DNA of 64,000 nt. It comes from Corynebacterium freiburgense. Lineage in GTDB: Bacteria > Actinomycetota > Actinomycetes > Mycobacteriales > Mycobacteriaceae. Location: NCBI RefSeq assembly GCF_030408815.1, contig NZ_CP047355.1, forward strand, positions 2,604,001-2,668,000. The letters are read 5' to 3'. Below the pieces are notes generated by a model. It was given only the letters and a program-made list of their open reading frames with translations, had not been told where the DNA came from and did not search any database. Position numbers and translations under genes: made by a program. This document shows, piece by piece, positions 1-64,000 of the stretch. Position 1 is the first letter of the stretch; every line of letters starts with the position of its first letter.

Positions 1-392
1 GCAGGCTCATAGGCCAACATAACACCGGATAATTCTTCAAGTTGGTTTCGCATCGCATCAAGTTGCCCACGGATGCTTTCAAGGGTTTCTTCACGCTGCT
101 CATTGAGCTGGCGTTGATAATCTTGCTGAGCTCTCAGCCTGTCAGCATCAAGACTCCGCTGCTTTTTTAATAGCTCTTCATCATATTGTTTGCGTTTATT
201 CGCAACAAGGAAAGCTGCCACGACACAAGCCCATAACGCAATAAGCATGGCCAACTTCAGGGCAAGACTGCTACCCGAAAATAGCCCAATCACTCCTGCG
301 AGTAGGGCTAAGGCCACCATTACGCCCATGAGTATTTGGCCGAGGTCGATTCCCCGCTTCGGCTTGGTCCCTGGTACGTCTCTGGTGCTCAT
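1..392 (-). CDS. DUF6779-like membrane/coiled-coil protein, 5' part only
   Basis: The gene runs off the left edge; only the first 130 codons are visible. The ATG at 392 follows the DUF3180 stop by 11 bases. The protein starts with a short charged tail, then two hydrophobic segments at about residues 17-37 and 42-60. A long charged heptad-rich stretch follows (KQYDEELLKKQRSLDAD and onward) that should form a coiled coil. I recall corynebacterial proteins of this build (DUF6779) after DUF3180 in the folate cluster. This is from memory, and the missing C-terminus prevents a firm call. Position and spacing make it the last visible gene of the ftsH-fol operon. No enzymatic motif is visible. Confidence 0.7.
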   Translation of the reverse strand, partial: MSTRDVPGTKPKRGIDLGQILMGVMVALALLAGVIGLFSGSSLALKLAMLIALWACVVAAFLVANKRKQYDEELLKKQRSLDADRLRAQQDYQRQLNEQREETLESIRGQLDAMRNQLEELSGVMLAYEP

Positions 393-403
393 GGCTACCA
401 ACT

Positions 404-871
404 TTAGCCAATGGATTCAGCATCTGTGGGAGGTGGAAGAGTACAGGCGCGTTCTAAATATACGCCGGCTGCAGATAAACTGATACCACCCAAAAGGCTA
501 GCTAAGACACCCGCAAGGTCTTCACTGGCTGCTACTAACTCTCCCGCATTCGGAACCACATAACTTGCTAGGCCTAAATAAGCGCCCCCAACAAGCGCCC
601 CAGTCCAAGCTGAAGCTCGACCAATCGCAAACCACATTGCTGCACGTAAAGGGTCCAATTGAGTACTGTCAAAGCCAATTGTGCCCCCTTCAATATGACC
701 CTTAATTTTTAAGGCTAAGACCACACATAACAGGGTCATAAGCCATAACGTTAAAGACACCGTGACAGGAATTGCAAAGAGTTCATCATAAAATCTCCAG
801 CTTAAGATTCCAGCAATTGCTGCCGTAAAAAATCCAGCGACAAAAAGATGCGACACGCGTGTCTGTGTCAT
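404..871 (-). CDS. DUF3180 family membrane protein
   Basis: A 155-residue protein with about four hydrophobic segments, near residues 7-25, 32-52, 78-100 and 115-135, matching the small DUF3180 family that follows folK in actinobacteria. The ATG at 871 was chosen because it overlaps the folK stop in an ATGA arrangement, typical of translational coupling. An upstream in-frame ATG at 976 would add 35 residues read from inside folK and is unlikely. No catalytic residues are apparent and the function is unknown. Its constant link to folate genes is known for the family, but a role in folate synthesis is not shown. Confidence 0.85.
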   Translation of the reverse strand: MTQTRVSHLFVAGFFTAAIAGILSWRFYDELFAIPVTVSLTLWLMTLLCVVLALKIKGHIEGGTIGFDSTQLDPLRAAMWFAIGRASAWTGALVGGAYLGLASYVVPNAGELVAASEDLAGVLASLLGGISLSAAGVYLERACTLPPPTDAESIG

Positions 872-1353
872 ACCCACTCCTTTGCCACCAATGAGATGTC
901 TTGGGTATCTAACTCTGCCACTAATTCCGAAATTGCACGACCCCCAAGCGTGGCATTTGGCACTAATGCAACCCACGGGATCAATACGAATGCCCGTTGA
1001 TGGGCATATGGATGCGGCAATAATAGCTCAGGAGTACGCGAACGTACTTCATGTCCATTACGCACACACGTCACAATATCTACGTCAAGGGTGCGTGGGC
1101 CCCAATGTTGAACCCGGCTCCGTGCGGCTTCCCGTTCTAATGATTGACCATGTCGCAAGATTTCCTCTGGTGAACGTTGAGTTTCCAAAAGTAGTACCGC
1201 ATTATAAAAGTCATCTTGGTCAACACCACCCCATGGTGGTGTTTGATACAGCGGTGAAACACCAACAATTTCTTCCGAAAACCCATTCACAGCACTACGC
1301 AAATGTGCAGTTCTATCCCCTATATTCGAACCAACTGAAAGCACTACATGCAT
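868..1353 (-). CDS. folK: 2-amino-4-hydroxy-6-hydroxymethyldihydropteridine pyrophosphokinase
   Basis: HPPK transfers pyrophosphate from ATP to 6-hydroxymethyl-7,8-dihydropterin, the step before dihydropteroate synthase. The 161-residue protein has the family start VLSVGSNIGDR at residues 4-14, the YQTPPWGG segment near 37-44, and the signature stretch GPRTLDVDIV at about 86-95, which contains the metal-binding Asp pair. Its ATG overlaps the folB stop by one base (TAATG) and its stop overlaps the DUF3180 start (ATGA). It is therefore translated as part of the folE-folP-folB-folK run. Length and motifs are normal. Confidence 0.97.
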   Translation of the reverse strand: MHVVLSVGSNIGDRTAHLRSAVNGFSEEIVGVSPLYQTPPWGGVDQDDFYNAVLLLETQRSPEEILRHGQSLEREAARSRVQHWGPRTLDVDIVTCVRNGHEVRSRTPELLLPHPYAHQRAFVLIPWVALVPNATLGGRAISELVAELDTQDISLVAKEWV

Positions 1354-1700
1354 TAGCTTCTCCTTGCGGTAACCGCAACATCAGCAAATGTATGAGGAAT
1401 GGGTGCTTGGGGCTTGTGCACCGTCACCTCAACCGCATGAATTCGATAATTCGCTTTAATTGTGTCAGCGATTTCAGCTGCTACAGTTTCAATTAAATCT
1501 CGCGAAGGACCAGTAACAATCCGCACCGCGATTTCAGCGAGTTCGGCATAATTGATAGTTTGCGTAAGGTCATCTTCGAGTGGAAATCGCACCCAACAGG
1601 TGATATCGATAAGGAATTTCTGTCCCGTTTTCTTTTCTTCTTCAAATACCCCGTGGTAGCCATAGGTTTCCAGACCTGTAAGCGTAATCCGGTCAGCCAT
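1353..1700 (-). CDS. folB: Dihydroneopterin aldolase
   Basis: This cytosolic enzyme splits dihydroneopterin to 6-hydroxymethyl-dihydropterin and glycolaldehyde. The 115-residue protein begins MADRITLTGLETYGYHGVF, with the YGYHGVFEEE segment that carries the family's pterin-binding residues. It ends with the VTVHKPQAPI motif containing the conserved Lys. The start at 1700 was preferred over an in-frame ATG at 1778 because homologues begin just before the RITL strand. It overlaps the folP stop by eight bases. The next gene, folK, starts within its stop codon. Confidence 0.95.
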   Translation of the reverse strand: MADRITLTGLETYGYHGVFEEEKKTGQKFLIDITCWVRFPLEDDLTQTINYAELAEIAVRIVTGPSRDLIETVAAEIADTIKANYRIHAVEVTVHKPQAPIPHTFADVAVTARRS

Positions 1701-2466
1701 ATTCGCCTTTCCATTTCCAAGCAATATCAACCGCTGCACGATTCGCGGGTATTTCATGTACACGCACACCCCAGGCACCTGCTTGCGCGGCTAATGCGCT
1801 CACTGCTGCAGTTGCAGCGTCTGACCCCTCTAGAAAACGCTTACGGGATGCACCAACCAATACTGGGTAGCCGAGTTGTGCGATTTCAGGCAGCGCACGG
1901 AGCAATGCCCAATTATCTTCGGGGGTTTTTGCGAACCCTAAACCAGGGTCCACTATTAGCTTTTCGACGCCCTCCTTACTCGCTCGCTCAATAAGGCGCT
2001 TCAGGCCTTCAATCACATCGACGACAACATTGCTTGTCTGGTGTGCACTTCCGGATGCATCGCCGAATTGCTTGGTTTCCCAGTGCATAAGGCACGCGGT
2101 AGCTTGAGTTTCTGCCATCACACGCAACATATTTGGATCGGCCAGCCCGCCAGAAACATCATTAATAATGCTTGCACCTGCTACTACTGCTGCTTCCGCG
2201 ACGGATGCCCGCATTGTGTCTACACTGGTCACAATGCCTTCTTGATGTAGCGTTTGAATCACAGGGACAACACGGCGCAATTCGATATTAGGGTCCACCC
2301 TCACCGCACCAGGCCGGGTTGATTCGCCGCCCACATCAATAAGATCAGCACCCTGCGCAACCATCTCTTTTGCGTGCGCCGCCGCGGCGTCGAGATCCAA
2401 CCACTTGCCACCATCCGAAAAAGAATCTGAAGTAATATTCAAAATTCCCATAACTTGGCAGCGCAT
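1693..2466 (-). CDS. folP: Dihydropteroate synthase
   Basis: The enzyme condenses 6-hydroxymethyl-dihydropterin pyrophosphate with p-aminobenzoate and is the sulfonamide target. The 257-residue protein shows the pterin-binding signatures: MGILNITSDSFSDGG near the N-terminus, then DVGGESTRPGA, then SIINDVSGG, and the loop LVGASRKRFL before the C-terminus. The ATG at 2466 gives the usual family start and lies four bases after the folE stop. An in-frame ATG at 2532 would overlap folE and lacks family support. All expected motifs are intact, so I expect an active enzyme. Confidence 0.96.
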   Translation of the reverse strand: MRCQVMGILNITSDSFSDGGKWLDLDAAAAHAKEMVAQGADLIDVGGESTRPGAVRVDPNIELRRVVPVIQTLHQEGIVTSVDTMRASVAEAAVVAGASIINDVSGGLADPNMLRVMAETQATACLMHWETKQFGDASGSAHQTSNVVVDVIEGLKRLIERASKEGVEKLIVDPGLGFAKTPEDNWALLRALPEIAQLGYPVLVGASRKRFLEGSDAATAAVSALAAQAGAWGVRVHEIPANRAAVDIAWKWKGEYG

Positions 2467-2470
2467 AAAC

Positions 2471-3049
2471 CTAGCACCCCCGGATAAGACTAAGGACCTC
2501 TGCTCGAGAAGCAGCATTCTTTTTAAAACCACCCCGAACCGCCGAAGTAGTTGTTAATGTGCCAGGCTTTCGAATCCCTCTCATTGCCATACACAAATGC
2601 TCACACTCGATCACCACAATAACCGCCTGGGCACCGAGTTTTTCCACTAACGCATCTGCAACTTGCGAGGTTAAACGTTCTTGAACTTGAGGGCGTTTAG
2701 CAAAAAGGTCTACCAGCCGTGCCAGCTTTGATAGCCCGGTGACCTGTCCAGATTCACCCGGAATATATCCAATGTGGGCTTTTCCATAAAACGGCACCAA
2801 ATGATGCTCGCATGTGGAGTAGATCGGAATATCCCGAACTAAGACAAGCTCTTGGTGATCCTCAGAAAAAGTCTTATTAAGTACTTCCGTTGGATCAGTA
2901 TGCAAGCCGGCAAAAATCTCGGCGTATGCGCGAGCAACACGTGCTGGAGTTTCCCGGAGTCCTTCACGGTCAGGGTTTTCCCCAACCGCTAGAAGCAATT
3001 CTCGAACAGCTGCCTCGGCACGATCCTGATCAAAAACAGGTTCAGCCAT
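2471..3049 (-). CDS. folE: GTP cyclohydrolase I
   Basis: First enzyme of pterin synthesis, converting GTP to dihydroneopterin triphosphate. The 192-residue protein carries the zinc and active-site features of FolE type [11 protein letters not shown] around residues 80-89, then [20 protein letters not shown], and [12 protein letters not shown] with the second Cys. Two in-frame ATGs overlap the ftsH stop, at 3055 and 3049. The second was chosen because an AAGGA box lies nine bases upstream, while it would sit only three bases from the first. The difference is two residues. Confidence 0.96.
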
Positions 3050-5415
3050 TACCATTTGTCCTTCTGATCCGCAGAATCTTTCGATTCCTCCTCGGGTTGC
3101 TCGGAGCGTTCGTGCTCTGGAAGCCGGAATCCGATTTCCTCCTCCGGCTGTTGCACAGGTGCCGGTTGGTAGGAACCCATCGAACCAGGATGGCGGCCTT
3201 CACTCTGTTGCTGCGGCGCGGGAGGTTGCGCCCCCGTGGCTGGCGGCCAACCGGGGACAACCCAGTCAGCTGGAGGTTGTGTACCACCATAGGTGCGTTG
3301 TGCTGGGAAGGGCCCAGTTTGAGCAGAGCTTGGGGATTCCCCCTGCTGTCCCTGTGCTGGAACTGGTAAGGGCATCGGGGTTTGTTGTTGTCCTCGTTGC
3401 TGAGCCAATTCGGCTTGCCGCTTTTCCCGAGCTGCCTTCGAAGCTTCTAGAATGCTAAACCGCTTTGGTGGTTCCTCACCACGTTCAATTGCGAGCTCAG
3501 TTGGTGTTTTCACTGGTTCACGGTCTGTTTGTCCTGGGAACCAGCCACTTTCACCAGGGAACACTTCAATACGTTCGCGCGGCGTAATACCTTCGAATAG
3601 AGCCTCAAGGTCGGGGCGTCGTAACGTTTCTTTTTCCAACAGTTTTTCTGCGAGTTTGTCTAATACGTCACGGTGTTCGCGCAGAATATCATAAGCCTCT
3701 TGATGCGCTAGGTTTACTACATACCGGACTTGCTCATCAATAGTGCTTGCCACCTGTTGCGAATACTCAATACGCTCACCCATGCCTGGCATATGTCCAA
3801 ACGGGCTACCCTGCTCTTCACCATATTTCACCGTGCCAATCGCAGGCGACATTCCATATTCCGTAATCATTGCACGAGCGATCTTTGTCGCCTGCTCAAT
3901 ATCATTTGACGCACCAGTGGTTGGTTCACCAAATACAAGCTCCTCAGCCGAACGGCCACCCATAGCGAACACAATGCGGGCAAAAAGCTCAGCGCGGTTA
4001 TACATACCTTTGTCATCTTCATCGGCAGTCATGGCAAAGCCGCCTGTACGTCCACGAGCCAAAATAGTGACCTTATATACCCGCTCAATATCCTTCATTG
4101 CCCACGCGGCAAGAGTATGCCCACCTTCGTGGTAAGCAGTAACCTTCTTTTCCTTTTCGGAAATAATCTTGCTGCTGCGGCGAGGGCCACCAATCACGCG
4201 GTCAGTTGCTTCCTCCAACGCATCAGCGGTAATGACTGTTCCACCAATGCGTGCAGTTAACAGAGCTGCCTCATTCAGCACGTTTGCAAGGTCAGCGCCA
4301 GACATGCCTGCAGTACGCTTAGCCAAAGATTTTAGGTCCGCATCTTTTGCAAATGGCTTACCTTTAGCATGCACCTCAAGAATCTGCTCACGGCCTTTAA
4401 GATCTGGGTTTGTTACCGGGATTTGGCGGTCAAAACGTCCGGGACGTAATAATGCTTGATCCAGAATATCCGGGCGGTTCGTAGCTGCAATAAGAATCAC
4501 GCCTTGGCGATCACCAAAACCATCCATTTCAACAAGTAATTGGTTGAGTGTTTGCTCACGCTCATCATGGCCTCCACCCATACCAGAACCACGCTGGCGG
4601 CCAACCGCATCAATCTCATCGACGAAAATGATGCAGGGGCTATTTTCCTTGGCCTGCTTAAACAAATCGCGGACACGGGAGGCACCAACACCAACAAACA
4701 TTTCCACAAAGTCCGAACCAGAAATCGAGTAGAACGGTACTCCCGCTTCACCGGCTACGGCGCGTGCAAGCAACGTTTTACCGGTACCAGGCGGACCATA
4801 CAGTAGTACGCCACGTGGGATTTTGGCACCAAGGGCTTCATAGCGAGCGGGGTCTTGTAAAAAGTCTTTAATTTCATGCAGTTCGTCAACGGCTTCATCC
4901 GCGCCAGCTACATCTGCAAACGTATTTGTGGGCATATCTTTGGTGAGTTCTTTGGCTCGGGAGCCGCCAAACCCAAACATGCTCATACCGCCACCCTGGA
5001 TACGACTGAACACCCACATCATAAGGCCGAAAATAATAAGGATCGGCAACATCGTAGTAATCAGCGTGTAGAAGAAGCCTTCTCGCGTCACCGACGTGGT
5101 GTACTTTTTGGCGTCCGCAGCCGCAACTTTGTCAAAAATTAATGGTGCGGTTCGGGCCGGATAGTCCGCGATTATCTCTTTTATTCCATCCCGCTCATCT
5201 ACGGAGATTTCTTTTTTAAGCTTTAAGCGAAGGCGCTGCTCGCGGTCTTCAATTTTCGCTTCTTCCACGTTTTTCAATTCCAGTTGCTTTATTGCAACAG
5301 AGGTATCCACACGTTGGAAGCTCCGTGAATCATCTGTAAGCACAGTAATTGCGAACAGGGTCATAAGGACCACGGCAGCAATACCGCCGTACTTCAGCAA
5401 TTTCTTGTTATCCAT
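3049..5415 (-). CDS. ftsH: ATP-dependent zinc metalloprotease FtsH
   Basis: Membrane-bound AAA+ protease that extracts and degrades membrane and short-lived proteins. The 788-residue protein has two TM segments (about residues 8-26 and 113-136) flanking a periplasmic-side domain. Walker A is GPPGTGKT at 207-214 and Walker B is FVDEID at 264-269. The zinc site HEGGH is at about 429-433. After about residue 640 there is a 150-residue tail rich in Pro, Gln and Gly, ending in an acidic-basic stretch. Such tails are common in actinobacterial FtsH and are probably disordered. ftsH heads the folate gene run, and folE starts inside its stop codon. The 230 bases upstream must hold promoters for both ftsH and the divergent efflux gene. 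Confidence 0.98.
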
Positions 5416-5647
5416 GGGGCTGCCGCTCGTCGGCCTTTCTACTTAATTCACGCATCTTTTACTTTACGTAACGCGTTCCAAGCCTACTTCGTTCCCTAGT
5501 GCACCGTACAACAATGCAGCGCACACCTTATCTGCTCTGCGAGAAATATATTCAATATGCGTTGATACGTGTGCAAACACTAGACTCAGTATTCGCTTTA
5601 CCATACGGGCCCAGTTTGGACTCTCATTACTTCCAGAAAGCGCAATC

Positions 5648-7015
5648 GTGTACGAACTCAAACAGAAGCTTTTATTATGGATCCTCGTTCTTTCTACGAG
5701 CGTAATGATCCTCAATGAAACGGTGCTTTCTGTCGCCCTTCCTATTATTTCGCAGGATTTTCAGGTTGATGCAACCACCGTTCAGTGGCTCACCACCGGA
5801 TTTCTGCTTGTCATGGCCGTCGTTATCCCCATGACTGGATATTTACTGCAGCGGTTTTCCACACGTGCCGTCTTTACGGGCGCTCTAATACTTTTTACGG
5901 TTGGCACCGCGCTTGCCGCAATATCACCAACTTTTCCAGTGCTGCTATTCGCCCGAGTACTGCAGGCCGTAGGAACCGCAATTATCGTTCCTCTTCTCAT
6001 GACTGTCGCTATGACCATCGTCCCGCCAGAGCGCCGTGGCGCAACTATGGGTTTAATCGGTGTAGTCATTTCAGTTGCACCCGCACTCGGTCCTACCGTT
6101 TCTGGAGTAGTACTCAGCACATATACTTGGCATGCACTATTTTGGATCATTTTGCCCATTATCTCCATTTGCCTCATTGCTGGTTTAAAGTTCATCCAAA
6201 ATATTTCTGAACAAGAAAACACATACCTTGACATATTTTCCATACCTCTTTCCGCACTTGGTTTCGGCGGATTAGTGTTTGGACTTTCGCAAATTACAGA
6301 TTTTATCCATAGTGGCAATAGCGCGCCTCTTATTTCACTTACTATAGGTGCCCTATTTTTAGTTTGGTTTATTCAACGGCAAATTAGTTTGGGCAGAAAA
6401 AACCGTGCTTTATTAAATTTGCAACCATTCCGCATAAGCGTGTTTCGCGTCTCGGTATTTGCCATTGCATGCAGCATGGGAATTATTCTCGGCACTGCCG
6501 TTATTTTACCGTTTTTCATTCAACAATCACTTGGCGCTTCCGCATTATTGTCCGGACTTCTAGTCCTGCCAGGTGGCCTATTACAAGGCTTTGCCAGCCC
6601 CTTTGTCGGCCGACTTTATGATCGACATGGCGCACGAAAGCTAGCTTTACCTGGGGCGGCAGGCGTATTTCTTACGCAATTCGGTTTCTCTACTTTGGAT
6701 TCAAATTCGCCTCTTTATATGGTTTTGATTTTACATATTATTTTAGCGTTAAGCATGGCGTTTATTATGACACCACTAATGACCAATACACTCTCGGCAT
6801 TACCGCAAAATTTATATGGGCATGGATCTGCTATTTTGAGCACACTACAGCAACTAGGCGGCGCTTCAGGCACAGCGATATTTATTGCTACAATGACTCT
6901 TGCTGACACAACAGCGAACGGGACGTCGATAGCTTTTCGCGTAGGTACCGCATTGGGAATTTCGACGTTCATCGCAGTGTTGTTTATTGCAAGGAATAAC
7001 GTAAAGGAACCATAA
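5648..7015 (+). CDS. DHA2-type MFS multidrug efflux transporter
   Basis: A 455-residue polytopic membrane protein of the drug:H+ antiporter-2 type, related to LmrB/EmrB pumps. Visible signatures are NETVLSVALPIISQDF in helix 1, the motif-A-like loop GYLLQRFSTR, and the motif C of exporters, PALGPTVSG. The GTG at 5648 is the first plausible start and keeps all of helix 1; an ATG at 5705 would cut into it. The stop overlaps the pirin ATG (TAATG), so the two genes are coupled. The 3' half is noticeably A+T-rich compared with the flanking ftsH and hpt. The pair interrupts the ftsH-hpt neighbourhood usual in related species, which suggests acquisition. Substrate unknown. Confidence 0.9.
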   Translation: MYELKQKLLLWILVLSTSVMILNETVLSVALPIISQDFQVDATTVQWLTTGFLLVMAVVIPMTGYLLQRFSTRAVFTGALILFTVGTALAAISPTFPVLLFARVLQAVGTAIIVPLLMTVAMTIVPPERRGATMGLIGVVISVAPALGPTVSGVVLSTYTWHALFWIILPIISICLIAGLKFIQNISEQENTYLDIFSIPLSALGFGGLVFGLSQITDFIHSGNSAPLISLTIGALFLVWFIQRQISLGRKNRALLNLQPFRISVFRVSVFAIACSMGIILGTAVILPFFIQQSLGASALLSGLLVLPGGLLQGFASPFVGRLYDRHGARKLALPGAAGVFLTQFGFSTLDSNSPLYMVLILHIILALSMAFIMTPLMTNTLSALPQNLYGHGSAILSTLQQLGGASGTAIFIATMTLADTTANGTSIAFRVGTALGISTFIAVLFIARNNVKEP

Positions 7016-7920
7016 TGCCAATTCTTGCAGCTCGCCCAGTACCACTTGGCGGCATTCGCGCCATGGAAGTGCGCCGCACCCTTCCTCACCGGGAACGCAC
7101 CACTGTGGGGCCGTGGATTTTTTGTGACCAATACGGCCCAGAAAAAACCACAATGGATGTGGCTCCACACCCACATACGGGATTAGCCACTGTCTCTTGG
7201 CTATTTACTGGTGAAATTCGCCATGATGACACCGCAGGTAACCATACACAGGTACTGCCAGGCGAATTGAATATGATGACTGCTGGCCACGGCATTGCGC
7301 ACACTGAGGTTTCTAAATCCGAGTGGCTTCATGGCGTTCAACTTTGGTTGGCTTACCCGAAGGATCAACGAAGCCTTGATCGCCGCTTGCAGCACTATGC
7401 TCCAAAACCTGAGAAAATTGGCGTGGCCACCGTACTGCTATTTATGGGGTCACTTCCCGGTTTTACCCCTTCGCCTATCGACGCCCCGAAACGCGCTCTC
7501 GGCGCAGAGGTTCGACTCCCAAGTACTCGGAGTGTTCAACTCCCCGTTGATAAGACTCTTGAATATGCCGTTTTAGCTGACACCGAACCGCTTGAAGTTA
7601 ATGGCGATCGCTTGGAACCTGGCGATCTTTGGTATGTGGATCCAGGGATAGAAAACTTGCACATTACGAATCTAGGCAAGGATACCCGCGTAATAATCCT
7701 TGGCGGCGAACCGTTCAATGAAGACGTTGTAATGTTTTGGAATTTCATTGGCACGGATCACGCCGAAGTAGCTCAACAACGGGCTGATTGGGAGGATCCA
7801 GAAACTCGAGCAATTCGCTTTGGCAATGTTGAAGGTTATACCGGTGAAGGGGAACGCATTCCGGCTCCGCCAGTACCTGGGGTATTGATGCGCCCTCGCG
7901 GCAATAGGCGCTTGCGTTAA
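7015..7920 (+). CDS. Pirin family protein
   Basis: A 301-residue bicupin of the pirin family. The N-terminal cupin has the expected metal ligands: HPHTGLATVSW supplies two His near residues 46-48, and GHGIAHTEVS supplies His and Glu about 40 residues later. The C-terminal half has the pirin layout ending in WNFIGTDHAEV and the terminal proline-rich stretch. Bacterial pirins act as metal-dependent quercetin dioxygenases or as partners of metabolic enzymes; which applies here is unknown. It starts within the stop codon of the MFS gene, with a GGA box in the last codons of that gene. A shared role in tolerance to phenolic compounds is possible but unproven. Confidence 0.93.
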   Translation: MPILAARPVPLGGIRAMEVRRTLPHRERTTVGPWIFCDQYGPEKTTMDVAPHPHTGLATVSWLFTGEIRHDDTAGNHTQVLPGELNMMTAGHGIAHTEVSKSEWLHGVQLWLAYPKDQRSLDRRLQHYAPKPEKIGVATVLLFMGSLPGFTPSPIDAPKRALGAEVRLPSTRSVQLPVDKTLEYAVLADTEPLEVNGDRLEPGDLWYVDPGIENLHITNLGKDTRVIILGGEPFNEDVVMFWNFIGTDHAEVAQQRADWEDPETRAIRFGNVEGYTGEGERIPAPPVPGVLMRPRGNRRLR

Positions 7921-7956
7921 TCCAAGCGCCTTGGGGAATGAACTACCTCCTACTTA

Positions 7957-7980
7957 CTAAGCCTCACCGTGGGGGCTTAG
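7957..7980 (+). terminator. Hairpin after the MFS-pirin pair
   Basis: CTAAGCC (7957-7963) and GGCTTAG (7974-7980) form a perfect 7-bp stem with a 10-base loop, 36 bases after the pirin stop. No T-run follows, so intrinsic termination would be weak. Confidence 0.4.
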
Positions 7981-7984
7981 CGCA

Positions 7985-8146
7985 GGTGTGGTTTTGGGTT
8001 GAGCTTGGGGCTGGTCTTTCGTCTGGTAGTTGGGTTGTGCACGTTCGGTGACCTGGGATTTGGTTGGGGTTGGGCGGGCTCTGGCCGGGAGGTGCTTGGT
8101 CTGGTTGGGCGCTGGCCAGACTTTTTTGGGCGCTGGTTGGGCGTGT
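7985..8146 (+). repeat. G/T-rich tract with iterated TTGGGCG words and a possible G-quadruplex
   Basis: This non-coding stretch is strongly G/T-biased on the plus strand, with repeated words such as GGTTGGGCG and GGGCGCTGG. Four G-runs at 8066-8069, 8072-8074, 8076-8078 and 8087-8089 could form a three-tetrad quadruplex. The word GGTCTGGTTGG at 8098-8108 is nearly the reverse complement of CCAGCCAGACC at 8393-8403. The tract and the C/A-rich segment therefore flank the palindrome array as loose inverted arms. The open frames that cross it have no ribosome-binding site and no coding character. Confidence 0.6.
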
Positions 8147-8336
8147 TGTCACAGATTCCATTTTTTCGGCTGTTTTTATGGAATCTGCGACACGATAGGT
8201 AGGGAACCTGTCACGAATTCCATTTTTTTCGCTGTTTTTATGGAATCTGCGACAAACCCCAGGTCAACGATTGTGTGCAATGTTGCTTGCTGTCGCAAAT
8301 TCCATTTTTTCAGGCGATTTTATGGAATCTGCGACA
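8147..8336. repeat. Array of three 46-bp palindromic repeats (family 1)
   Basis: Three units of exactly 46 bases lie at 8147-8192, 8209-8254 and 8291-8336, spaced by 16 and 36 bases. Each starts TGTCRCRRATTCCAT and ends ATGGAATCTGCGACA, so the outer 15 bases on each side are inverted repeats with one to three mismatches. The middle 16 bases are T-rich and vary. All three are in the same orientation and would fold as RNA or DNA hairpins. The unequal spacers and palindromic units argue against a CRISPR array. They resemble REP-type or miniature elements, but no transposase is present. The array sits in the stretch between pirin and hpt that holds no supportable gene. Confidence 0.9.
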
Positions 8337-8357
8337 GTAGGGATAAAAACATCACTA

Positions 8358-8382
8358 GTTTGATAGGGTGGGCCTATCAAAC
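8358..8382. repeat. Perfect 10-bp inverted repeat with 5-base loop
   Basis: GTTTGATAGG and CCTATCAAAC pair perfectly around GTGGG. It is 22 bases past the last 46-bp palindrome and unrelated to it in sequence. It has no T-run, so it is either an operator-like site or part of the repeat complex. Confidence 0.7.
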
Positions 8383-8392
8383 ACCCGGGAAA

Positions 8393-8421
8393 CCAGCCAG
8401 ACCACTGGAAAACCAGCCCAC
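8393..8421. repeat. C/A-rich word CCAGCCAGACCAC...CCAGCCCAC shared with a second locus
   Basis: The 13-base word CCAGCCAGACCAC (8393-8405), followed by CCAGCCCAC (8413-8421), recurs at 40795-40829. There it also follows a palindrome cluster. The words are non-coding at both sites. Confidence 0.7.
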
Positions 8422-8490
8422 ACGCCAGAAACCGACCGAACCCCCGGGAACCTCTAGGGAAACCAGCTACGGCAGGCGCATTCAAGCCAA

Positions 8491-8550
8491 GACATACAAG
8501 ACATACAAACCCCAAAAAGTATAGAAAGGGAACCAATCTAACTTTTGGGG
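8491..8550 (-). terminator. Probable hpt terminator region with a 9-bp tandem repeat
   Basis: CCCCAAAAAGT (8510-8520) and ACTTTTGGGG (8541-8550) are inverted repeats just past the hpt stop on the minus strand. The loop is 20 bases, which is long, and the T content afterwards is low. A perfect tandem pair of GACATACAA (8491-8499, 8500-8508) follows. Termination is inferred from position only. Confidence 0.4.
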
Positions 8551-8558
8551 CAAGTTTA

Positions 8559-9146
8559 TTATTCACCCACGTAGACACGGGGGTGTAACGTACCTACAAA
8601 TGGGAGGTCACGGTAGCGTTCTGCATAATCGAGGCCGTATCCGATAACGAATTCATTGGGGATATCAAAACCAACATCAAAAAGATCAACCTTGGTTTTT
8701 ACGGCTTCTGGTTTCCGCAGAAGTGTAACCACTTCTAAAGACTTCGGCTTTCGGTTGCGCAGGTTTTTCATAAGCCAGCTCAAGGTAAGGCCGGAATCGA
8801 TAATGTCTTCTACGATAAGAACGTTTTTGCCCTCGATATCCCGATCAAGGTCCATAAGAATCCGTACCACCCCCGATGATGAGACAGAGTTCCCGTATGA
8901 GGAAACAGCCATAAATTCCATTTGGCTGGGGATGCTTAAAGCCCGCGCAAAGTCGGTAATAAAGAAGACGGCTCCTTTCAGCACACACACAAGAATCAGA
9001 TCGTCTTCTTCGTCGCGGTACTGTTCAGATACTCGATCTGCGAGTTGTTGAATTCGTTGCTTTAGCGCTTCTTCGCTGATGAGCACCGCTTCGATATCGT
9101 CTCCGTAGCGGGTTTCAGGAATATTGAAGTCTTTGGTGTCGTGCAT
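8559..9146 (-). CDS. hpt: Hypoxanthine phosphoribosyltransferase
   Basis: Purine salvage enzyme joining hypoxanthine or guanine to PRPP. The 195-residue protein has the type I PRTase layout: the [15 protein letters not shown] loop near 55-70, a flexible segment with SSYGNS, and the PRPP-binding motif [11 protein letters not shown] near residues 115-125. The conserved [22 protein letters not shown] block is near the C-terminus. It ends the tilS-hpt pair, with a 25-base gap to tilS, an arrangement shared with many Gram-positive genomes. Usual family length. Confidence 0.96.
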
Positions 9147-9171
9147 GGCGTTTTAAGGCACCCTTCAAAGG

Positions 9172-10080
9172 TCAATGGTCAGACATTGAAAGAATGCCAC
9201 CTATTCGCCGTACAGCCAAGCTTTGTGCACCAACTAACACCGCGCCTTGGCCATGCCAATCAGTAACCAGACGCTCGATAGCACGAATGGTAGCGCCAGT
9301 GACCTGCGCATTATGGTGTTGCAACCAAGCAACGATCAATTGTCGACGCCGCGCCGGATGCACTTGCAATTCCGCCACCGCGAGTGTGTCCCCAACACGA
9401 ATTCCTTCACTAACATACGAATTTGTAAGCGCCGCCTCTTCGCCTGCTTGAGCTAATGCTGGAACACAATCTCCGCCAATAAGCTCACTGAGCTGCGGGA
9501 TAATTTCTTGCCGGATTGCCACCCGACGAAAGCGAGTGTCTTGGTTGTGTGGATCCTGCCATGCAGCTAACCCCAGTTCGCGGCATGCTTCCAAAGTATC
9601 CGAACGGCGGACTCCCAGTAGTGGGCGCACTAATTGACCGTTCCGCGATTGCATACCAGTAACACGCCCCCGTAGGGCACCAAGCAGTAAAGTCTCAGCT
9701 TGATCATCCATGGTGTGCCCCACCCAGATCTCGGCACCGTCCGCAGCGTGAAAAAGCGCTTTATAGCGGGCGTGTCTCGCCGCTGCTTCAAGTCCACCTT
9801 GGTGGGTCGCGACGTCGACACGCACAATGCTTGCGGTACCGCCGCATTGCTCCACTTGGCGAGCAGCCTGTGCGGCAATCGTTTCGCTTCCTGGTTGTAA
9901 TCCGTGATCAATAATTACAGCGTGTGCTTCAACTCGCTCGGCTAATGCTGCGGCGACTAACGCTAAGGAATCAGGCCCTCCGGAAACTCCGATTACCGGC
10001 TTACCTAAGGCAAATGGTCGTACAGCTAGACGAATCCGCAGAAACGCCGGGCTTTTGCGTGGCCAGAATGGTGTGCTCAT
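9172..10080 (-). CDS. tilS: tRNA(Ile)-lysidine synthetase
   Basis: TilS attaches lysine to C34 of the tRNA(Ile) that reads AUA, using ATP. The 302-residue protein carries the PP-loop motif VSGGPDSLALV at residues 32-42, and GHTMDDQAETLL further on, which matches the family's second conserved block. It is the short actinobacterial form with a reduced C-terminal region. Its ATG overlaps the dacB stop (ATGA), so it is coupled to dacB, and hpt follows. The product should be essential if the genome lacks a tRNA reading AUA directly. Confidence 0.94.
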   Translation of the reverse strand: MSTPFWPRKSPAFLRIRLAVRPFALGKPVIGVSGGPDSLALVAAALAERVEAHAVIIDHGLQPGSETIAAQAARQVEQCGGTASIVRVDVATHQGGLEAAARHARYKALFHAADGAEIWVGHTMDDQAETLLLGALRGRVTGMQSRNGQLVRPLLGVRRSDTLEACRELGLAAWQDPHNQDTRFRRVAIRQEIIPQLSELIGGDCVPALAQAGEEAALTNSYVSEGIRVGDTLAVAELQVHPARRRQLIVAWLQHHNAQVTGATIRAIERLVTDWHGQGAVLVGAQSLAVRRIGGILSMSDH

Positions 10081-11294
10081 CGCAATGCACTGGTCAGGGC
10101 ATCAAGCGCTTCACGGGCGGATAGCACATCGGATTCATTGGAAATCAATGCAAAGGTATACACCACACCGTCGCGTGAAGTTACTGTTCCAGCGAGTGAT
10201 GAAGTGTCTGTAAGGGTGCCGGTTTTTGCCCGGACCCATCCCTCGCCTTCCGTATCATTAAATCGAGTTTTTAGTGTTCCTGTACCACCTGCAATGGGCA
10301 ATGTGTAGAGCAAATCACGTAATTGATCGCTGGTAACCGCTTTTAGCAAAATATTGTCAAGCACTTTTGCGGTGAGCAGATTGCCTTCAGACAGACCGGA
10401 CGAATCTTCAATACGTACACCATCAAGATTAATGCCGTGTTCTTTAAGTACCTGGGTAATTGCCGTTGGTGGATCAACTTTCCCGGACGAATCAACAGCA
10501 AGAGCGACCTCCCGGCCAATAGATTCGGCAACGATATTGTCACTTTCAAGCATCATAAAATGCAGGCGATCAAATAATGGTTTCGATTGAATGGTTTTGA
10601 GCACTTCGCCTTCAGATGAGGTTGTATACCCAAAACTCGTTGCGCCAACTCGATCAGCAATCGCTTTTGCAACATCTAACCCTGGTGTTGCACTCCTAGG
10701 GCTTTGATCGAGCATCACCGGTTCCATGGGTGCGATAAAACCTGCGGGAATATCTTCTGGGTGCCACGCTGGATGCATTGGTTCCCATTTCCAGGCGCTA
10801 GTATCCACAAGCACTTGGTCAACGTCACCGGCAGCTTCCGCAAGAGTATTTAGGTTTTCTTCCGTAAGTTGGACGTCACCGCCGCCACGAATCACCACCG
10901 TTTGCTCATTTTGCTTAACGACGGCCGTCTCCACCGTATGATCGTGCGGCAGCTTAAGCAATGCGGCCGCAGCGGTAAGTACCTTCATAGTTGACGCAGG
11001 ACGAGCAGGCGTATTGTCTTCTTGGCTCCATACAGTTTCGCCAGTTGAAGCATTAGTAATACGCCCGACAAAGGACCCTAATGCAGGGTTTTGGATTAAG
11101 CTCTCAAGGTTATGTGCCTGTTCACCTTTATTATCGGCTTTATGCACCAACTGGTGAACCACCGGCAACGATGCTGGCGCATCATGTTGAATTGCTTTTT
11201 GCTCGGCCGCTTTAAATCCCGCGTATCCGGCGATCGAACCCACTCCTACAATTGCCACGACGACAGACGCCGCCCACCACTTTGAACTTGCCAT
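10077..11294 (-). CDS. dacB: D-alanyl-D-alanine carboxypeptidase/endopeptidase (PBP4 type)
   Basis: Peptidase S13 family penicillin-binding protein acting on cell-wall peptidoglycan outside the membrane. The 405-residue protein starts with a signal-anchor (WWAASVVVAIVGVGSIAGYAGF). The serine-peptidase triad is present: STMK near residue 100, SDN in MMLESDNIVAESIG, and KTG in RAKTGTLTDTSSL. The ATG at 11294 was chosen because GGAAAGA lies just upstream; a TTG at 11309 in the same frame is less likely. Divergent from ppa, so the roughly 100 bases between must hold both promoters. Coupled to tilS by a 4-base overlap. Confidence 0.94.
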   Translation of the reverse strand: MASSKWWAASVVVAIVGVGSIAGYAGFKAAEQKAIQHDAPASLPVVHQLVHKADNKGEQAHNLESLIQNPALGSFVGRITNASTGETVWSQEDNTPARPASTMKVLTAAAALLKLPHDHTVETAVVKQNEQTVVIRGGGDVQLTEENLNTLAEAAGDVDQVLVDTSAWKWEPMHPAWHPEDIPAGFIAPMEPVMLDQSPRSATPGLDVAKAIADRVGATSFGYTTSSEGEVLKTIQSKPLFDRLHFMMLESDNIVAESIGREVALAVDSSGKVDPPTAITQVLKEHGINLDGVRIEDSSGLSEGNLLTAKVLDNILLKAVTSDQLRDLLYTLPIAGGTGTLKTRFNDTEGEGWVRAKTGTLTDTSSLAGTVTSRDGVVYTFALISNESDVLSAREALDALTSALR

Positions 11295-11395
11295 GCCATC
11301 TCTTTCCAATCGATCCCAACGTTTCCACCCAGGGTAGACAGCGCTAGGATAGTCGGGAAACCAAAACCTTTCTGATTTTTAAGGACGTGTGCCGT

Positions 11396-11872
11396 ATGAG
11401 CATCGAAGTCACCATAGAGATTCCCAAGGGTTCCCGCAATAAATACGAGGTAGACCATGTGACCGGAAAAGTCTACCTTGATCGGTATTTGTTCACCCCA
11501 ATGGCATACCCACTGGACTATGGTTTTATTGATCACACCCTCGGTGAAGACGGTGATCCACTAGACGCTCTGGTAATCCTCCCAGAACCAGTATTCCCTG
11601 GTGTGATCGTCAAGGCACGTCCAGTCGGCGTCTTCAAAATGACTGATGAAGCTGGCGGCGACGACAAACTCTTGTGTGTACTCGATGATCCTCGCTGGGA
11701 TCATTTCCAAAACATCAGCGACATTTCCGATTTCCTTAAAGACGAAATCGAGCATTTCTTTGTTCACTACAAGGACCTTGAGCCCAATAAAGAAGTCACC
11801 GGTTCTGGTTGGGGCGATAAGGCAGAAGCAGAGCGCATCTACACTGAAGCCGTAGAACGCTATAAGCATTAA
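11396..11872 (+). CDS. ppa: Inorganic pyrophosphatase
   Basis: Type I soluble pyrophosphatase hydrolysing PPi released by biosynthetic reactions. The 158-residue protein shows [14 protein letters not shown] at the N-terminus, YPLDYGFI, and the signature DGDPLDALV with the Mg-binding Asp residues. The ATG at 11396 was chosen because AAGGA is about ten bases upstream and homologues begin MSIEV. A GTG nine bases earlier is in frame. TAGGAT at 11345-11350 could be its -10 box. The rhodanese gene follows after 26 bases. Confidence 0.97.
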
Positions 11873-11898
11873 TTTAAAACACTTTTGGAGGTTTCAGT

Positions 11899-12186
11899 AT
11901 GCGCAGTGTTTCAGTAACGGAAGTCCCCGCCGGAGTTCAACTTATTGATGTACGCGAACCAGATGAGTTCGCGGCTGGCCACGCTGTAGGTGCTACAAAT
12001 ATCCCAATGTCGGAGTTTCCAAGCCGAGTCGCGGAAATTGATACCGAATCCGATATTTACGTAATTTGCCAAGCTGGCGGACGCTCCGCTCAAGTATGCG
12101 AATACCTGATCGCCCGTGGGCTTGATCCTATCAATATTGCTGGCGGCACCGGCGCTTGGATTACCGCTGGTCTACCTACCGAGTAG
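11899..12186 (+). CDS. Rhodanese-like single-domain sulfurtransferase
   Basis: A 95-residue single-domain rhodanese. It has LIDVREPDEFAAGHAVGATNIP at the start and the active-site loop CQAGGRSAQV around residues 56-65, where the Cys would carry the persulfide. GLDPINIAGGTGAW is the usual C-terminal strand. A strong GGAGG box precedes the ATG. It sits 26 bases after ppa and is closed by a clear terminator, so the two probably share a transcript. The sulfur donor and acceptor are unknown. Confidence 0.92.
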   Translation: MRSVSVTEVPAGVQLIDVREPDEFAAGHAVGATNIPMSEFPSRVAEIDTESDIYVICQAGGRSAQVCEYLIARGLDPINIAGGTGAWITAGLPTE

Positions 12187-12203
12187 CAACAGCAAACCTT
12201 TCG

Positions 12204-12240
12204 GTGGTGAACTACTTGATGGTTCACCACTTTTTTATTT
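12204..12240 (+). terminator. Intrinsic terminator after ppa-rhodanese
   Basis: GTGGTGAAC (12204-12212) and GTTCACCAC (12222-12230) make a perfect 9-bp stem followed at once by TTTTTTATTT. Confidence 0.9.
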
Positions 12241-12341
12241 ATTCTTTCTTCAGCTACCCCTCATTAGCTGCATAAATATTAAAATTTATGGGTGCCCTCC
12301 ATCATTTCAAACCCTGATACATTCGCCGCTACGATGGAATC

Positions 12342-12791
12342 ATGGGTTCAGCCGCACTTGATATACCTGCCGATCTTTTGGAATCACCATCATTCCAATT
12401 AGAACGACTTCGGCGACGCACTCGCGATCGTATCGAATCCGTACTCTCGCACGAAAACATCTCATTGCGAGGTTATTGGGTGCTTACCTGCCTAACATCA
12501 TCAAATGCTTCCAGCCAATCAACGCTTTGCAGCATTCTTACAATGGATGCCTCCGATATGGTGCGTTTGATTGATGTTCTTGAAAAACACGGTTGGGCAA
12601 AACGCTCCCGTGATCCCAAAGATCGCCGCCGACAAATTGTTTCTGCAACTAAGAAAGGACGTGCCGCACAGAAACGGCTCTCAATCCTCGTGTCCCAGGC
12701 CGAAGACACCGCCTTAGAAGAATCGACCCCAAAACAACTTAAACATCTGCGTAAACTCGCTCAAGCTATTTTCGCCGCTGAGGAGGTTTGA
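12342..12791 (+). CDS. MarR family transcriptional regulator upstream of the synthetase
   Basis: A 149-residue winged-helix protein of MarR build. The recognition region MDASDMVRLIDVLEKHGWAK (about residues 68-87) is followed by the wing RDPKDRRRQIVSATKKGR. Helical dimerisation segments lie at both ends. A TACGAT box at 12330-12335 lies six bases before the ATG and no Shine-Dalgarno box is visible, so the mRNA may be leaderless, which is common in corynebacteria. The stop is seven bases before the synthetase ATG, which suggests one operon and control of the synthetase. The ligand is unknown. Confidence 0.88.
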   Translation: MGSAALDIPADLLESPSFQLERLRRRTRDRIESVLSHENISLRGYWVLTCLTSSNASSQSTLCSILTMDASDMVRLIDVLEKHGWAKRSRDPKDRRRQIVSATKKGRAAQKRLSILVSQAEDTALEESTPKQLKHLRKLAQAIFAAEEV

Positions 12792-12798
12792 GCATCCG

Positions 12799-15700
12799 AT
12801 GCCGTTGTCGCAGATACCTAGCCAATTTCTACGCTCAAATGAAGCTTCCCCGAAACGTACCCTTATAGATATTCTCCGGCAAACAGTGGATGCCTACCCA
12901 AATGCGTCCGCCATCGATGACGGCACTGTATTAACATACTCTGAGTTGTGGGAAGCAATCCATACTAAAGCAAAAGAACTTCATGCTCTTGGAATTCGAC
13001 GGGGAAACCGCATTGGTATTCGGATGCCCTCCGGCTCGAGGGAACTCTATATCGCCATATTGGCCACACTGGCCGCTGGGGCGGCCTATGTTCCTGTAGA
13101 CGCAGATGATCCAGATGAGCGTGCAGAATTAGTCTTCGGTGAAGCTAAAGTACACGCAGCTATTACATCCGCTGGTATCGAAATCCTACGGGCCACGCCC
13201 GGCGGAGACACTCGCCCACCACGACATACCAACGACGCCTGGATCATCTTTACCTCTGGCTCAACTGGAACCCCAAAAGGCGTCGCAATTACGCATCGTA
13301 ATGCGGCGGCATTTATCGATGCAGAATCTGCATTATTCCTACAAAACTCCCCCCTTGGACCAGACGACCGCGTCCTAGCGGGATTATCTGTAGCCTTCGA
13401 TGCATCCTGTGAGGAAATGTGGCTAGCCTGGGCCCACGGCGCTTGTTTAGTCCCCGCCCCACGCTCACTTGTGCGTTCCGGCATGGATCTTGGACCGTGG
13501 CTGATCAGTCGAAATATCACTGTGGTTTCTACGGTGCCAACCTTGGCAAATCTTTGGCCTGCTGAGGCGCTTGACAACGTCCGATTACTTATTTTCGGCG
13601 GCGAAGCTTGTCCACCAGAACTAGTTGATCGTGTAGCCACAGCTGACCGTGAAGTATGGAACACATACGGCCCAACTGAGGCGACCGTTGTGGCTTGCGC
13701 TTCCCGAGTTTTCCCTGGTCAAACGGTGTCAATTGGCCTTCCATTGCAAGGTTGGGACCTGGCTGTGGTCAACGCTGAGGGTAATCCTGTTGACATTGGT
13801 CAAGTCGGCGAATTGGTAATTGCAGGCGTTGGCCTAGGCCGGTACCTCGACGAAGCAAAAGACAAGGAAAAATATTCACCATTGCCATCAGTCGGTTGGG
13901 CGCGCGCGTATCGCTCAGGCGACCATGTGCGGCTTGAATCAGACGGCCTATATTTTATTGGCCGTGTTGATGACCAAGTAAAAATTGGCGGACGGCGTAT
14001 CGAACTCGGCGAAGTTGAATCCCATGTATCCGCCCTTCCAAATGTGCTCGGCGCATGCGTTATTCCACAATCAACAAATACAGGCACCACAGTTTTAGTT
14101 GGATATCTATCTTTGGAAACCCCTGCTGCGGGTTTTGATATCGACGCCGCTTACGCAACGTTATCTACAGCTATGCCGGCACCACTTGTGCCGCGGCTTT
14201 TCGTTATGGATGAACTGCCAGTTACCACTTCAGGAAAGGTTGATAAACGAGCATTACCTTGGCCACTTCCTGGCGCCGAAGTAAGTGCAACAAATTTAAG
14301 TCAAATTGAACAGTGGGTTGCTGAAATCTGGGTTGAAGTTTTAGGCGCAAAAGTAAGTAGTTCTGATGCAGATTTCTTTGCACTCGGTGGAACTTCACTT
14401 GCCGCTGCTACTGTAATCGCACGAGTCCGCGAACGCTATAGAAATGTCTCAGTCCGAGACCTTTACGACCGCCCACGACTCAGCATGTTTGCAGAGTGTC
14501 TAGACGATGAAGCCGATGATGTAATCGACGAACGCATTATTGAAAAAGTGCCACTGCGCACTCGTATCGCCCAAAATCTAATCCAATGTGCCACAATGAC
14601 CTGGCAAGGCGCTCAATGGGTCACCTGGCTAATGCTCATTACTGCATTTTTAGGTTTTGGTCCATCCTGGCAACTAGTACTCGCAATGGCTCTGCTATTT
14701 CTCACACCGTTTGGCAGAATTCCTCTAGCAGCCATCGCTATTCGCTGCCTCACCCACAACATTCAACCTGGTAGCTATCCGCGAGGCGGACAGATTCACC
14801 TACGAATTTGGGCAGCGGAACAAATAGTCATTGCTTCCGGTGTCCACTCCGCATCATGTTCAACGCTGATGCCAATGTTTGCGCGACTCACTGGCTCACG
14901 TGTCGGCCGCGGCGTCGATATGCACAGCGTGCCTCCCGTAACCGGACTTTTGCGTCTCAACGACCGTTGCGCTATCGAACCCGAAGTAGACCTTAGCGGA
15001 TATTGGCTTGATGGTGACATCCTGCATATTGGCAGCATAAGCATTGGCACAAACGCACGCATTGGAACCCGAACAGTGCTTATGCCAGATACCGTCATAG
15101 ATAAAAATGCACAAGTAGAACCTGGTTCCACAATAAATGGCAGAGTTAAACCACGCTCTCGTTGGGCGGGATCACCCGCCAAAAAAATCTCCCGTGCAAC
15201 ATCCCAATTCCCCGACAATATCCCTCCACGACGCCCCGTCTGGGCTGGTATGTACACACTATGCGCAAATATCCTCGGAATCCTTCCCGTAGCGTCATTA
15301 GCCGCAGGTTTTTACGCAGCATGGCATTTTACTGAACGCCTTTGGGCTATAGGCACACTAGGGGCAATCTTCGCTTTTGTTTTGTATGCACTAACCACGT
15401 TTATTCTAGTAAGAATCCTAAGCTTAGGGCTTACCCCTGGAATCCATCCAGTTCGATCCTCTCAAGGCCTACGCTCCTGGGCAATCACTCGGCTTATGGA
15501 TGAAGCACGCCAACATTTATTCCCCATCTATGCATCCCAAATCACGCCTCTATGGTTCCGTATGCTCGGCGCCCGGATTGGTCGTGAAGTGGAAATTTCA
15601 ACGACTGTAGCAATCCCTCGATTTTTGGAGGTTAAAGAAGGATCGTTCCTTGCCGACGACACTCTTGTTGGTGGATATGCCCTGGGACATGGATGGCTAC

Positions 15701-16605
15701 TTACCGGGAATAACCAAGTGGGTAAACGTAGTTTCCTAGGAAATTCCGGAGTCCTGCCTCCTGGGATAAAGCTCCGCAAAGACTCCCTCGTGGCAGTCCT
15801 TTCACTCACCCCCAAACGGAGTAAAGCAAAAAGTAACTGGTGGGGAAGCCCACCAGAACGCTTGCGCAGAGTAACCATACAAACTACCGACGACTCACGC
15901 ACATACACACCGCAATTTCATATGAAACTAAAACGCGCCTGTGTTGAATCAATGAGAATCCTTGCCCCCATAGCCTCAGCGAACATTGCCGTTTGCCTTC
16001 TCCTTGGCCTCTATTGGATTTCCAAAACCTACGGCTGGGGAATTGCCTATGCTCTCAGTGGGTTTGCATTCATGGCCGCAGGATTCTTCGCGGCATGGCT
16101 CACAATCACTATAAAATGGCTCTGCATAGGCCACGTTACCCCAGGTCAGCATCCACTTTGGAGTAGCTTTATTTGGTGGAACGAACTGCAAGATACCTTT
16201 GTAGAGGTCGTCGCCGCCCCCTGGTTTAGCCGATACCACCATGGAACAGCAGCACTGAACTGGTTCCTGAGAGAACTTGGCGCAAAAATAGGACGCGGCG
16301 CTTGGATTGAAAGTTATTGGTTCCCCGAGGCAGACCTATGCCAAGTAGGCGAAGGAGCATCAATTGGTCCTGGCTGTGTAGTGCAAACACATCTTTTCCA
16401 AGATCGCGTTATGAGTCTGGACACTGTACGAATTGGTCAAGGAGCAACTCTCGGACCGCATTCAGTGTCACTTCCCGCTTCTACCATAGGAAACGCCGCA
16501 ACTGTTGGCCCCCGTTCATTGGTTATGCGTGGAGATTCGTTACCGCCCTACACAAGGTGGCTCGGTAACCCCATCGAAATTCTCCGACCAATAAAGAAAG
16601 AGTAA
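12799..16605 (+). CDS. Pls-like NRPS: adenylation-thiolation-membrane/left-handed-helix synthetase
   Basis: A 1268-residue single-module enzyme. The adenylation domain (about 20-490) has IIFTSGSTGTPKG (149-161), NTYGPTEAT (288-296), YRSGDHVRLESDG (371-383), IGRVDDQVKIGGRRIELGE, and the catalytic Lys in TTSGKVDKRAL (Lys480). The thiolation site is DFFALGGTSLAA (Ser533). After that there is no condensation, reductase or thioesterase domain. Instead there are about six hydrophobic segments in three pairs, alternating with three hexapeptide-repeat regions that end in GSPAKK (791-796), WWGSPPERL and WLGNPIEIL. This is the layout of epsilon-poly-lysine synthetase (Pls) and the family known as the NRPS terminal domain of unknown function. 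The A4 segment FDASCEEMW has Glu205 where many domains have a neutral residue, which could suit a cationic amino acid. Product is an inference: a homopolymer or acylated cationic amino acid. It follows marR with a GGAGG box. Confidence 0.85.
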   Translation: MPLSQIPSQFLRSNEASPKRTLIDILRQTVDAYPNASAIDDGTVLTYSELWEAIHTKAKELHALGIRRGNRIGIRMPSGSRELYIAILATLAAGAAYVPVDADDPDERAELVFGEAKVHAAITSAGIEILRATPGGDTRPPRHTNDAWIIFTSGSTGTPKGVAITHRNAAAFIDAESALFLQNSPLGPDDRVLAGLSVAFDASCEEMWLAWAHGACLVPAPRSLVRSGMDLGPWLISRNITVVSTVPTLANLWPAEALDNVRLLIFGGEACPPELVDRVATADREVWNTYGPTEATVVACASRVFPGQTVSIGLPLQGWDLAVVNAEGNPVDIGQVGELVIAGVGLGRYLDEAKDKEKYSPLPSVGWARAYRSGDHVRLESDGLYFIGRVDDQVKIGGRRIELGEVESHVSALPNVLGACVIPQSTNTGTTVLVGYLSLETPAAGFDIDAAYATLSTAMPAPLVPRLFVMDELPVTTSGKVDKRALPWPLPGAEVSATNLSQIEQWVAEIWVEVLGAKVSSSDADFFALGGTSLAAATVIARVRERYRNVSVRDLYDRPRLSMFAECLDDEADDVIDERIIEKVPLRTRIAQNLIQCATMTWQGAQWVTWLMLITAFLGFGPSWQLVLAMALLFLTPFGRIPLAAIAIRCLTHNIQPGSYPRGGQIHLRIWAAEQIVIASGVHSASCSTLMPMFARLTGSRVGRGVDMHSVPPVTGLLRLNDRCAIEPEVDLSGYWLDGDILHIGSISIGTNARIGTRTVLMPDTVIDKNAQVEPGSTINGRVKPRSRWAGSPAKKISRATSQFPDNIPPRRPVWAGMYTLCANILGILPVASLAAGFYAAWHFTERLWAIGTLGAIFAFVLYALTTFILVRILSLGLTPGIHPVRSSQGLRSWAITRLMDEARQHLFPIYASQITPLWFRMLGARIGREVEISTTVAIPRFLEVKEGSFLADDTLVGGYALGHGWLLTGNNQVGKRSFLGNSGVLPPGIKLRKDSLVAVLSLTPKRSKAKSNWWGSPPERLRRVTIQTTDDSRTYTPQFHMKLKRACVESMRILAPIASANIAVCLLLGLYWISKTYGWGIAYALSGFAFMAAGFFAAWLTITIKWLCIGHVTPGQHPLWSSFIWWNELQDTFVEVVAAPWFSRYHHGTAALNWFLRELGAKIGRGAWIESYWFPEADLCQVGEGASIGPGCVVQTHLFQDRVMSLDTVRIGQGATLGPHSVSLPASTIGNAATVGPRSLVMRGDSLPPYTRWLGNPIEILRPIKKE

Positions 16606-16606
16606 A

Positions 16607-16649
16607 CAAAAAGTAAAGCGCCCGCCGGATCGTCACCCAGCAAGCGCCT
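16607..16649 (-). terminator. Terminator for the Trp-rich peptide genes (minus strand)
   Basis: On the minus strand a roughly 12-pair stem closes around a loop GTGACGAT and is followed by TTTACTTTTT. Several pairs are G-U on this strand and would be mismatches on the other, so it is built to terminate minus-strand transcripts arriving from 16754. It also lies just past the synthetase stop. The same eight-base loop occurs in the porin terminator at 18445-18474. Confidence 0.7.
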
Positions 16650-16708
16650 ACTTCAATATAGATCTATATTATTTCTCGAGAATTTTTGGATTTTCATCCG
16701 GTATGTAA

Positions 16709-16731
16709 TTAAGGACTATACCAGTCCTTAA
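16709..16731 (-). terminator. 9-bp stem hairpin between peptide 2 and its terminator
   Basis: TTAAGGACT (16709-16717) and AGTCCTTAA (16723-16731) pair perfectly around ATACC. It is 23 bases past the peptide stop on the minus strand. There is no T-run, so an mRNA-stabilising or processing role is as likely as termination. Confidence 0.45.
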
Positions 16732-16753
16732 AGTTATTTTAGTTCATCTACCC

Positions 16754-16834
16754 TTAGACGAAGAATGGCCACCAGCCGAAGGAGCCAAGGTCCCAGGAAA
16801 GGGTGAAGAGAACCGTGTCGAGCCAAGCGAGCAT
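16754..16834 (-). CDS. 26-residue aromatic-rich micropeptide 2
   Basis: A complete small gene: ATG at 16834, 26 codons, TAA at 16754-16756, with GAAAGG eight bases before the start. The product has four Trp and four Phe. Its core LSWDLGSFGWW (residues 12-22) matches LSWAFGSWGWY of the peptide at 17044-17124 at seven of eleven positions. The net charge is slightly negative and there is no cleavable signal. The motif WDL-S-F also resembles the C-terminus of the PorH-like protein (AWDLSYFW). I do not know a named family. An envelope peptide of the mini-porin kind is plausible, and an antimicrobial or signalling peptide is the alternative. A palindromic site lies directly upstream and a terminator downstream. 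Confidence 0.65.
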   Translation of the reverse strand: MLAWLDTVLFTLSWDLGSFGWWPFFV

Positions 16835-16860
16835 ATCAAGTGCCTTTCAATAGTGATTTT

Positions 16861-16882
16861 AGTCAGTTCATATGAGCTGACT
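16861..16882. promoter_or_regulatory. 22-bp near-perfect palindrome upstream of peptide 2
   Basis: Half-sites AGTCAGTTCAT and ATGAGCTGACT form a spacerless dyad with one mismatched pair. It ends 27 bases before the micropeptide ATG. On the minus strand TAAAAT, a possible -10 box, follows directly. Length and symmetry suit a dimeric repressor. Confidence 0.5.
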
Positions 16883-16986
16883 TGCTTCTATCTTTACAGA
16901 ACTTGAGAAACTTTGCAAGTTTCTATAGCCCCCATTTGCAGGGGTATTTAAAGTCCCGTAAAGATATTGGAGGTTTTCAGCTTTGC

Positions 16987-17018
16987 AAGCTTCCGCCAAG
17001 CTGAAAAAGCGGAAGCTT
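16987..17018 (-). terminator. Perfect 10-bp stem hairpin between the two micropeptides
   Basis: AAGCTTCCGC (16987-16996) and GCGGAAGCTT (17009-17018) pair around a 12-base loop, 26 bases after the stop of peptide 1. The loop itself is T-rich on the minus strand, but no T-run follows the stem. It may reduce read-through to peptide 2 or protect the upstream mRNA. Confidence 0.5.
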
Positions 17019-17043
17019 ACATTATTTTACTAACTGGCGGAGA

Positions 17044-17124
17044 TTAGCACCACCAGTACCAGTCATACCAGCCCCATGAGCCAAATGCCCAAGACAATGG
17101 ATAGAAGAACCAGTCATACCACAT
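17044..17124 (-). CDS. 26-residue Trp-rich micropeptide 1
   Basis: A complete small gene: ATG at 17124, TAA at 17044-17046, and GAAAGG seven bases before the start. Eight of 26 residues are Trp (positions 2, 5, 12, 17, 19, 22, 24, 25), with a duplicated WYDW word (2-5 and 19-22) and a terminal Cys. Core LSWAFGSWGWY (10-20) aligns with its neighbour at 16754-16834. Trp is the costliest and rarest residue, so chance is a poor explanation for two related frames with matching ribosome-binding sites. There is no signal peptide; corynebacterial PorA and PorH also lack one. Function unknown. A peptide of the outer mycomembrane is my preferred reading. A terminal Cys could allow dimers or modification. 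Confidence 0.65.
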   Translation of the reverse strand: MWYDWFFYPLSWAFGSWGWYDWYWWC

Positions 17125-17401
17125 GATAGAACCTTTCAGTTTTGAGCGAACTCCGCGTCTTTTGAAGCGGTCAACTCTTAATTTACCAATAAGCTGAACC
17201 TATGCAAGGACTTGGAATCTAATTTATCTTCCCGTTATCACTTTCACTATCTTCTGGGGGTAAATATACATTGCGCAGCCCCCTTTTTTAGGGCGCCGAA
17301 CTCAAAAGAATGTCCGATAGTTTCTGAAGAAGCAATCTAAAAACACCCCCACCGTAATTTTTCAAACCTTTGTTTGCGTCTTTGAGTTCATTACACTCCA
17401 A

Positions 17402-17439
17402 TAAAAATGACCCCCTTTGGCAGAGTAACCAAGGAGGTC
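17402..17439 (-). terminator. ppk2 terminator
   Basis: On the minus strand GACCTCCTTGG pairs with CCAAAGGGGGTC (17409-17439), with one G-U pair and one bulged A, followed by ATTTTTATT. It is 20 bases past the ppk2 stop. The plus strand also has a T-run on its side, so it may work both ways. Confidence 0.85.
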
Positions 17440-17459
17440 TTTTTAAGAATGACTAACAA

Positions 17460-18359
17460 TCAATCCCCAATTTGATCAAGTCCCCTGAGAACAATTTTGG
17501 GATCAGGCTCCCCAACAACTTCATAATCCTTACCCGTATATTCAAACTTGCTTAATACAAATCGCATTGCATTAATACGAGCCCGTTTTTTGTCATTGGA
17601 TTTAATAGTGATCCAGGGAGATTCATCAGTATCCGTATAACGGAATTGCTCTTCTTTCGCACGCGTATAGTCGTCCCATTTATCAAGAGAAGCCAAATCC
17701 ATTGGAGAAAGCTTCCACTGCCGCACTGGATCCACTTGCCGAATAGCAAATCGTGTTCTTTGTTCTTTCTGAGTAACTGAGAACCAGAACTTTGTGAGTG
17801 AAATGCCGGAGCCCATAATCATATTTTCAAGCATTGGGACTTCTCGTAAAAATTCGCCGTGTTGAGATTCTGTACAGAACCCCATTACACGCTCGACGCC
17901 GGATCGGTTATACCAAGACCTATCGAAAAACACGATCTCCCCTGCGCAAGGAAAATGCTCAATATACCGCTGAAAATACCAAGAGGTAGATTCACGCGGC
18001 GACGGTTTTTCCAATGCCACCGTACGAGCGCCACGAGGATTCAAATGCTCGTTAAAGCGCTTGATCGTACCGCCTTTACCAGCCGCATCCCGGCCCTCGA
18101 AAAGGATAATATGACGCTGACCGGTGTCTTTGGTCCAGTTCTGCCATTTCAGTAGCTCAATTTGTAGCGCGCGCTTGGTGCGTTCGTATTCTTTCCTCGA
18201 CATGCGCTCTTGATACGGGTAATTTTCCCGCCATGTTTCCACTGGAGTGCCATCAGGTTGGATCAGTACCGGATCATCTTCATCAGAATCATCAACTATG
18301 TAGCCTTGGGTAGCAGCCAAGTCGACTACAGGGAGCTCAGTCTCGGTATTGTCAGCCAT
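17460..18359 (-). CDS. ppk2: Polyphosphate kinase 2 family protein
   Basis: PPK2 enzymes move phosphate between polyphosphate and nucleotides, usually making GTP or ATP from the diphosphate. The 299-residue single-domain protein has Walker A GRDAAGKGG near residues 91-99, Walker B FFDRSWYNR near 146-154, and the lid segment NRSGVERVMGF. This is the class I single-domain length. A gene of this type near porA/porH and groEL is the known corynebacterial arrangement. It is separated from the porin genes by a strong terminator and has its own terminator downstream. Confidence 0.94.
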   Translation of the reverse strand: MADNTETELPVVDLAATQGYIVDDSDEDDPVLIQPDGTPVETWRENYPYQERMSRKEYERTKRALQIELLKWQNWTKDTGQRHIILFEGRDAAGKGGTIKRFNEHLNPRGARTVALEKPSPRESTSWYFQRYIEHFPCAGEIVFFDRSWYNRSGVERVMGFCTESQHGEFLREVPMLENMIMGSGISLTKFWFSVTQKEQRTRFAIRQVDPVRQWKLSPMDLASLDKWDDYTRAKEEQFRYTDTDESPWITIKSNDKKRARINAMRFVLSKFEYTGKDYEVVGEPDPKIVLRGLDQIGD

Positions 18360-18444
18360 ACACGTAATTCTACTCGTTGGAACTATCTATCGGGCTGCTT
18401 TCTACCACAGCACTCCCTGGCCCACGTTCAAAAAGAAATGCGAA

Positions 18445-18474
18445 AACCCCACTAGATCGTCACCTAGCGGGGTT
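18445..18474 (-). terminator. Terminator of the porH-porA operon
   Basis: AACCCCGCTAG and CTAGTGGGGTT (minus strand) pair through one G-U around the loop GTGACGAT, then TTCGCATTT. It lies 27 bases after the porA-like stop and shares its loop with the terminator at 16607-16649. Confidence 0.88.
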
Positions 18475-18500
18475 GCAAATACGTTTACTACATCAAGTGA

Positions 18501-18623
18501 TTACTTGATCAGGCCAAGAATCTTGGAAACGTTGCCAGCGAGCTTGCCAATGTGCTCGATGGAAGCGAAGAAGTGCTTGATGAGGGAGTCGTCGAGTGAC
18601 AGTACGATGTAATCAGAGAACAT
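18501..18623 (-). CDS. porA: PorA-like mycomembrane mini-porin, 40 residues
   Basis: ATG at 18623 with AGGAG seven bases upstream and TAA at 18501-18503. The 40-residue product is amphipathic: an acidic N-terminal part (LSLDDSLIKHFF) and a helix ending AGNVSKILGLIK. In Corynebacterium glutamicum PorA (45 residues) is made without a signal peptide, is mycoloylated on Ser, and pairs with PorH to form the cation-selective channel. The order groEL, porH, porA, then a PPK2 gene matches that locus. Direct sequence similarity is low, as is usual between species, so the call rests on size, amphipathicity and position. Several Ser residues could be acylated. Confidence 0.78.
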   Translation of the reverse strand: MFSDYIVLSLDDSLIKHFFASIEHIGKLAGNVSKILGLIK

Positions 18624-18679
18624 TATTACTCCTATGTGTTAGGTCTTTTGAAGTTTGGGTTGCTCAGTACCTGAGCTGA

Positions 18680-18817
18680 TTAGGAACCGAAGATCCAGAA
18701 GTAGGAAAGGTCCCATGCTTCCCCATAAGCAGGAATGAGGTTCTTGAAGAAACCGTTCACGTTCTCAACGAGAGTGGAGAAGTCACCCAGTTGATTGCCA
18801 ATAGCTTTGAGATCCAT
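18680..18817 (-). CDS. porH: PorH-like mycomembrane mini-porin, 45 residues
   Basis: ATG at 18817 follows AGGAG at a good distance; TAA at 18680-18682. The 45-residue product starts MDLKAIGNQLGDFSTL, close to the MDLS...LG start of known PorH, and carries an amphipathic helix. Its C-terminus is aromatic (AWDLSYFWIFGS), which known PorH is not. That tail resembles the Trp-rich micropeptides at 16754-17124. PorH and PorA together form the major outer-membrane channel in corynebacteria. The gene has its own promoter and shares a transcript with the porA-like gene, with a 56-base gap. It is shorter than the 57-residue C. glutamicum protein. Confidence 0.8.
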   Translation of the reverse strand: MDLKAIGNQLGDFSTLVENVNGFFKNLIPAYGEAWDLSYFWIFGS

Positions 18818-18898
18818 GTTTATCTCCTATTAGAGGGACCAGCAATGTGGATGCTGGTGAAGTTTCCAGTTGCTGACGCCCTCAGGACGTCTGACAAC

Positions 18899-18928
18899 AA
18901 TCTAAGCGTGTCACCATCGTCTCGTCAA
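18899..18928 (-). promoter_or_regulatory. Promoter of the porH-porA operon
   Basis: On the minus strand TTGACG (18928-18923) and TAGATT (18904-18899) are spaced by 18 bases. They fit the housekeeping sigma consensus and would give a 5' leader of about 75 bases before the porH start. Confidence 0.7.
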
Positions 18929-19448
18929 CCACGACTCATGGTTACACACCCAAAGATCCAATGTAGTTCAAATCACTTTATAAAGAAAGTGTGATGAGCA
19001 AACAATCAACTATGACCTGGCTGTTTTCGCCGCTAGAAGACGTTTCCTCTAACTTTTCCAAGATTTTCCCGAGAAGCAAGTAACACCTGAACGGAAACAT
19101 ACGATAACTTGCGAGTTGCAAAAATCTCCGTCGGAATCACTAAAAATTCGCAAAGGAAAGTCCCTCAAAATACCCCCTTCCGGGGCTATTTTAGACAAAT
19201 GTAAACGCAACCCACTTATACACGAACCTGCTGAGTGCTATCCAGAAACTTTGCTTTCATAGCAACTTCATAACAACTTGCCGCCTCAACCCCAGAGAAG
19301 GCACTCTACGCACACAAGGCGAACATTTGAGCACCAGTCGCGTCTTATATTCTCTATATGTTTTATCAAGCTAGGCGCCTCGTTTTTCCCCAAAATCAAA
19401 GCGCTTTTTCGAATTATATTTAACCCACTAATATAAACGGTCATATGC
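18929..19448. other. Gene-free interval between the porH promoter and the groEL terminator
   Basis: No frame has a ribosome-binding site together with coding character. The one clear structure is a hairpin at 19167-19192: AAAATA and TATTTT flanking CCCC/GGGG around a short TTCC loop. It looks like a two-way terminator but has no known gene to terminate. A 40-codon minus-strand frame after 19108 lacks a Shine-Dalgarno box and was not called. Confidence 0.5.
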
Positions 19449-19500
19449 AAAATAAAAACCCAAGAAGGGCATAAGACTGGATCTCATGCCCCTAGGGCTT
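19449..19500 (-). terminator. groEL terminator
   Basis: On the minus strand GGGGCATGAG pairs with CTTATGCCC around ATCCAGT. An outer CCC/GGG closes the stem, which is followed by TTTTTATTTT. It begins about 20 bases after the groEL stop. Confidence 0.8.
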
Positions 19501-19518
19501 TTCGGGATTTTACGGGGT

Positions 19519-21180
<1,662 letters not shown>

Positions 21181-21277
21181 TTATATAGGACGACACTCAC
21201 TTCTTTTGAAACGGGCGCCCGCGACGGCAGGGGTGGCGTGTGAGTGAAGTACCACCCTCACCCGCTTCAACGTTTGA

Positions 21278-21304
21278 TTGGCACTTGCTTATGCAGAGTG
21301 CTAA
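21278..21304 (-). promoter_or_regulatory. CIRCE operator (HrcA site) of groEL
   Basis: On the plus strand TTGGCACTT (21278-21286), nine spacer bases, then GAGTGCTAA (21296-21304). The family consensus is TTAGCACTC-N9-GAGTGCTAA; one arm is perfect and the other has two changes. It lies 116 bases before the groEL start and 36 bases after the stop of the preceding operon. Heat-shock control by HrcA is inferred. Confidence 0.9.
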
Positions 21305-21339
21305 GTCCGTTTTTAGCAGTCACTGTGCTCGTGTGCAAC

Positions 21340-21636
21340 CTACCGCAGACTATCCAGGTATGGTTTGAGCGCAGGATCCTCGAATGCAGACAACATTGTC
21401 CCACTACCCCACAACCAAATCATGAGCAGTAATACGCAGATAATGGTGATCACTGCAGTTGCAAATGCAAGTACAAGTTTGCCTACTTTTGAAAGCCCTC
21501 GTTGTTGTTGCGCTGCTTGTGCTTCTTCGAGTTTTTCAATATCGGCTTTCGCCATAGAAGACTCAGGCTGCTGCCAATTACGCTGGTTTTGTTGCTGTTG
21601 GAAGGGGCTTTGGCCCGCAAATGGGTGTTCGGTCAT
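21340..21636 (-). CDS. Small C-terminally anchored membrane protein, last gene of the tubulin/GTPase operon
   Basis: A 98-residue protein with a Gln/Pro-rich start (MTEHPFAGQSPFQQQQ), a charged helical stretch KADIEKLEEAQAAQQQR, one TM segment near residues 57-77, and a short C-terminal tail. The charged segment could form a short coiled coil. Its ATG overlaps the stop of the 48-codon gene (ATGA). The Gln/Pro-rich head resembles in composition the 240-residue membrane protein at the other end of the operon. No family recognised. It may tether cytosolic partners to the membrane. No clear terminator follows before the groEL CIRCE site. Confidence 0.85.
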   Translation of the reverse strand: MTEHPFAGQSPFQQQQNQRNWQQPESSMAKADIEKLEEAQAAQQQRGLSKVGKLVLAFATAVITIICVLLLMIWLWGSGTMLSAFEDPALKPYLDSLR

Positions 21637-21779
21637 TGTAGGCTCCTGCCTTCACGTTCGGGTGGCGTATAGCTCACAAATAGTGCTTCCGTATCCAATG
21701 CTGCTTCTCGACGCCCTCCCTGCTCAGTCTCCACGATTTGGGTTAGGCGTTGACGGGCTTCATCAAACCAATACCTCAC
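21633..21779 (-). CDS. 48-residue charged micro-protein between the GTPase and the membrane protein
   Basis: A GTG-initiated frame of 48 codons that fits exactly between its neighbours. Its GTG overlaps the stop of the GTPase gene (GTGA) and its TGA overlaps the ATG of the 98-residue gene (ATGA). The product is highly charged and probably helical: VRYWFDEARQRLTQIVETEQ, then GGRREAALDTEAL, ending in a short PPE-containing tail. No family is recognised and there is no TM segment. The double 4-base overlap is the main argument that it is translated. It could be a small accessory subunit of the GTPase. It also carries one copy of the TTYTCGACGCC word. Confidence 0.75.
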   Translation of the reverse strand: MRYWFDEARQRLTQIVETEQGGRREAALDTEALFVSYTPPEREGRSLQ

Positions 21780-22855
21780 AGGCTATTTCCATTCATTAAA
21801 TCGAGTCTGCTAAATAAATCACGTAGCGGATCAAGGCAACGAAATGGCGCGATACCACTGCGGCTAATTTGGTCTCCATCGGGCGGTGCCCCCAATGCGG
21901 AAACTGCAAAACACTGAAAGCGATATGGTTCGACACCGTACATGGGCTGGCGCAATTGATTAATGAGCTGGGTGGCGCCAAGGCAATCTAAGAGACTCAA
22001 TACTTCAAAATGCAAAAGTAGGCTGTTATCGTTATTAAACTTTTCGGTGATCGCCGAGTTTTCTCTGCAAAAACCAGCACCAAAGTTATTCATTACTCGC
22101 TGCCAATTAACGCTGCCAGAATAGTATTGGTCTCCTTGATTTACATCGGCAAGACGCTGCATTGTATCGAACTTTGAAAGCGCCAAAGCAATATCAGGAC
22201 GATGTTCCGCCCCCAAAACACGTAAAACATTCTGTAAAACCACGGTAGGATCATCGTCCCCAACTTCATGGCGCGGTACCGCGCCAGCCAATAATTGTTG
22301 GATACGTGGCACAGCCATAGGATCAAAAAGGAAGATAATCCGGTCGGCGTAGCGGAAAAACGATAAATCATCTTTCCGGCTAAAAAAGTTTTCTTCTTTC
22401 AGATCTTCACCAGCAACATCGCGAAAAACCACAAATATTTTTTGGCGCACACCGTCACGTTGATGCATACCAATATCAAAGATAAGCGGGCGTCGTTGGT
22501 GTGCATCCGCTGATGCTGCAGAAGGCGTCGATTGCAGCAAGCCCATTTGTTTAAACAGTGGCTGCTCGTATTTTTCCTCGTAGGTACGCCGAGTGTGTTC
22601 ATCGGCAGGGCTAAAAATCCCATTATTGGCAATAGCCAATTGCTTCAGCAATTTTACTACCACGGCGATATACAGGCTTTTTCCAGAAGCACGGGCTCCC
22701 GCCATAGCAAAAGTAATTGTTCCGGAGCCTTGCCAACCCTCAGGCAGTGGAGACTCTTCCGGATTGGAAACAAATGGTGATGTCGTGGCATCGGGATCCA
22801 TCCGTTGGAACGTATACGGACATTTCGTGTCCAATTGCCCTCTATAAGGTTCCAT
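21776..22855 (-). CDS. TRAFAC-type GTPase (double-GTPase 2-like)
   Basis: A 359-residue P-loop protein. G1 is GARASGKS at residues 53-60, G3 is DVAG at 146-149 within VVFRDVAGEDL, and SKFD at 227-230 fits the base-reading G4 motif, so GTP is the likely nucleotide. The segment RYADRIIFLFDPM after G3 is typical of TRAFAC GTPases. I recall such proteins being named DO-GTPase2 in conflict-system surveys, with GAP1-like partners. The GAP1-like gene two positions upstream supports this. There is no membrane segment. It starts directly after the vWA stop (TAAATG) and ends over the start of the 48-codon gene. Target unknown. Confidence 0.85.
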   Translation of the reverse strand: MEPYRGQLDTKCPYTFQRMDPDATTSPFVSNPEESPLPEGWQGSGTITFAMAGARASGKSLYIAVVVKLLKQLAIANNGIFSPADEHTRRTYEEKYEQPLFKQMGLLQSTPSAASADAHQRRPLIFDIGMHQRDGVRQKIFVVFRDVAGEDLKEENFFSRKDDLSFFRYADRIIFLFDPMAVPRIQQLLAGAVPRHEVGDDDPTVVLQNVLRVLGAEHRPDIALALSKFDTMQRLADVNQGDQYYSGSVNWQRVMNNFGAGFCRENSAITEKFNNDNSLLLHFEVLSLLDCLGATQLINQLRQPMYGVEPYRFQCFAVSALGAPPDGDQISRSGIAPFRCLDPLRDLFSRLDLMNGNSL

Positions 22856-23791
22856 TTATTTCTCTCCCGTAAGAGTCTTTAACATGGTCTCTGTTTCCCG
22901 CGCAAGAATATCGCTGCGGTTGCTTTGAACGGCCTGTATTAGGGCGGCGTCGAAAAGCGTATATGTAGCTCCGGTATAGATTGGTTGACGCGGCGTCAGC
23001 ACATGTACGGCATCTCGGCCACTCAATGCTGCTGGAATATCATCGGAAATAATGACCAGGGCGTCTTGAGGATCAATAGTATCCATATCTAAGTTCCAGC
23101 CAGCCTCTGTAAATTGGAAATTCCGAGACGGTATGGACTCAACATCATTGCTATGTATCACCGTCGGACGTGCATTTGCCGAACTGGTGCAGAAACTAAT
23201 CCGCCGATCTGCAGCGGCAACTGCCAAAACTCCGCTAGCAAACTGACACATCGCTATAAATTGCTCTTGTTTGAGCGAGCGCCCCATAGAAGTGCTCACA
23301 TCCAAAATCAAAGTAGTATTGCGCTTCCGAGTATCCGAAAGGGATTCAACGCCTACCGTTGAGCGGGCTACAGAGCGAATTTCACTCGATGTAGAGTCCA
23401 GTCCAACATCTTCAGAGAGCTCCGCAGCCTCTAAAACCAACCCTGCTGGCGTTATAGTTAACGATCCCAAAGTAAACGTCGAAAGATTCGATACATCGAA
23501 CGGCGGAAAATCTATTTGAAGATCATTTTCACGCTGTTCTTCAAGTAACGTCAACGACACAAACAGGGTTGTTCGCGAAGGAAAATACTCACCCTCCGGC
23601 GTCACGATAATCTTTGTGGTGTCCACGAGATTCCGGGTGGCGATTCTATTACCGCGGCGTCGAGAATCAACCCCAGGAACGGAAAACTGGAACCCACAAT
23701 CATTGCTGGTACTCACCGAGAATTGTGCATTTAATTCAGAAATACCTTCAACAACATACCGTTGCCCAGGAGTCAGCTTTTTAGCTAGCAC
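22856..23791 (-). CDS. Cytosolic von Willebrand factor A-domain protein
   Basis: A 311-residue protein with a beta-rich N-terminal half (about 1-150) and a vWA domain. The domain starts at TTLILDVSTSMGRSL, whose D-x-S-x-S (164, 166, 168) is a complete MIDAS metal site; DALVIISDD gives a later acidic strand. There is no signal peptide or TM segment. The GTG start overlaps the previous stop by seven bases and has GGAG seven bases upstream. MIDAS-type vWA domains bind a partner's acidic residue through Mg2+, so this is likely an adaptor inside the complex formed by the neighbouring proteins. The binding partner is not known. Confidence 0.87.
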   Translation of the reverse strand: MLAKKLTPGQRYVVEGISELNAQFSVSTSNDCGFQFSVPGVDSRRRGNRIATRNLVDTTKIIVTPEGEYFPSRTTLFVSLTLLEEQRENDLQIDFPPFDVSNLSTFTLGSLTITPAGLVLEAAELSEDVGLDSTSSEIRSVARSTVGVESLSDTRKRNTTLILDVSTSMGRSLKQEQFIAMCQFASGVLAVAAADRRISFCTSSANARPTVIHSNDVESIPSRNFQFTEAGWNLDMDTIDPQDALVIISDDIPAALSGRDAVHVLTPRQPIYTGATYTLFDAALIQAVQSNRSDILARETETMLKTLTGEK

Positions 23792-25911
23792 GTGATCTCT
23801 CCTTTACGTTCAGCAATAAATGTGGCAAGCCTAGCAATGGAATGCTGCGCATATGGCGCAATCAACAGAGTATTCGGGCTCGCAGCAACCCAAGCTAATA
23901 ATTTGTCCACTGCAGCAAAAACATTCGATTTATCGGCGGAGGCCGCAAGATAATCCGGCCAAATCACGGAAGAAAATAAACTATGGAGCTCAGAATCATC
24001 CATTGGAATATCCTGCCAGGAAATTCCATGTACCAGCGTATGCAGTAGCATGTCTAAAATCTCGCGCTCGGTTGCGGAGTCATTACTAAACAGCGGAGCA
24101 ACCTGCGAAAATGGAACGAATACGCTAACCAGCCGCACAATGGCATTACGGAACTCCTCGCAAGTATCAAAGGCTTTCGGCAGGTTCCATAACATCGTTT
24201 GAAATTCTTCTTCACAAAGCACAGGCACAATATCGCCAAGAAACCTTGATGTATCTAATAACGCCAAAACATCATTGTCTTGGCGCAAATAATCTATCCA
24301 TGTTTGAAAGCCGGTGTCCTGTAACCCCTCACCTACTTGTTCCCACAATGCAGTAAGCTCATCACCACTATCCGGCAAAATATACGAATACTTGCATTGC
24401 AAACGCGCCATTTCACGAAACAAAGTCGCATATTCAAAAGGCGCTGCAGCACCGAGTCCCTCCTGCCGAATCCTTGCGGCAATCTCCGTAAGTTGGAGCT
24501 GCAGAGATGGTGCTTTAGCGAAGCCCAATTGCTGCGCTGCTACAGGATGAATCGTGGCTCCCGGCGCGCCCAGCCAATCCTGTGCAAACGCCCCATAAAG
24601 ATCAAAGCGACGCTGCCAAGCAACCGTTAAGGCCGGCGCACATACCAAGTTTTCCAAGCTCGTTAGAGTGCATAACCACACAAAAACATCGCCATTGTTT
24701 GCAATGAGCTGGCTATATACTGAAGTGCACAGTTGTTCTACACTCACAACACCGGAACGCACACCATATTCTAGCCATCGCACAAATAACTCACCGCGAA
24801 GATCCTGCGCTAATGCCAGTTCAGGCACTTGCGTTAGAATTCCCGCAAAACGCTCTTTATCATCTTCTAACAGCGGCAATGGTTCCGGAAACTCATGTGC
24901 CAACCACATTGGATCTGTAAACGCTGATACTAACGTCACCTTAGCAAACTGCCGCGCAAGGGAGACGGTCGCGACGTCGAAACTTTGTTGTGATTCCAAT
25001 ACGAGTTCTGCCAGCCCCGAAGCAAACTCACCCTCACCTTTGTCTTTTGCCCGCAGCTTTTCGACGACCTCGGCCCATGGCGTCCCCCGCAACGCTTGGG
25101 TAAACACACTCCAAGGGGAGGTTGGCTCAATAAACGTACTCGGATCGCTTACGTCCACAATCGGACAATCCACCGACAATATGTGCCGATCATGCACCGG
25201 CACACAACTCACGCAATGTGGCTTTACAACGACCATATCGCCCCGGTCAAAAGTACAAAATCCTAACCCTTTTGCCTGGGAGGGCGCCATAGTCATAGAC
25301 AATGCATACACCCAATACGCTGCCTCCTGCGTAGTTTGAGTTAACAACACTACGGCCCCACGTTCGACAGCATCCTGCAAAGCGTACAGTGCACCCACGC
25401 GATCGCCGAGCATAACATCGACCATAAACCAAGCAACTTCCGGATCCAGCGAACCGCGAGGAAGCTCCCCACCAGCACCTATATCCGCATTATTCACCGC
25501 ATTTGCACGAAATGGGGCCACGAAACCAGGTGAACCATAAAGCTCAATAGGGTAATCCACCGACGAAGGTTGATCTAAGCAATGATCAAACACTGCATGA
25601 GTAAACACATTGCCCGGACGCCCCGTGGCATCTTTACCTGCCGGTACCGAATGCATATAAATACCGGAACCATGCAGTGCATCAGGAAGAAACTCAAAGC
25701 GACGCGGCAATTGGTCGATTTCGTCTTGGCTAATAAAATCATTGAATGCTTCCACTGGAACTAGGCGAGTAGGAGCATGTTCACGCAGCCATTCTGCTTC
25801 CCCAGCATCAATCCCACTGGTAGGACCCAAACGCCAACCCCCACCACCACCATGAGATTTCCGGAAGGAAGCGTAAGTTGCATGAGCCCAACGATTGTGT
25901 GCCCCGTCCAC
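23785..25911 (-). CDS. GAP1-like (GTPase-associated) protein
   Basis: A 708-residue cytosolic protein. Its N-terminus, TYASFRKSHGGGGGWRLGPTS, then LPRRFEFLPDALHGSGIYMHS, then VPAGKDATGRPGNVFTHA, matches what I recall as the GAP1-N2 domain. That domain occurs in operons with TRAFAC GTPases and is predicted to regulate them. The remaining 500 residues are mostly helical with no motif I can name. The start is a GTG because no ATG precedes the conserved segment. GGAGG lies in the last codons of the upstream gene. Two genes downstream is the GTPase. A role as GTPase regulator or nucleotide-sensing hub is inference from family context. Confidence 0.8.
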   Translation of the reverse strand: MDGAHNRWAHATYASFRKSHGGGGGWRLGPTSGIDAGEAEWLREHAPTRLVPVEAFNDFISQDEIDQLPRRFEFLPDALHGSGIYMHSVPAGKDATGRPGNVFTHAVFDHCLDQPSSVDYPIELYGSPGFVAPFRANAVNNADIGAGGELPRGSLDPEVAWFMVDVMLGDRVGALYALQDAVERGAVVLLTQTTQEAAYWVYALSMTMAPSQAKGLGFCTFDRGDMVVVKPHCVSCVPVHDRHILSVDCPIVDVSDPSTFIEPTSPWSVFTQALRGTPWAEVVEKLRAKDKGEGEFASGLAELVLESQQSFDVATVSLARQFAKVTLVSAFTDPMWLAHEFPEPLPLLEDDKERFAGILTQVPELALAQDLRGELFVRWLEYGVRSGVVSVEQLCTSVYSQLIANNGDVFVWLCTLTSLENLVCAPALTVAWQRRFDLYGAFAQDWLGAPGATIHPVAAQQLGFAKAPSLQLQLTEIAARIRQEGLGAAAPFEYATLFREMARLQCKYSYILPDSGDELTALWEQVGEGLQDTGFQTWIDYLRQDNDVLALLDTSRFLGDIVPVLCEEEFQTMLWNLPKAFDTCEEFRNAIVRLVSVFVPFSQVAPLFSNDSATEREILDMLLHTLVHGISWQDIPMDDSELHSLFSSVIWPDYLAASADKSNVFAAVDKLLAWVAASPNTLLIAPYAQHSIARLATFIAERKGEITC

Positions 25912-25915
25912 GGCC

Positions 25916-28210
25916 TTATGATCCTCCTTGCTGGTGGTGGGCGTGTGCCCGACGCGCTAACTCATCAACCATAAGACGGCCAACATGCGGATCCTGCAAT
26001 GCGATAGCCCGACCATCGGATCCAAACTGTTCATGGCTAAAAAGCCGAATAAATCCACCGCGGCCAAATTCAAATAACTGCGGATCAACCTCCCAATATT
26101 CCACCGTTTTCTCCGGGTATAGCTCCGTGGCATGAATACCAGGTAAAAACACGGAATTTGCATTTTGTGGACTGTGCTTTCGGGTTTTTACCTCTAACCC
26201 ATCACCTGCCTCTAAAGGCAACCGATGCTGCTGAAACCGCAGCGTAAATGAACGAGAAACTTGCTCTGGATACTCTGCATATAACAGCACATACACCCGT
26301 CCCTCGTGAGGATAAATGTTATATGCCAAACGCGTTACGCCTGCGTAGTGCAGTTGAGTCTCTTCACCCCAAATAATCTCACCACGATGATGTACAGATG
26401 GCACAAGATAAATATCTCCGGGGGTTCGTAATGATAAACGCATACCACCTTCAGCCTGGTATGTTTGCGCATCTATTGCCGCTAATTGCTCGCGTTTCGC
26501 ACCGGTGCCTAAAAACGCAGTTACCTCATGCGCATTTCTTGGCCAACCAAAGGTGACCAGTTGGTTTACCACCCGTTCTCGGATAAATTGATTTGTCACT
26601 TCGCCCACCCGCACCTGCGAATGAGATTGTCCAACCATACATTTATCACCGACAACAGATACTGGGGTTAGATAGATTGTGAACCAATCAACGGGCCACG
26701 CAACAGTGCAGTGGTTTTCTCCACGCTCCAAATCATTGGCCCAATCACGCTGCGATAATCCATAATCCTCTAAATGCGCAAGGTCAATAATCTTTCCACT
26801 TAACCCATCTTCTGGCGCATTTTGCGTCCGGTACAAACGCACTTCTCCGGAACTCGGGTTTTCCCAAGAAATATCAAAACGTACATCGCCTTCGATGTCT
26901 GTACGAACTACACGTATATCTACTTGTGAGACCTCAGCTGGCACATCAATCGATTGCTCTTGAGAAGGACGTGAAGAAACCACCGAATTACGTAAGCGAA
27001 CCTGTCGCTGCACAATAAATTTGTAGGAAACACCGCGCTGGTCTGGAATAAAACGAAAACCTTGCAAATTCTGTTTTGATAATTCGATTTCGTTTTTCGG
27101 TTTAAATGTCACCCGATCTTTATCGGTTGCTCGGTACACAGCTACACGATATGTCCCACGTTTCGGTGACCACTGACCACAAATCTCTCCACCAGCAACC
27201 GACAGTTCAAGGTCATCCACAGGTTCAATTACGTAGTCTTCACCAACGAAAACTGGTTCAGATTGTAATGCCAGTAACTCAGTCGGCCCAGTATGTACCC
27301 AAACTTGATACATACGAACTGCGCTGGTCAGTGGCGCAGTATCTACCCATACCGAACCGATAGTTACGCACCGCTGCTCGCCGATTTCGGGGTCCAAATC
27401 GAATTCTTCTTCATCACTAATCACCCTAAAAAGCCGAACCTCATTTCCAGAGGGTTTCGGCATTGACCATTCGATATGAATGTAGTCGTCTTGTTGGCGG
27501 GCTTTCACGGTCCCAACGGCAACGGGATCCGCAAAACCATCAAGCCTGCGGAAATCCGTAAACACGTAGTCCCGAAAATCCGCTTCATTGACCCTAAAAG
27601 AATCTTGCTGGTCTATACCTACAGGTGGTGCAGGACTCTGGGCGGGAGGTGGTGGTGGAGGTGACGGAACATCAGCAACCTTAGGCGGTTGGGGCGTCGA
27701 TACTGACACCGATGGTTCTGGAACCGCGGTAAGTGAAGGCTTCGGCGGTTCAGGTACCGGCGTCGTGAAAGCTGGGGGTTGTGCTGGCGCCGATGGTCGT
27801 AATGAATCACGCCGCATTTGCAGAGTTTCATGAACGTGCCGCTGTGGCGGGGCAGGCGGCGATGTTTGTTGCGTTGGTTGAAACACCGTTCGCGGCGGAT
27901 TATGCCTTGGTCGCGATACTTCTGGGCTTGGCCAAACCCCCGCTTCAAGCACAGGAGTGAAAAGCAATGCTTCAGGGAGTTTCTCAAAGCCATGAGCATT
28001 ATCAGTATCCACCAATGCCCTGATCATCGTAAGCGGTTTATTCCAAACATTCACCAACGGAGCAGCATTTTCTTTACGGAGCAATGTGGTATTAAGGGCC
28101 ACTTCTTTTAGCTGATCAATTGTAGGTAATTGCTCGTCTGTAAATTGGCTCGCAGCACGCTGCCGCCAACGCAAATACAAATCGAAAACAATCTCCGCCC
28201 TTGTAGCCAT
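25916..28210 (-). CDS. Large beta-rich fibronectin-like protein with proline linker
   Basis: A 764-residue protein without signal peptide or TM segment. Residues 1-90 are helical (RAEIVFDLYLRWRQRAASQF). Residues about 110-215 are a Pro-rich linker with PPPPPP. Residues 240-730 are beta-rich with several repeats of fibronectin-III or Ig style, for example YIHIEWSMPKPSGNEVRLFRV and the related VRFDISWENPSSGEVRLYR. The two quoted stretches show internal duplication (W-x-x-P-x-SG-EVRL). The ATG overlaps the previous stop (TAATG). It is probably a scaffold in the complex. I cannot assign a named family. Confidence 0.8.
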   Translation of the reverse strand: MATRAEIVFDLYLRWRQRAASQFTDEQLPTIDQLKEVALNTTLLRKENAAPLVNVWNKPLTMIRALVDTDNAHGFEKLPEALLFTPVLEAGVWPSPEVSRPRHNPPRTVFQPTQQTSPPAPPQRHVHETLQMRRDSLRPSAPAQPPAFTTPVPEPPKPSLTAVPEPSVSVSTPQPPKVADVPSPPPPPPAQSPAPPVGIDQQDSFRVNEADFRDYVFTDFRRLDGFADPVAVGTVKARQQDDYIHIEWSMPKPSGNEVRLFRVISDEEEFDLDPEIGEQRCVTIGSVWVDTAPLTSAVRMYQVWVHTGPTELLALQSEPVFVGEDYVIEPVDDLELSVAGGEICGQWSPKRGTYRVAVYRATDKDRVTFKPKNEIELSKQNLQGFRFIPDQRGVSYKFIVQRQVRLRNSVVSSRPSQEQSIDVPAEVSQVDIRVVRTDIEGDVRFDISWENPSSGEVRLYRTQNAPEDGLSGKIIDLAHLEDYGLSQRDWANDLERGENHCTVAWPVDWFTIYLTPVSVVGDKCMVGQSHSQVRVGEVTNQFIRERVVNQLVTFGWPRNAHEVTAFLGTGAKREQLAAIDAQTYQAEGGMRLSLRTPGDIYLVPSVHHRGEIIWGEETQLHYAGVTRLAYNIYPHEGRVYVLLYAEYPEQVSRSFTLRFQQHRLPLEAGDGLEVKTRKHSPQNANSVFLPGIHATELYPEKTVEYWEVDPQLFEFGRGGFIRLFSHEQFGSDGRAIALQDPHVGRLMVDELARRAHAHHQQGGS

Positions 28211-30957
28211 TAGAATTCTCCCTCACCAGGCATGTCTTGCTTATTTACCCGTGGCATCTGATAATCCTGCGGAATAGCCCAATCATCGTCAGAAGTCGGT
28301 GGCACGGGGGCGTTTTGCGGCTCAACTTTTATGCGCTGTGGTGTTATAACCCGAATATCTCCCGCCCGCGCCGGTCGTCCTATTTGTACAAGCACTTCAC
28401 TAACGCCAATGGCATCAAGCTCGGATCCACCTTCTTGCAAAAAGAAACGATCCACTGTTTCAACACCATGAACACGACCAGCTTCTGTAATAAATTCCGC
28501 ATTAAACGAGCCTTGGTGCACGGAGCTGCTTAATTGTTGTAGCTTTGGCACCTGCGTTTTCTCACCGCCGCGGCTGATTTGTACAGGTTGCAGAATATCC
28601 CCCCGCTCAATACGCACAACATCTTTGAGTTGTTTCGTAATAGCATTCCATTCATCCGTGCTGCGATCCACAAAGTTATATTGTGGGCTCGACATAAGGT
28701 GAGCCATGCGGTCCAAGGCCGTACCAGTACCGCGGCCTGTAAGTGCATGCATATTCTCGGTACGAATCGGAATACCCTCTTGTTGCTCCAATTGTGCGGT
28801 AGCAGCCCCACGGGCTTCCTGTACATGTGATTGCATCCAACCTTGATGGTAAAGGTTTTCGCGGAAGCGACGAGCAACGTTTTCAATTACGGCTTCATCT
28901 GGGTTAGCTTCTGCAAGCACGACAGATGCTGGCATATCGTTTACTGGTATTACACCTTCAACTCGATACTGTCGCACTGTTCCAAACGGCTGCTCCATCA
29001 CCGCACCGAGCTGATGTGAAATAGCTACAAATTGGTGGTAGCCAGTCCGGATTCGTTCTTGGGCTTCCACACAAGTGAAATAATTTTTTTCCGCCGCTTC
29101 AATTTCACTTACCAATGTGCGTCGGCGATTCAGTATGCGGATTTCATCCCGAGTTTCCAATGCTATTTGGGTGAAGAAAAGCACCATCCACAACACAAAC
29201 CAAACCACTAAAAACGTGGATTTTGTACTAGCTGCAGACATTTCAAATGCCCGCACCCATTGATATACCGGCAAACCTTGCTCATTTACATCACCGCGGA
29301 AGGCCAACCACATTCCAATGAATGCCGCCCAAGACCAAAACGTCACATACCCTAACCAGCGGAGAATGCCAATAAGCAATGCAGCTGTTTTGGGTCCTTC
29401 TTGCCGTTGGTTGCGCAATTGTTCAGCGCGTTGTTTCCATGATTGCGCTTCAGCTTCCAAATCTCGAACAGTGCTTCCGAGCCTTCTGCTTACATTTGCA
29501 GCAAAGCTGTCCGAATGTGTATTTCGCCATTGGCCAAATTCTCCAATAATCCGACCAATATCGCGGTGTTGAATATTGGATTGTTGGGATAAAGTCCGCT
29601 CATAACGTTCGGCTTCCATTAAGTCATACGAGGCAATGGAATCCATATTGAGCATTGCTTTTAGCTGTGGAGGTAAATCATTGCCAAAACGCACTCGGGG
29701 CCCAGGAATAACCACTTGGGCGTCAGGCACAACATACACTGGTTCGGTTTCGCCTTGAGCTACAGCTTTTGGATATCTAGGTAAATTTGATTGCCCAAAT
29801 GGGCGTGGTTTTGCATCGACCATGGTCATTGCCATGTTTTCGTAGCTCTGCCACAGTGGCGCATACTCCCGAGCCACTTGTTCCCTATTCATCCGCTGTT
29901 CGACTATTTGGCGAGGATTTTCCGCTCCGAGCACTGGACCACTGCCAACCTGCACTCTGGAATCGGTGCCATAGAGCGAACTTTGGATTGCTTGACTAGT
30001 TAAATTGCTGAGTTCATCACTACTGTTTCGGAACCATCGAACCGGGGCAGACAAAAGGTTTTTACCAAATCGGCCGAAATACTCCGATGCAGCGCCCGAA
30101 TTTGTTTGCAGCCGAGTGAGTTCGCCAGAACCTTGGCTGCGTGGACCCTTTAATAAAGGTAGATATTCCTGGATTAACTCCTCAGCACATTCCGCATTCA
30201 TAGTGCGGTGATCATTGGTGTATTGAGCCGTAACCTTCCGACCGGAATGCGGCAAAATGGGGAGCGGATTACGCTTTATATCAAAAATGCGTTCTTTGAG
30301 TTTTTGCTGAACTTCCTGCCCGTCAATGCGTCGGTAAAAGGTTCGTACAAGGCGGAAAGTTTCGCCATGTCCGGGTTCCATCCGCGCCACAGGAGCTTTA
30401 GAGTGTCCCTCCCAAATGCCAAAAAGACTTGCTATTCCAGTGGCGCAGTGCAACACAAATTTACTCGTGAGTCGCTCATGGACATATGAAATCGGTGTTG
30501 CTTCGGGCCCAATACTGTCTTCCGGGGCGAGCATCAGGTTAATGTAACCACGAAGTATTGGGAGTTCACCTGCTGTTGGCGTATTAACTGCCGCGATCAT
30601 AAGGTTAGCGCGCTGTGCGCGTTGGCCAATTCGGACGGCGTCGATAGCTTCTATAAATGGCGCAAGATTTTCGCTGGACATAGTGCCCTGCGGCGTCGAT
30701 ACGTCATTAATCACCCCAACCATAAGGCGCTCCGCACGCGAACGAGTCAGAGCCTCATTAAGGGGCATTTGCTGCACGGTTGTTGTGCCATCAGGCGCGG
30801 TAACCGCACAACTCGTCATCGAAGCAGAACTAGTGAAGGTATCGGCATCAACCCAAATGTAGTCGCCCACCAGGTTTAATGCCGCGAGGTCTTCAAGAGT
30901 TTGACGAATCCCAGCGGCCAACGAACCTCGACCAACAAATACAGTGAGACTACTCAT
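28210..30957 (-). CDS. Two-TM protein with MPGEGEF tail, partner of the tubulin-like protein
   Basis: A 915-residue protein with a Rossmann-like start (LTVFVGRGSLAAGIRQTLEDL), a coiled segment before residue 530 (EAEAQSWKQRAEQLRNQR), two TM segments at about 535-555 and 585-610, then a second large cytosolic region. Both soluble parts would face the cytosol. It ends in DMPGEGEF. The preceding gene, for the tubulin-like protein, ends in EMPGEGDF. Its ATG overlaps that gene's stop (TAATG). No family is recognised. It could anchor the tubulin-like protein at the membrane. The shared tail suggests one common binding partner. Confidence 0.82.
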   Translation of the reverse strand: MSSLTVFVGRGSLAAGIRQTLEDLAALNLVGDYIWVDADTFTSSASMTSCAVTAPDGTTTVQQMPLNEALTRSRAERLMVGVINDVSTPQGTMSSENLAPFIEAIDAVRIGQRAQRANLMIAAVNTPTAGELPILRGYINLMLAPEDSIGPEATPISYVHERLTSKFVLHCATGIASLFGIWEGHSKAPVARMEPGHGETFRLVRTFYRRIDGQEVQQKLKERIFDIKRNPLPILPHSGRKVTAQYTNDHRTMNAECAEELIQEYLPLLKGPRSQGSGELTRLQTNSGAASEYFGRFGKNLLSAPVRWFRNSSDELSNLTSQAIQSSLYGTDSRVQVGSGPVLGAENPRQIVEQRMNREQVAREYAPLWQSYENMAMTMVDAKPRPFGQSNLPRYPKAVAQGETEPVYVVPDAQVVIPGPRVRFGNDLPPQLKAMLNMDSIASYDLMEAERYERTLSQQSNIQHRDIGRIIGEFGQWRNTHSDSFAANVSRRLGSTVRDLEAEAQSWKQRAEQLRNQRQEGPKTAALLIGILRWLGYVTFWSWAAFIGMWLAFRGDVNEQGLPVYQWVRAFEMSAASTKSTFLVVWFVLWMVLFFTQIALETRDEIRILNRRRTLVSEIEAAEKNYFTCVEAQERIRTGYHQFVAISHQLGAVMEQPFGTVRQYRVEGVIPVNDMPASVVLAEANPDEAVIENVARRFRENLYHQGWMQSHVQEARGAATAQLEQQEGIPIRTENMHALTGRGTGTALDRMAHLMSSPQYNFVDRSTDEWNAITKQLKDVVRIERGDILQPVQISRGGEKTQVPKLQQLSSSVHQGSFNAEFITEAGRVHGVETVDRFFLQEGGSELDAIGVSEVLVQIGRPARAGDIRVITPQRIKVEPQNAPVPPTSDDDWAIPQDYQMPRVNKQDMPGEGEF

Positions 30958-33900
30958 TAAAAGTCCCCTTCACCTGGCATTTCAATAGTATTCGCAGGAT
31001 TTGATGCAGGAGCGAACGGATCCACTGTTGCAGCGGCTCGCGGTGGGCCAGCCGCATAGGCTTTATCCAAAATGCGAATCAATTCTGCACTTACCTGGAC
31101 AACATCTGCGGCGATATCATGAAATACCGGTAGCCGAGCCGCAAGATTCCTATCTGTAATATCCCCAAACTGGCGATCCGAACTAATATGCAATTGACCC
31201 GCACCTGCTTGCGAAGAAGGAACATATGCTTGAGCATTTTGCCCCTGTTTCTGCAACCATTCCTTCGCTGCGGCTAACCGGTCCTCAGGCGCTACTGAGG
31301 CTTCCGTGCCAGGAATCTGGTGAATTTCGCCAGATTTACGCTCACCGCTAAAGAGCCATTGCTGTAACAACCTTTGGGCCTGAAGCGTCCGGTTTTCATT
31401 CGCAGGTTGATCCTCAGAATCATAGAGCTTCCGTAGCAGAACATATGGCCGGATCGACTCAAATAGCGGGTAGTCTCCTACCCTCGCCCATGCCAAAGAT
31501 GCAGATTCAAGTAGGTTCGGCAACCAATCCAGAGTAGAACGGAAACGTGAAACCGGGGTAAGCATTGGAGTGGCAAAATCCACCCACTTCTGCTCACTAT
31601 GGTCATAGACTTGTACGGGTTCATCATCCCGGGCATCCATGGTGCCGGGACAATACACAGTTCCGGTAAGCCTGCCGATATACCAGCCCGCAACCATCGC
31701 ATGCCGTTCTTTATCTGACATAGGTAATGCTGCGGTCAGTGGACGTGCCCGGCGCGCAGCCCAAAATTCTGAGCGATTTCCGGCAGTCCGATCCCACTGC
31801 GCCGCGATTGGAGGCAAAAGAGATTCAAAAACAATAGGCATGTAATTCGGGTACGAACCAAAAATATCAATTGAACGTTCATCACCCTGATTGCTTAATG
31901 CATCACCGAGTGGCTTTGAACGGTCTGCCGGAGCATGGTTTGGATAATCCGCCACGGTTTTTTCCAATAGTGGAGCGATACTATCGCCACCGAATGGAAT
32001 TCGGGAGAAATTAAACGCATAGCTCAGTTCTTTATTGTAAATAGCCTGTACCAATTGGGGATTTACCTGGGCCAATGGAAGCGCATTGGTCATTGCCTCA
32101 GTAAACCGACTCAGTACCTGTTGACGCCTCCGCTCGCGCTCATGCTCAGGCAACGCATCATTAGTCACATACTCTCGCAGTGATGTGGCAATAAACCGGT
32201 GGAAAGAAAAACCAGGGCGCCGGATATACTGGCGGCTACGCTCCAATACCTCAGCCGGTGAAATTTGGAATGCAAAACGAGCCGGGCGCGGGTCACCATG
32301 AATATTCGCTTCTCCTGGAGCAACCGTAAGGTCTCGTGCGATCCAAGATTCTTTAAGGAGCAGAAGATCACGTGGCGCTTGCTCCGCACCGGACTTTGAT
32401 TCCCAATCAGCGCCTATGACGCGTTGCGCCGAAATATAAAGTCCAGACAAGAAATCGACGTCTCCGGTCGATGCATCACGAGCAGATTCAATAATGTCGT
32501 GTTCGAATTGATTCGGGAAAGTTTCCACATCGGTAAGGAACACTTCATTGGCTGCTTGGCTAAAGCGGTCTGGAACACTTGCTTGGCGTTCATCCGGCCA
32601 TAGGTTGGGTACATTTGTTTTAAGTTGGGCAACGCCAAGATCTGGGTCGTTGCTCGCAGCTGCCGCTGATTCGAGTTCACTGTGTGCCCGCCGCATTGTG
32701 GCTTCCAATGGCCCGATAAAGTTCTTAAGGAAATCCTCCAATACTGGAGCAAAAAGACGAGCTATATAGACCACAGCACAACGCCGCAGCTGCGGAATGG
32801 CGTCATCAACAATGCTGCGAATATAGGCCGCATCATCGGTGATTTTGCCTTTATTATTTGCCAGACTTGTTCGCAGTTCTGGCGAAAGTCCAATGCCTAC
32901 CTGGGTGTTTGCCACATTGCGAGCATCTCCAATCATGGATTCTTCAAGGTAGCTTCGCACTTTGGCTAATACGGCGTTTCCATACGGCACGCCGTATTTA
33001 GAAACTTCAACGCGAATCAAATCCAGGAGCTTTTCTTGGATTACTTCACGGCTGGCCCAGTGGTATACGGCCGCATACAGCAAGCCGTCAACATCTTGTT
33101 TTGCGTCTTGATTCACCGACTGTAAAGCCTGCTCGATAGCTGGCAGCCAATCACGTCCCTTCTGGCCAGCTGAACTTGGTATTCGTGCTTCTAGGCGGCT
33201 TCCAATGCGCTGCGCCCACTGATTTATCTCATCTTGGAACGTGTACATAATCCAATTGCCACTCTGCCCAGGCGGCGGCAGGATTACTGCTACTCGGCTA
33301 TGAATTCCATTAAGGTTATTGGTGAGCTTTTCTTCAATTTGAGCATCGCCCGAAGCTGGGTTTGTTGCATCAAAATGGCCTTGGAGCAGCTTTTTTACCG
33401 CAGAACTTGCCAGACGTTGTGCCGCGTACTCCCCATAACGATCCCGCCCCATGGACAGTTGTGCATATCCGTAGGTCCCCCACGGAACGTTTTTTGTTTC
33501 TTCTACGCCCCAAGCAAAACGACTATGGTCCGCCGATAAACCACCTTTATTGCCCAATGTAAAGGAACCAAATCCTTGCATAGCGTTGTGATCAACCATA
33601 AGGGCTGCTAGACCTCGCCCGAGCGCCCGGTAGACAGTTTTGGGTTCACCATTACCTAGTCGAGCGCCTTTTTCACCAGAACGTATGCCCACTGGGAATA
33701 TACGTCCCACAGGAACCTCATCAGTAGCACCTACTGGAACACCGAGTGCTCGGAAGACTCGTACATCTTCATCAGTGGCGGCGCCGAATTGGGCTGCTAC
33801 TAATTCTGCAAACATCGAGAGTGCATTGGGATTTGTGCCAGCCACAGCGTCTGCGGAAAGGCTGGAGAAAATATCAGGTGTCACCATAAATAGCGACGTC

Positions 33901-34553
33901 AATGATGGCGCAAGGCCATCGAGGCCGGTAAGTAGCCTACAAACGTCAATCGCCATTGATGCACCAGCACCACCAGCCATGGAGGATACAACAAACACGA
34001 GTGGTTGTTCGTTACTGGTTTCTCCGGAAAGCTGGGCTCGACCATAGAGTTCGGATCGGAGATCAGAAAGTTCTCTATTGGTTTCGGATTTAAAAAGGAT
34101 GTCCCAGGCTTTGGCAATTTCCGCTTGTACTTCTTTGAGCTTGCTCAAAATCAGCATTCGCCCAATCGCCCGGAATTGGCCAGCTCCTGAGCCCACGACC
34201 GTGGTTTCGGCGGTGGGGTTGCGTAATGCCCAGCTTGCGATTGTCCCCAGTTCGCGCCGTGAACCTAATTGTTGGGACACGGCGGCATCAACCGTTGCGT
34301 AGCGGTCACTGCTTCCGCAGGAAATATAGTGGCCACCTGCTTCAGAAACATTGGGGAGGTTTGGACCTGCTTTTTCCGCAACCGTTGGTACGTCGATACT
34401 TACAAATTGCCAAGCTGCGGGGAGTACAACGTCTTTCGGCGTTGGATACCGTTGCGGCAAACGTTCAGCCAGTGTGGTTTTCAATTGATCCATTAAATAG
34501 GCCAGCGTTTGGGCGCCGGAACCACCACAACCAACGACAAGGACTTTATGCAT
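30957..34553 (-). CDS. Tubulin_2-like protein
   Basis: A 1198-residue protein. The N-terminus VLVVGCGGSGAQTLAYL is a Rossmann nucleotide loop like that of tubulin/FtsZ. VFVVSSMAGGAGASMAIDV, about 190 residues on, fits the tubulin signature region (GGGTGSG-like). This matches the large actinobacterial tubulin-like family. The rest, over 800 residues, is mostly helical and unassigned. There is no TM segment. It ends in TIEMPGEGDF, a tail shared with the next protein. FtsZ also ends in a conserved peptide that binds partners, and this tail may be an analogue. Whether it polymerises cannot be judged. An AGGAG box lies 11 bases before the ATG. Confidence 0.83.
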   Translation of the reverse strand: MHKVLVVGCGGSGAQTLAYLMDQLKTTLAERLPQRYPTPKDVVLPAAWQFVSIDVPTVAEKAGPNLPNVSEAGGHYISCGSSDRYATVDAAVSQQLGSRRELGTIASWALRNPTAETTVVGSGAGQFRAIGRMLILSKLKEVQAEIAKAWDILFKSETNRELSDLRSELYGRAQLSGETSNEQPLVFVVSSMAGGAGASMAIDVCRLLTGLDGLAPSLTSLFMVTPDIFSSLSADAVAGTNPNALSMFAELVAAQFGAATDEDVRVFRALGVPVGATDEVPVGRIFPVGIRSGEKGARLGNGEPKTVYRALGRGLAALMVDHNAMQGFGSFTLGNKGGLSADHSRFAWGVEETKNVPWGTYGYAQLSMGRDRYGEYAAQRLASSAVKKLLQGHFDATNPASGDAQIEEKLTNNLNGIHSRVAVILPPPGQSGNWIMYTFQDEINQWAQRIGSRLEARIPSSAGQKGRDWLPAIEQALQSVNQDAKQDVDGLLYAAVYHWASREVIQEKLLDLIRVEVSKYGVPYGNAVLAKVRSYLEESMIGDARNVANTQVGIGLSPELRTSLANNKGKITDDAAYIRSIVDDAIPQLRRCAVVYIARLFAPVLEDFLKNFIGPLEATMRRAHSELESAAAASNDPDLGVAQLKTNVPNLWPDERQASVPDRFSQAANEVFLTDVETFPNQFEHDIIESARDASTGDVDFLSGLYISAQRVIGADWESKSGAEQAPRDLLLLKESWIARDLTVAPGEANIHGDPRPARFAFQISPAEVLERSRQYIRRPGFSFHRFIATSLREYVTNDALPEHERERRRQQVLSRFTEAMTNALPLAQVNPQLVQAIYNKELSYAFNFSRIPFGGDSIAPLLEKTVADYPNHAPADRSKPLGDALSNQGDERSIDIFGSYPNYMPIVFESLLPPIAAQWDRTAGNRSEFWAARRARPLTAALPMSDKERHAMVAGWYIGRLTGTVYCPGTMDARDDEPVQVYDHSEQKWVDFATPMLTPVSRFRSTLDWLPNLLESASLAWARVGDYPLFESIRPYVLLRKLYDSEDQPANENRTLQAQRLLQQWLFSGERKSGEIHQIPGTEASVAPEDRLAAAKEWLQKQGQNAQAYVPSSQAGAGQLHISSDRQFGDITDRNLAARLPVFHDIAADVVQVSAELIRILDKAYAAGPPRAAATVDPFAPASNPANTIEMPGEGDF

Positions 34554-34581
34554 AGTGTTTGTTTTCTCCTAGTTGATCTTG

Positions 34582-37335
34582 TTAGTTCCACTTAGGGGCT
34601 TCGCCCCAGCCGGGATCAGATTGATTATTTGTTTTGCCGTCCCAGGATGTTCCCCAGGAAGAGGCTGGCTGATCCCACGATTCGCTTGTCGACGCCGCGG
34701 CAGTCGGCGTACCACCAGCAGGTTCCGGTGGTTGTGTACTACGTTGCTGATCAAGCGTTTGTTGGATACGGACAGCAAGCTCAGGTACACGGTCAGTAAT
34801 CGCTTCCTCTAAACTCCGAGCCGATTGCTGATCAATTGGCAGCCGTGGCAAAACAATAAGTTCTAGCTGGCCATGTGCGGCAGCAATAAACCATTCACCT
34901 TGCACTGCCAATGGTAATACCGCCTGGCCATGCAATTGCTTTCCGGATGCACCAACCGAGGGGGCGGATTCCACAACCACCTTTGATTCTGCAAGTGGAT
35001 TCCAGTGGAAACTGCGCACCCGCAACCTATATCCAAGAACGTCGGCGGAGCGGCCGTCGTGAAGCACTTGATTGCGTGACGCCTGATCGAGGTCAATGGT
35101 CGGTGCTGGTGCGCCATCATAACGCACAGAGGCACCTTCAAAACTCAATGCGATTCGCTGAGCACCAAAATACTGCTGCGGAATCCGAGCGGTAAGGAAT
35201 CTGACTAAATACAACAGCCCAAGTGGAATCAAAAGCCCTAAAAGCACCGCCGCCAAAAACGCTAAAGTGAATGCCGTTTTATTGAGTGGAACTGATAAAT
35301 TGCCTGTTGCCTGAACCGGAACCGTAGTTTCCTCACTACCATCCGCACGTGCGAGCGAAACAGGTATGGAACCTGTAACTACACCATCGCGCAATTGTGC
35401 CACTGAAACCTTTACCGGCAATGTTGCCTGCTCGCCTTCGCTGAGCGTAAGAGCCGACGCCGCATCAGTATGTTCACTGGACAACTGAATAGCATCAATA
35501 CCCTCAGGCAGAATCTCCGTCTCCAAGGTACTGCCTGCAGGGACCCAAACCTTGCCGGGGCCAGTCACTGCAATAGGAACAGTTACCTCCGGGGCCTCCA
35601 TAGTAAAACTCACGGCACCAGGCACCACCGGCATATCCTGCCGAGACACCGCAATATCAATCTGGTTTGTCACCGGCTCCAATGCTGTACCAGGACGGCC
35701 ATTCGGTCCAGCGGTCACAATATTGACGCTCGCCTCCAAAGTCCCGGACGTAGGCAAATTAGCTAATGTATCGAGCTGAACCTTTGCTTCCTTACCTTTG
35801 GAAACATCCACCCCGGACAGCAAATCCACACGGCTTCCACCATCTGCAGGAACAAAATCCAAGTTGATCTTGGCATCACCTTGCAATTTCCGAGGCTGCC
35901 TATCAAGGCCAACAAGACTTAGAGCAATCTCCTCATTGCTGCGAGCACTAAGATTTGAAGTAGCCGGTCCTTCTGGCCCATGAAACTGAATCTGTAAATC
36001 CGGTTGAATTTTCACCGAATTAAATACCTTGTGATCTGAGCGATCCTCGCCAAAGCCTTCAAATTGCAGACGCCAAGCCCCGGCCCAGCCACCTGGCTTT
36101 TTAAGTTTCATCTCCCCATCGGCCTGTTGCACTGGGTCATGAGAAGCAGCCCATGTAACTTCGGCCCCTCCAACACTGCTACTACCTTCTCCATCCAGCA
36201 CTAGCTTCGAACCATCCGGCGCAATAAGATTCAGCTTTGCATTTGGCCCAAGGTCATCTTTAGCCAATGCTGTAAACCGAACAGAATCAACTGAATCATC
36301 CAAAACAAATTCAAATGGATCGCTAGCGGCGGTTTCTTCCGAATACACACCCCCATTACCTAGGGCCTGGTGGAAGCTGGCAAATAGACTCCCAACACTA
36401 TCCGCTGGGAAGAACGCCCCATTCGGATCTAGAGTTCCGCATCGAGTGCCAGTACCTTCCGTAATGCCGGCAAATAACTCAAAATTTGATGGATTTTTAG
36501 GATCCGATAAACCAATACCAATATTGGTAATTCCCGCAGAACGGAATTGATCAGTAATGCCGTTTGGTCGACAAACTGCATCTTGGGCGACCTCTTGCCC
36601 CTCTTGCGCAGTTAATGCTCCATCTGTGAATGTAACGAGCATTTTACAGCTGTCTGTGGCTCCAGAACGCGGAAAATCCTGATACGCACCCGCAAAAGCA
36701 TTTGCATAGTTTGTATATTGCTCAGAGGTTCGATCAGCAAAACCCGCGATTGTATTTTTCACGCCCTTGATCGATTGGTCATCTAACTGAACCCACTCGC
36801 CATAAACTGGGTCCGAAAAACCGTTTTTATATTCCTGCCCAAAACCCGCAACACGGATACGAACGTCTACGCCTTCGCTATTGTGCTTTGCCAAAAGCTG
36901 GTTAACAAAACTCTGTGCGGCAGGAACCCTATTATGGCTCGCATCAGCACCAGGAGTATTTGGATCAATATTGCCGTCTTTGACTTGATGAATCAGCGAT
37001 TCAGTTTCATCGATCATCAAAATAACGTCCAGTTGCCCTTTGGATGCCACACACGAACCTAGAGCACTCAAACTCGAATTCCCCGGCGTCGATTGCGCAG
37101 GCACTGTCGGCGTATTGGCTTCAGGCTGCACTGGTGCCACCTGATTCGGAGAAGGCGGTGGCAATATTGGCGCCAAACCTTGCTCTGGAGGTGGCGGAGG
37201 TGCTTGCCCATAGGCCGTATTGAGATTTGCAAATGAGCCGCCGGCTATCGCAATAACTCCCGCACAGCAAATGGCAGCTACGCGCCGCACAAAAACCATA
37301 CTTTTCTCCATTCGCGGCAGTGTAGTTGTGTTCAC
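34582..37335 (-). CDS. Secreted, membrane-anchored vWA protein with cytosolic tail
   Basis: A protein of 917 residues with a signal peptide (VRRVAAICCAGVIAIAGGSFA), an extracellular Pro-rich spacer (PPPPPEQGLAPILPPPSP), and a vWA domain starting LDVILMIDETESL (a D-x-T-x-S type MIDAS). About 350 residues of beta-rich region follow. A TM segment sits near residue 700 (FLAAVLLGLLIPLGLLYLV), followed by a 200-residue cytosolic tail ending in a Trp/Ser/Gly-rich stretch. The GTG at 37335 was chosen for its 4-base overlap with the previous stop (GTGA). An ATG at 37299 with GGAG upstream is a real alternative and still keeps the signal peptide. The topology suits a cell-surface sensor or adhesin coupled to the cytosolic tubulin/GTPase parts. 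Confidence 0.85.
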   Translation of the reverse strand: MNTTTLPRMEKSMVFVRRVAAICCAGVIAIAGGSFANLNTAYGQAPPPPPEQGLAPILPPPSPNQVAPVQPEANTPTVPAQSTPGNSSLSALGSCVASKGQLDVILMIDETESLIHQVKDGNIDPNTPGADASHNRVPAAQSFVNQLLAKHNSEGVDVRIRVAGFGQEYKNGFSDPVYGEWVQLDDQSIKGVKNTIAGFADRTSEQYTNYANAFAGAYQDFPRSGATDSCKMLVTFTDGALTAQEGQEVAQDAVCRPNGITDQFRSAGITNIGIGLSDPKNPSNFELFAGITEGTGTRCGTLDPNGAFFPADSVGSLFASFHQALGNGGVYSEETAASDPFEFVLDDSVDSVRFTALAKDDLGPNAKLNLIAPDGSKLVLDGEGSSSVGGAEVTWAASHDPVQQADGEMKLKKPGGWAGAWRLQFEGFGEDRSDHKVFNSVKIQPDLQIQFHGPEGPATSNLSARSNEEIALSLVGLDRQPRKLQGDAKINLDFVPADGGSRVDLLSGVDVSKGKEAKVQLDTLANLPTSGTLEASVNIVTAGPNGRPGTALEPVTNQIDIAVSRQDMPVVPGAVSFTMEAPEVTVPIAVTGPGKVWVPAGSTLETEILPEGIDAIQLSSEHTDAASALTLSEGEQATLPVKVSVAQLRDGVVTGSIPVSLARADGSEETTVPVQATGNLSVPLNKTAFTLAFLAAVLLGLLIPLGLLYLVRFLTARIPQQYFGAQRIALSFEGASVRYDGAPAPTIDLDQASRNQVLHDGRSADVLGYRLRVRSFHWNPLAESKVVVESAPSVGASGKQLHGQAVLPLAVQGEWFIAAAHGQLELIVLPRLPIDQQSARSLEEAITDRVPELAVRIQQTLDQQRSTQPPEPAGGTPTAAASTSESWDQPASSWGTSWDGKTNNQSDPGWGEAPKWN

Positions 37336-38054
37336 AGCTTGCCTACCCATTGTCCGATTTCTACCGCTGACCACAGGATTCCAAGAATTAAAAGTGTGAT
37401 CGTGCCCCAATACACACCAGTTTTCCAACCAAGAATGGAATAGAAACCAGAAGCACGGCGACGGTTATCTGCATTGAAATACAATCCAAGCAAGGTAACG
37501 CCAAAGATTCCCGCAGCGAGCCATGCCACAACCGACAACACCTTATACATTGCTTCTGTTGGGGTAAAACCACCAAAGGTTAAGATCATTGAAAGAACAA
37601 TGCTGACGACGCCCATCACAATACTGGGCAACAACACATAGGTGGGCGCGGAGTTTTGCTGGAAGGCAGCCACTGGTGGTGGGCCGCTAGCTTGCGGTAC
37701 GGGAGAGGACGAACTTTCCGGAAGCGTATTTGAGCCAAAGCTTTCCCCAAACCCAGAACCCCAGTTGGAATTAGTCTGCGGTTGCGAAGGAGACTGAGTC
37801 TGGTATGAGTCCACTGGCCCAAAACCAGGTGGAGAGAAACCTTGACCGCCTGTATTTTCTTGAAATGAAGGTGCTGCAAAAGATTCTGTTTGCTTTGGGC
37901 GTGATTCACCGCCATCAAAGCCGCCAAATGAGCCGAAACCATTTTCCATGGGCATATCATGTCCTGCCGGGAAATCGGTAAATCCTGGTCGCGAACTATT
38001 ATTTCGGGGATGCGCCTCCTCGAAGCCTCCGAAGTCACTGTTCCGCTCGGACAT
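37332..38054 (-). CDS. Four-TM protein with disordered N-terminus, first gene of the operon
   Basis: A 240-residue protein. Residues 1-120 are low complexity, rich in Gly, Pro, Ser, Gln and Phe (FGSFGGFDGGESRP). Residues 130-240 hold about four hydrophobic segments, the first YVLLPSIVMGVVSIVLSMI. GGAG lies eight bases before the ATG (ATAGGAGAAACGA). The disordered head may bind partners. No named family. It begins the minus-strand run that ends at 21340, and its promoter must lie in the 294-base divergent region before the M20 peptidase. Confidence 0.82.
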   Translation of the reverse strand: MSERNSDFGGFEEAHPRNNSSRPGFTDFPAGHDMPMENGFGSFGGFDGGESRPKQTESFAAPSFQENTGGQGFSPPGFGPVDSYQTQSPSQPQTNSNWGSGFGESFGSNTLPESSSSPVPQASGPPPVAAFQQNSAPTYVLLPSIVMGVVSIVLSMILTFGGFTPTEAMYKVLSVVAWLAAGIFGVTLLGLYFNADNRRRASGFYSILGWKTGVYWGTITLLILGILWSAVEIGQWVGKL

Positions 38055-38348
38055 TCGTTTCTCCTATCCATATATATGCAATGGCTTCGACCTTCTGGAT
38101 TTGAAATACACGAGGGACGAAATGCACCCAGTCTAGCCTGACATATATACTCCACATCAGCTATTGGATCCCGATATACAACAGTGTATTCGCCTGACTC
38201 CCCACCAGGCAGATTATTGCAGCGCAAAAATCCAGCTCTTATGGGTTGATCAACCAGAAAGACTCTCTCCACCCCTCCAACGACTTTTCCTCAAAAAGTA
38301 GATTTATTCGGAATCAGTTGGAAGCTTCACGAACTTTCACCAAGACTC
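38055..38348. other. Divergent intergenic region
   Basis: Shared upstream region of the operon to the left and the M20 peptidase to the right. I see no convincing gene and no clear operator; several TATATAT-type words could serve as -10 boxes. Only the AGGAG box for the 240-residue protein is clear. Confidence 0.5.
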
Positions 38349-39725
38349 ATGGAATTACAATGGGCCGTTATGAGCCTAAAAATTGATGTTGCGGCTGTGC
38401 GCGCGGCCGTCGAAAAGCAGCGAGAACAAATCCAGCAAGATTTGACCGAGCTTGTTTCATTTAATTCTGTATCCAACGAACTGGCATGCGAAAGTGAGCA
38501 CGCTGCCGCAGCTCAATGGGTGGTTACAGCCCTGGAAAAGCTGGGGTTGGATGTTGAAAAACACGAGACATCGGATAGCGCCCCCACGATTATTGGAAAT
38601 CGCCCAGGCAAGCAAACTGTGTTGCTGTATTCGCACTATGATGTGGTTCCGGCAGGAGACCCAAATACATGGGATTCCGATCCCTTTACTCTTACAGAGC
38701 GTAATGGACGTTGGTACGGCCGCGGCACGGCTGACTGTAAGGGCAACCTGGTTATGCACTTGGCTGCACTGCGTGCCATCGCTGAGCTTGGCGGCACTGA
38801 ACTAGGCATTCGCGTAGTTATCGAAGGATCCGAAGAACGCGGCGGAGAAGGCCTTGAAGAGCTAATTGCCACGCGTCCTGAGCTTTTCGCCGCTGATATT
38901 ATTTTTATCGCCGATACTGGCAATGTGACACTCGGTGTACCCACCCTTACCACGACCCTTCGTGGTGGCGCTCAAATTGATGTACGAATTGATACTCTTC
39001 AGGCGCCTGTGCATTCGGGTGGTTTTGGCGGTGCAGCACCGGATGCAACTGCCGCATTAATTCGCCTACTAGACACCCTTAAAGATGAATATGGCCGCAC
39101 CCGTATCGACGGCGTTGATTGCACAAGCGTTTGGGAAGGCGAGGAATACCCAGTTGCCAATTTCCGTGCCGACGCCGGCATCCTCGAGGGCGTCGAAATC
39201 ATGGGCACCGACGCCGACCACCCAGCCGATATGGTGTGGGCACGGCCTGCCATCTCCATCACCGGCTTCACCTCCACCCCAGTTGCAGAAGCGGTCAATG
39301 CCGTTCCCGCCACCGCAACCGCGCGCCTTAATCTTCGCGTACCCCCAGGAATGAACACCGCAGACTTAGTGGAAGCACTTATTGCCCACCTGCAAAAACA
39401 TGTTCCATGGGGCGCACACATTGAATGCACACCCTTTGAAATGTTCGATCCTTTTACAGCGCGTATCGACGGCCCCGCCGTCCAGGCATTATCGGAAGCA
39501 CTTTCGGCCGCTTACAACGGCAAACCAACAGTAACGGTGGGTACCGGAGGCTCGATCCCCCTATGCACGACACTCACCAATGCCTTCCCAAATGCGGAAC
39601 TGGCCCTCTTTGGCGTGGAGGAACCACTCACAACAATCCATTCACCAAACGAATCCGTCTCACCAGATGAGATTATAGACATTGCTGTAGCGGAAGCGAT
39701 TTTCCTACTTAACCACGGAAAATAG
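38349..39725 (+). CDS. M20 family metallopeptidase (dipeptidase)
   Basis: A 458-residue zinc peptidase. Metal and catalytic residues are visible: LYSHYDVVPAGD (His and Asp), GRGTADCKGNL (Asp ligand), and IEGSEERGGEG (catalytic Glu and ligand Glu). The dimerisation domain with HSGGFGGAAPDA follows, then the C-terminal GTGGSIPLCTTL. These features match the ArgE/DapE/CPG2 superfamily and its dipeptidase branch. An in-frame ATG at 38370 (MSLKIDVAAVR) is an alternative start; neither has a clear Shine-Dalgarno box. It is monocistronic with a strong terminator. Substrate probably small peptides. Confidence 0.92.
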   Translation: MELQWAVMSLKIDVAAVRAAVEKQREQIQQDLTELVSFNSVSNELACESEHAAAAQWVVTALEKLGLDVEKHETSDSAPTIIGNRPGKQTVLLYSHYDVVPAGDPNTWDSDPFTLTERNGRWYGRGTADCKGNLVMHLAALRAIAELGGTELGIRVVIEGSEERGGEGLEELIATRPELFAADIIFIADTGNVTLGVPTLTTTLRGGAQIDVRIDTLQAPVHSGGFGGAAPDATAALIRLLDTLKDEYGRTRIDGVDCTSVWEGEEYPVANFRADAGILEGVEIMGTDADHPADMVWARPAISITGFTSTPVAEAVNAVPATATARLNLRVPPGMNTADLVEALIAHLQKHVPWGAHIECTPFEMFDPFTARIDGPAVQALSEALSAAYNGKPTVTVGTGGSIPLCTTLTNAFPNAELALFGVEEPLTTIHSPNESVSPDEIIDIAVAEAIFLLNHGK

Positions 39726-39740
39726 ACCAAATTACCCAAT

Positions 39741-39781
39741 ATAGGGGGTGTAAAACCACACCCCCTATTTCTCATTTTTTT
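39741..39781 (+). terminator. Terminator after the M20 peptidase
   Basis: ATAGGGGGTGT (39741-39751) and ACACCCCCTAT (39758-39768) form a perfect 11-bp stem with a six-base loop, followed by TTCTCATTTTTTT. Confidence 0.93.
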
Positions 39782-39808
39782 GCATGGTGGTGTGATGCTA
39801 GTTACTAT
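39780..39808 (+). promoter_or_regulatory. Promoter of the LeuA-domain gene leader
   Basis: TTGCAT (39780-39785), 17 bases, then TACTAT (39803-39808). Transcription would start near 39815-39816, at or beside a GTG codon, giving a leader of about 160 bases before the gene. Confidence 0.55.
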
Positions 39809-39815
39809 GCCTTTT

Positions 39816-39875
39816 GTGACTTACATCATTGAACTTAGGCGAGTGGCCAAGGCTACGTACCCCAGTGAAGGATAA
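39816..39875 (+). CDS. Putative leader peptide with Ile/Leu/Val codons
   Basis: If transcription starts as predicted, the GTG at 39816 would be the first codon of a leaderless mRNA. It gives a 19-residue peptide ending at TAA 39873-39875, containing TYIIELRRV. The same frame extends upstream to ATGs at 39795 and 39807, which would lie before the predicted start of transcription. The last codons fall inside the 5' arm of the hairpin at 39860-39898, the layout of attenuation leaders. Only position, residue content and hairpin overlap support it. Confidence 0.4.
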   Translation: MTYIIELRRVAKATYPSEG

Positions 39876-39968
39876 GGACTGACCCCTTCACTTTGGGGAA
39901 GTAGTCGTTATCAAACTAGCAACAGAGTCGGTCCCCAAAAATACATCAACAAACACAGCAAAGGACCG
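39860..39968 (+). promoter_or_regulatory. Alternative RNA hairpins before the LeuA-domain gene
   Basis: CCCCAGTGAAGG (39860-39871) pairs with CCTTCACTTTGGGG (39885-39898). TTTGGGG of the second arm can instead pair with CCCCAAA at 39933-39939. CGGTCC (39929-39934) pairs with GGACCG (39963-39968), which covers the AAGGA ribosome-binding site at 39961-39965. The second and third pairings share bases and exclude each other. This fits translational attenuation, in which stalling on the leader would free or block the start site. No T-run is present, so transcription termination is unlikely. Confidence 0.45.
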
Positions 39969-39975
39969 GACCCCA

Positions 39976-40557
39976 ATGATGACTTCCACAACGACACGAA
40001 CCCGCGCTCACCAATCGACGCGCTCCATCCGATCCACCACCATCGAATACCATCGCGACACTCAACGCGAGCCAGTTGGCAACCCAATTCGCACCACCAC
40101 GCGATTCTATGCAGATGATCCATTCCGCGCACGGTTCGGACACCAACTCCCGCGCGGACTCCGCGAAGAAGCACGCGGCATGGAATGGCGCACCTTTACC
40201 GCAACCTATGCACCAACAAGCGCGCTACGGATCCACCACATCGAATCCACAAAACTGCGTGGCAATACTTACCGGTTCAACGCCACCATAACGGACTCCC
40301 GAAGTGGGACTCGCACCACCAGCCATGAGGAAATCCATGCAACTGGACCGGTTTCCGCATGCACACACCTCCTTGCAAATGCCGGACGACGCGTTGAGAT
40401 CCTGGAATTCCATCAGTTCGAAATCTTCGAAGCAACCGTCACCTTTATTTACACCTGCGAAAACAACAAACGCGCATGGGCAATGGGATTCGGTTCAAAC
40501 CAGGACCTTTCCGCCGCATCTGCATTAACTTCCGCAGCGCACCGCTTACATAGTTAA
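39976..40557 (+). CDS. Stand-alone LeuA regulatory-domain-like protein
   Basis: A 193-residue protein with a basic, Thr/Arg-rich N-terminus. Its C-terminal part (about 100-190) resembles the allosteric leucine-binding domain of 2-isopropylmalate synthase: ATGPVSACTHLLANAGRRVE, then a strand TVTFIYTCE, then AWAMGFGSN and ASALTSAAHRL. In LeuA these correspond to NGPVDAF, AYVE, WGVGI and SAVNRA. There is no TIM-barrel catalytic domain. AAGGA lies about ten bases before the ATG pair. It may be a leucine-binding regulator or a degenerate paralogue. The attenuator-like leader supports a link to branched-chain amino acids. Confidence 0.7.
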   Translation: MMTSTTTRTRAHQSTRSIRSTTIEYHRDTQREPVGNPIRTTTRFYADDPFRARFGHQLPRGLREEARGMEWRTFTATYAPTSALRIHHIESTKLRGNTYRFNATITDSRSGTRTTSHEEIHATGPVSACTHLLANAGRRVEILEFHQFEIFEATVTFIYTCENNKRAWAMGFGSNQDLSAASALTSAAHRLHS

Positions 40558-40637
40558 ACCTCAATGGTTGCAGCACCCATGAACGCAGGAAACTTCGTAC
40601 ACACCGCGAGCTGTGGTGGTGACGGTTGCGATGGCGG

Positions 40638-40768
40638 TGATACAAAATGGAAAACTCTTTTTTAAACTTATCCCTTTTGTATCATTTGGCCTTCTAAAAC
40701 CCCAGTTCAGATTTAGCTAGGTGGTACAAAATGGAGGAGTTTTTGAAAAAGTTACCCTTTTTGTATCA
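40638..40768. repeat. Pair of 47-bp palindromic repeats (family 2)
   Basis: Two units of exactly 47 bases at 40638-40684 and 40722-40768, separated by 37 bases. Each starts TGRTACAAAATGGA and ends CCTTTT(T)GTATCA, so the terminal ten bases are inverted repeats (TGATACAAAA against TTTTGTATCA), with one mismatch in the second unit. The interior is A/T-rich and differs. The sequence is unrelated to the 46-bp units at 8147-8336, but unit size, tandem layout and 16-37-base spacing agree. The region between 40558 and 41042 has no supportable gene. Confidence 0.88.
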
Positions 40769-40794
40769 AACCCCAGGAACGTAGTTCAAAAGCC

Positions 40795-40829
40795 CCAGCC
40801 AGACCACCCAGCCAGACCACCCAGCCCAC
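40795..40829. repeat. Tandem 13-bp repeat CCAGCCAGACCAC
   Basis: Two perfect head-to-tail copies (40795-40807, 40808-40820) followed by CCAGCCCAC. One copy with the same follower occurs at 8393-8421 beside the other palindrome family. Confidence 0.85.
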
Positions 40830-41042
40830 CACATAAAGCCAATATGGTTTTGTGTGGTTTTTTCATGATTTCGCGCCCAGGTTGTAGGTTGTGGACATTT
40901 CACCTACTGTAAAGGCAGTTTCGTTTCTCGTTGCCGGACCATAGGTACACTTGTCATTGTTGCTCGCGACACACTTGCTGCAACGTTAAGTGAGTCCGGC
41001 TCGTTCCATTGCCCGTTATCTAAGGACTCAAAGAATCACCTC

Positions 41043-43901
41043 GTGATTACTCTTCTTACCGCTTTAGCTTTAAGTTCATGCATTGCCCCTTTATTGGTTC
41101 TCCGCATGGGGAATCGAGCTTTCGGGGTTTTAGCGCTAGTTCCTGCAGCCGGGTTTTTTTGGACTGTTTCGCTGTTTCAAAGTGAGTTTCGTATACAGGA
41201 GTTTCATTTTGATTGGTTCCCGGCAGCGAATTTGGGAATTGATTTTCGGCTAGATGCCCTCGCAGCGCTATTTTGCCTAATTATTTTAGGTATTGGCGCT
41301 TTGGTCTTGGTTTATTCCTGGGGCTACTTCGAGTTCACACGCCGTAGGCTTTCGGTATTTGCCATGCAGATGGCAGCCTTTGCATTTGCCATGGTCGGCT
41401 TGGTTATTTCGGATAGCTTGCTATTAATGTACGTGTTTTGGGAAATCACGTCGATTTTGTCGTTTTTGCTGGTTGGGTATTACGGCGAGCGGGCTTCGTC
41501 TCGGCGCGCCGCTGGTCAGGCATTGATGGTAACCACACTTGGTGGTTTAGCAATGCTTATGGGCATTGTGATGCTGGGGCAGCAAACTGGGGTGTGGACC
41601 TTTAGTGAGCTCGCCGAATATAAGAATTTATATAGCACGCCGAATGTTCGCATTGCAGTTGTATTGTTGCTGGCAGGCGCGCTTTCGAAGTCGGCTATTG
41701 CTCCGGCGCACTTTTGGTTGCCTGGCGCGATGGCTGCGCCAACTCCAGTAAGTGCATATTTGCATTCAGCGGCGATGGTGAAGGCTGGAATTTACTTGGT
41801 GGCCCGGTTATCACCAACATTGTCGGTTATTCCGGCTTGGCATTTGGTGGTGATTCCCTGCGGTATTTTCACCATGATTATGGCTGGCTGGATGGCTTTG
41901 CGCCAGCATGATTTAAAGCTAATTCTTGCCTACGGCACTGTTTCACAGCTTGGTTTTATTGTGTCTATTGTTGGTACTGGTTCTCGTGCCGCAATGCTTG
42001 CTGGGCTCGCAGTTACGGTCGCACATGCGTGTTTTAAGGCTTGTTTGTTTATGGTAGTTGGTGCGATCGATCATGCTGCCGGAACACGGGATATTCGAAA
42101 ACTTGATGGCTTGGGGGCAAAACAACCAGGATTAGCGATTATTGCTACTGTTGCTGCAGCATCGATGGCGGGGATTGCACCAGCACTTGGCTTTGTGGCT
42201 AAGGAACAAGTGCTTGATGTTTTAATATATGAGCAAGCACTTGTAGGCATGCCAGCGAAGTTAACATTGGCCGGTGCAGTGATTGGTTCGGTACTTACGG
42301 TCGCCTATAGTTTGTACTTCCTCTACGGGGCATTTGGCACTAAGCAGAAAACCAGCCCTGCTGTAGAAAATATGCACCATATTTTGCCTAATCTATGGAT
42401 CCCACCGCTATTATTGGCTGTTCTTTCTGTGGCTTTTGGTGTGATGCCGAAGCCGGTGGATACAGTGATCGGTACGCATATAGCGCAGACCTTCGGGTCG
42501 TCGTCAAGCGATCATCATTTAGCGTTATGGCACGGTTTTACGCCAGTACTTGCGCTTACATGTGCGATTATTGCAATCGGTTCGGTGTTATATTGGCAGC
42601 GCGTAACGGTGGCTAAGTTCCATTTCCAAAAACCAGCATTAGGCAGCGCGGATGCCGCATATGACCTAGTGATTCAAAGCTTGCATAAGCTTTCGCTCAA
42701 AATGACTGCAATTACACAACGCGGCTCATTGCCGCTCAATGAAGCCATTATTTTGGGAACGCTAGTACTATTCCCACTTATTACGCTGATTGGCGGCAGG
42801 CGCAATACCATTCGGATGGAATTGTGGGACACACCTGTGCAGGGCTTTATGGCGGTATTGATTATGGTCGCCGCCATCGCTGCAACGGTGCTGCGGAACC
42901 GGCTTTCCGCACTGATTATGGTGGGGTTGACGGGGTACGGCATTTCAATTCTTTTTGCTATTCATGGCGCCCCGGATCTTGCGTTGACACAAATGCTTGT
43001 AGAAACCATTTCTATGGTTGTGTTTGTCCTGGTATTGCGCAAGCTTCCCAGTAATGCCCCGACTCCGCAGGGGTATATTCGGCTGCGGGCGTGGCTTGCT
43101 GTTGCTGTCGGGCTTACGGTGACTATTTTGGGCGCATTTGCAATAAGCGCCCGGAATACCACTCCGGTTTCTGATGTGATTCCAAAGCTGGCTAAGGAAA
43201 TTGGACATGGCGCAAATGCAGTAAATGTCCTGCTCGTGGATATTCGTGCATGGGATACCTTTGGCGAGATTTCCGTATTAGTAATTGTGGCAACCGGCGT
43301 TGCATCATTGGTGTACCGCACTCGCAGCTTTACGCGCGCTTCTCGACGCCCCATCCTCCGCCTCGGCGGTAGCCCTTGGCTGGCCACAAATGCGCCCGAT
43401 GCCGGTGCAAACCGCAATCGCTCCCTAATGGTCGAAGTTAGTACTCGCGTGCTTTTTAGCAGCATGATCTTGTTGAGTTTGTATTTCTTCTTCGCCGGGC
43501 ATAATGCTCCAGGTGGCGGTTTTGCTGGTGGTTTGGTGGCTGCCTTGGCGTTTACATTGCGGTATTTAGCTGGTGGACGTCATGAACTCGATGAAGCAAT
43601 TCCAATCGACGCTGGGCGTATCCTCGGCGTCGGCTTATTGTTGTCTGCTGCTGCCGCCATAACCCCTGTGGCATTTGGGTATCCACCGCTCACAAGCACG
43701 GTTTGGGATATTCCGCTGCCCTGGATCGGCGAAGTCCATATTGTGTCCGCCATGTTCTTTGATGCCGGTGTGTACCTCATTGTTATTGGATTGGTACTTC
43801 ATATTTTGCGTAGTTTGGGCGCCCAACTGGATATTGATGAAGAAATGCGTAAACAACGTGCCCGGGATCGTGCTCGCCGTCTTGCCCGAAAGGAGTCTTA
43901 G
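41043..43901 (+). CDS. mnhA: Na+/H+ antiporter subunit A fused to subunit B
   Basis: A 952-residue polytopic protein. Residues 1 to about 770 are MnhA/MrpA, homologous to the NuoL proton channel subunit, with PAHFWLPGAMAAPTPVSAYLHSA and KACLFMVVGAIDH. The C-terminal part, about 785-930, is MnhB: STRVLFSSMILLSLYFFFAG, then NAPGGGFAGGL. The fusion replaces a separate mnhB gene, as in other actinobacteria. The start is a GTG; a weak AAGGA lies well upstream. First gene of mnhAB-C-D-E-F-G, exchanging Na+ for H+ across the cytoplasmic membrane in alkaline or saline stress. Confidence 0.95.
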   Translation: MITLLTALALSSCIAPLLVLRMGNRAFGVLALVPAAGFFWTVSLFQSEFRIQEFHFDWFPAANLGIDFRLDALAALFCLIILGIGALVLVYSWGYFEFTRRRLSVFAMQMAAFAFAMVGLVISDSLLLMYVFWEITSILSFLLVGYYGERASSRRAAGQALMVTTLGGLAMLMGIVMLGQQTGVWTFSELAEYKNLYSTPNVRIAVVLLLAGALSKSAIAPAHFWLPGAMAAPTPVSAYLHSAAMVKAGIYLVARLSPTLSVIPAWHLVVIPCGIFTMIMAGWMALRQHDLKLILAYGTVSQLGFIVSIVGTGSRAAMLAGLAVTVAHACFKACLFMVVGAIDHAAGTRDIRKLDGLGAKQPGLAIIATVAAASMAGIAPALGFVAKEQVLDVLIYEQALVGMPAKLTLAGAVIGSVLTVAYSLYFLYGAFGTKQKTSPAVENMHHILPNLWIPPLLLAVLSVAFGVMPKPVDTVIGTHIAQTFGSSSSDHHLALWHGFTPVLALTCAIIAIGSVLYWQRVTVAKFHFQKPALGSADAAYDLVIQSLHKLSLKMTAITQRGSLPLNEAIILGTLVLFPLITLIGGRRNTIRMELWDTPVQGFMAVLIMVAAIAATVLRNRLSALIMVGLTGYGISILFAIHGAPDLALTQMLVETISMVVFVLVLRKLPSNAPTPQGYIRLRAWLAVAVGLTVTILGAFAISARNTTPVSDVIPKLAKEIGHGANAVNVLLVDIRAWDTFGEISVLVIVATGVASLVYRTRSFTRASRRPILRLGGSPWLATNAPDAGANRNRSLMVEVSTRVLFSSMILLSLYFFFAGHNAPGGGFAGGLVAALAFTLRYLAGGRHELDEAIPIDAGRILGVGLLLSAAAAITPVAFGYPPLTSTVWDIPLPWIGEVHIVSAMFFDAGVYLIVIGLVLHILRSLGAQLDIDEEMRKQRARDRARRLARKES

Positions 43902-43904
43902 GTT

Positions 43905-44387
43905 ATGGTTGCGAATTTCTTTTTGCTTCTCACTTGCGGCGTCCTCGTGGCTAGTGGAGCATACCTATTACTCGATCGTGCGATGACCCGTATGCTTTTG
44001 GGCTTATTACTTATGGGTAATGGCCTAAATTTACTCATGCTTACGGCTGGCGGTAAGGCTGGGGCTCCTCCTATTCAGGGCCGTAATTCGGCGCTCATTG
44101 CGCAGGATTCTGATCCACTTGCACAGGGCATGATCTTAACCGCGATTGTGATTTCTATGGCTATGACCGCGTTTATTTTGGCGTTGGCGTATCGGCAGTA
44201 TCGTTATCGCACTGCGGATTTGATTGATAATGATTCTGAAGACACCGCATTGGCAACCCGCACCACGGCAGCAGCACCTGACCGTGATGCTTCAGACGAT
44301 CCCCTTACTGGCAAACCAACCGCAAGCGGCGATAAATTCGGCCCGGAATGCTTCGAGGCTCCCGTGGAAAAGCAGGTGGAGCGATGA
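43905..44387 (+). CDS. mnhC: Na+/H+ antiporter subunit C
   Basis: A 160-residue NuoK-like subunit with three TM segments (FFLLLTCGVLVASGAYLLL; MLLGLLLMGNGLNLLML; GMILTAIVISMAMTAFILAL). It has the family motif DPLAQGMILTAIVI. A cytosolic C-terminal tail of about 60 residues, rich in Asp, Thr and Pro, is longer than in many MnhC. It starts three bases after mnhA and overlaps mnhD (ATGA). Part of the Mrp proton/sodium exchanger. Confidence 0.95.
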   Translation: MVANFFLLLTCGVLVASGAYLLLDRAMTRMLLGLLLMGNGLNLLMLTAGGKAGAPPIQGRNSALIAQDSDPLAQGMILTAIVISMAMTAFILALAYRQYRYRTADLIDNDSEDTALATRTTAAAPDRDASDDPLTGKPTASGDKFGPECFEAPVEKQVER

Positions 44388-45991
44388 ATTACCTTATTCC
44401 ATTGCCGATTATTTTGCCGGCAATTGGTGCTGCATTGACACTGGTTACTCCCAACCGGATTGTGCAACGCGCTATTGCATTAATGACGCTGACTGGGCTT
44501 ATCGCCTTGACTGTTACGCTCGTAATGCTTGTAGACGCCCGCGGTACCCAGGTTGTCCAGATAGGTGGCTGGGACGCACCCGTAGGTATCACACTCGTTG
44601 CAGACCGTCTTTCCGCACTCATGCTCGCGGTCAGTGCCCTCGTACTGTTTACCGTTATGTGGTATGCCATTGCCCAGGGTGTGCGAGACGGCAGCAAAGA
44701 TGAACCAGTAGCCGTCTTTATGCCAGCGTACTTGCTGCTTAGTATGGGCGTGAATATGAGTTTCCTTGCGGGGGACTTATTTAACCTCTATGTGGGTTTT
44801 GAGGTGTTCCTGGTGGCTTCCTATGTATTGCTTACACTCGGCGCTTCCCCAGGGCGTGTTCGCGCAGGTGTTTCCTATGTCATGGTATCTATGCTGAGTT
44901 CGCTAGTATTTCTGCTGGCACTTGCACTGATTTATGCCGCTGTAGGCACTATGAATATGGCGCAAATTTCGCTTCGTATGGAAGAAATACCAGCTGGAAC
45001 TCGGGGCGCTTTATTTGCCGTACTTTTGGTCGCCTTTGGCATTAAAGCTGCAGTATTTCCCCTTTATTCTTGGCTCCCAGACTCCTACCCCACCGCACCC
45101 GCCCTAGTGACCGCCGTTTTTGCGGGGTTACTTACAAAGGTAGGCGTATATTCCATTATTCGCTTACGCTCCGTTGTATTTACTGATGGCCGTCTGGATA
45201 ACTGGCTTATGTGGGCTGCCCTAGCAACAATGATTGTGGGAATCCTCGGTGCAATGGCTCAAAACGATATTAAACGGCTATTGTCGTTTACACTGGTCAG
45301 CCATATTGGCTATATGGTTATGGGCATTTCTCTTGGTTCCGCCCTCGGGCTTTCTGGCGCTATTTTCTATGCGGTCCACCACATTCTTGTACAAACTGCA
45401 TTATTCCTAGTGGTCGGCCTTATAGAACGTCAAGCGGGCTCTTCCTCCCTCCGACGTTTGGGGTCGTTGGCCTACACATCACCTTTATTAGCAGCCCTCT
45501 ACCTGTTACCAGCGCTTAATCTTGGTGGTATTCCGCCATTCTCCGGTTTCTTGGGCAAGCTTTTACTCCTTGAAGCTGCTGCCGAAAACGGTGGAACTAT
45601 GGCATGGCTGCTCGTAGGCGGCGCTTTAATTACATCTCTACTTACCTTGTACACAATGACGCTGGTATGGGCTAAGGCATTTTGGCGCGACCGTTCCGAT
45701 GCTCCGGACGGCGCTATGGCATTTGCGCAACCACGACCACTTACCGAAACAGTGAATATGGTGCCGGTTTCGGAGCGTCCAGATGTTGGCCGTATGCCAG
45801 TAGGTATGGTGCTGCCAACAGCAATCTTGGTCTCTGTTTCCTTGGCAGTCACGCTTTTAGCGGGACCGATCTCTGGCATTACTGGACGTTCCGCAGACTC
45901 CGCACAAGACGTAAATAATTACCGTAATGCAGTACTTGGCACTGAGATCTCTGCACCTGGTCGAACACTACCTACAGGAGCGGAAAAATGA
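44384..45991 (+). CDS. mnhD: Na+/H+ antiporter subunit D
   Basis: A 535-residue NuoM/N-like channel subunit with about 14 TM segments. Conserved features include FLAGDLFNLYVGFEVFLVASYVLL, the charged helix FGIKAAVFPLYSWLPDSYPTAP split by FPLYSWL, and MAQNDIKRLLSFTLVSHIG. The ATG at 44384 overlaps the mnhC stop; a frame start at 44348 lies inside mnhC and is not used. It ends over the mnhE ATG. It should be essential to the antiporter complex. Confidence 0.95.
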   Translation: MNYLIPLPIILPAIGAALTLVTPNRIVQRAIALMTLTGLIALTVTLVMLVDARGTQVVQIGGWDAPVGITLVADRLSALMLAVSALVLFTVMWYAIAQGVRDGSKDEPVAVFMPAYLLLSMGVNMSFLAGDLFNLYVGFEVFLVASYVLLTLGASPGRVRAGVSYVMVSMLSSLVFLLALALIYAAVGTMNMAQISLRMEEIPAGTRGALFAVLLVAFGIKAAVFPLYSWLPDSYPTAPALVTAVFAGLLTKVGVYSIIRLRSVVFTDGRLDNWLMWAALATMIVGILGAMAQNDIKRLLSFTLVSHIGYMVMGISLGSALGLSGAIFYAVHHILVQTALFLVVGLIERQAGSSSLRRLGSLAYTSPLLAALYLLPALNLGGIPPFSGFLGKLLLLEAAAENGGTMAWLLVGGALITSLLTLYTMTLVWAKAFWRDRSDAPDGAMAFAQPRPLTETVNMVPVSERPDVGRMPVGMVLPTAILVSVSLAVTLLAGPISGITGRSADSAQDVNNYRNAVLGTEISAPGRTLPTGAEK

Positions 45992-46482
45992 GTCGTGTAC
46001 GCCCATTTTCAATCCTCTGGCTTACTGTCATGTGGGTTTTAATGTGGGGTGAATTGTCTATTGGTAATGTGGCCGCCGGATTCTTCCTTGCCGTACTCAT
46101 TACATTTTCCCTCCCTTTGCCCAAACTACCCGTAAATGTACAAAAAATTCGCTGGATACCGCTTCTAGGCTTATTACTAGAATTTTGCAAGGACCTAGTG
46201 TTTTCTTCACTGCATGTCGCTTGGATTGCCATGCGTTCCTCGCCTCAGCCTCCAGCGGCCTTCGTGAAAGTTCCAATGCGTGTAGCAGATGACTTAGTGT
46301 TCGCATTCGCTGTGGGGATCCTCAATTTGCAGCCAGGTGGCACCGTAAGCGATTTCGATTTAGATACGCAGGAAATCACTGTGCATTTGCTTAATGGCTC
46401 ATCGCAGAAAGCAATCGAGCAAGAAATTTCCAATATCAACCAGCTGGAAACCCGGCTCAACCAGATTTTCGTTGCGAGGTAA
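45988..46482 (+). CDS. mnhE: Na+/H+ antiporter subunit E
   Basis: A 164-residue subunit with two N-terminal hydrophobic stretches (LWLTVMWVLMWGELSIGNVAAGFFLAV, in part) and a cytosolic domain ending in DLDTQEITVHLLNG, typical of MnhE. Its ATG overlaps the mnhD stop (ATGA). mnhF follows after two bases. It is needed for assembly or function of the Mrp complex in characterised systems. Confidence 0.93.
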   Translation: MSRVRPFSILWLTVMWVLMWGELSIGNVAAGFFLAVLITFSLPLPKLPVNVQKIRWIPLLGLLLEFCKDLVFSSLHVAWIAMRSSPQPPAAFVKVPMRVADDLVFAFAVGILNLQPGGTVSDFDLDTQEITVHLLNGSSQKAIEQEISNINQLETRLNQIFVAR

Positions 46483-46484
46483 TT

Positions 46485-46757
46485 ATGGATTATTACACCA
46501 TTGGATTAGCACTAGCTAGCGCTATCTTCCTGCTCTCGCTACTTATTACGGGATACCGCCTGCTTGTTGGACCGAATTCTTTAGACCGGCTGGTAGCACT
46601 TGACGCCACCGCAGCAATGATCCAGTGTGCACTCGCTGTATATATTTGCTGGACCATAGATACTACTGTTTCTAACACTATGATGGTTGTCGCCTTGCTC
46701 GGTTTTATTGGCACCGTTGCGCTTACGCGATTCCGGAAACGAGATGATGCGTCATGA
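46485..46757 (+). CDS. mnhF: Na+/H+ antiporter subunit F
   Basis: A 90-residue protein with three TM segments and the MnhF signature RLLVGPNSLDRLVALD around residues 26-41. The C-terminus RFRKRDDAS is cytosolic. It starts two bases after mnhE and overlaps mnhG by four bases. In Mrp complexes subunit F is a small membrane part near subunit A. Confidence 0.94.
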   Translation: MDYYTIGLALASAIFLLSLLITGYRLLVGPNSLDRLVALDATAAMIQCALAVYICWTIDTTVSNTMMVVALLGFIGTVALTRFRKRDDAS

Positions 46758-47119
46758 TGAATATATTGAGTTTATTTTTCCTGCTCTGCGGGGCACTTCT
46801 CGCATTATCTGCGGCAATCGGATTAGTACGGTTCCGTGACACTATGTCACGCCTTCATGCGGTGACTAAACCTCAAACATTAGGGTTAATTTGCACGATT
46901 ACAGGAACGATTTTGCGTGTTCTTGATTATGAAAAACTCGGCCCTGGCGAACGCGGTGATATGGGAGTACTCTTTCTGATTATTCTTTTTGCCCTGCTCA
47001 CCGCACCCGTGGTAGCACAACGTGTAGGACGTATAGCCCGCAAAGAGGGACTATATGAAGAGGATTATCTTTCTCGGGATGACACCGACGGGAAAAAACC
47101 CGCTCGAAAACACGTCTAA
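46754..47119 (+). CDS. mnhG: Na+/H+ antiporter subunit G
   Basis: A 121-residue protein with three TM segments and the family segment IGLVRFRDTMSRLHAVTKPQT. The first of two adjacent ATGs overlaps the mnhF stop. A basic cytosolic tail follows the last TM segment. Last gene of the operon; the terminator at 47367 lies about 250 bases downstream. Confidence 0.94.
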   Translation: MMNILSLFFLLCGALLALSAAIGLVRFRDTMSRLHAVTKPQTLGLICTITGTILRVLDYEKLGPGERGDMGVLFLIILFALLTAPVVAQRVGRIARKEGLYEEDYLSRDDTDGKKPARKHV

Positions 47120-47366
47120 TTTGCGGAAGCACGGCTCCAGAAAGAACTTCACTTTATTTGCCCCTATTTATTGGGGCAAGATTTGAAATGCAGCAGCTAT
47201 GTAACATTTCTTTCGGAACTTCCGATAGTCCAATCAGAAATGCAAAATGTGCGTTTGTATTTCTATGTTCTACAAAGTGCTTTGCGGCACAAAAATTCAA
47301 CATTTCAGTAGGTGTCTACTGGCTACTACTTGATCCACCCTGTCGGATCATTTACACAAAAACACC
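47120..47366. other. Gene-free interval after the mnh operon
   Basis: I see no supportable gene. A 72-codon plus-strand frame at 47158-47376 lacks a ribosome-binding site, is Cys-rich without pattern, and runs into the terminator. Confidence 0.5.
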
Positions 47367-47398
47367 AACCGCCTAACTTGTAAAAGTTAGGCGGTTTT
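47367..47398. terminator. Bidirectional terminator between mnhG and the GCS2 ligase
   Basis: AACCGCCTAACTT (47367-47379) and AAGTTAGGCGGTT (47384-47396) make a perfect 13-bp stem around GTAA. TTTT follows on the plus strand and GGTGTTTTTG on the minus strand. The genes on both sides converge on it. Confidence 0.92.
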
Positions 47399-47413
47399 GG
47401 TCTTCAAAGCGTG

Positions 47414-48535
47414 TTATTGCAGACTTTCCACTTCATCGCAGGTCGCATCTACAACTGCCTTCCAGGAACCTGTGGACTCATAAAGCTCACGTTGGCGTTG
47501 ATATGCAGCACCACGCTCAATCAAGCTTGGAATATAGGCGATTTCTTTTTCGCATCCCAGTTCGCGGGCCAATGGGGTCAGCAAACCCGCCATTCGGATA
47601 AGATCGTCTTTGACCAGTACTTCATCAGTTTGCCGGCTAACAATGATCTCAGCATCTAGGCCATAACGTGCAGCACGCCATTTGTTTTCGGCGATATGCC
47701 ACGGTTGGAGAGATGGCAGTTTTTCGCCCCTGTCTATTAGGCGATCGTAGTAGACAACAAGGCAATGGGTTAAGGCAACCACCGCAGATAGTTCTCGCAG
47801 TGTACTGGTTGCATCTGCTACGCGAACTTCGATTGTTCCCCATTTACCAGCTGGGCGAATATCAAAATGCATTGCTCCGGTGTGGTTAATTACCCCGGAG
47901 ATTGCTTGGTCAGACATATATTCGGACCATTGCGCCCAATCAACAAAACCAAATGGCGCGCCAGCAGTTGGAAGTTGCTGGTAGAGCATGGTGCGGTTCG
48001 AGGCGTAGCCGGTATCAAGCCCATTCCATGCCGGAGAGCTCGCAGAGAGCACTAACAAATGCGGGTAGTGCGTCATAAGGGCATTGATAATTGGCCATAC
48101 GCGTTCGGCATCGGAGATTCCAACGTGGACGTGTATACCCCAAATGAGCATTTGCCTGCCCCAGTATTGGGTACGCTCGATAATCTCCTTATAAATTTCT
48201 TTATCCGATACTGGCTGCGTACGCCAGTCGCTAAATGGATGGCTTCCCGACGCCCAGACGCGCACACGCTCTTGTTTTGCTGCTTCAATCACGGCGCTTA
48301 GGCCATTGCGAAGTTCTGCTACTGCATCGGGAACATTTGAATGCACACCAGTAACGATCTCCACCGTATTTTTCAAAAATTCTTTTTCAAGGTGAATTTC
48401 TGGATGCGCTTCATTGACACGAGCAATTACCGCATCTGCACATGGTGCAAGGTCTCTGGTTATGGGGTCAACAAGCGCGACTTCCCACTCGATGCCCAGT
48501 GTTGGTTTTGGCGATGAGTTAAAAGGTTGTTCCAT
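47414..48535 (-). CDS. Carboxylate-amine ligase, GCS2 family (YbdK-like)
   Basis: A 373-residue ATP-dependent ligase of the glutamate-cysteine ligase type 2 family. Visible: [18 protein letters not shown] near the start (Glu ligands), the [15 protein letters not shown] segment, and the IHVHVGI motif with its conserved His pair. The C-terminal part has [14 protein letters not shown]. Enzymes of this family make gamma-glutamylcysteine or related conjugates. Actinobacteria use mycothiol, so the true substrate is uncertain. It starts inside the stop codon of the LytR_C gene (TAATG). Ends at a bidirectional terminator. Confidence 0.9.
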
Positions 48536-49125
48536 TAGCGATTCAGGTCTTGAGTGACTACAAGGACTACACCAGTTGGTGCATTTTCCAATTCGGAGCC
48601 GCGTGGCGCAGCCGTAATCCCGAGTTTATCGGCAAGGGCGCGGGCGGTTTTTTCCTCTTTATCTTTCCCTTGTGTGAAGTACACAACCGATGATGGGAAC
48701 GTAGTTTCGGAGTGGTTTCCGACTTCCGCGACATCGAAATTATGTTTACCAACTTCGTCGGCAACGCGCTGACCCAGTCCTTGAATTGTTGAATTATTCA
48801 AAACATGTATGGGCTCACCTCCGGATTGGACCTCATTGCCAGATACTGGTGATTCGCTTGATTTTTCCGTTTGTTGGGTTTCGCTAGTTGCTACTGCTTG
48901 CTGCTCGTTAGAAGTTGGTGTTTGCTGCGCAGTAGTCGCTTGACCAATGGAACTACTTGGGGCAGCTTGGGCGTTATTTGTCTCAGTCGGGGCAGTTTCA
49001 GCACCTTGAGACAACATAAATACTCCCCAGGCGATAAAAAGTGCCCCAATCGCCAGGAGGATCATTGCGAGTCCGCGTAACGGTAACCGCGGCTCGGCTG
49101 TGGGCTTCTGCTCTGGCTTACTCAT
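48535..49125 (-). CDS. LytR_C domain membrane protein
   Basis: A 196-residue protein with a short cytosolic head, one TM segment ([21 protein letters not shown]), a Ser/Thr/Gln-rich linker, and an extracytoplasmic LytR_C domain from about residue 105 ([20 protein letters not shown]) to the end. The domain usually accompanies LytR-CpsA-Psr ligases but here stands alone. It is coupled to the GCS2 ligase by overlap and lies three bases after the DUF3263 stop. The family's role is cell-envelope related; no active-site residues are visible. Confidence 0.88.
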
Positions 49126-49128
49126 GTT

Positions 49129-49371
49129 TTAGAGTTTAGCGGCAGCTCGACGCTGAGAGCGGTTATCTCGAATTCGGCGGAGTCGTGCCACCAGCTGCGG
49201 ATGCTCTGCATATGCCGCCGGGACGTCGATAAGCTTATTTAAATATTGATGATATCGAATTGTACTCACGCCAAATTCATTGCGAATAGCAACTTCTTTC
49301 GCACCCAAGCACCGCGGCGCAGTTGATTCGAACATTAGTACCGAAGAATCGAAAGCGCTCAATTTAGTCAT
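49129..49371 (-). CDS. DUF3263 small helix-turn-helix-like protein
   Basis: An 80-residue protein, FDSSVLMFESTAPRCLGAK then EVAIRNEFGVSTIRYHQYLN, and a basic tail RLRRIRDNRSQRRAAAK. The middle resembles a helix-turn-helix in which GVSTIRYHQYLN would be the recognition helix, as in the DUF3263 family. The ATG at 49371 was chosen because longer frames run into the divergent def region. It is divergent from def, as in other corynebacteria, with a 43-base gap that must hold both promoters. DNA targets unknown. Confidence 0.85.
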   Translation of the reverse strand: MTKLSAFDSSVLMFESTAPRCLGAKEVAIRNEFGVSTIRYHQYLNKLIDVPAAYAEHPQLVARLRRIRDNRSQRRAAAKL

Positions 49372-49414
49372 GCACAACAGATTAGTGGGTGGGCCAAGCA
49401 AGTAGGGTATAGAC

Positions 49415-50008
49415 ATGACAGTTAGGCCCATTGTTATCCACGGCGACCCAGTACTCCATAACCCGACTTCGCCCGTTACTGAACCCATAGCAGAATTGCA
49501 AGAACTCATTGCAGATATGTACGAAACCATGGATCGAGCCCACGGCGTCGGGCTAGCCGCCAATCAAATCGGCGTAAGCAAACGTCTTTTCGTATATAAC
49601 TGTCCCGATGAAAACGGGAAGTACCGGCGTGGTTGCGTAATTAATCCAGTGCTTGAAACCTCCGAAATTCCAGAAACAATGCCTAACGACAATGGCGACG
49701 ATGACGAAGGCTGCCTTTCTGTTCCAGGTGAATCATTTCCCACTGGCCGAGCATCATGGGCGCGAGTAACTGGCGTGGATGAGCACGGTGAACCCGTAAC
49801 CGTCGAGGGCACCGGATTCTTTGCACGATGTTTACAGCATGAAGTCGGACACCTTGATGGGTTCCTCTATACCGACACCCTGATTGGCCGCTGGAAGCGC
49901 CAAGCCAAAAAGACCATTAAGCGAAATGGTTGGACCACTGCAGGGCTTACATGGCTCCCCGGCGTAGACGAAGACCCATTCGGACATGACGAGGACGTCC
50001 ATGAATAA
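49415..50008 (+). CDS. def: Peptide deformylase
   Basis: Removes the formyl group from the N-terminal Met of new proteins. The 197-residue protein has all three conserved motifs: [10 protein letters not shown] near residues 46-55, [11 protein letters not shown] near 106-116 (Cys metal ligand), and QHEVGHLDG near 147-155 (two His and the catalytic Glu). It has the actinobacterial C-terminal extension ending in a Trp/Asp-rich tail. The GNAT gene overlaps its end by eight bases. Confidence 0.97.
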
Positions 50009-50984
50009 GATGTGGCGAAAAACCACACCTGAAATCGGCGATCGTGTGATCGTTCGTCGCCGCATTCCCAATACACCCGGGCACATAACCGATGTCATTG
50101 GGCATGTTCTATCCCTCGACCCGCTTATTGTGCGTCCACAAGCAGTCGGCGGACTCCCCTCTACGGCGGAAGCGATCACTATCCCCCAAGAATTAGTGCA
50201 GGTATGTAAAGTCCTTCCCCCGCGACGCGTTCGAAATTCGGACATACGTGCGGTAGAACAGGCAACCGCTGCAGCCTTCCCAGGCATCGAACATATTTGG
50301 CACAATGGGTGGCTTTTAAGGGCCGGTGACGGTATTACAGAACGTTCAAATTCAGCTGCACCACTTGGAGCTTCAGCAGGACTTTCAGAAGTACCCTTAG
50401 AAGAAATCCGCGCCTTTTACCGTAGCCACAATATGCCTACAAGAATTCTTATTCCGGACCGAATTGCGCGTTCCGCAGAAATCGTCTGTGCGAATTGGAA
50501 GTTAGGCCCCGAAATTGTGGTGATGACTCGCAAATTAGAGGAAACTACCGTAACCGAATTACCGCCAGGATTCGCATTCCATGTGGATACCGAGCCCGAT
50601 AAGTCCTGGTTGAATTTGTATCATTTCCGTGGTGAACCATTGCCCACGCATGCATTAAATCTGCTTAGGGATGCAATTGAGGGGTCAATGGTATTCGCCC
50701 GATTAACACATAAGAACGAAACTGTCGCAATTACCCGCGGCACGATTACCCAATCGGAAGATGAGCGCCACTGGTTGGGTTATTCCGCAGTGGAAGTCGC
50801 TCCAGATTTTCGACGCCGCGGCCTCGGCACCGCCCTCGGCAACGCAATGTTGCATTGGGGGCAATCTTCTGGTGCTGGGCAAGCATATTTACAAGTAATT
50901 GCATCAAATACCGCTGGTATAGGACTATATAAAAAACTGGGTTTCTTTGAGCACCATCGACACCGCTATGCGGAGGAAGGATAA
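50001..50984 (+). CDS. GNAT family N-acetyltransferase with SH3-like N-terminus
   Basis: A 327-residue protein. Residues 1-60 form a small beta domain ([26 protein letters not shown]). The C-terminal GNAT fold carries the acetyl-CoA loop [19 protein letters not shown] and the terminal [15 protein letters not shown]. The ATG at 50001 was picked because GAGGA lies five bases upstream. Frames starting at 49986 or 50010 are possible. It overlaps def by eight bases, so deformylation and acetylation genes are coupled here. A role in N-terminal acetylation is tempting but unsupported. Confidence 0.87.
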
Positions 50985-50994
50985 TCTTTAACGC

Positions 50995-51774
50995 ATGCGA
51001 ATTGTCAATTGGAATGTGAACTCGATTCGGACGCGCGCCGACCGGGTACTTGACTTTCTACAACGACACGACGTCGATGTTCTTGCCATGCAGGAGACAA
51101 AATGCAAGGATGAACAATTCCCCCACCTGGTGTTTCAACAAGCTGGCTATGAAATAGCGCATGTGGGTTATAACCAGTGGAATGGCGTAGCAATTCTCTC
51201 ACGTGTTGGATTAACCGAAGTAGCTGATCATTTTCCCAATCAACCTGGGTTTGATAAAGATCCCTTAAAGCCGCAGAATCTTGAGGCCCGCGCTCTTGGC
51301 GCTACATGTGGTGGTGTTCGCGTCTGGAGCCTCTACGTCCCGAATGGCCGCGAGATCGCCGATCGGCATTATGATTACAAGCTCCGCTGGCTGGATGCGC
51401 TGCGTCGCCTTGCATTGCAAAGTCCCGAACTTGCCGTTTATCTAGGTGATTTTAATATCGCACCACTTGATACAGATGTTTGGGATATCGCTGCATTTGC
51501 TGGTGCAACACATGTCACCGAACCAGAGCGCGCTGCCTTTGCACTGCTAGAAGATGCGGGACTAGTGGAAACTTCCCGCAGATTTGATGGCGGGTTTTCC
51601 TATTGGGATTACAAAGGTGCACGGTTTCAGCGCGGAGAGGGCATGAAAATTGATTTCCAATTGGCTACTCCTGCCCTAGCAATACGAGCAACCGGCGGTT
51701 TTATTGATCGTGAGGAACGCTCCGGCAAAGGGGCATCAGACCATGCTCCGGTGATCGTGGATTACAACGTGTAA
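50995..51774 (+). CDS. xth: Exodeoxyribonuclease III
   Basis: Base-excision repair nuclease cutting 5' of abasic sites and trimming 3' ends. The 259-residue protein shows the AP-endonuclease motifs: RIVNWNVNSIRTR (Asn), AMQETKCKDEQFP (Glu), SLYVPNGR (Tyr), YLGDFNIAP (Asp and Asn) and KGASDHAPV (Asp-His). The start lies ten bases after the GNAT stop, and its stop overlaps the cls ATG (TAATG). Confidence 0.95.
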   Translation: MRIVNWNVNSIRTRADRVLDFLQRHDVDVLAMQETKCKDEQFPHLVFQQAGYEIAHVGYNQWNGVAILSRVGLTEVADHFPNQPGFDKDPLKPQNLEARALGATCGGVRVWSLYVPNGREIADRHYDYKLRWLDALRRLALQSPELAVYLGDFNIAPLDTDVWDIAAFAGATHVTEPERAAFALLEDAGLVETSRRFDGGFSYWDYKGARFQRGEGMKIDFQLATPALAIRATGGFIDREERSGKGASDHAPVIVDYNV

Positions 51775-53237
51775 TGTTCGAAATTAATTTGGAATGGTGG
51801 CAGACCTTTGGCCTGATTATCGATTACACAATCAAGATCATGGCCATTGGAACCGTCCCTGAGGGACGCAAGCCTGGCTCCTCTAATGCCTGGCTTTTGG
51901 CAATTTTGGTATTGCCCCTTGTTGGTCTTCCGCTATTCCTTTTGATGGGCAGCCCATATATTAATCGGCGTCGTCACCGTGTTCAGCAAGAAGCAAACGC
52001 TATGACGGATGATATTCACTCGGATCTTCCAGATTTGCCCAAAGGCGAAGATGTTGGCTCTGAATTGACATCTATGGTGAAACTTAATCGCCGCCTTACC
52101 GGAATGCCAGCGTTACCTGGTGTAATTACCGACTTGCACTGCGATTATCAAGGCTCTTTTGAACGCATGGCGGAGGTTATTGACCAAGCAAAGGAATATA
52201 TCCATGTGGAGATTTACATCGTCGCTTGGGATTCCAGTACAGATGTATTGTTTCGCGCCCTCGAACGTGCAGTAGCCCGCGGAGTAAAAGTTCGGTTGCT
52301 CTTCGATCAGGTTGGCTCTTGGAAGTATCCCGGCTATTTAAAGTTGGGGCGCCGCCTTACCGCTATTGGTATCGACTGGCACCTTATGCTTCCCCTGCAA
52401 CCCTGGCGTTGGCGTTTTCGACGCCCCGATCTACGCAATCACCGCAAGCTCGTCATTATCGACGGCCGCGTGGGGTTTATGGGCTCACAAAACCTTATTG
52501 ACTCTTCCTACCTCACCCGAAAAAACCGGCGAAAACAACGCCATTGGGTCGATATTATGGTCGAGCTTACCGGACCAATCGTTGCATCGTTAGAAATGGT
52601 TTTTGCCGTTGACTGGTACCAAGAATCCGGAGAAAACCTTAAGATCGAACGCCCCCCAAACGTCGAATCATCGGCGGAAAATATTCTCCAGTTGGTGCCT
52701 TCTGGACCGGGATATACTACTGAGCCAAACTTACGGATTTTCAATACGATCGTCCACCACGCCAAAGACCGGATTATCTTGTGCTCACCCTACTTTATTC
52801 CAGACGAATCTCTACTCGAAGCGATAACTACCGCTTGCTATCGGGGTGTCCAGGTTGATCTATTGGTAAATGAAAAGTCCGATCAGTTTATGGTGGGGCA
52901 CGCTCAATCAAGCTACTACCAGGGATTACTGGAAGCTGGGGTAAACATTTACATGTACAATGCACCAGATGTGCTACATTCCAAGTATATGGTAGCTGAC
53001 CCTCACGGTGATGCAGTTGCCATAATGGGCTCTTCCAATATGGATATGCGGAGTTTCGGCTTAAATTACGAGGTCTCGTTAATGGCAGCACGCGGTGTAC
53101 TGATCGACCAACTCACTGAGCTAACCGAACGGTATATCGAAAACTCGCGTACGCTATCCTTAGAGGAATGGTCCGAACGTGGATTCTGGAGGCGATATGT
53201 CGATAACGCAATGCGTCTGACCTCGGCATTGCAATAG
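51774..53237 (+). CDS. cls: Cardiolipin synthase, phospholipase D family
   Basis: A 487-residue membrane enzyme making cardiolipin from two phosphatidylglycerol molecules. Two N-terminal hydrophobic segments (about 10-25 and 37-60) precede two HKD motifs: HRKLVIIDGRVGFMGSQN near 223-240 and HSKYMVADPHGDAVAIMGSSN near 403-423. The ATG overlaps the xth stop. Length and motifs fit bacterial Cls. It ends the def-GNAT-xth-cls run. The GTTTTCGACGCC word occurs in its middle. Confidence 0.94.
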   Translation: MFEINLEWWQTFGLIIDYTIKIMAIGTVPEGRKPGSSNAWLLAILVLPLVGLPLFLLMGSPYINRRRHRVQQEANAMTDDIHSDLPDLPKGEDVGSELTSMVKLNRRLTGMPALPGVITDLHCDYQGSFERMAEVIDQAKEYIHVEIYIVAWDSSTDVLFRALERAVARGVKVRLLFDQVGSWKYPGYLKLGRRLTAIGIDWHLMLPLQPWRWRFRRPDLRNHRKLVIIDGRVGFMGSQNLIDSSYLTRKNRRKQRHWVDIMVELTGPIVASLEMVFAVDWYQESGENLKIERPPNVESSAENILQLVPSGPGYTTEPNLRIFNTIVHHAKDRIILCSPYFIPDESLLEAITTACYRGVQVDLLVNEKSDQFMVGHAQSSYYQGLLEAGVNIYMYNAPDVLHSKYMVADPHGDAVAIMGSSNMDMRSFGLNYEVSLMAARGVLIDQLTELTERYIENSRTLSLEEWSERGFWRRYVDNAMRLTSALQ

Positions 53238-53343
53238 TGTTTCACCTATCTGGGGGATACACGGCCAGTATTGATTAGGCCGCCAAAAGACTCAACAATA
53301 GAATTAATAATATCGTTATGTTGCGTCTCGTAGGAGCACAAAT

Positions 53344-53820
53344 ATGGTTGAGCGACCACCAATGAATGAAGCCCACCTGCAAGAATTCGCGCGTTCCCTC
53401 TATGGGACCGTTGCATCATTGCGCCGTCTTGCGGAGCGCCCCAATGAAGAATTGGACTTAACTCAGTCGGAAGTAGAAATTCTCTACTACGTCAAGCGGA
53501 ACCCCGGTTGTAGCATTAGCGAAATTGCTAGGGTACGTCAGCTTCGCACCCCAAACGTAAGCTCTACTGTTCGACTGCTTACCAAACAGGGCTTTATTCG
53601 CCGTACCGATAGTACGACCGATCGACGCTGCCAGCAGCTATATCTCACGGAAACCGGACTTGAGTGCATTTCCCGCATCTTTGACTATTGGGCGGAAATT
53701 GTTGGCGGTATTGTCGAGCGTATGAAGCCGGACGATGTCATGGCTTTGCGCGGCTACTCAGATGCTTTTGAAAAGCTCTGGCATGCCGCGCACGAATATG
53801 CCTCGGACACTGGCTCCTAG
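53344..53820 (+). CDS. MarR family transcriptional regulator beside the Bcr/CflA pump
   Basis: A 158-residue winged-helix regulator. The recognition region is NPGCSISEIARVRQLRTPNVSS, followed by RLLTKQGFIRR and a basic wing TDRRCQQLYL. AGGAG lies seven bases before the ATG. It converges with the Bcr/CflA transporter gene and may control it, a common pairing, though convergent orientation makes this less certain. No operator could be identified. Confidence 0.9.
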   Translation: MVERPPMNEAHLQEFARSLYGTVASLRRLAERPNEELDLTQSEVEILYYVKRNPGCSISEIARVRQLRTPNVSSTVRLLTKQGFIRRTDSTTDRRCQQLYLTETGLECISRIFDYWAEIVGGIVERMKPDDVMALRGYSDAFEKLWHAAHEYASDTGS

Positions 53821-53840
53821 CTTTTAAAAAACTGCAGGGT

Positions 53841-56906
<3,066 letters not shown>

Positions 56907-56950
56907 CGCGGAAAGCAATAATCAGCTCGCGCGGCGGCACTTTCGCACTA

Positions 56951-56982
56951 AACCCGTGGTGGTCCGGACCACCAGGGGTTTT
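56951..56982 (+). terminator. thiC terminator
   Basis: AACCC-G-TGGTGGTCC and GGACCACCA-G-GGGTT form a long stem with a G/G mismatch and almost no loop, followed by TT and then ACAGC. The hairpin is strong but the T-run is short. Confidence 0.7.
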
Positions 56983-57189
56983 ACAGCCCGCATTTCAACC
57001 CTGCTTAGGCAGTCGAGCCGGACAGCACCTACCTAACATCGCCGCCTTTCCAGCAGCCCTCCCCGATCCACCAAGGTTTTCTGCAATGTTCATCTGATGT
57101 TTACCTTTTGTAGGTCTATTCGTAGCCCACACGGTGTTGAGTAGTAAGTGTCTAAGTTTCACTCATGAACTCTCGGAGGTTTCTCCACC

Positions 57190-58383
57190 GTGACGCAGCA
57201 ACTCACCACCAGCAGTACGCAGGTGACTCAAGGCCACGTTTCTCGACGCCGCGCATTACCACGCTGGGTGCTTTGGCTTGGGGCATTGGCCACCCTATAT
57301 ATGTTGATTGTTGCTATTGGGATTATTGGCGACGGATTCAAAGGGCTTGGAAAAGACGCAGCTCAAGGGCTTTTCGATTTTGCCACGAATCCTTTTATCG
57401 GCCTTTTTGTAGGAATCTTGGCGACCGCCATTATTCAATCTTCTTCAACCACCACAACTCTTGTTGTTACTGCCGTTGGCGCAGGCGCTTTACCTGTTGA
57501 GGTCGCCGTACCAATGATTATGGGCGCCAATGTTGGTACATCTGTAACTAATACTCTCGCCTCCTTGGGACATATTGGGCATAAAGATGAATTCCGCCGC
57601 GCCTTCGCGGCGTCGACAGTGCATGATTTCTTTAATCTTTTGGCTGTTATTGTCCTTCTACCCTTGGAGCTTTTCTTCCAACCGATTCAACGCTCCGCAG
57701 CATGGTTAGCTGATGCGCTTTATGGGACCGTGCTACCAGAACCGGGTAACGCTGACCTCATTGGTGCGTTAACCAAACCGGCAGTCAACTTACTTGGCAT
57801 GAACGGAATTATGGGATCGCTTCAAGGTGGCATTCTTTCCGCTTCACTAACCATCGCACTAGGAATTGCCGCAATCTTTATGGCAGTACGGTGGCTAGGC
57901 AAGATTCTCCAGATTCTTATGGTTGGTAAGGCCAAGACTATTTTGGAAAAGTCTGTCGGTGGGCACCCAGCTACCGCAATGGCTGCAGGCGTTGGCGTTA
58001 CCGCACTGGTGCAATCTTCCTCCGTTACCACTTCAGTCATGGTCCCATTTGCTGGCTCTGGCGCGCTGACCACAAAACAGATCTATCCGCTTACCCTTGG
58101 TGCAAATGTTGGCACTACTATTACTGCCCTGATTGCGGCTATGGCGGTCACGGGTCAAGGTGCAGCATTGGCGTTAGAAATTGCGCTAGTTCACGTTTTA
58201 TTTAATGTGTTTGGCATTGTCCTTATTTATGTTTTGCCATTCCTCCGCAATATCCCACTAGTCTGTGCAGAATTCCTTGCTAAAGTTGCCACCGAACATA
58301 AGTCGTTGGCATTAGCCTGGGTAGTAACAGTGTTCCTAGCCATCCCTGCGCTTGCAATCTTGATTCATACGCAATTTACATAA
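57190..58383 (+). CDS. Na+/phosphate cotransporter family protein
   Basis: A 397-residue membrane protein with two inverted Na_Pi_cotrans repeats. The duplicated QSSS signatures are visible as ATAIIQSSSTTTTLV (about 76-90) and TALVQSSSVTTSVMV (about 274-288). Each is followed by a GANVGT motif (MIMGANVGTSVTN and LTLGANVGTTITA). The GTG start has GGAGG 11 bases upstream. It probably imports phosphate with Na+. A 75-codon gene follows after 15 bases and ends at the terminator at 58657. Confidence 0.92.
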   Translation: MTQQLTTSSTQVTQGHVSRRRALPRWVLWLGALATLYMLIVAIGIIGDGFKGLGKDAAQGLFDFATNPFIGLFVGILATAIIQSSSTTTTLVVTAVGAGALPVEVAVPMIMGANVGTSVTNTLASLGHIGHKDEFRRAFAASTVHDFFNLLAVIVLLPLELFFQPIQRSAAWLADALYGTVLPEPGNADLIGALTKPAVNLLGMNGIMGSLQGGILSASLTIALGIAAIFMAVRWLGKILQILMVGKAKTILEKSVGGHPATAMAAGVGVTALVQSSSVTTSVMVPFAGSGALTTKQIYPLTLGANVGTTITALIAAMAVTGQGAALALEIALVHVLFNVFGIVLIYVLPFLRNIPLVCAEFLAKVATEHKSLALAWVVTVFLAIPALAILIHTQFT

Positions 58384-58398
58384 ACCTTTGGGGCCTCA

Positions 58399-58626
58399 AT
58401 GAACGACGCCGAACTTGAGCGAATCCACAACGCTGGACTCGACGAGCTTGAACGCATGCTTGCCCACGCTGAAGAAGAAATCAAGGCTCTTCGTGCAGAG
58501 ATAGCACTTCGACGTCAGGAGCAACGACATTTACAGATGCAGGCCCTTCCGGAAGATCTTTCGCAACTTGAAGGCGGTTGGTTAAATCTGGTCAAAGTTG
58601 TTCGAACAATTATGAGTGAGCGTTGA
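58399..58626 (+). CDS. 75-residue coiled-coil protein (paralogue A)
   Basis: A small protein. The first 50 residues are a charged helix (LDELERMLAHAEEEIKALR) likely to form a coiled coil. The C-terminus is ALPEDLSQLEGGWLNLV followed by a short basic end. This tail matches the 47-residue protein at 58791 (LLPENLFSLRGSWALL): LPE-x-L-x2-L-x-G-x-W-x-x-L. Both start MND. It is 15 bases after the Na/Pi gene and shares its terminator. No family recognised. Confidence 0.75.
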   Translation: MNDAELERIHNAGLDELERMLAHAEEEIKALRAEIALRRQEQRHLQMQALPEDLSQLEGGWLNLVKVVRTIMSER

Positions 58627-58656
58627 AACTTCTCCACACGACAGCATGAAGTAGTG

Positions 58657-58699
58657 CGCGCCGAGATACCGTCACAGAAAATCGGCGCGTTTGTCTTTT
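58657..58699 (+). terminator. Terminator after the Na/Pi transporter operon
   Basis: CGCGCCGA (58657-58664) and TCGGCGCG (58682-58689) pair around a 17-base loop, followed by TTTGTCTTTT. Confidence 0.78.
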
Positions 58700-58719
58700 C
58701 AAAAACTTGCTACTTCTTG

Positions 58720-58725
58720 TATAGT
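58720..58725 (+). promoter_or_regulatory. Probable -10 box for the 47-residue gene
   Basis: TATAGT, with a weak TTTTCA 18 bases upstream (58696-58701), would give a leader of about 60 bases to the ATG at 58791. Confidence 0.4.
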
Positions 58726-58790
58726 GGGTCGCATTAACCAATAATGGGTTTTCACCCAAGAAATTTGAAGGTGGTGACACATTCCCCGTC

Positions 58791-58934
58791 ATGAACGACT
58801 CCACACTTACCGACTCCCAGCGTGAATCCCTAGCCCACGCCGAGATTGAACTTCTGCCAGAAAATCTGTTCAGCCTCCGGGGAAGTTGGGCACTACTAAA
58901 GGACGCCTTCCACGAAATTTCTCACGCGGCGTAA
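58791..58934 (+). CDS. 47-residue protein (paralogue B)
   Basis: ATG at 58791, 47 codons, TAA at 58932-58934. The product starts MNDSTLTDSQRESLAH, then AEIELLPENLFSLRGSWALL, then KDAFHEISHAA. The LPEN-L-G-x-W-x-x-L core matches the C-terminus of the 75-residue protein 0.2 kb upstream, so this looks like a shortened duplicate without the coiled coil. No good Shine-Dalgarno box is seen; AAGG lies 17 bases before the ATG. The paralogy is the main evidence for coding. Function unknown. Confidence 0.6.
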   Translation: MNDSTLTDSQRESLAHAEIELLPENLFSLRGSWALLKDAFHEISHAA

Positions 58935-59146
58935 CCATTCACCGCAGGTAATCTTGTGCGTGTATATTCGGGGGGTTTCACCCTTGAACTGGGTTTTGAA
59001 TTTCTTTTTTATGGTTGCCCACCGGCACCGCTCGCCTGGATAAATAAAAGTTATCAATATTGCAGTAGAAAGTGGATTTGGCAAGAGGCAGTAAACTCTT
59101 CAATACACGGTAAGTATGTCATGCGTTTAGTTGAAAGGCCGCTTCC

Positions 59147-59653
59147 ATGTCTACATTCAATCTTGCCCCCTTTGGAGAAGTCTCTGCTGGCCAGTACTAC
59201 AGTCAAATAGCCTCGGTGGAGGGGCAAGAAATTCACATTGAACTCGATTTAGAAGAAATTGAAGCCCTGGACGAAGCGCTCCCTACATTGAACGCATTGA
59301 GTTCTTTTCTCCCGAAACTTAATGAGCATACGCAACGCGCCCATAATGCTATCCTCCGCGCGTTCCACGAAGACCATGAGTGGGCAAAAGCATATGTTGA
59401 CCACCATCTCGCCGAACTGTCTAATGAAGACTTAAAAGCAATCATTGGAACAAATCCTGAGCAAGCTTCTGCTGAGCAACTGGCAAAGAATCTGAGACTA
59501 CACGCCATTAGTTCCGCCCCGCTGTCTGAAGACGATGAAGAAAGCCACTTGGCTAGCTTTGATTTCACAGTAGGGAAGGAATACACAAACTACGTACTCA
59601 CCGTAAAATTCGCACTTGACGCAACGATCTCTGAAATCGCAATGGAAAGTTAG
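59147..59653 (+). CDS. Hypothetical cytosolic protein, possibly DUF2004-like
   Basis: A 168-residue acidic protein without signal or TM segments. It starts with a beta region (FGEVSAGQYYSQIASVEGQE), then a helical middle (ALDEALPTLNALSSFLPKLN; AHNAILRAFHEDHEWAKAYV), and ends in strands (ASFDFTVGKEYTNYVLTVKF). The layout recalls DUF2004 proteins of corynebacteria, but I cannot confirm this by reading. GAAAGG lies seven bases before the ATG. It converges with the ABC permease gene. No catalytic pattern is seen. Confidence 0.75.
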   Translation: MSTFNLAPFGEVSAGQYYSQIASVEGQEIHIELDLEEIEALDEALPTLNALSSFLPKLNEHTQRAHNAILRAFHEDHEWAKAYVDHHLAELSNEDLKAIIGTNPEQASAEQLAKNLRLHAISSAPLSEDDEESHLASFDFTVGKEYTNYVLTVKFALDATISEIAMES

Positions 59654-59710
59654 GCTCTCCAAGCAACACACCCGCACATTGAAAGGTAAGGATCCCAAAC
59701 GTTGCCTGAG

Positions 59711-62125
59711 CTATAGTTTCGTAGCGCGGACAGCCCGGTAGCTAGCACTTAAAGTGCTTAACCCTCCAAAGATCGTACAACCAATGCACACCATTGCCAG
59801 TTGTGGAATATTGAAGTCGAATACCGGTGGGAGTTCTCCACCAGCGAATACTCCCCATACCCCAATAACTCCTGCAGCCGCCCCGAGAACGGTTCCTGCG
59901 ATTGCACCAATTCCGGCAATAGCTAATGCTTCAAGAGCAAAAGCACTCACCACCGTGCGTGGTGTTGCTCCTAACGCACGAAGTAACAGGATTTCTTCAT
60001 TACGTTCGAATACTGATAGTCCAGCTGTAGTCACTACACCTACTAGTGCCACAAATAGCGCCAATAAAACGATTCCTAAGGCGATATAGTGATACCGTTT
60101 CACTAGGTTAAGCGCGTCAATTCTGGGCGCTACCTGCCCAATCACTTCAAGTTCTTGGTTTGCCGCAAGGTCCATAACCTGATCTCTAGCTGCTGGCTCA
60201 ATTCCCGCACCCGCAAAACGAATCCAAAGCACATGTGCTTGTTGTTGCCCTGCTAACCTGTCAAATACTTCTTTGGAGACAATCGCCCCGGCAACTCGAG
60301 ATTCCAAGATCTTTGTTTGCAGTGTAACTTGCTTTGGTCCGGCTACTACGGTGGCTGATTCGCCATTAGGAATTTGATAGGCATCTCCAAGGATGATTGT
60401 GTCCGATGTAATTGGTCCACCGAGAGTATCAGTTCGGAGCATTGCTTGATCTACAGTAGAAACTCCAATGATTTCTGCCTGGTGGTTTGGCTGTCCTGGA
60501 GTTTGAATTGTTACTTCAGCTATGGGTAGTAGACGAGCGGTTTCTACACCACGTATTTCTGAGAAACTATTAAGGGTTTGTTCGTTTATCGCGCCGACAA
60601 GGATAGCGTCTACCGGTGTTTTTCGGTCAGAAAAGTCCAGCGTGGTGGCATATACCGTTGCGAAACCAACAGTAGCCATCGCGGCCAGAGCTGCCACTAC
60701 TGATATTGCTAGAGCAGCGTTTGCGGAACGGTGTACATTTCGCACCATGTTTTCCATCCCAAGGGTAAATGGAATATTGCCTAGCGCTTTGGCAATAATA
60801 CTCAATAGCTTTCCTGCTGCCATAACCAGCGGCGGGAGCATAAGGATTATTGCTATCAAGAAAACTAGACCTCCCGAAACCGAAAGAATTAACGAACGTA
60901 AAGAGTTCGCAAATATAAGCATCCCAACGCTTATCGCTAGCAACAATAATGCGATGATTGCCCTCATCCCCGATATTGTTCGCGCTCCAGGCAACAGCGC
61001 ATATGTATCCACTATTAATGCAGGTGACGCACTGTTTGCTAGTTTGGCAGGGCGTAACGACGCCCCCATTGTGCTGATAATTCCTACGCTCAACGCGAGC
61101 ACTACACTAAGCACCGATACCGAAAAATTAACAGTGGACCCAAGAAAACCACTTTGCCCGTCTACAAATATCTTCGTTGCGGAAATCCCCAGTATTAACC
61201 CAATTATTGAACCCAGCACACCTACAAATAAGCCCTCTTTGCACACCAATAAAAACACAGTATGTTTTGAAGCCCCCAAACACCGCAATAGCGCAAATTC
61301 GCGGCGACGTCGTAAAGCAAACGTTTGGAAAACACTGGCTACAACAATTGCTGTAACTACAACGCAAAGTACGCCGAGCGCAGCCATGACCGACACGATT
61401 AGGTCTGCTTTTGGAGTGCTTGCACGCATTAATCTCTGCACCTCCGCCTCGGCCGAGGTAACCTGAAGCTCATTGTCCCGCACAGCCGGGAGATCGGTAA
61501 TCCGTTCTAAAATTTGAGGATCTTCCGAAAACACATACACTTTGGAATACCCTGCCAAACCATGAGATTCCATAATTTCGGTGTCTTGCGCATAAAGGCG
61601 AAGGGTTCCAGTATCCGTGGCAGCATCACCACCTGGGGAAATAACTCCAACCACCGTGACTTTAATAGTGGGTTTCTGATTATTATCAAAAAGCTGAATA
61701 ACCGAGCCTTCCGAATAGCCTTGCGACCTAAAAACGCTCTGACTTATGGCTACTTCCTGCGGCGCGGTCGGTAATCTGCCAGACACCAATTTTGTTGTAG
61801 CAGAAAATTCCGGAACGCTTTCAATAACCACTTTTGAACTGGTTTTCCCACCTGCGATATATGCAACTGTGTTTGAAAATGTTCGAATCTGCACAGATTG
61901 GTCAAGCTCTGTAATCTCGGCAATAGCAATTTCATCCACACTGTGGTTGGTTTTCGCACTGCCAGAGACCACAACGCCGGCTTGCCCAACGATGGCGCGG
62001 GCACTCGCTTCCAAACCAGATCGAACGGAATCCCCCAATGTAAGTGCAAAGGTGAGCATAAATACGCCGATCGCCACTGTAAAAATCGATGGGATTAGGC
62101 CTCTAAGTTGTAGTTTTCCGAGCAT
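59711..62125 (-). CDS. ABC transporter permease, FtsX/MacB family (fused double unit)
   Basis: An 804-residue permease with the layout TM1, extracytoplasmic domain, three TM segments, then a second TM1-domain-three-TM unit. This is the long form with two FtsX core domains, near residues 255-375 and 680-800. The loops FALRRRREFALLRCLGASKHT and FERNEEILLLRALGATPRT are the coupling motifs of the two halves. It starts immediately after the stop of the ATPase gene (TAAATG). Such pairs export lipids, peptides or drugs or act as mechanotransmitters; the substrate is unknown. Confidence 0.9.
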   Translation of the reverse strand: MLGKLQLRGLIPSIFTVAIGVFMLTFALTLGDSVRSGLEASARAIVGQAGVVVSGSAKTNHSVDEIAIAEITELDQSVQIRTFSNTVAYIAGGKTSSKVVIESVPEFSATTKLVSGRLPTAPQEVAISQSVFRSQGYSEGSVIQLFDNNQKPTIKVTVVGVISPGGDAATDTGTLRLYAQDTEIMESHGLAGYSKVYVFSEDPQILERITDLPAVRDNELQVTSAEAEVQRLMRASTPKADLIVSVMAALGVLCVVVTAIVVASVFQTFALRRRREFALLRCLGASKHTVFLLVCKEGLFVGVLGSIIGLILGISATKIFVDGQSGFLGSTVNFSVSVLSVVLALSVGIISTMGASLRPAKLANSASPALIVDTYALLPGARTISGMRAIIALLLLAISVGMLIFANSLRSLILSVSGGLVFLIAIILMLPPLVMAAGKLLSIIAKALGNIPFTLGMENMVRNVHRSANAALAISVVAALAAMATVGFATVYATTLDFSDRKTPVDAILVGAINEQTLNSFSEIRGVETARLLPIAEVTIQTPGQPNHQAEIIGVSTVDQAMLRTDTLGGPITSDTIILGDAYQIPNGESATVVAGPKQVTLQTKILESRVAGAIVSKEVFDRLAGQQQAHVLWIRFAGAGIEPAARDQVMDLAANQELEVIGQVAPRIDALNLVKRYHYIALGIVLLALFVALVGVVTTAGLSVFERNEEILLLRALGATPRTVVSAFALEALAIAGIGAIAGTVLGAAAGVIGVWGVFAGGELPPVFDFNIPQLAMVCIGCTIFGGLSTLSASYRAVRATKL

Positions 62126-62848
62126 TTATTTGATCCGCCATGGAGATTGCTGCTGTGCCACAAAGTTTCCACCGAGGCCATCGTTAAGTATTTTGCCGTC
62201 TTCAATTTCAATGATTCTTGAAGCCTGTTGCGCTACCACCGGATCGTGGGTCACCATTACCACTGTTTGACCTTGTGATCGAACGCCCTGAGCCAATACA
62301 TCAATAAGGTTCCGGCTGGATTCCCTATCCAAAGCACCAGTGGGTTCATCTGCGAAAACCACCGTAGGTCTGCTTAAAAGCGCACGAGCGACCGCCACTC
62401 GTTGTTGTTGACCACCAGATAGTTCTGCTGGTCTGTGGGATAATCGGTCCTTAATCCCCAGCTTTTCCACGAGGGCTTGCAAATATGATTCATCAACAGC
62501 ACGCTTAGATAATCTCAAAGGGAGAATAATGTTTTCGCGGGCTGTCAGTGTGGGCAGCAAATTAAAGGCCTGGAAAATAAAGCCAATTTGCTCCCTACGG
62601 ATCCTTGTTAATTCGGAATCTGGCAAGCCCGTAATTTCAGTTTCGCCAATCCAACAGCGCCCGGCAGTTGGCGTATCTAACCCCGCCAAACATTGCATAA
62701 GTGTAGATTTTCCTGATCCAGATGGCCCCATTATTGCAACGAATTCGCCATATTGAATACCCATTGAAACATCATTAATGGCAGTGATATTTGAAGCTCC
62801 AGAATAGTATTGTTTTACCAGGTTACGTGCGGTAACTGCGAAATTCAT
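62126..62848 (-). CDS. ABC transporter ATP-binding protein (MacB/LolD type)
   Basis: A 240-residue ATPase with Walker A GPSGSGKST near residues 41-49, Q-loop FIFQAFNLLPTL, signature LSGGQQQRVAVARAL, Walker B VVFADEPTGALD and switch His in VMVTHD. The GPSGSGKSTLMQCLAGLD start region and the TGALDRESS element are typical of the MacB/LolD group that partners FtsX-type permeases. AAGGGA lies upstream of the ATG. It is the first gene of the pair and divergent from the broken hydrolase gene. Confidence 0.95.
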   Translation of the reverse strand: MNFAVTARNLVKQYYSGASNITAINDVSMGIQYGEFVAIMGPSGSGKSTLMQCLAGLDTPTAGRCWIGETEITGLPDSELTRIRREQIGFIFQAFNLLPTLTARENIILPLRLSKRAVDESYLQALVEKLGIKDRLSHRPAELSGGQQQRVAVARALLSRPTVVFADEPTGALDRESSRNLIDVLAQGVRSQGQTVVMVTHDPVVAQQASRIIEIEDGKILNDGLGGNFVAQQQSPWRIK

Positions 62849-62935
62849 TTTGGGTGTCCCTTCAAGTGAAAATAGGGGTGTAAATCAGGAAACACCCTGA
62901 TGTATTCACATAGAGTTCTAATACACGCTATATCT

Positions 62936-64000
62936 ATGCAATTTTTAACACGGCGACGCCAATACCTTGCCGCAGCTTTCGCGGCTTTGACACTTAGCTT
63001 AAACGGTATAAGCACTGCAACCGCAGCACCAACACAGATTTCATGGGAGCAATGCCCAGCCGAGGTCAATATTCAAAATGCTCAATGCGGGCGTATCGAC
63101 GTCCCCATGAATTACGCCAACCACTCAGGTAAACGCATTGACGTGGGATTGGTAAAATTACCAGCAAAACAGCAAAGTAGAGGATCGCTATTTTTCAATC
63201 CGGGTGGCCCCGGCGGCAGTGTCTACGATGTTCTTGACGCAAACTCTTTGATTCCAGTCACTTGGCCGGAAGAAATACGTAAAGAATAGGACATTATTGC
63301 AGTTCAACCGCGTGGTCTTGAAGGTTCTACACCACTAGAATGCGAAATTCCTGCCGATCAATCCCTAATAGGACTAATAAATTTCGGCGGAAAGCTCAAG
63401 GAAACCTGTGACCAAAACATTCCTGGCTATACCGACAATATCAATACAGAAACCACCGCACATGATTGGGATGAAGTGCGCAAAGCACTAGGCGAGGAAA
63501 AAATTTCTTTATTAGGAACATCGTACGGTACGTACCTTGCATCTATGTATGCAACCAAATTTCCAAATAATACGGATAAAGTGATACTTGATTCTGGTTA
63601 CAACGTAGACGCGGATACTACCGAGCAGCTTCGGGGCTTCGATGAAGCCATGGCTGATTTTCTCACATGGGTGGCCCGACATGATGCGACCTACCACCTA
63701 GGCACCACCCCGGAAGCCGTATATGCAAGATGGTCACAACGCATTACGGATGAAACTGGTGCAAGTCCAACTATCACCCCACCAAACGCAACAAACCTCG
63801 AGCGAGTTAGCACAGATCTCAAAGGGCTTTGGACCCAAATCACGAGTGGTGGAGGTAATCAAGTGAATTCGCCAACACTACTGCTCACCCAGGTATATCT
63901 TGGGATTCCTACCGAATGGCCAAAACTTGCAAAAACTATTGCGAGCCCAGAACCAACGGTGCTACCGGAATCGCTCCAAACATTTGAAATGGCACCTATG
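62936..64000 (+). pseudogene. Secreted alpha/beta hydrolase (tripeptidyl-aminopeptidase-like) broken by an in-frame TAG
   Basis: The reading frame starts at the ATG 62936 with a signal peptide (YLAAAFAALTLSLNGISTATAA) and the family start ISWEQCPAEVNIQNAQCGRI, then FFNPGGPGGSVYDV (oxyanion region). At 63287-63289 a TAG interrupts it after EEIRKE. The same frame then stays open for more than 230 codons to the window edge and contains DIIAVQPRGLEGSTPLEC, the nucleophile elbow LLGTSYGTYLA and DKVILDSGYN. The stop falls where homologues usually have Tyr or Phe (Y/F-D-x-V-x-x-x-x-R-G), one base away from a Tyr codon. No frameshift is needed. Either a recent nonsense mutation or a sequencing error explains it. 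Confidence 0.85.

Follow-up and report, generated by a model that had tools for sequence, protein, structure and literature searches.

Matching, co-varying C-terminal tails on a Tubulin_2 protein and a membrane protein encoded in a conserved operon of Corynebacterium and its relatives

Introduction

An operon that places a secreted vWA protein, a tubulin-family protein, a GAP1 protein and a GTPase side by side raises the question of what such a set of proteins does together. The initial annotation of this locus proposed a larger trans-envelope machine and gave defence as one of its possible roles. The window studied here is a stretch of 64,000 nt, positions 2604001-2668000 of contig 1 of a 2.96-Mb Corynebacterium genome. 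The system belongs to an already predicted class, of which the initial annotation named only the sets of GTPase and GAP1. The class was predicted from genomes in 2010, has stayed a prediction, and has been assigned two different functions, membrane remodelling for the FtsZl1-vWA-GTPase systems (Makarova and Koonin 2010, PMC2875224) and conflict for the actinobacterial tubulin theme of the GAP1-N2-type DO-GTPase systems (Kaur et al. 2020, PMC7159879). Our firm new result is that the C-terminal tails of the tubulin-family protein and of a membrane protein encoded next to it co-vary. This, together with the possibility that the membrane protein is itself tubulin-like, goes beyond what had been observed in the first description of the locus.

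Organization of the operon

Ten ORFs, A to J, lie in a row on the minus strand from 38054 to 21340, all ten as first described:

Gene A, 37332-38054, minus strand: 240 aa, leads the operon; an N-terminus of low complexity is followed by about three hydrophobic stretches; good ribosome site, GGATAGGAGAAACGAATG
Gene B, 34582-37428 as the longest ORF, minus strand: 948 aa
Gene B, refined, 34582-37299, minus strand: about 905 aa from the ATG at 37299
Gene C, 30957-34553, minus strand: 1198 aa; Tubulin_2 (FtsZl1) at residues 5-387, long remainder, tail ...IEMPGEGDF
Gene D, 28210-30957, minus strand: 915 aa; membrane protein, disordered tail ...KQDMPGEGEF
Gene E, 25916-28210, minus strand: 764 aa, cytosolic
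Gene F, 23785-25911, minus strand: 708 aa; GAP1-N2 and GAP1-M
Gene G, 22856-23791, minus strand: 311 aa; cytosolic, vWA-like, DxSxS motif
Gene H, 21776-22855, minus strand: 359 aa; DO-GTPase2
Gene I, 21633-21779, minus strand: 48-aa ORF, weakly supported
Gene J, 21340-21636, minus strand: 98 aa, one TM
groEL2, 19519-21162, minus strand: neighbour, outside the module

The start of B is likely the ATG at 37299, which has a GGAGA ribosome site ahead of it. With this start the junction spacings are +32 nt (A/B), +28 (B/C), −1 (C/D), −1 (D/E), +4 (E/F), −7 (F/G), 0 (G/H), −4 (H/I) and −4 (I/J), in agreement with the earlier statement that most junctions overlap or abut (six of nine). An A-type protein is found 5′ of B in 37 of 40 other loci from the genus. 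Gene I had no match among those 40 loci and gene J matched in three, and for this reason we regard both as doubtful genes.

Domain composition of the encoded proteins

Curated Pfam profiles bore out the tubulin, GAP1 and GTPase assignments made from motifs. Protein C matched Tubulin_2 (E 1.9e-52, residues 5-387), F matched GAP1-N2 (7.9e-19) and GAP1-M (1.5e-6), and H matched DO-GTPase2 (1.5e-10, 41.6 bits against a cut-off of 27). H contains the P-loop GARASGKS, the motif RDVAGED and SKFD, a variant of TxKD; the key residues of these motifs are conserved across 25 aligned sequences, the window's own included, with D146, G149, E150 and D151 invariant. A conserved Walker B glutamate is a trait of the GAP1-N2 DO-GTPase systems, as is mutual exclusion with VMAP ternary systems (PMC7159879).

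The vWA assignments held at the level of motifs, with DxTxS in B and DxSxS in G, but not at the level of profiles, as B had no Pfam match and G reached VWA_2 at E 0.09, under the family cut-off. A loose pattern for the vWA metal site was found in 145 of 147 B proteins and 121 of 136 G proteins, which is motif-level evidence. B begins like a signal peptide, followed by an extracellular vWA-type region, further extracellular sequence, a single TM at residues 724-742 of the 948-aa ORF, a cytosolic beta-rich domain and a disordered tail, and the proposal of a larger trans-envelope machine is supported as far as this layout across the envelope is concerned. The 'fibronectin-like' label given to E found no support in Pfam, with no family at E ≤ 1 for E itself and fn3 at 0.023 only for the E-type region of a relative's fusion protein. 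E probably belongs to the FNIII/HRDC type known from GAP1-N2 systems, for which FNIII proteins with an HRDC domain are described (PMC7159879). NCBIfam and PADLOC searches returned nothing credible.

Distribution and gene order

Tubulin_2 was found in 46 of 151 Corynebacterium genomes, each with a single match, and a by-eye comparison of the lists put the D family in exactly the same genomes. GAP1 was detected in 45 of these with the window's F as query, and in the remaining one (G128) GAP1-N2 was found by profile. We examined 20-kb loci from 40 of the other 45 positive genomes, and every gene detected lay in the order A-H on one strand; A was undetected in three and F in one, while G was initially missed in 21 and recovered by profile. 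Gene order was identical in 20 further loci, 18 of them outside the genus in the same family. One locus (L128) had no H within reach, and two (L140, L141) had a second, weak F match. L128 (G269) also has an insertion of about 2.6 kb in its GAP1 gene F, at about 12806-15414 of the oriented locus, with the upstream genes intact.

Among the best 80 of 219 named loci, which share species with our other locus sets, 42 read ABCDEFGH, 26 ABCDEFG, 10 were shorter and two had an extra match; the missing H in the 26 probably reflects a 10-kb flank that ends too early. These loci come from Corynebacterium, Mycobacterium/Mycolicibacterium, Rhodococcus, Gordonia, Williamsia, Nocardia, Propionibacteriaceae, Microbacteriaceae and Pseudarthrobacter. 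Tubulin_2 becomes rarer further out, in 33 of 251 genomes drawn from the family (seven of the 33 being Corynebacterium and four weak partial matches), 8 of 200 from the order and 23 of 345 from the class, each draw including the window's genome. Six genomes outside the genus in the family draw list two Tubulin_2 matches, which are pieces or weak second matches. The neighbourhood check thus found the A-H order kept in many genomes within and outside Corynebacterium; this conservation is far above chance, and the module is real, widespread and rigid.

Genomic context and groEL2

At least 10 of the 46 genomes have the operon next to groEL2, with both read in the same direction (eight from examined loci, the window included, and G046 and G092 by coordinates). 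In the window it is flanked by groEL2 and an M20 peptidase gene. These two genes are adjacent, 209-855 bp apart, in four of four system-negative genomes, which we selected out of 105 because their groEL2 is close (91.6-94.7% identity). The flanks in the window and at the four empty sites are ordinary genes, and the operon is gained or lost as a block. Trees of C and groEL2 agree poorly, with two divergent versions that do not follow groEL2. Positions 12799-16605 of the window encode a protein of 1268 aa in which AMP-binding, phosphopantetheine and hexapeptide-repeat domains are combined; it is also found close to groEL2 in L295 and L296, from two relatives that lack the system.

The 177-bp gap at 21163-21339, ahead of groEL2, holds TTAGCACTC...AAGTGCCAA, which we take to be a CIRCE-like element, and groEL2 therefore probably has its own HrcA-type promoter besides read-through from the operon. 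For C. glutamicum, we assume that cg3011-cg3020 correspond to groEL2 and the present operon. In RNA-seq of that species, the ten genes cg3011 to cg3020 are given as a single operon whose functions are listed as chaperone and unknown (PMC3890552, Table 3), and groEL2 is probably co-transcribed with the operon there. After ciprofloxacin, the value listed for cg3018 is 1.22 (PMC5055667).

Variant loci

Twenty Tubulin_2 loci from the order and class draws were examined, and D was present in seven: by profile in L166, L167, L168 and L178, by profile in two ORFs in L180, by profile (first half) and position (second half) in L181, and by position and tail in L179. No D was found by profile in the other 13 (L163-L165, L169-L177, L182), all 13 of which have an H-like GTPase match, and these loci represent a different version of the system. 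In L166 and L167, from two other families of the order, the E-type protein and the GTPase H are fused in a single ORF. Loci with B, C and D and no GAP1 or GTPase appear to exist, a form supported by few loci (three, with D placed by position in L179 and in the second half of L181, and a weak A match in L180). GAP1-N2 was found in none of the four genomes of such loci and in all six other genomes searched, and H in none of the four and in four of four controls.

A small conserved ORF of at most 181 aa, with a start like MNMTFGGFRNPNQG, lies 3′ of H in 10 of the 40 genus loci (L074, L075, L077, L078, L080, L081, L090, L092, L096, L100), all of which belong to the second C clade. A relative of C with 37% identity is carried by two Rhodococcus megaplasmids of 1.1-1.4 Mb (NZ_CP113952.1, NZ_CP110470.1).

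The tails of C and D

C ends in ...IEMPGEGDF and D in ...KQDMPGEGEF in the window. Other loci have tails unlike these and yet alike in pairs, such as MPGEDLF/MPGEDLF (L067), LNDLDDTF/LSDLDETF (L073), LPSFGDGLV/LPDFGEGLV (L145), QMPGLD/LKLPGLD (L070), FGSGF/FGEGF (L083), GITGTRA/GAIGTRS (L167), KPRSRA/TPRSRA (L168) and DTTGIL/DPTGIL (L180). When partners were permuted among 25 dereplicated genus loci, the C-D mean score was 15.1 against −0.1 (z 7.55, 0 of 20000 permutations), and every other pair had a z of at most 1.49. With 57 loci, dereplicated from 144, the C-D z was 13.75 (0 of 5000) and the runner-up among 28 pairs was A-C at 3.34; the 26 loci outside Corynebacterium gave 6.06 (0 of 5000). 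Because shuffling ignores relatedness these z values are not probabilities, and the control is the other 27 pairs, which have equal relatedness.

Out of a mean of 134 other ORFs per locus, D ranked first as tail match to C in 35 of 58 loci and within the top three in 41. The corresponding best-match counts were 1/55 for A, 1/53 for F, 0/58 for B, 0/53 for E, 0/52 for G and 0/42 for H. The last residue of C and D is identical in 39 of 58 loci where 18.4 were expected; the tails mostly end in a hydrophobic residue, with F last in 31 of 58 for each protein. In 23 of 58 loci D was not the best match, and the tails are wholly unlike in L093, L097 and L134. The loci without a best match include some of the C. 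amycolatum group. D seems to have lost the linker and tail that C keeps in L076, L093, L198 and L199, which are loci labelled C. amycolatum and C. vitaeruminis and copies of these. Across nine genomes, 17 of 20 matches to the tail pattern were ends of C or D, including both matches in the window's genome, and the tail is private to these two proteins. Tails that match and change together suggest that C and D work together.

Could the match arise without a shared protein function? The tail codons of C and D in the window (GGTGAAGGGGAC... and GGTGAGGGAGAA...) fall at the very position in which the following gene needs its ribosome site, and a by-product of Shine-Dalgarno sequences, or gene conversion, might then produce similar ends. 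We consider this very improbable. The C-D signal persists (z 7.47) in the 24 loci where one or more of the junctions leaves a gap of at least 15 nt, other overlapping junctions show no tail match, and endings such as LDDTF/LDETF, PRSRA/PRSRA and TGIL/TGIL are unlike ribosome sites. Identical tail residues use the same codon in 73 of 152 cases, against 74.1 expected from codon usage, so the match is one of protein sequence, and the gapped loci and codon counts together refute either process as the general cause. Some influence of ribosome sites on the G/E-rich tails found in the C. glutamicum group is still conceivable. It is also conceivable, if improbable, that a host protease reads the shared tail as a signal for degradation or processing, or that the tail mimics the FtsZ C-terminal peptide and binds a host division protein such as SepF. 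The tails are terminal and mostly hydrophobic at the end, D has a disordered linker ahead of its tail, and we presume a resemblance to FtsZ tails. Against this, the tails are private to C and D and change in concert from one related species to another; on our assumption, a conserved host reader would not need such changes.

Is D a tubulin-like protein?

D is a membrane protein, and its predicted structure raises the possibility of a tubulin-like fold broken by a coiled-coil/TM insertion, as the 41 best VIA rows for the D model are all tubulin or microtubule entries. We class D as no more than possibly tubulin-like in fold, and not as a tubulin, because a GGGTGSG-like nucleotide loop is absent from its alignment (by eye). 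Foldseek searches of the D model against PDB and BFVD gave no match at E ≤ 0.001. The alternative, that D serves as a membrane scaffold of coiled coils whose N-terminal domain is Rossmann-like and whose resemblance to tubulin is generic, has a chance that falls not far short of even. It is favoured by first Foldseek rows made up of helical pore-forming proteins and Rab GTPases (none significant), by the lack of a recognisable tubulin among the best 50 of 200 Foldseek rows, by no Tubulin match for 22 D proteins among 25 of 36 families listed, and by a comparison of the C and D profiles that gave a probability of 3%, and under 1% in a second comparison. A public record labels the D protein of Corynebacterium aquatimens (P0041) an ABC transporter ATP-binding protein, a label without support here.

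Our tentative proposal, which we hold to be somewhat likelier wrong than right as a whole, is that D is a cryptic integral-membrane tubulin whose fold is split by a coiled-coil/TM hairpin and which, with no GTP site, co-assembles with C, a tubulin of the GTP type. The shared tails would be bound by a co-evolving reader, the lattice would couple to the outer vWA protein, and B-C-D would be the minimal form, with the GAP1/GTPase arm as a regulator dispensable in some lineages. We found no paper on a membrane-built tubulin in the literature searched.

Proposed function

Our preferred reading is a tubulin scaffold that is attached to the membrane and linked to an outer receptor, and we give about an even chance to the whole of it, in which A-H form one trans-envelope machine. 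B would be an outward-facing vWA receptor or adhesin with its cytosolic domain inside, and C and D, the latter perhaps tubulin-like, may co-assemble at the inner face of the cytoplasmic membrane. Their tails, on flexible linkers, would dock at a common lineage-specific site, either the cytosolic part of B or C and D themselves. E, F, G and H (adaptor, GAP1, vWA and GTPase) could then act as a GTP-controlled switch that assembles, disassembles or couples the lattice. The output at the envelope is most likely mechanical or organisational, such as adhesion, pili or motility, or envelope shape, rather than a toxin. In favour of this reading stand the rigid order, the all-or-none presence of the genes, the co-varying tails, the E-H fusions, the few B-C-D loci, the VIA rows for D and the phototaxis mutant of Synechocystis described below; against it stand the negative Foldseek and profile comparisons for D, its missing nucleotide loop and the loci whose C and D tails do not match.

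The main rival is defence, in the form of an anti-phage or anti-competitor conflict system in which B or G senses an invader, the GTPase and GAP1 set a threshold and the tubulin is a multimeric effector. Kaur et al. file the actinobacterial tubulin theme among conflict systems (PMC7159879). Patchy presence in the genus (46 of 151), gain or loss as a block, two divergent versions at odds with the groEL2 tree and the relative of C on two megaplasmids all point the same way; patchiness and poor congruence with groEL2 mean that an accessory or conflict system fits as well. We nevertheless think this unlikely, and the suggested defence role found no support: none of the eight proteins A-H matched a PADLOC-DB model at E ≤ 0.1, and Pfam shows no nuclease, NADase, pore or other effector domain in the operon proteins. 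Ordinary genes flank the operon and the empty sites, each of the 46 genus genomes has a single Tubulin_2 match, C matches no phage record, and the B-C-D forms seem to be without a GAP1/GTPase trigger. Quite unlikely in its strict form is membrane remodelling or vesicle biogenesis driven by C, with no special role for the D tail. Its basis is the genome-context argument of Makarova and Koonin, whose referee names C. glutamicum cgR_2627, a vWA protein with a signal peptide (PMC2875224). This reading leaves the co-variation of the C and D tails unaccounted for, and Pfam finds no membrane-remodelling domain in the operon proteins, but it is largely compatible with the trans-envelope machine that we prefer.

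Relation to known systems and significance

Tailed tubulins that act as a pair are known from BtubA/BtubB and alpha/beta-tubulin. C and D would resemble such a pair, with the difference that D is membrane-embedded, lacks the GTP loop and has no sequence similarity to C. In integrin-cytoskeleton coupling, an outer metal-site vWA domain is linked through one TM to a cytosolic polymer; the parallel with the present machine is analogy only, and we claim no homology. In the FtsZl1-vWA-GTPase systems, too, a single operon encodes a Tubulin_2/FtsZl1 protein together with a vWA protein and a P-loop GTPase, and cgR_2627 is named among them (PMC2875224). The present operon differs in that no OmpA-like protein (no OmpA family in nine operon proteins at E ≤ 1 in Pfam) or kinase was seen, though the OmpA-like partner is found in several genomes only and is not defining (PMC2875224). 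The main-text parts of PMC2875224 compared contain neither the D family nor the matching tails of C and D, nor do they have the B-C-D core or the E-H fusions. With the GAP1-N2 tubulin theme the operon shares GAP1-N2/M, DO-GTPase2, a single recognised tubulin whose C-terminal region is helical and a membrane vWA protein with a beta-rich domain, a feature that B has (PMC7159879). Kaur et al. describe a single tubulin gene in actinobacteria and two in firmicutes, whereas here D may be a second, and their conflict framing contrasts with the B-C-D loci without GAP1 or GTPase that appear to exist (PMC7159879). The only Tubulin_2 gene mutant found, in sll0445 of Synechocystis, is impaired in phototaxis, with a putative association with the pilus complex (PMC9880817). 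Its cluster, sll0445-sll0447, is similar in holding a Tubulin_2 protein and has mutants tested, but its neighbours are described as FtsA-like and DivIC-like and the organism is distant (PMC9880817).

A tubulin and a membrane protein that carry the same, co-changing tail offer a concrete handle on how the parts of this class connect, and the operon in C. glutamicum makes the link between the C and D tails testable in a harmless and tractable strain. The membrane tubulin is the bold part of our proposal: if D is tubulin-like, it would be a tubulin built into the membrane.
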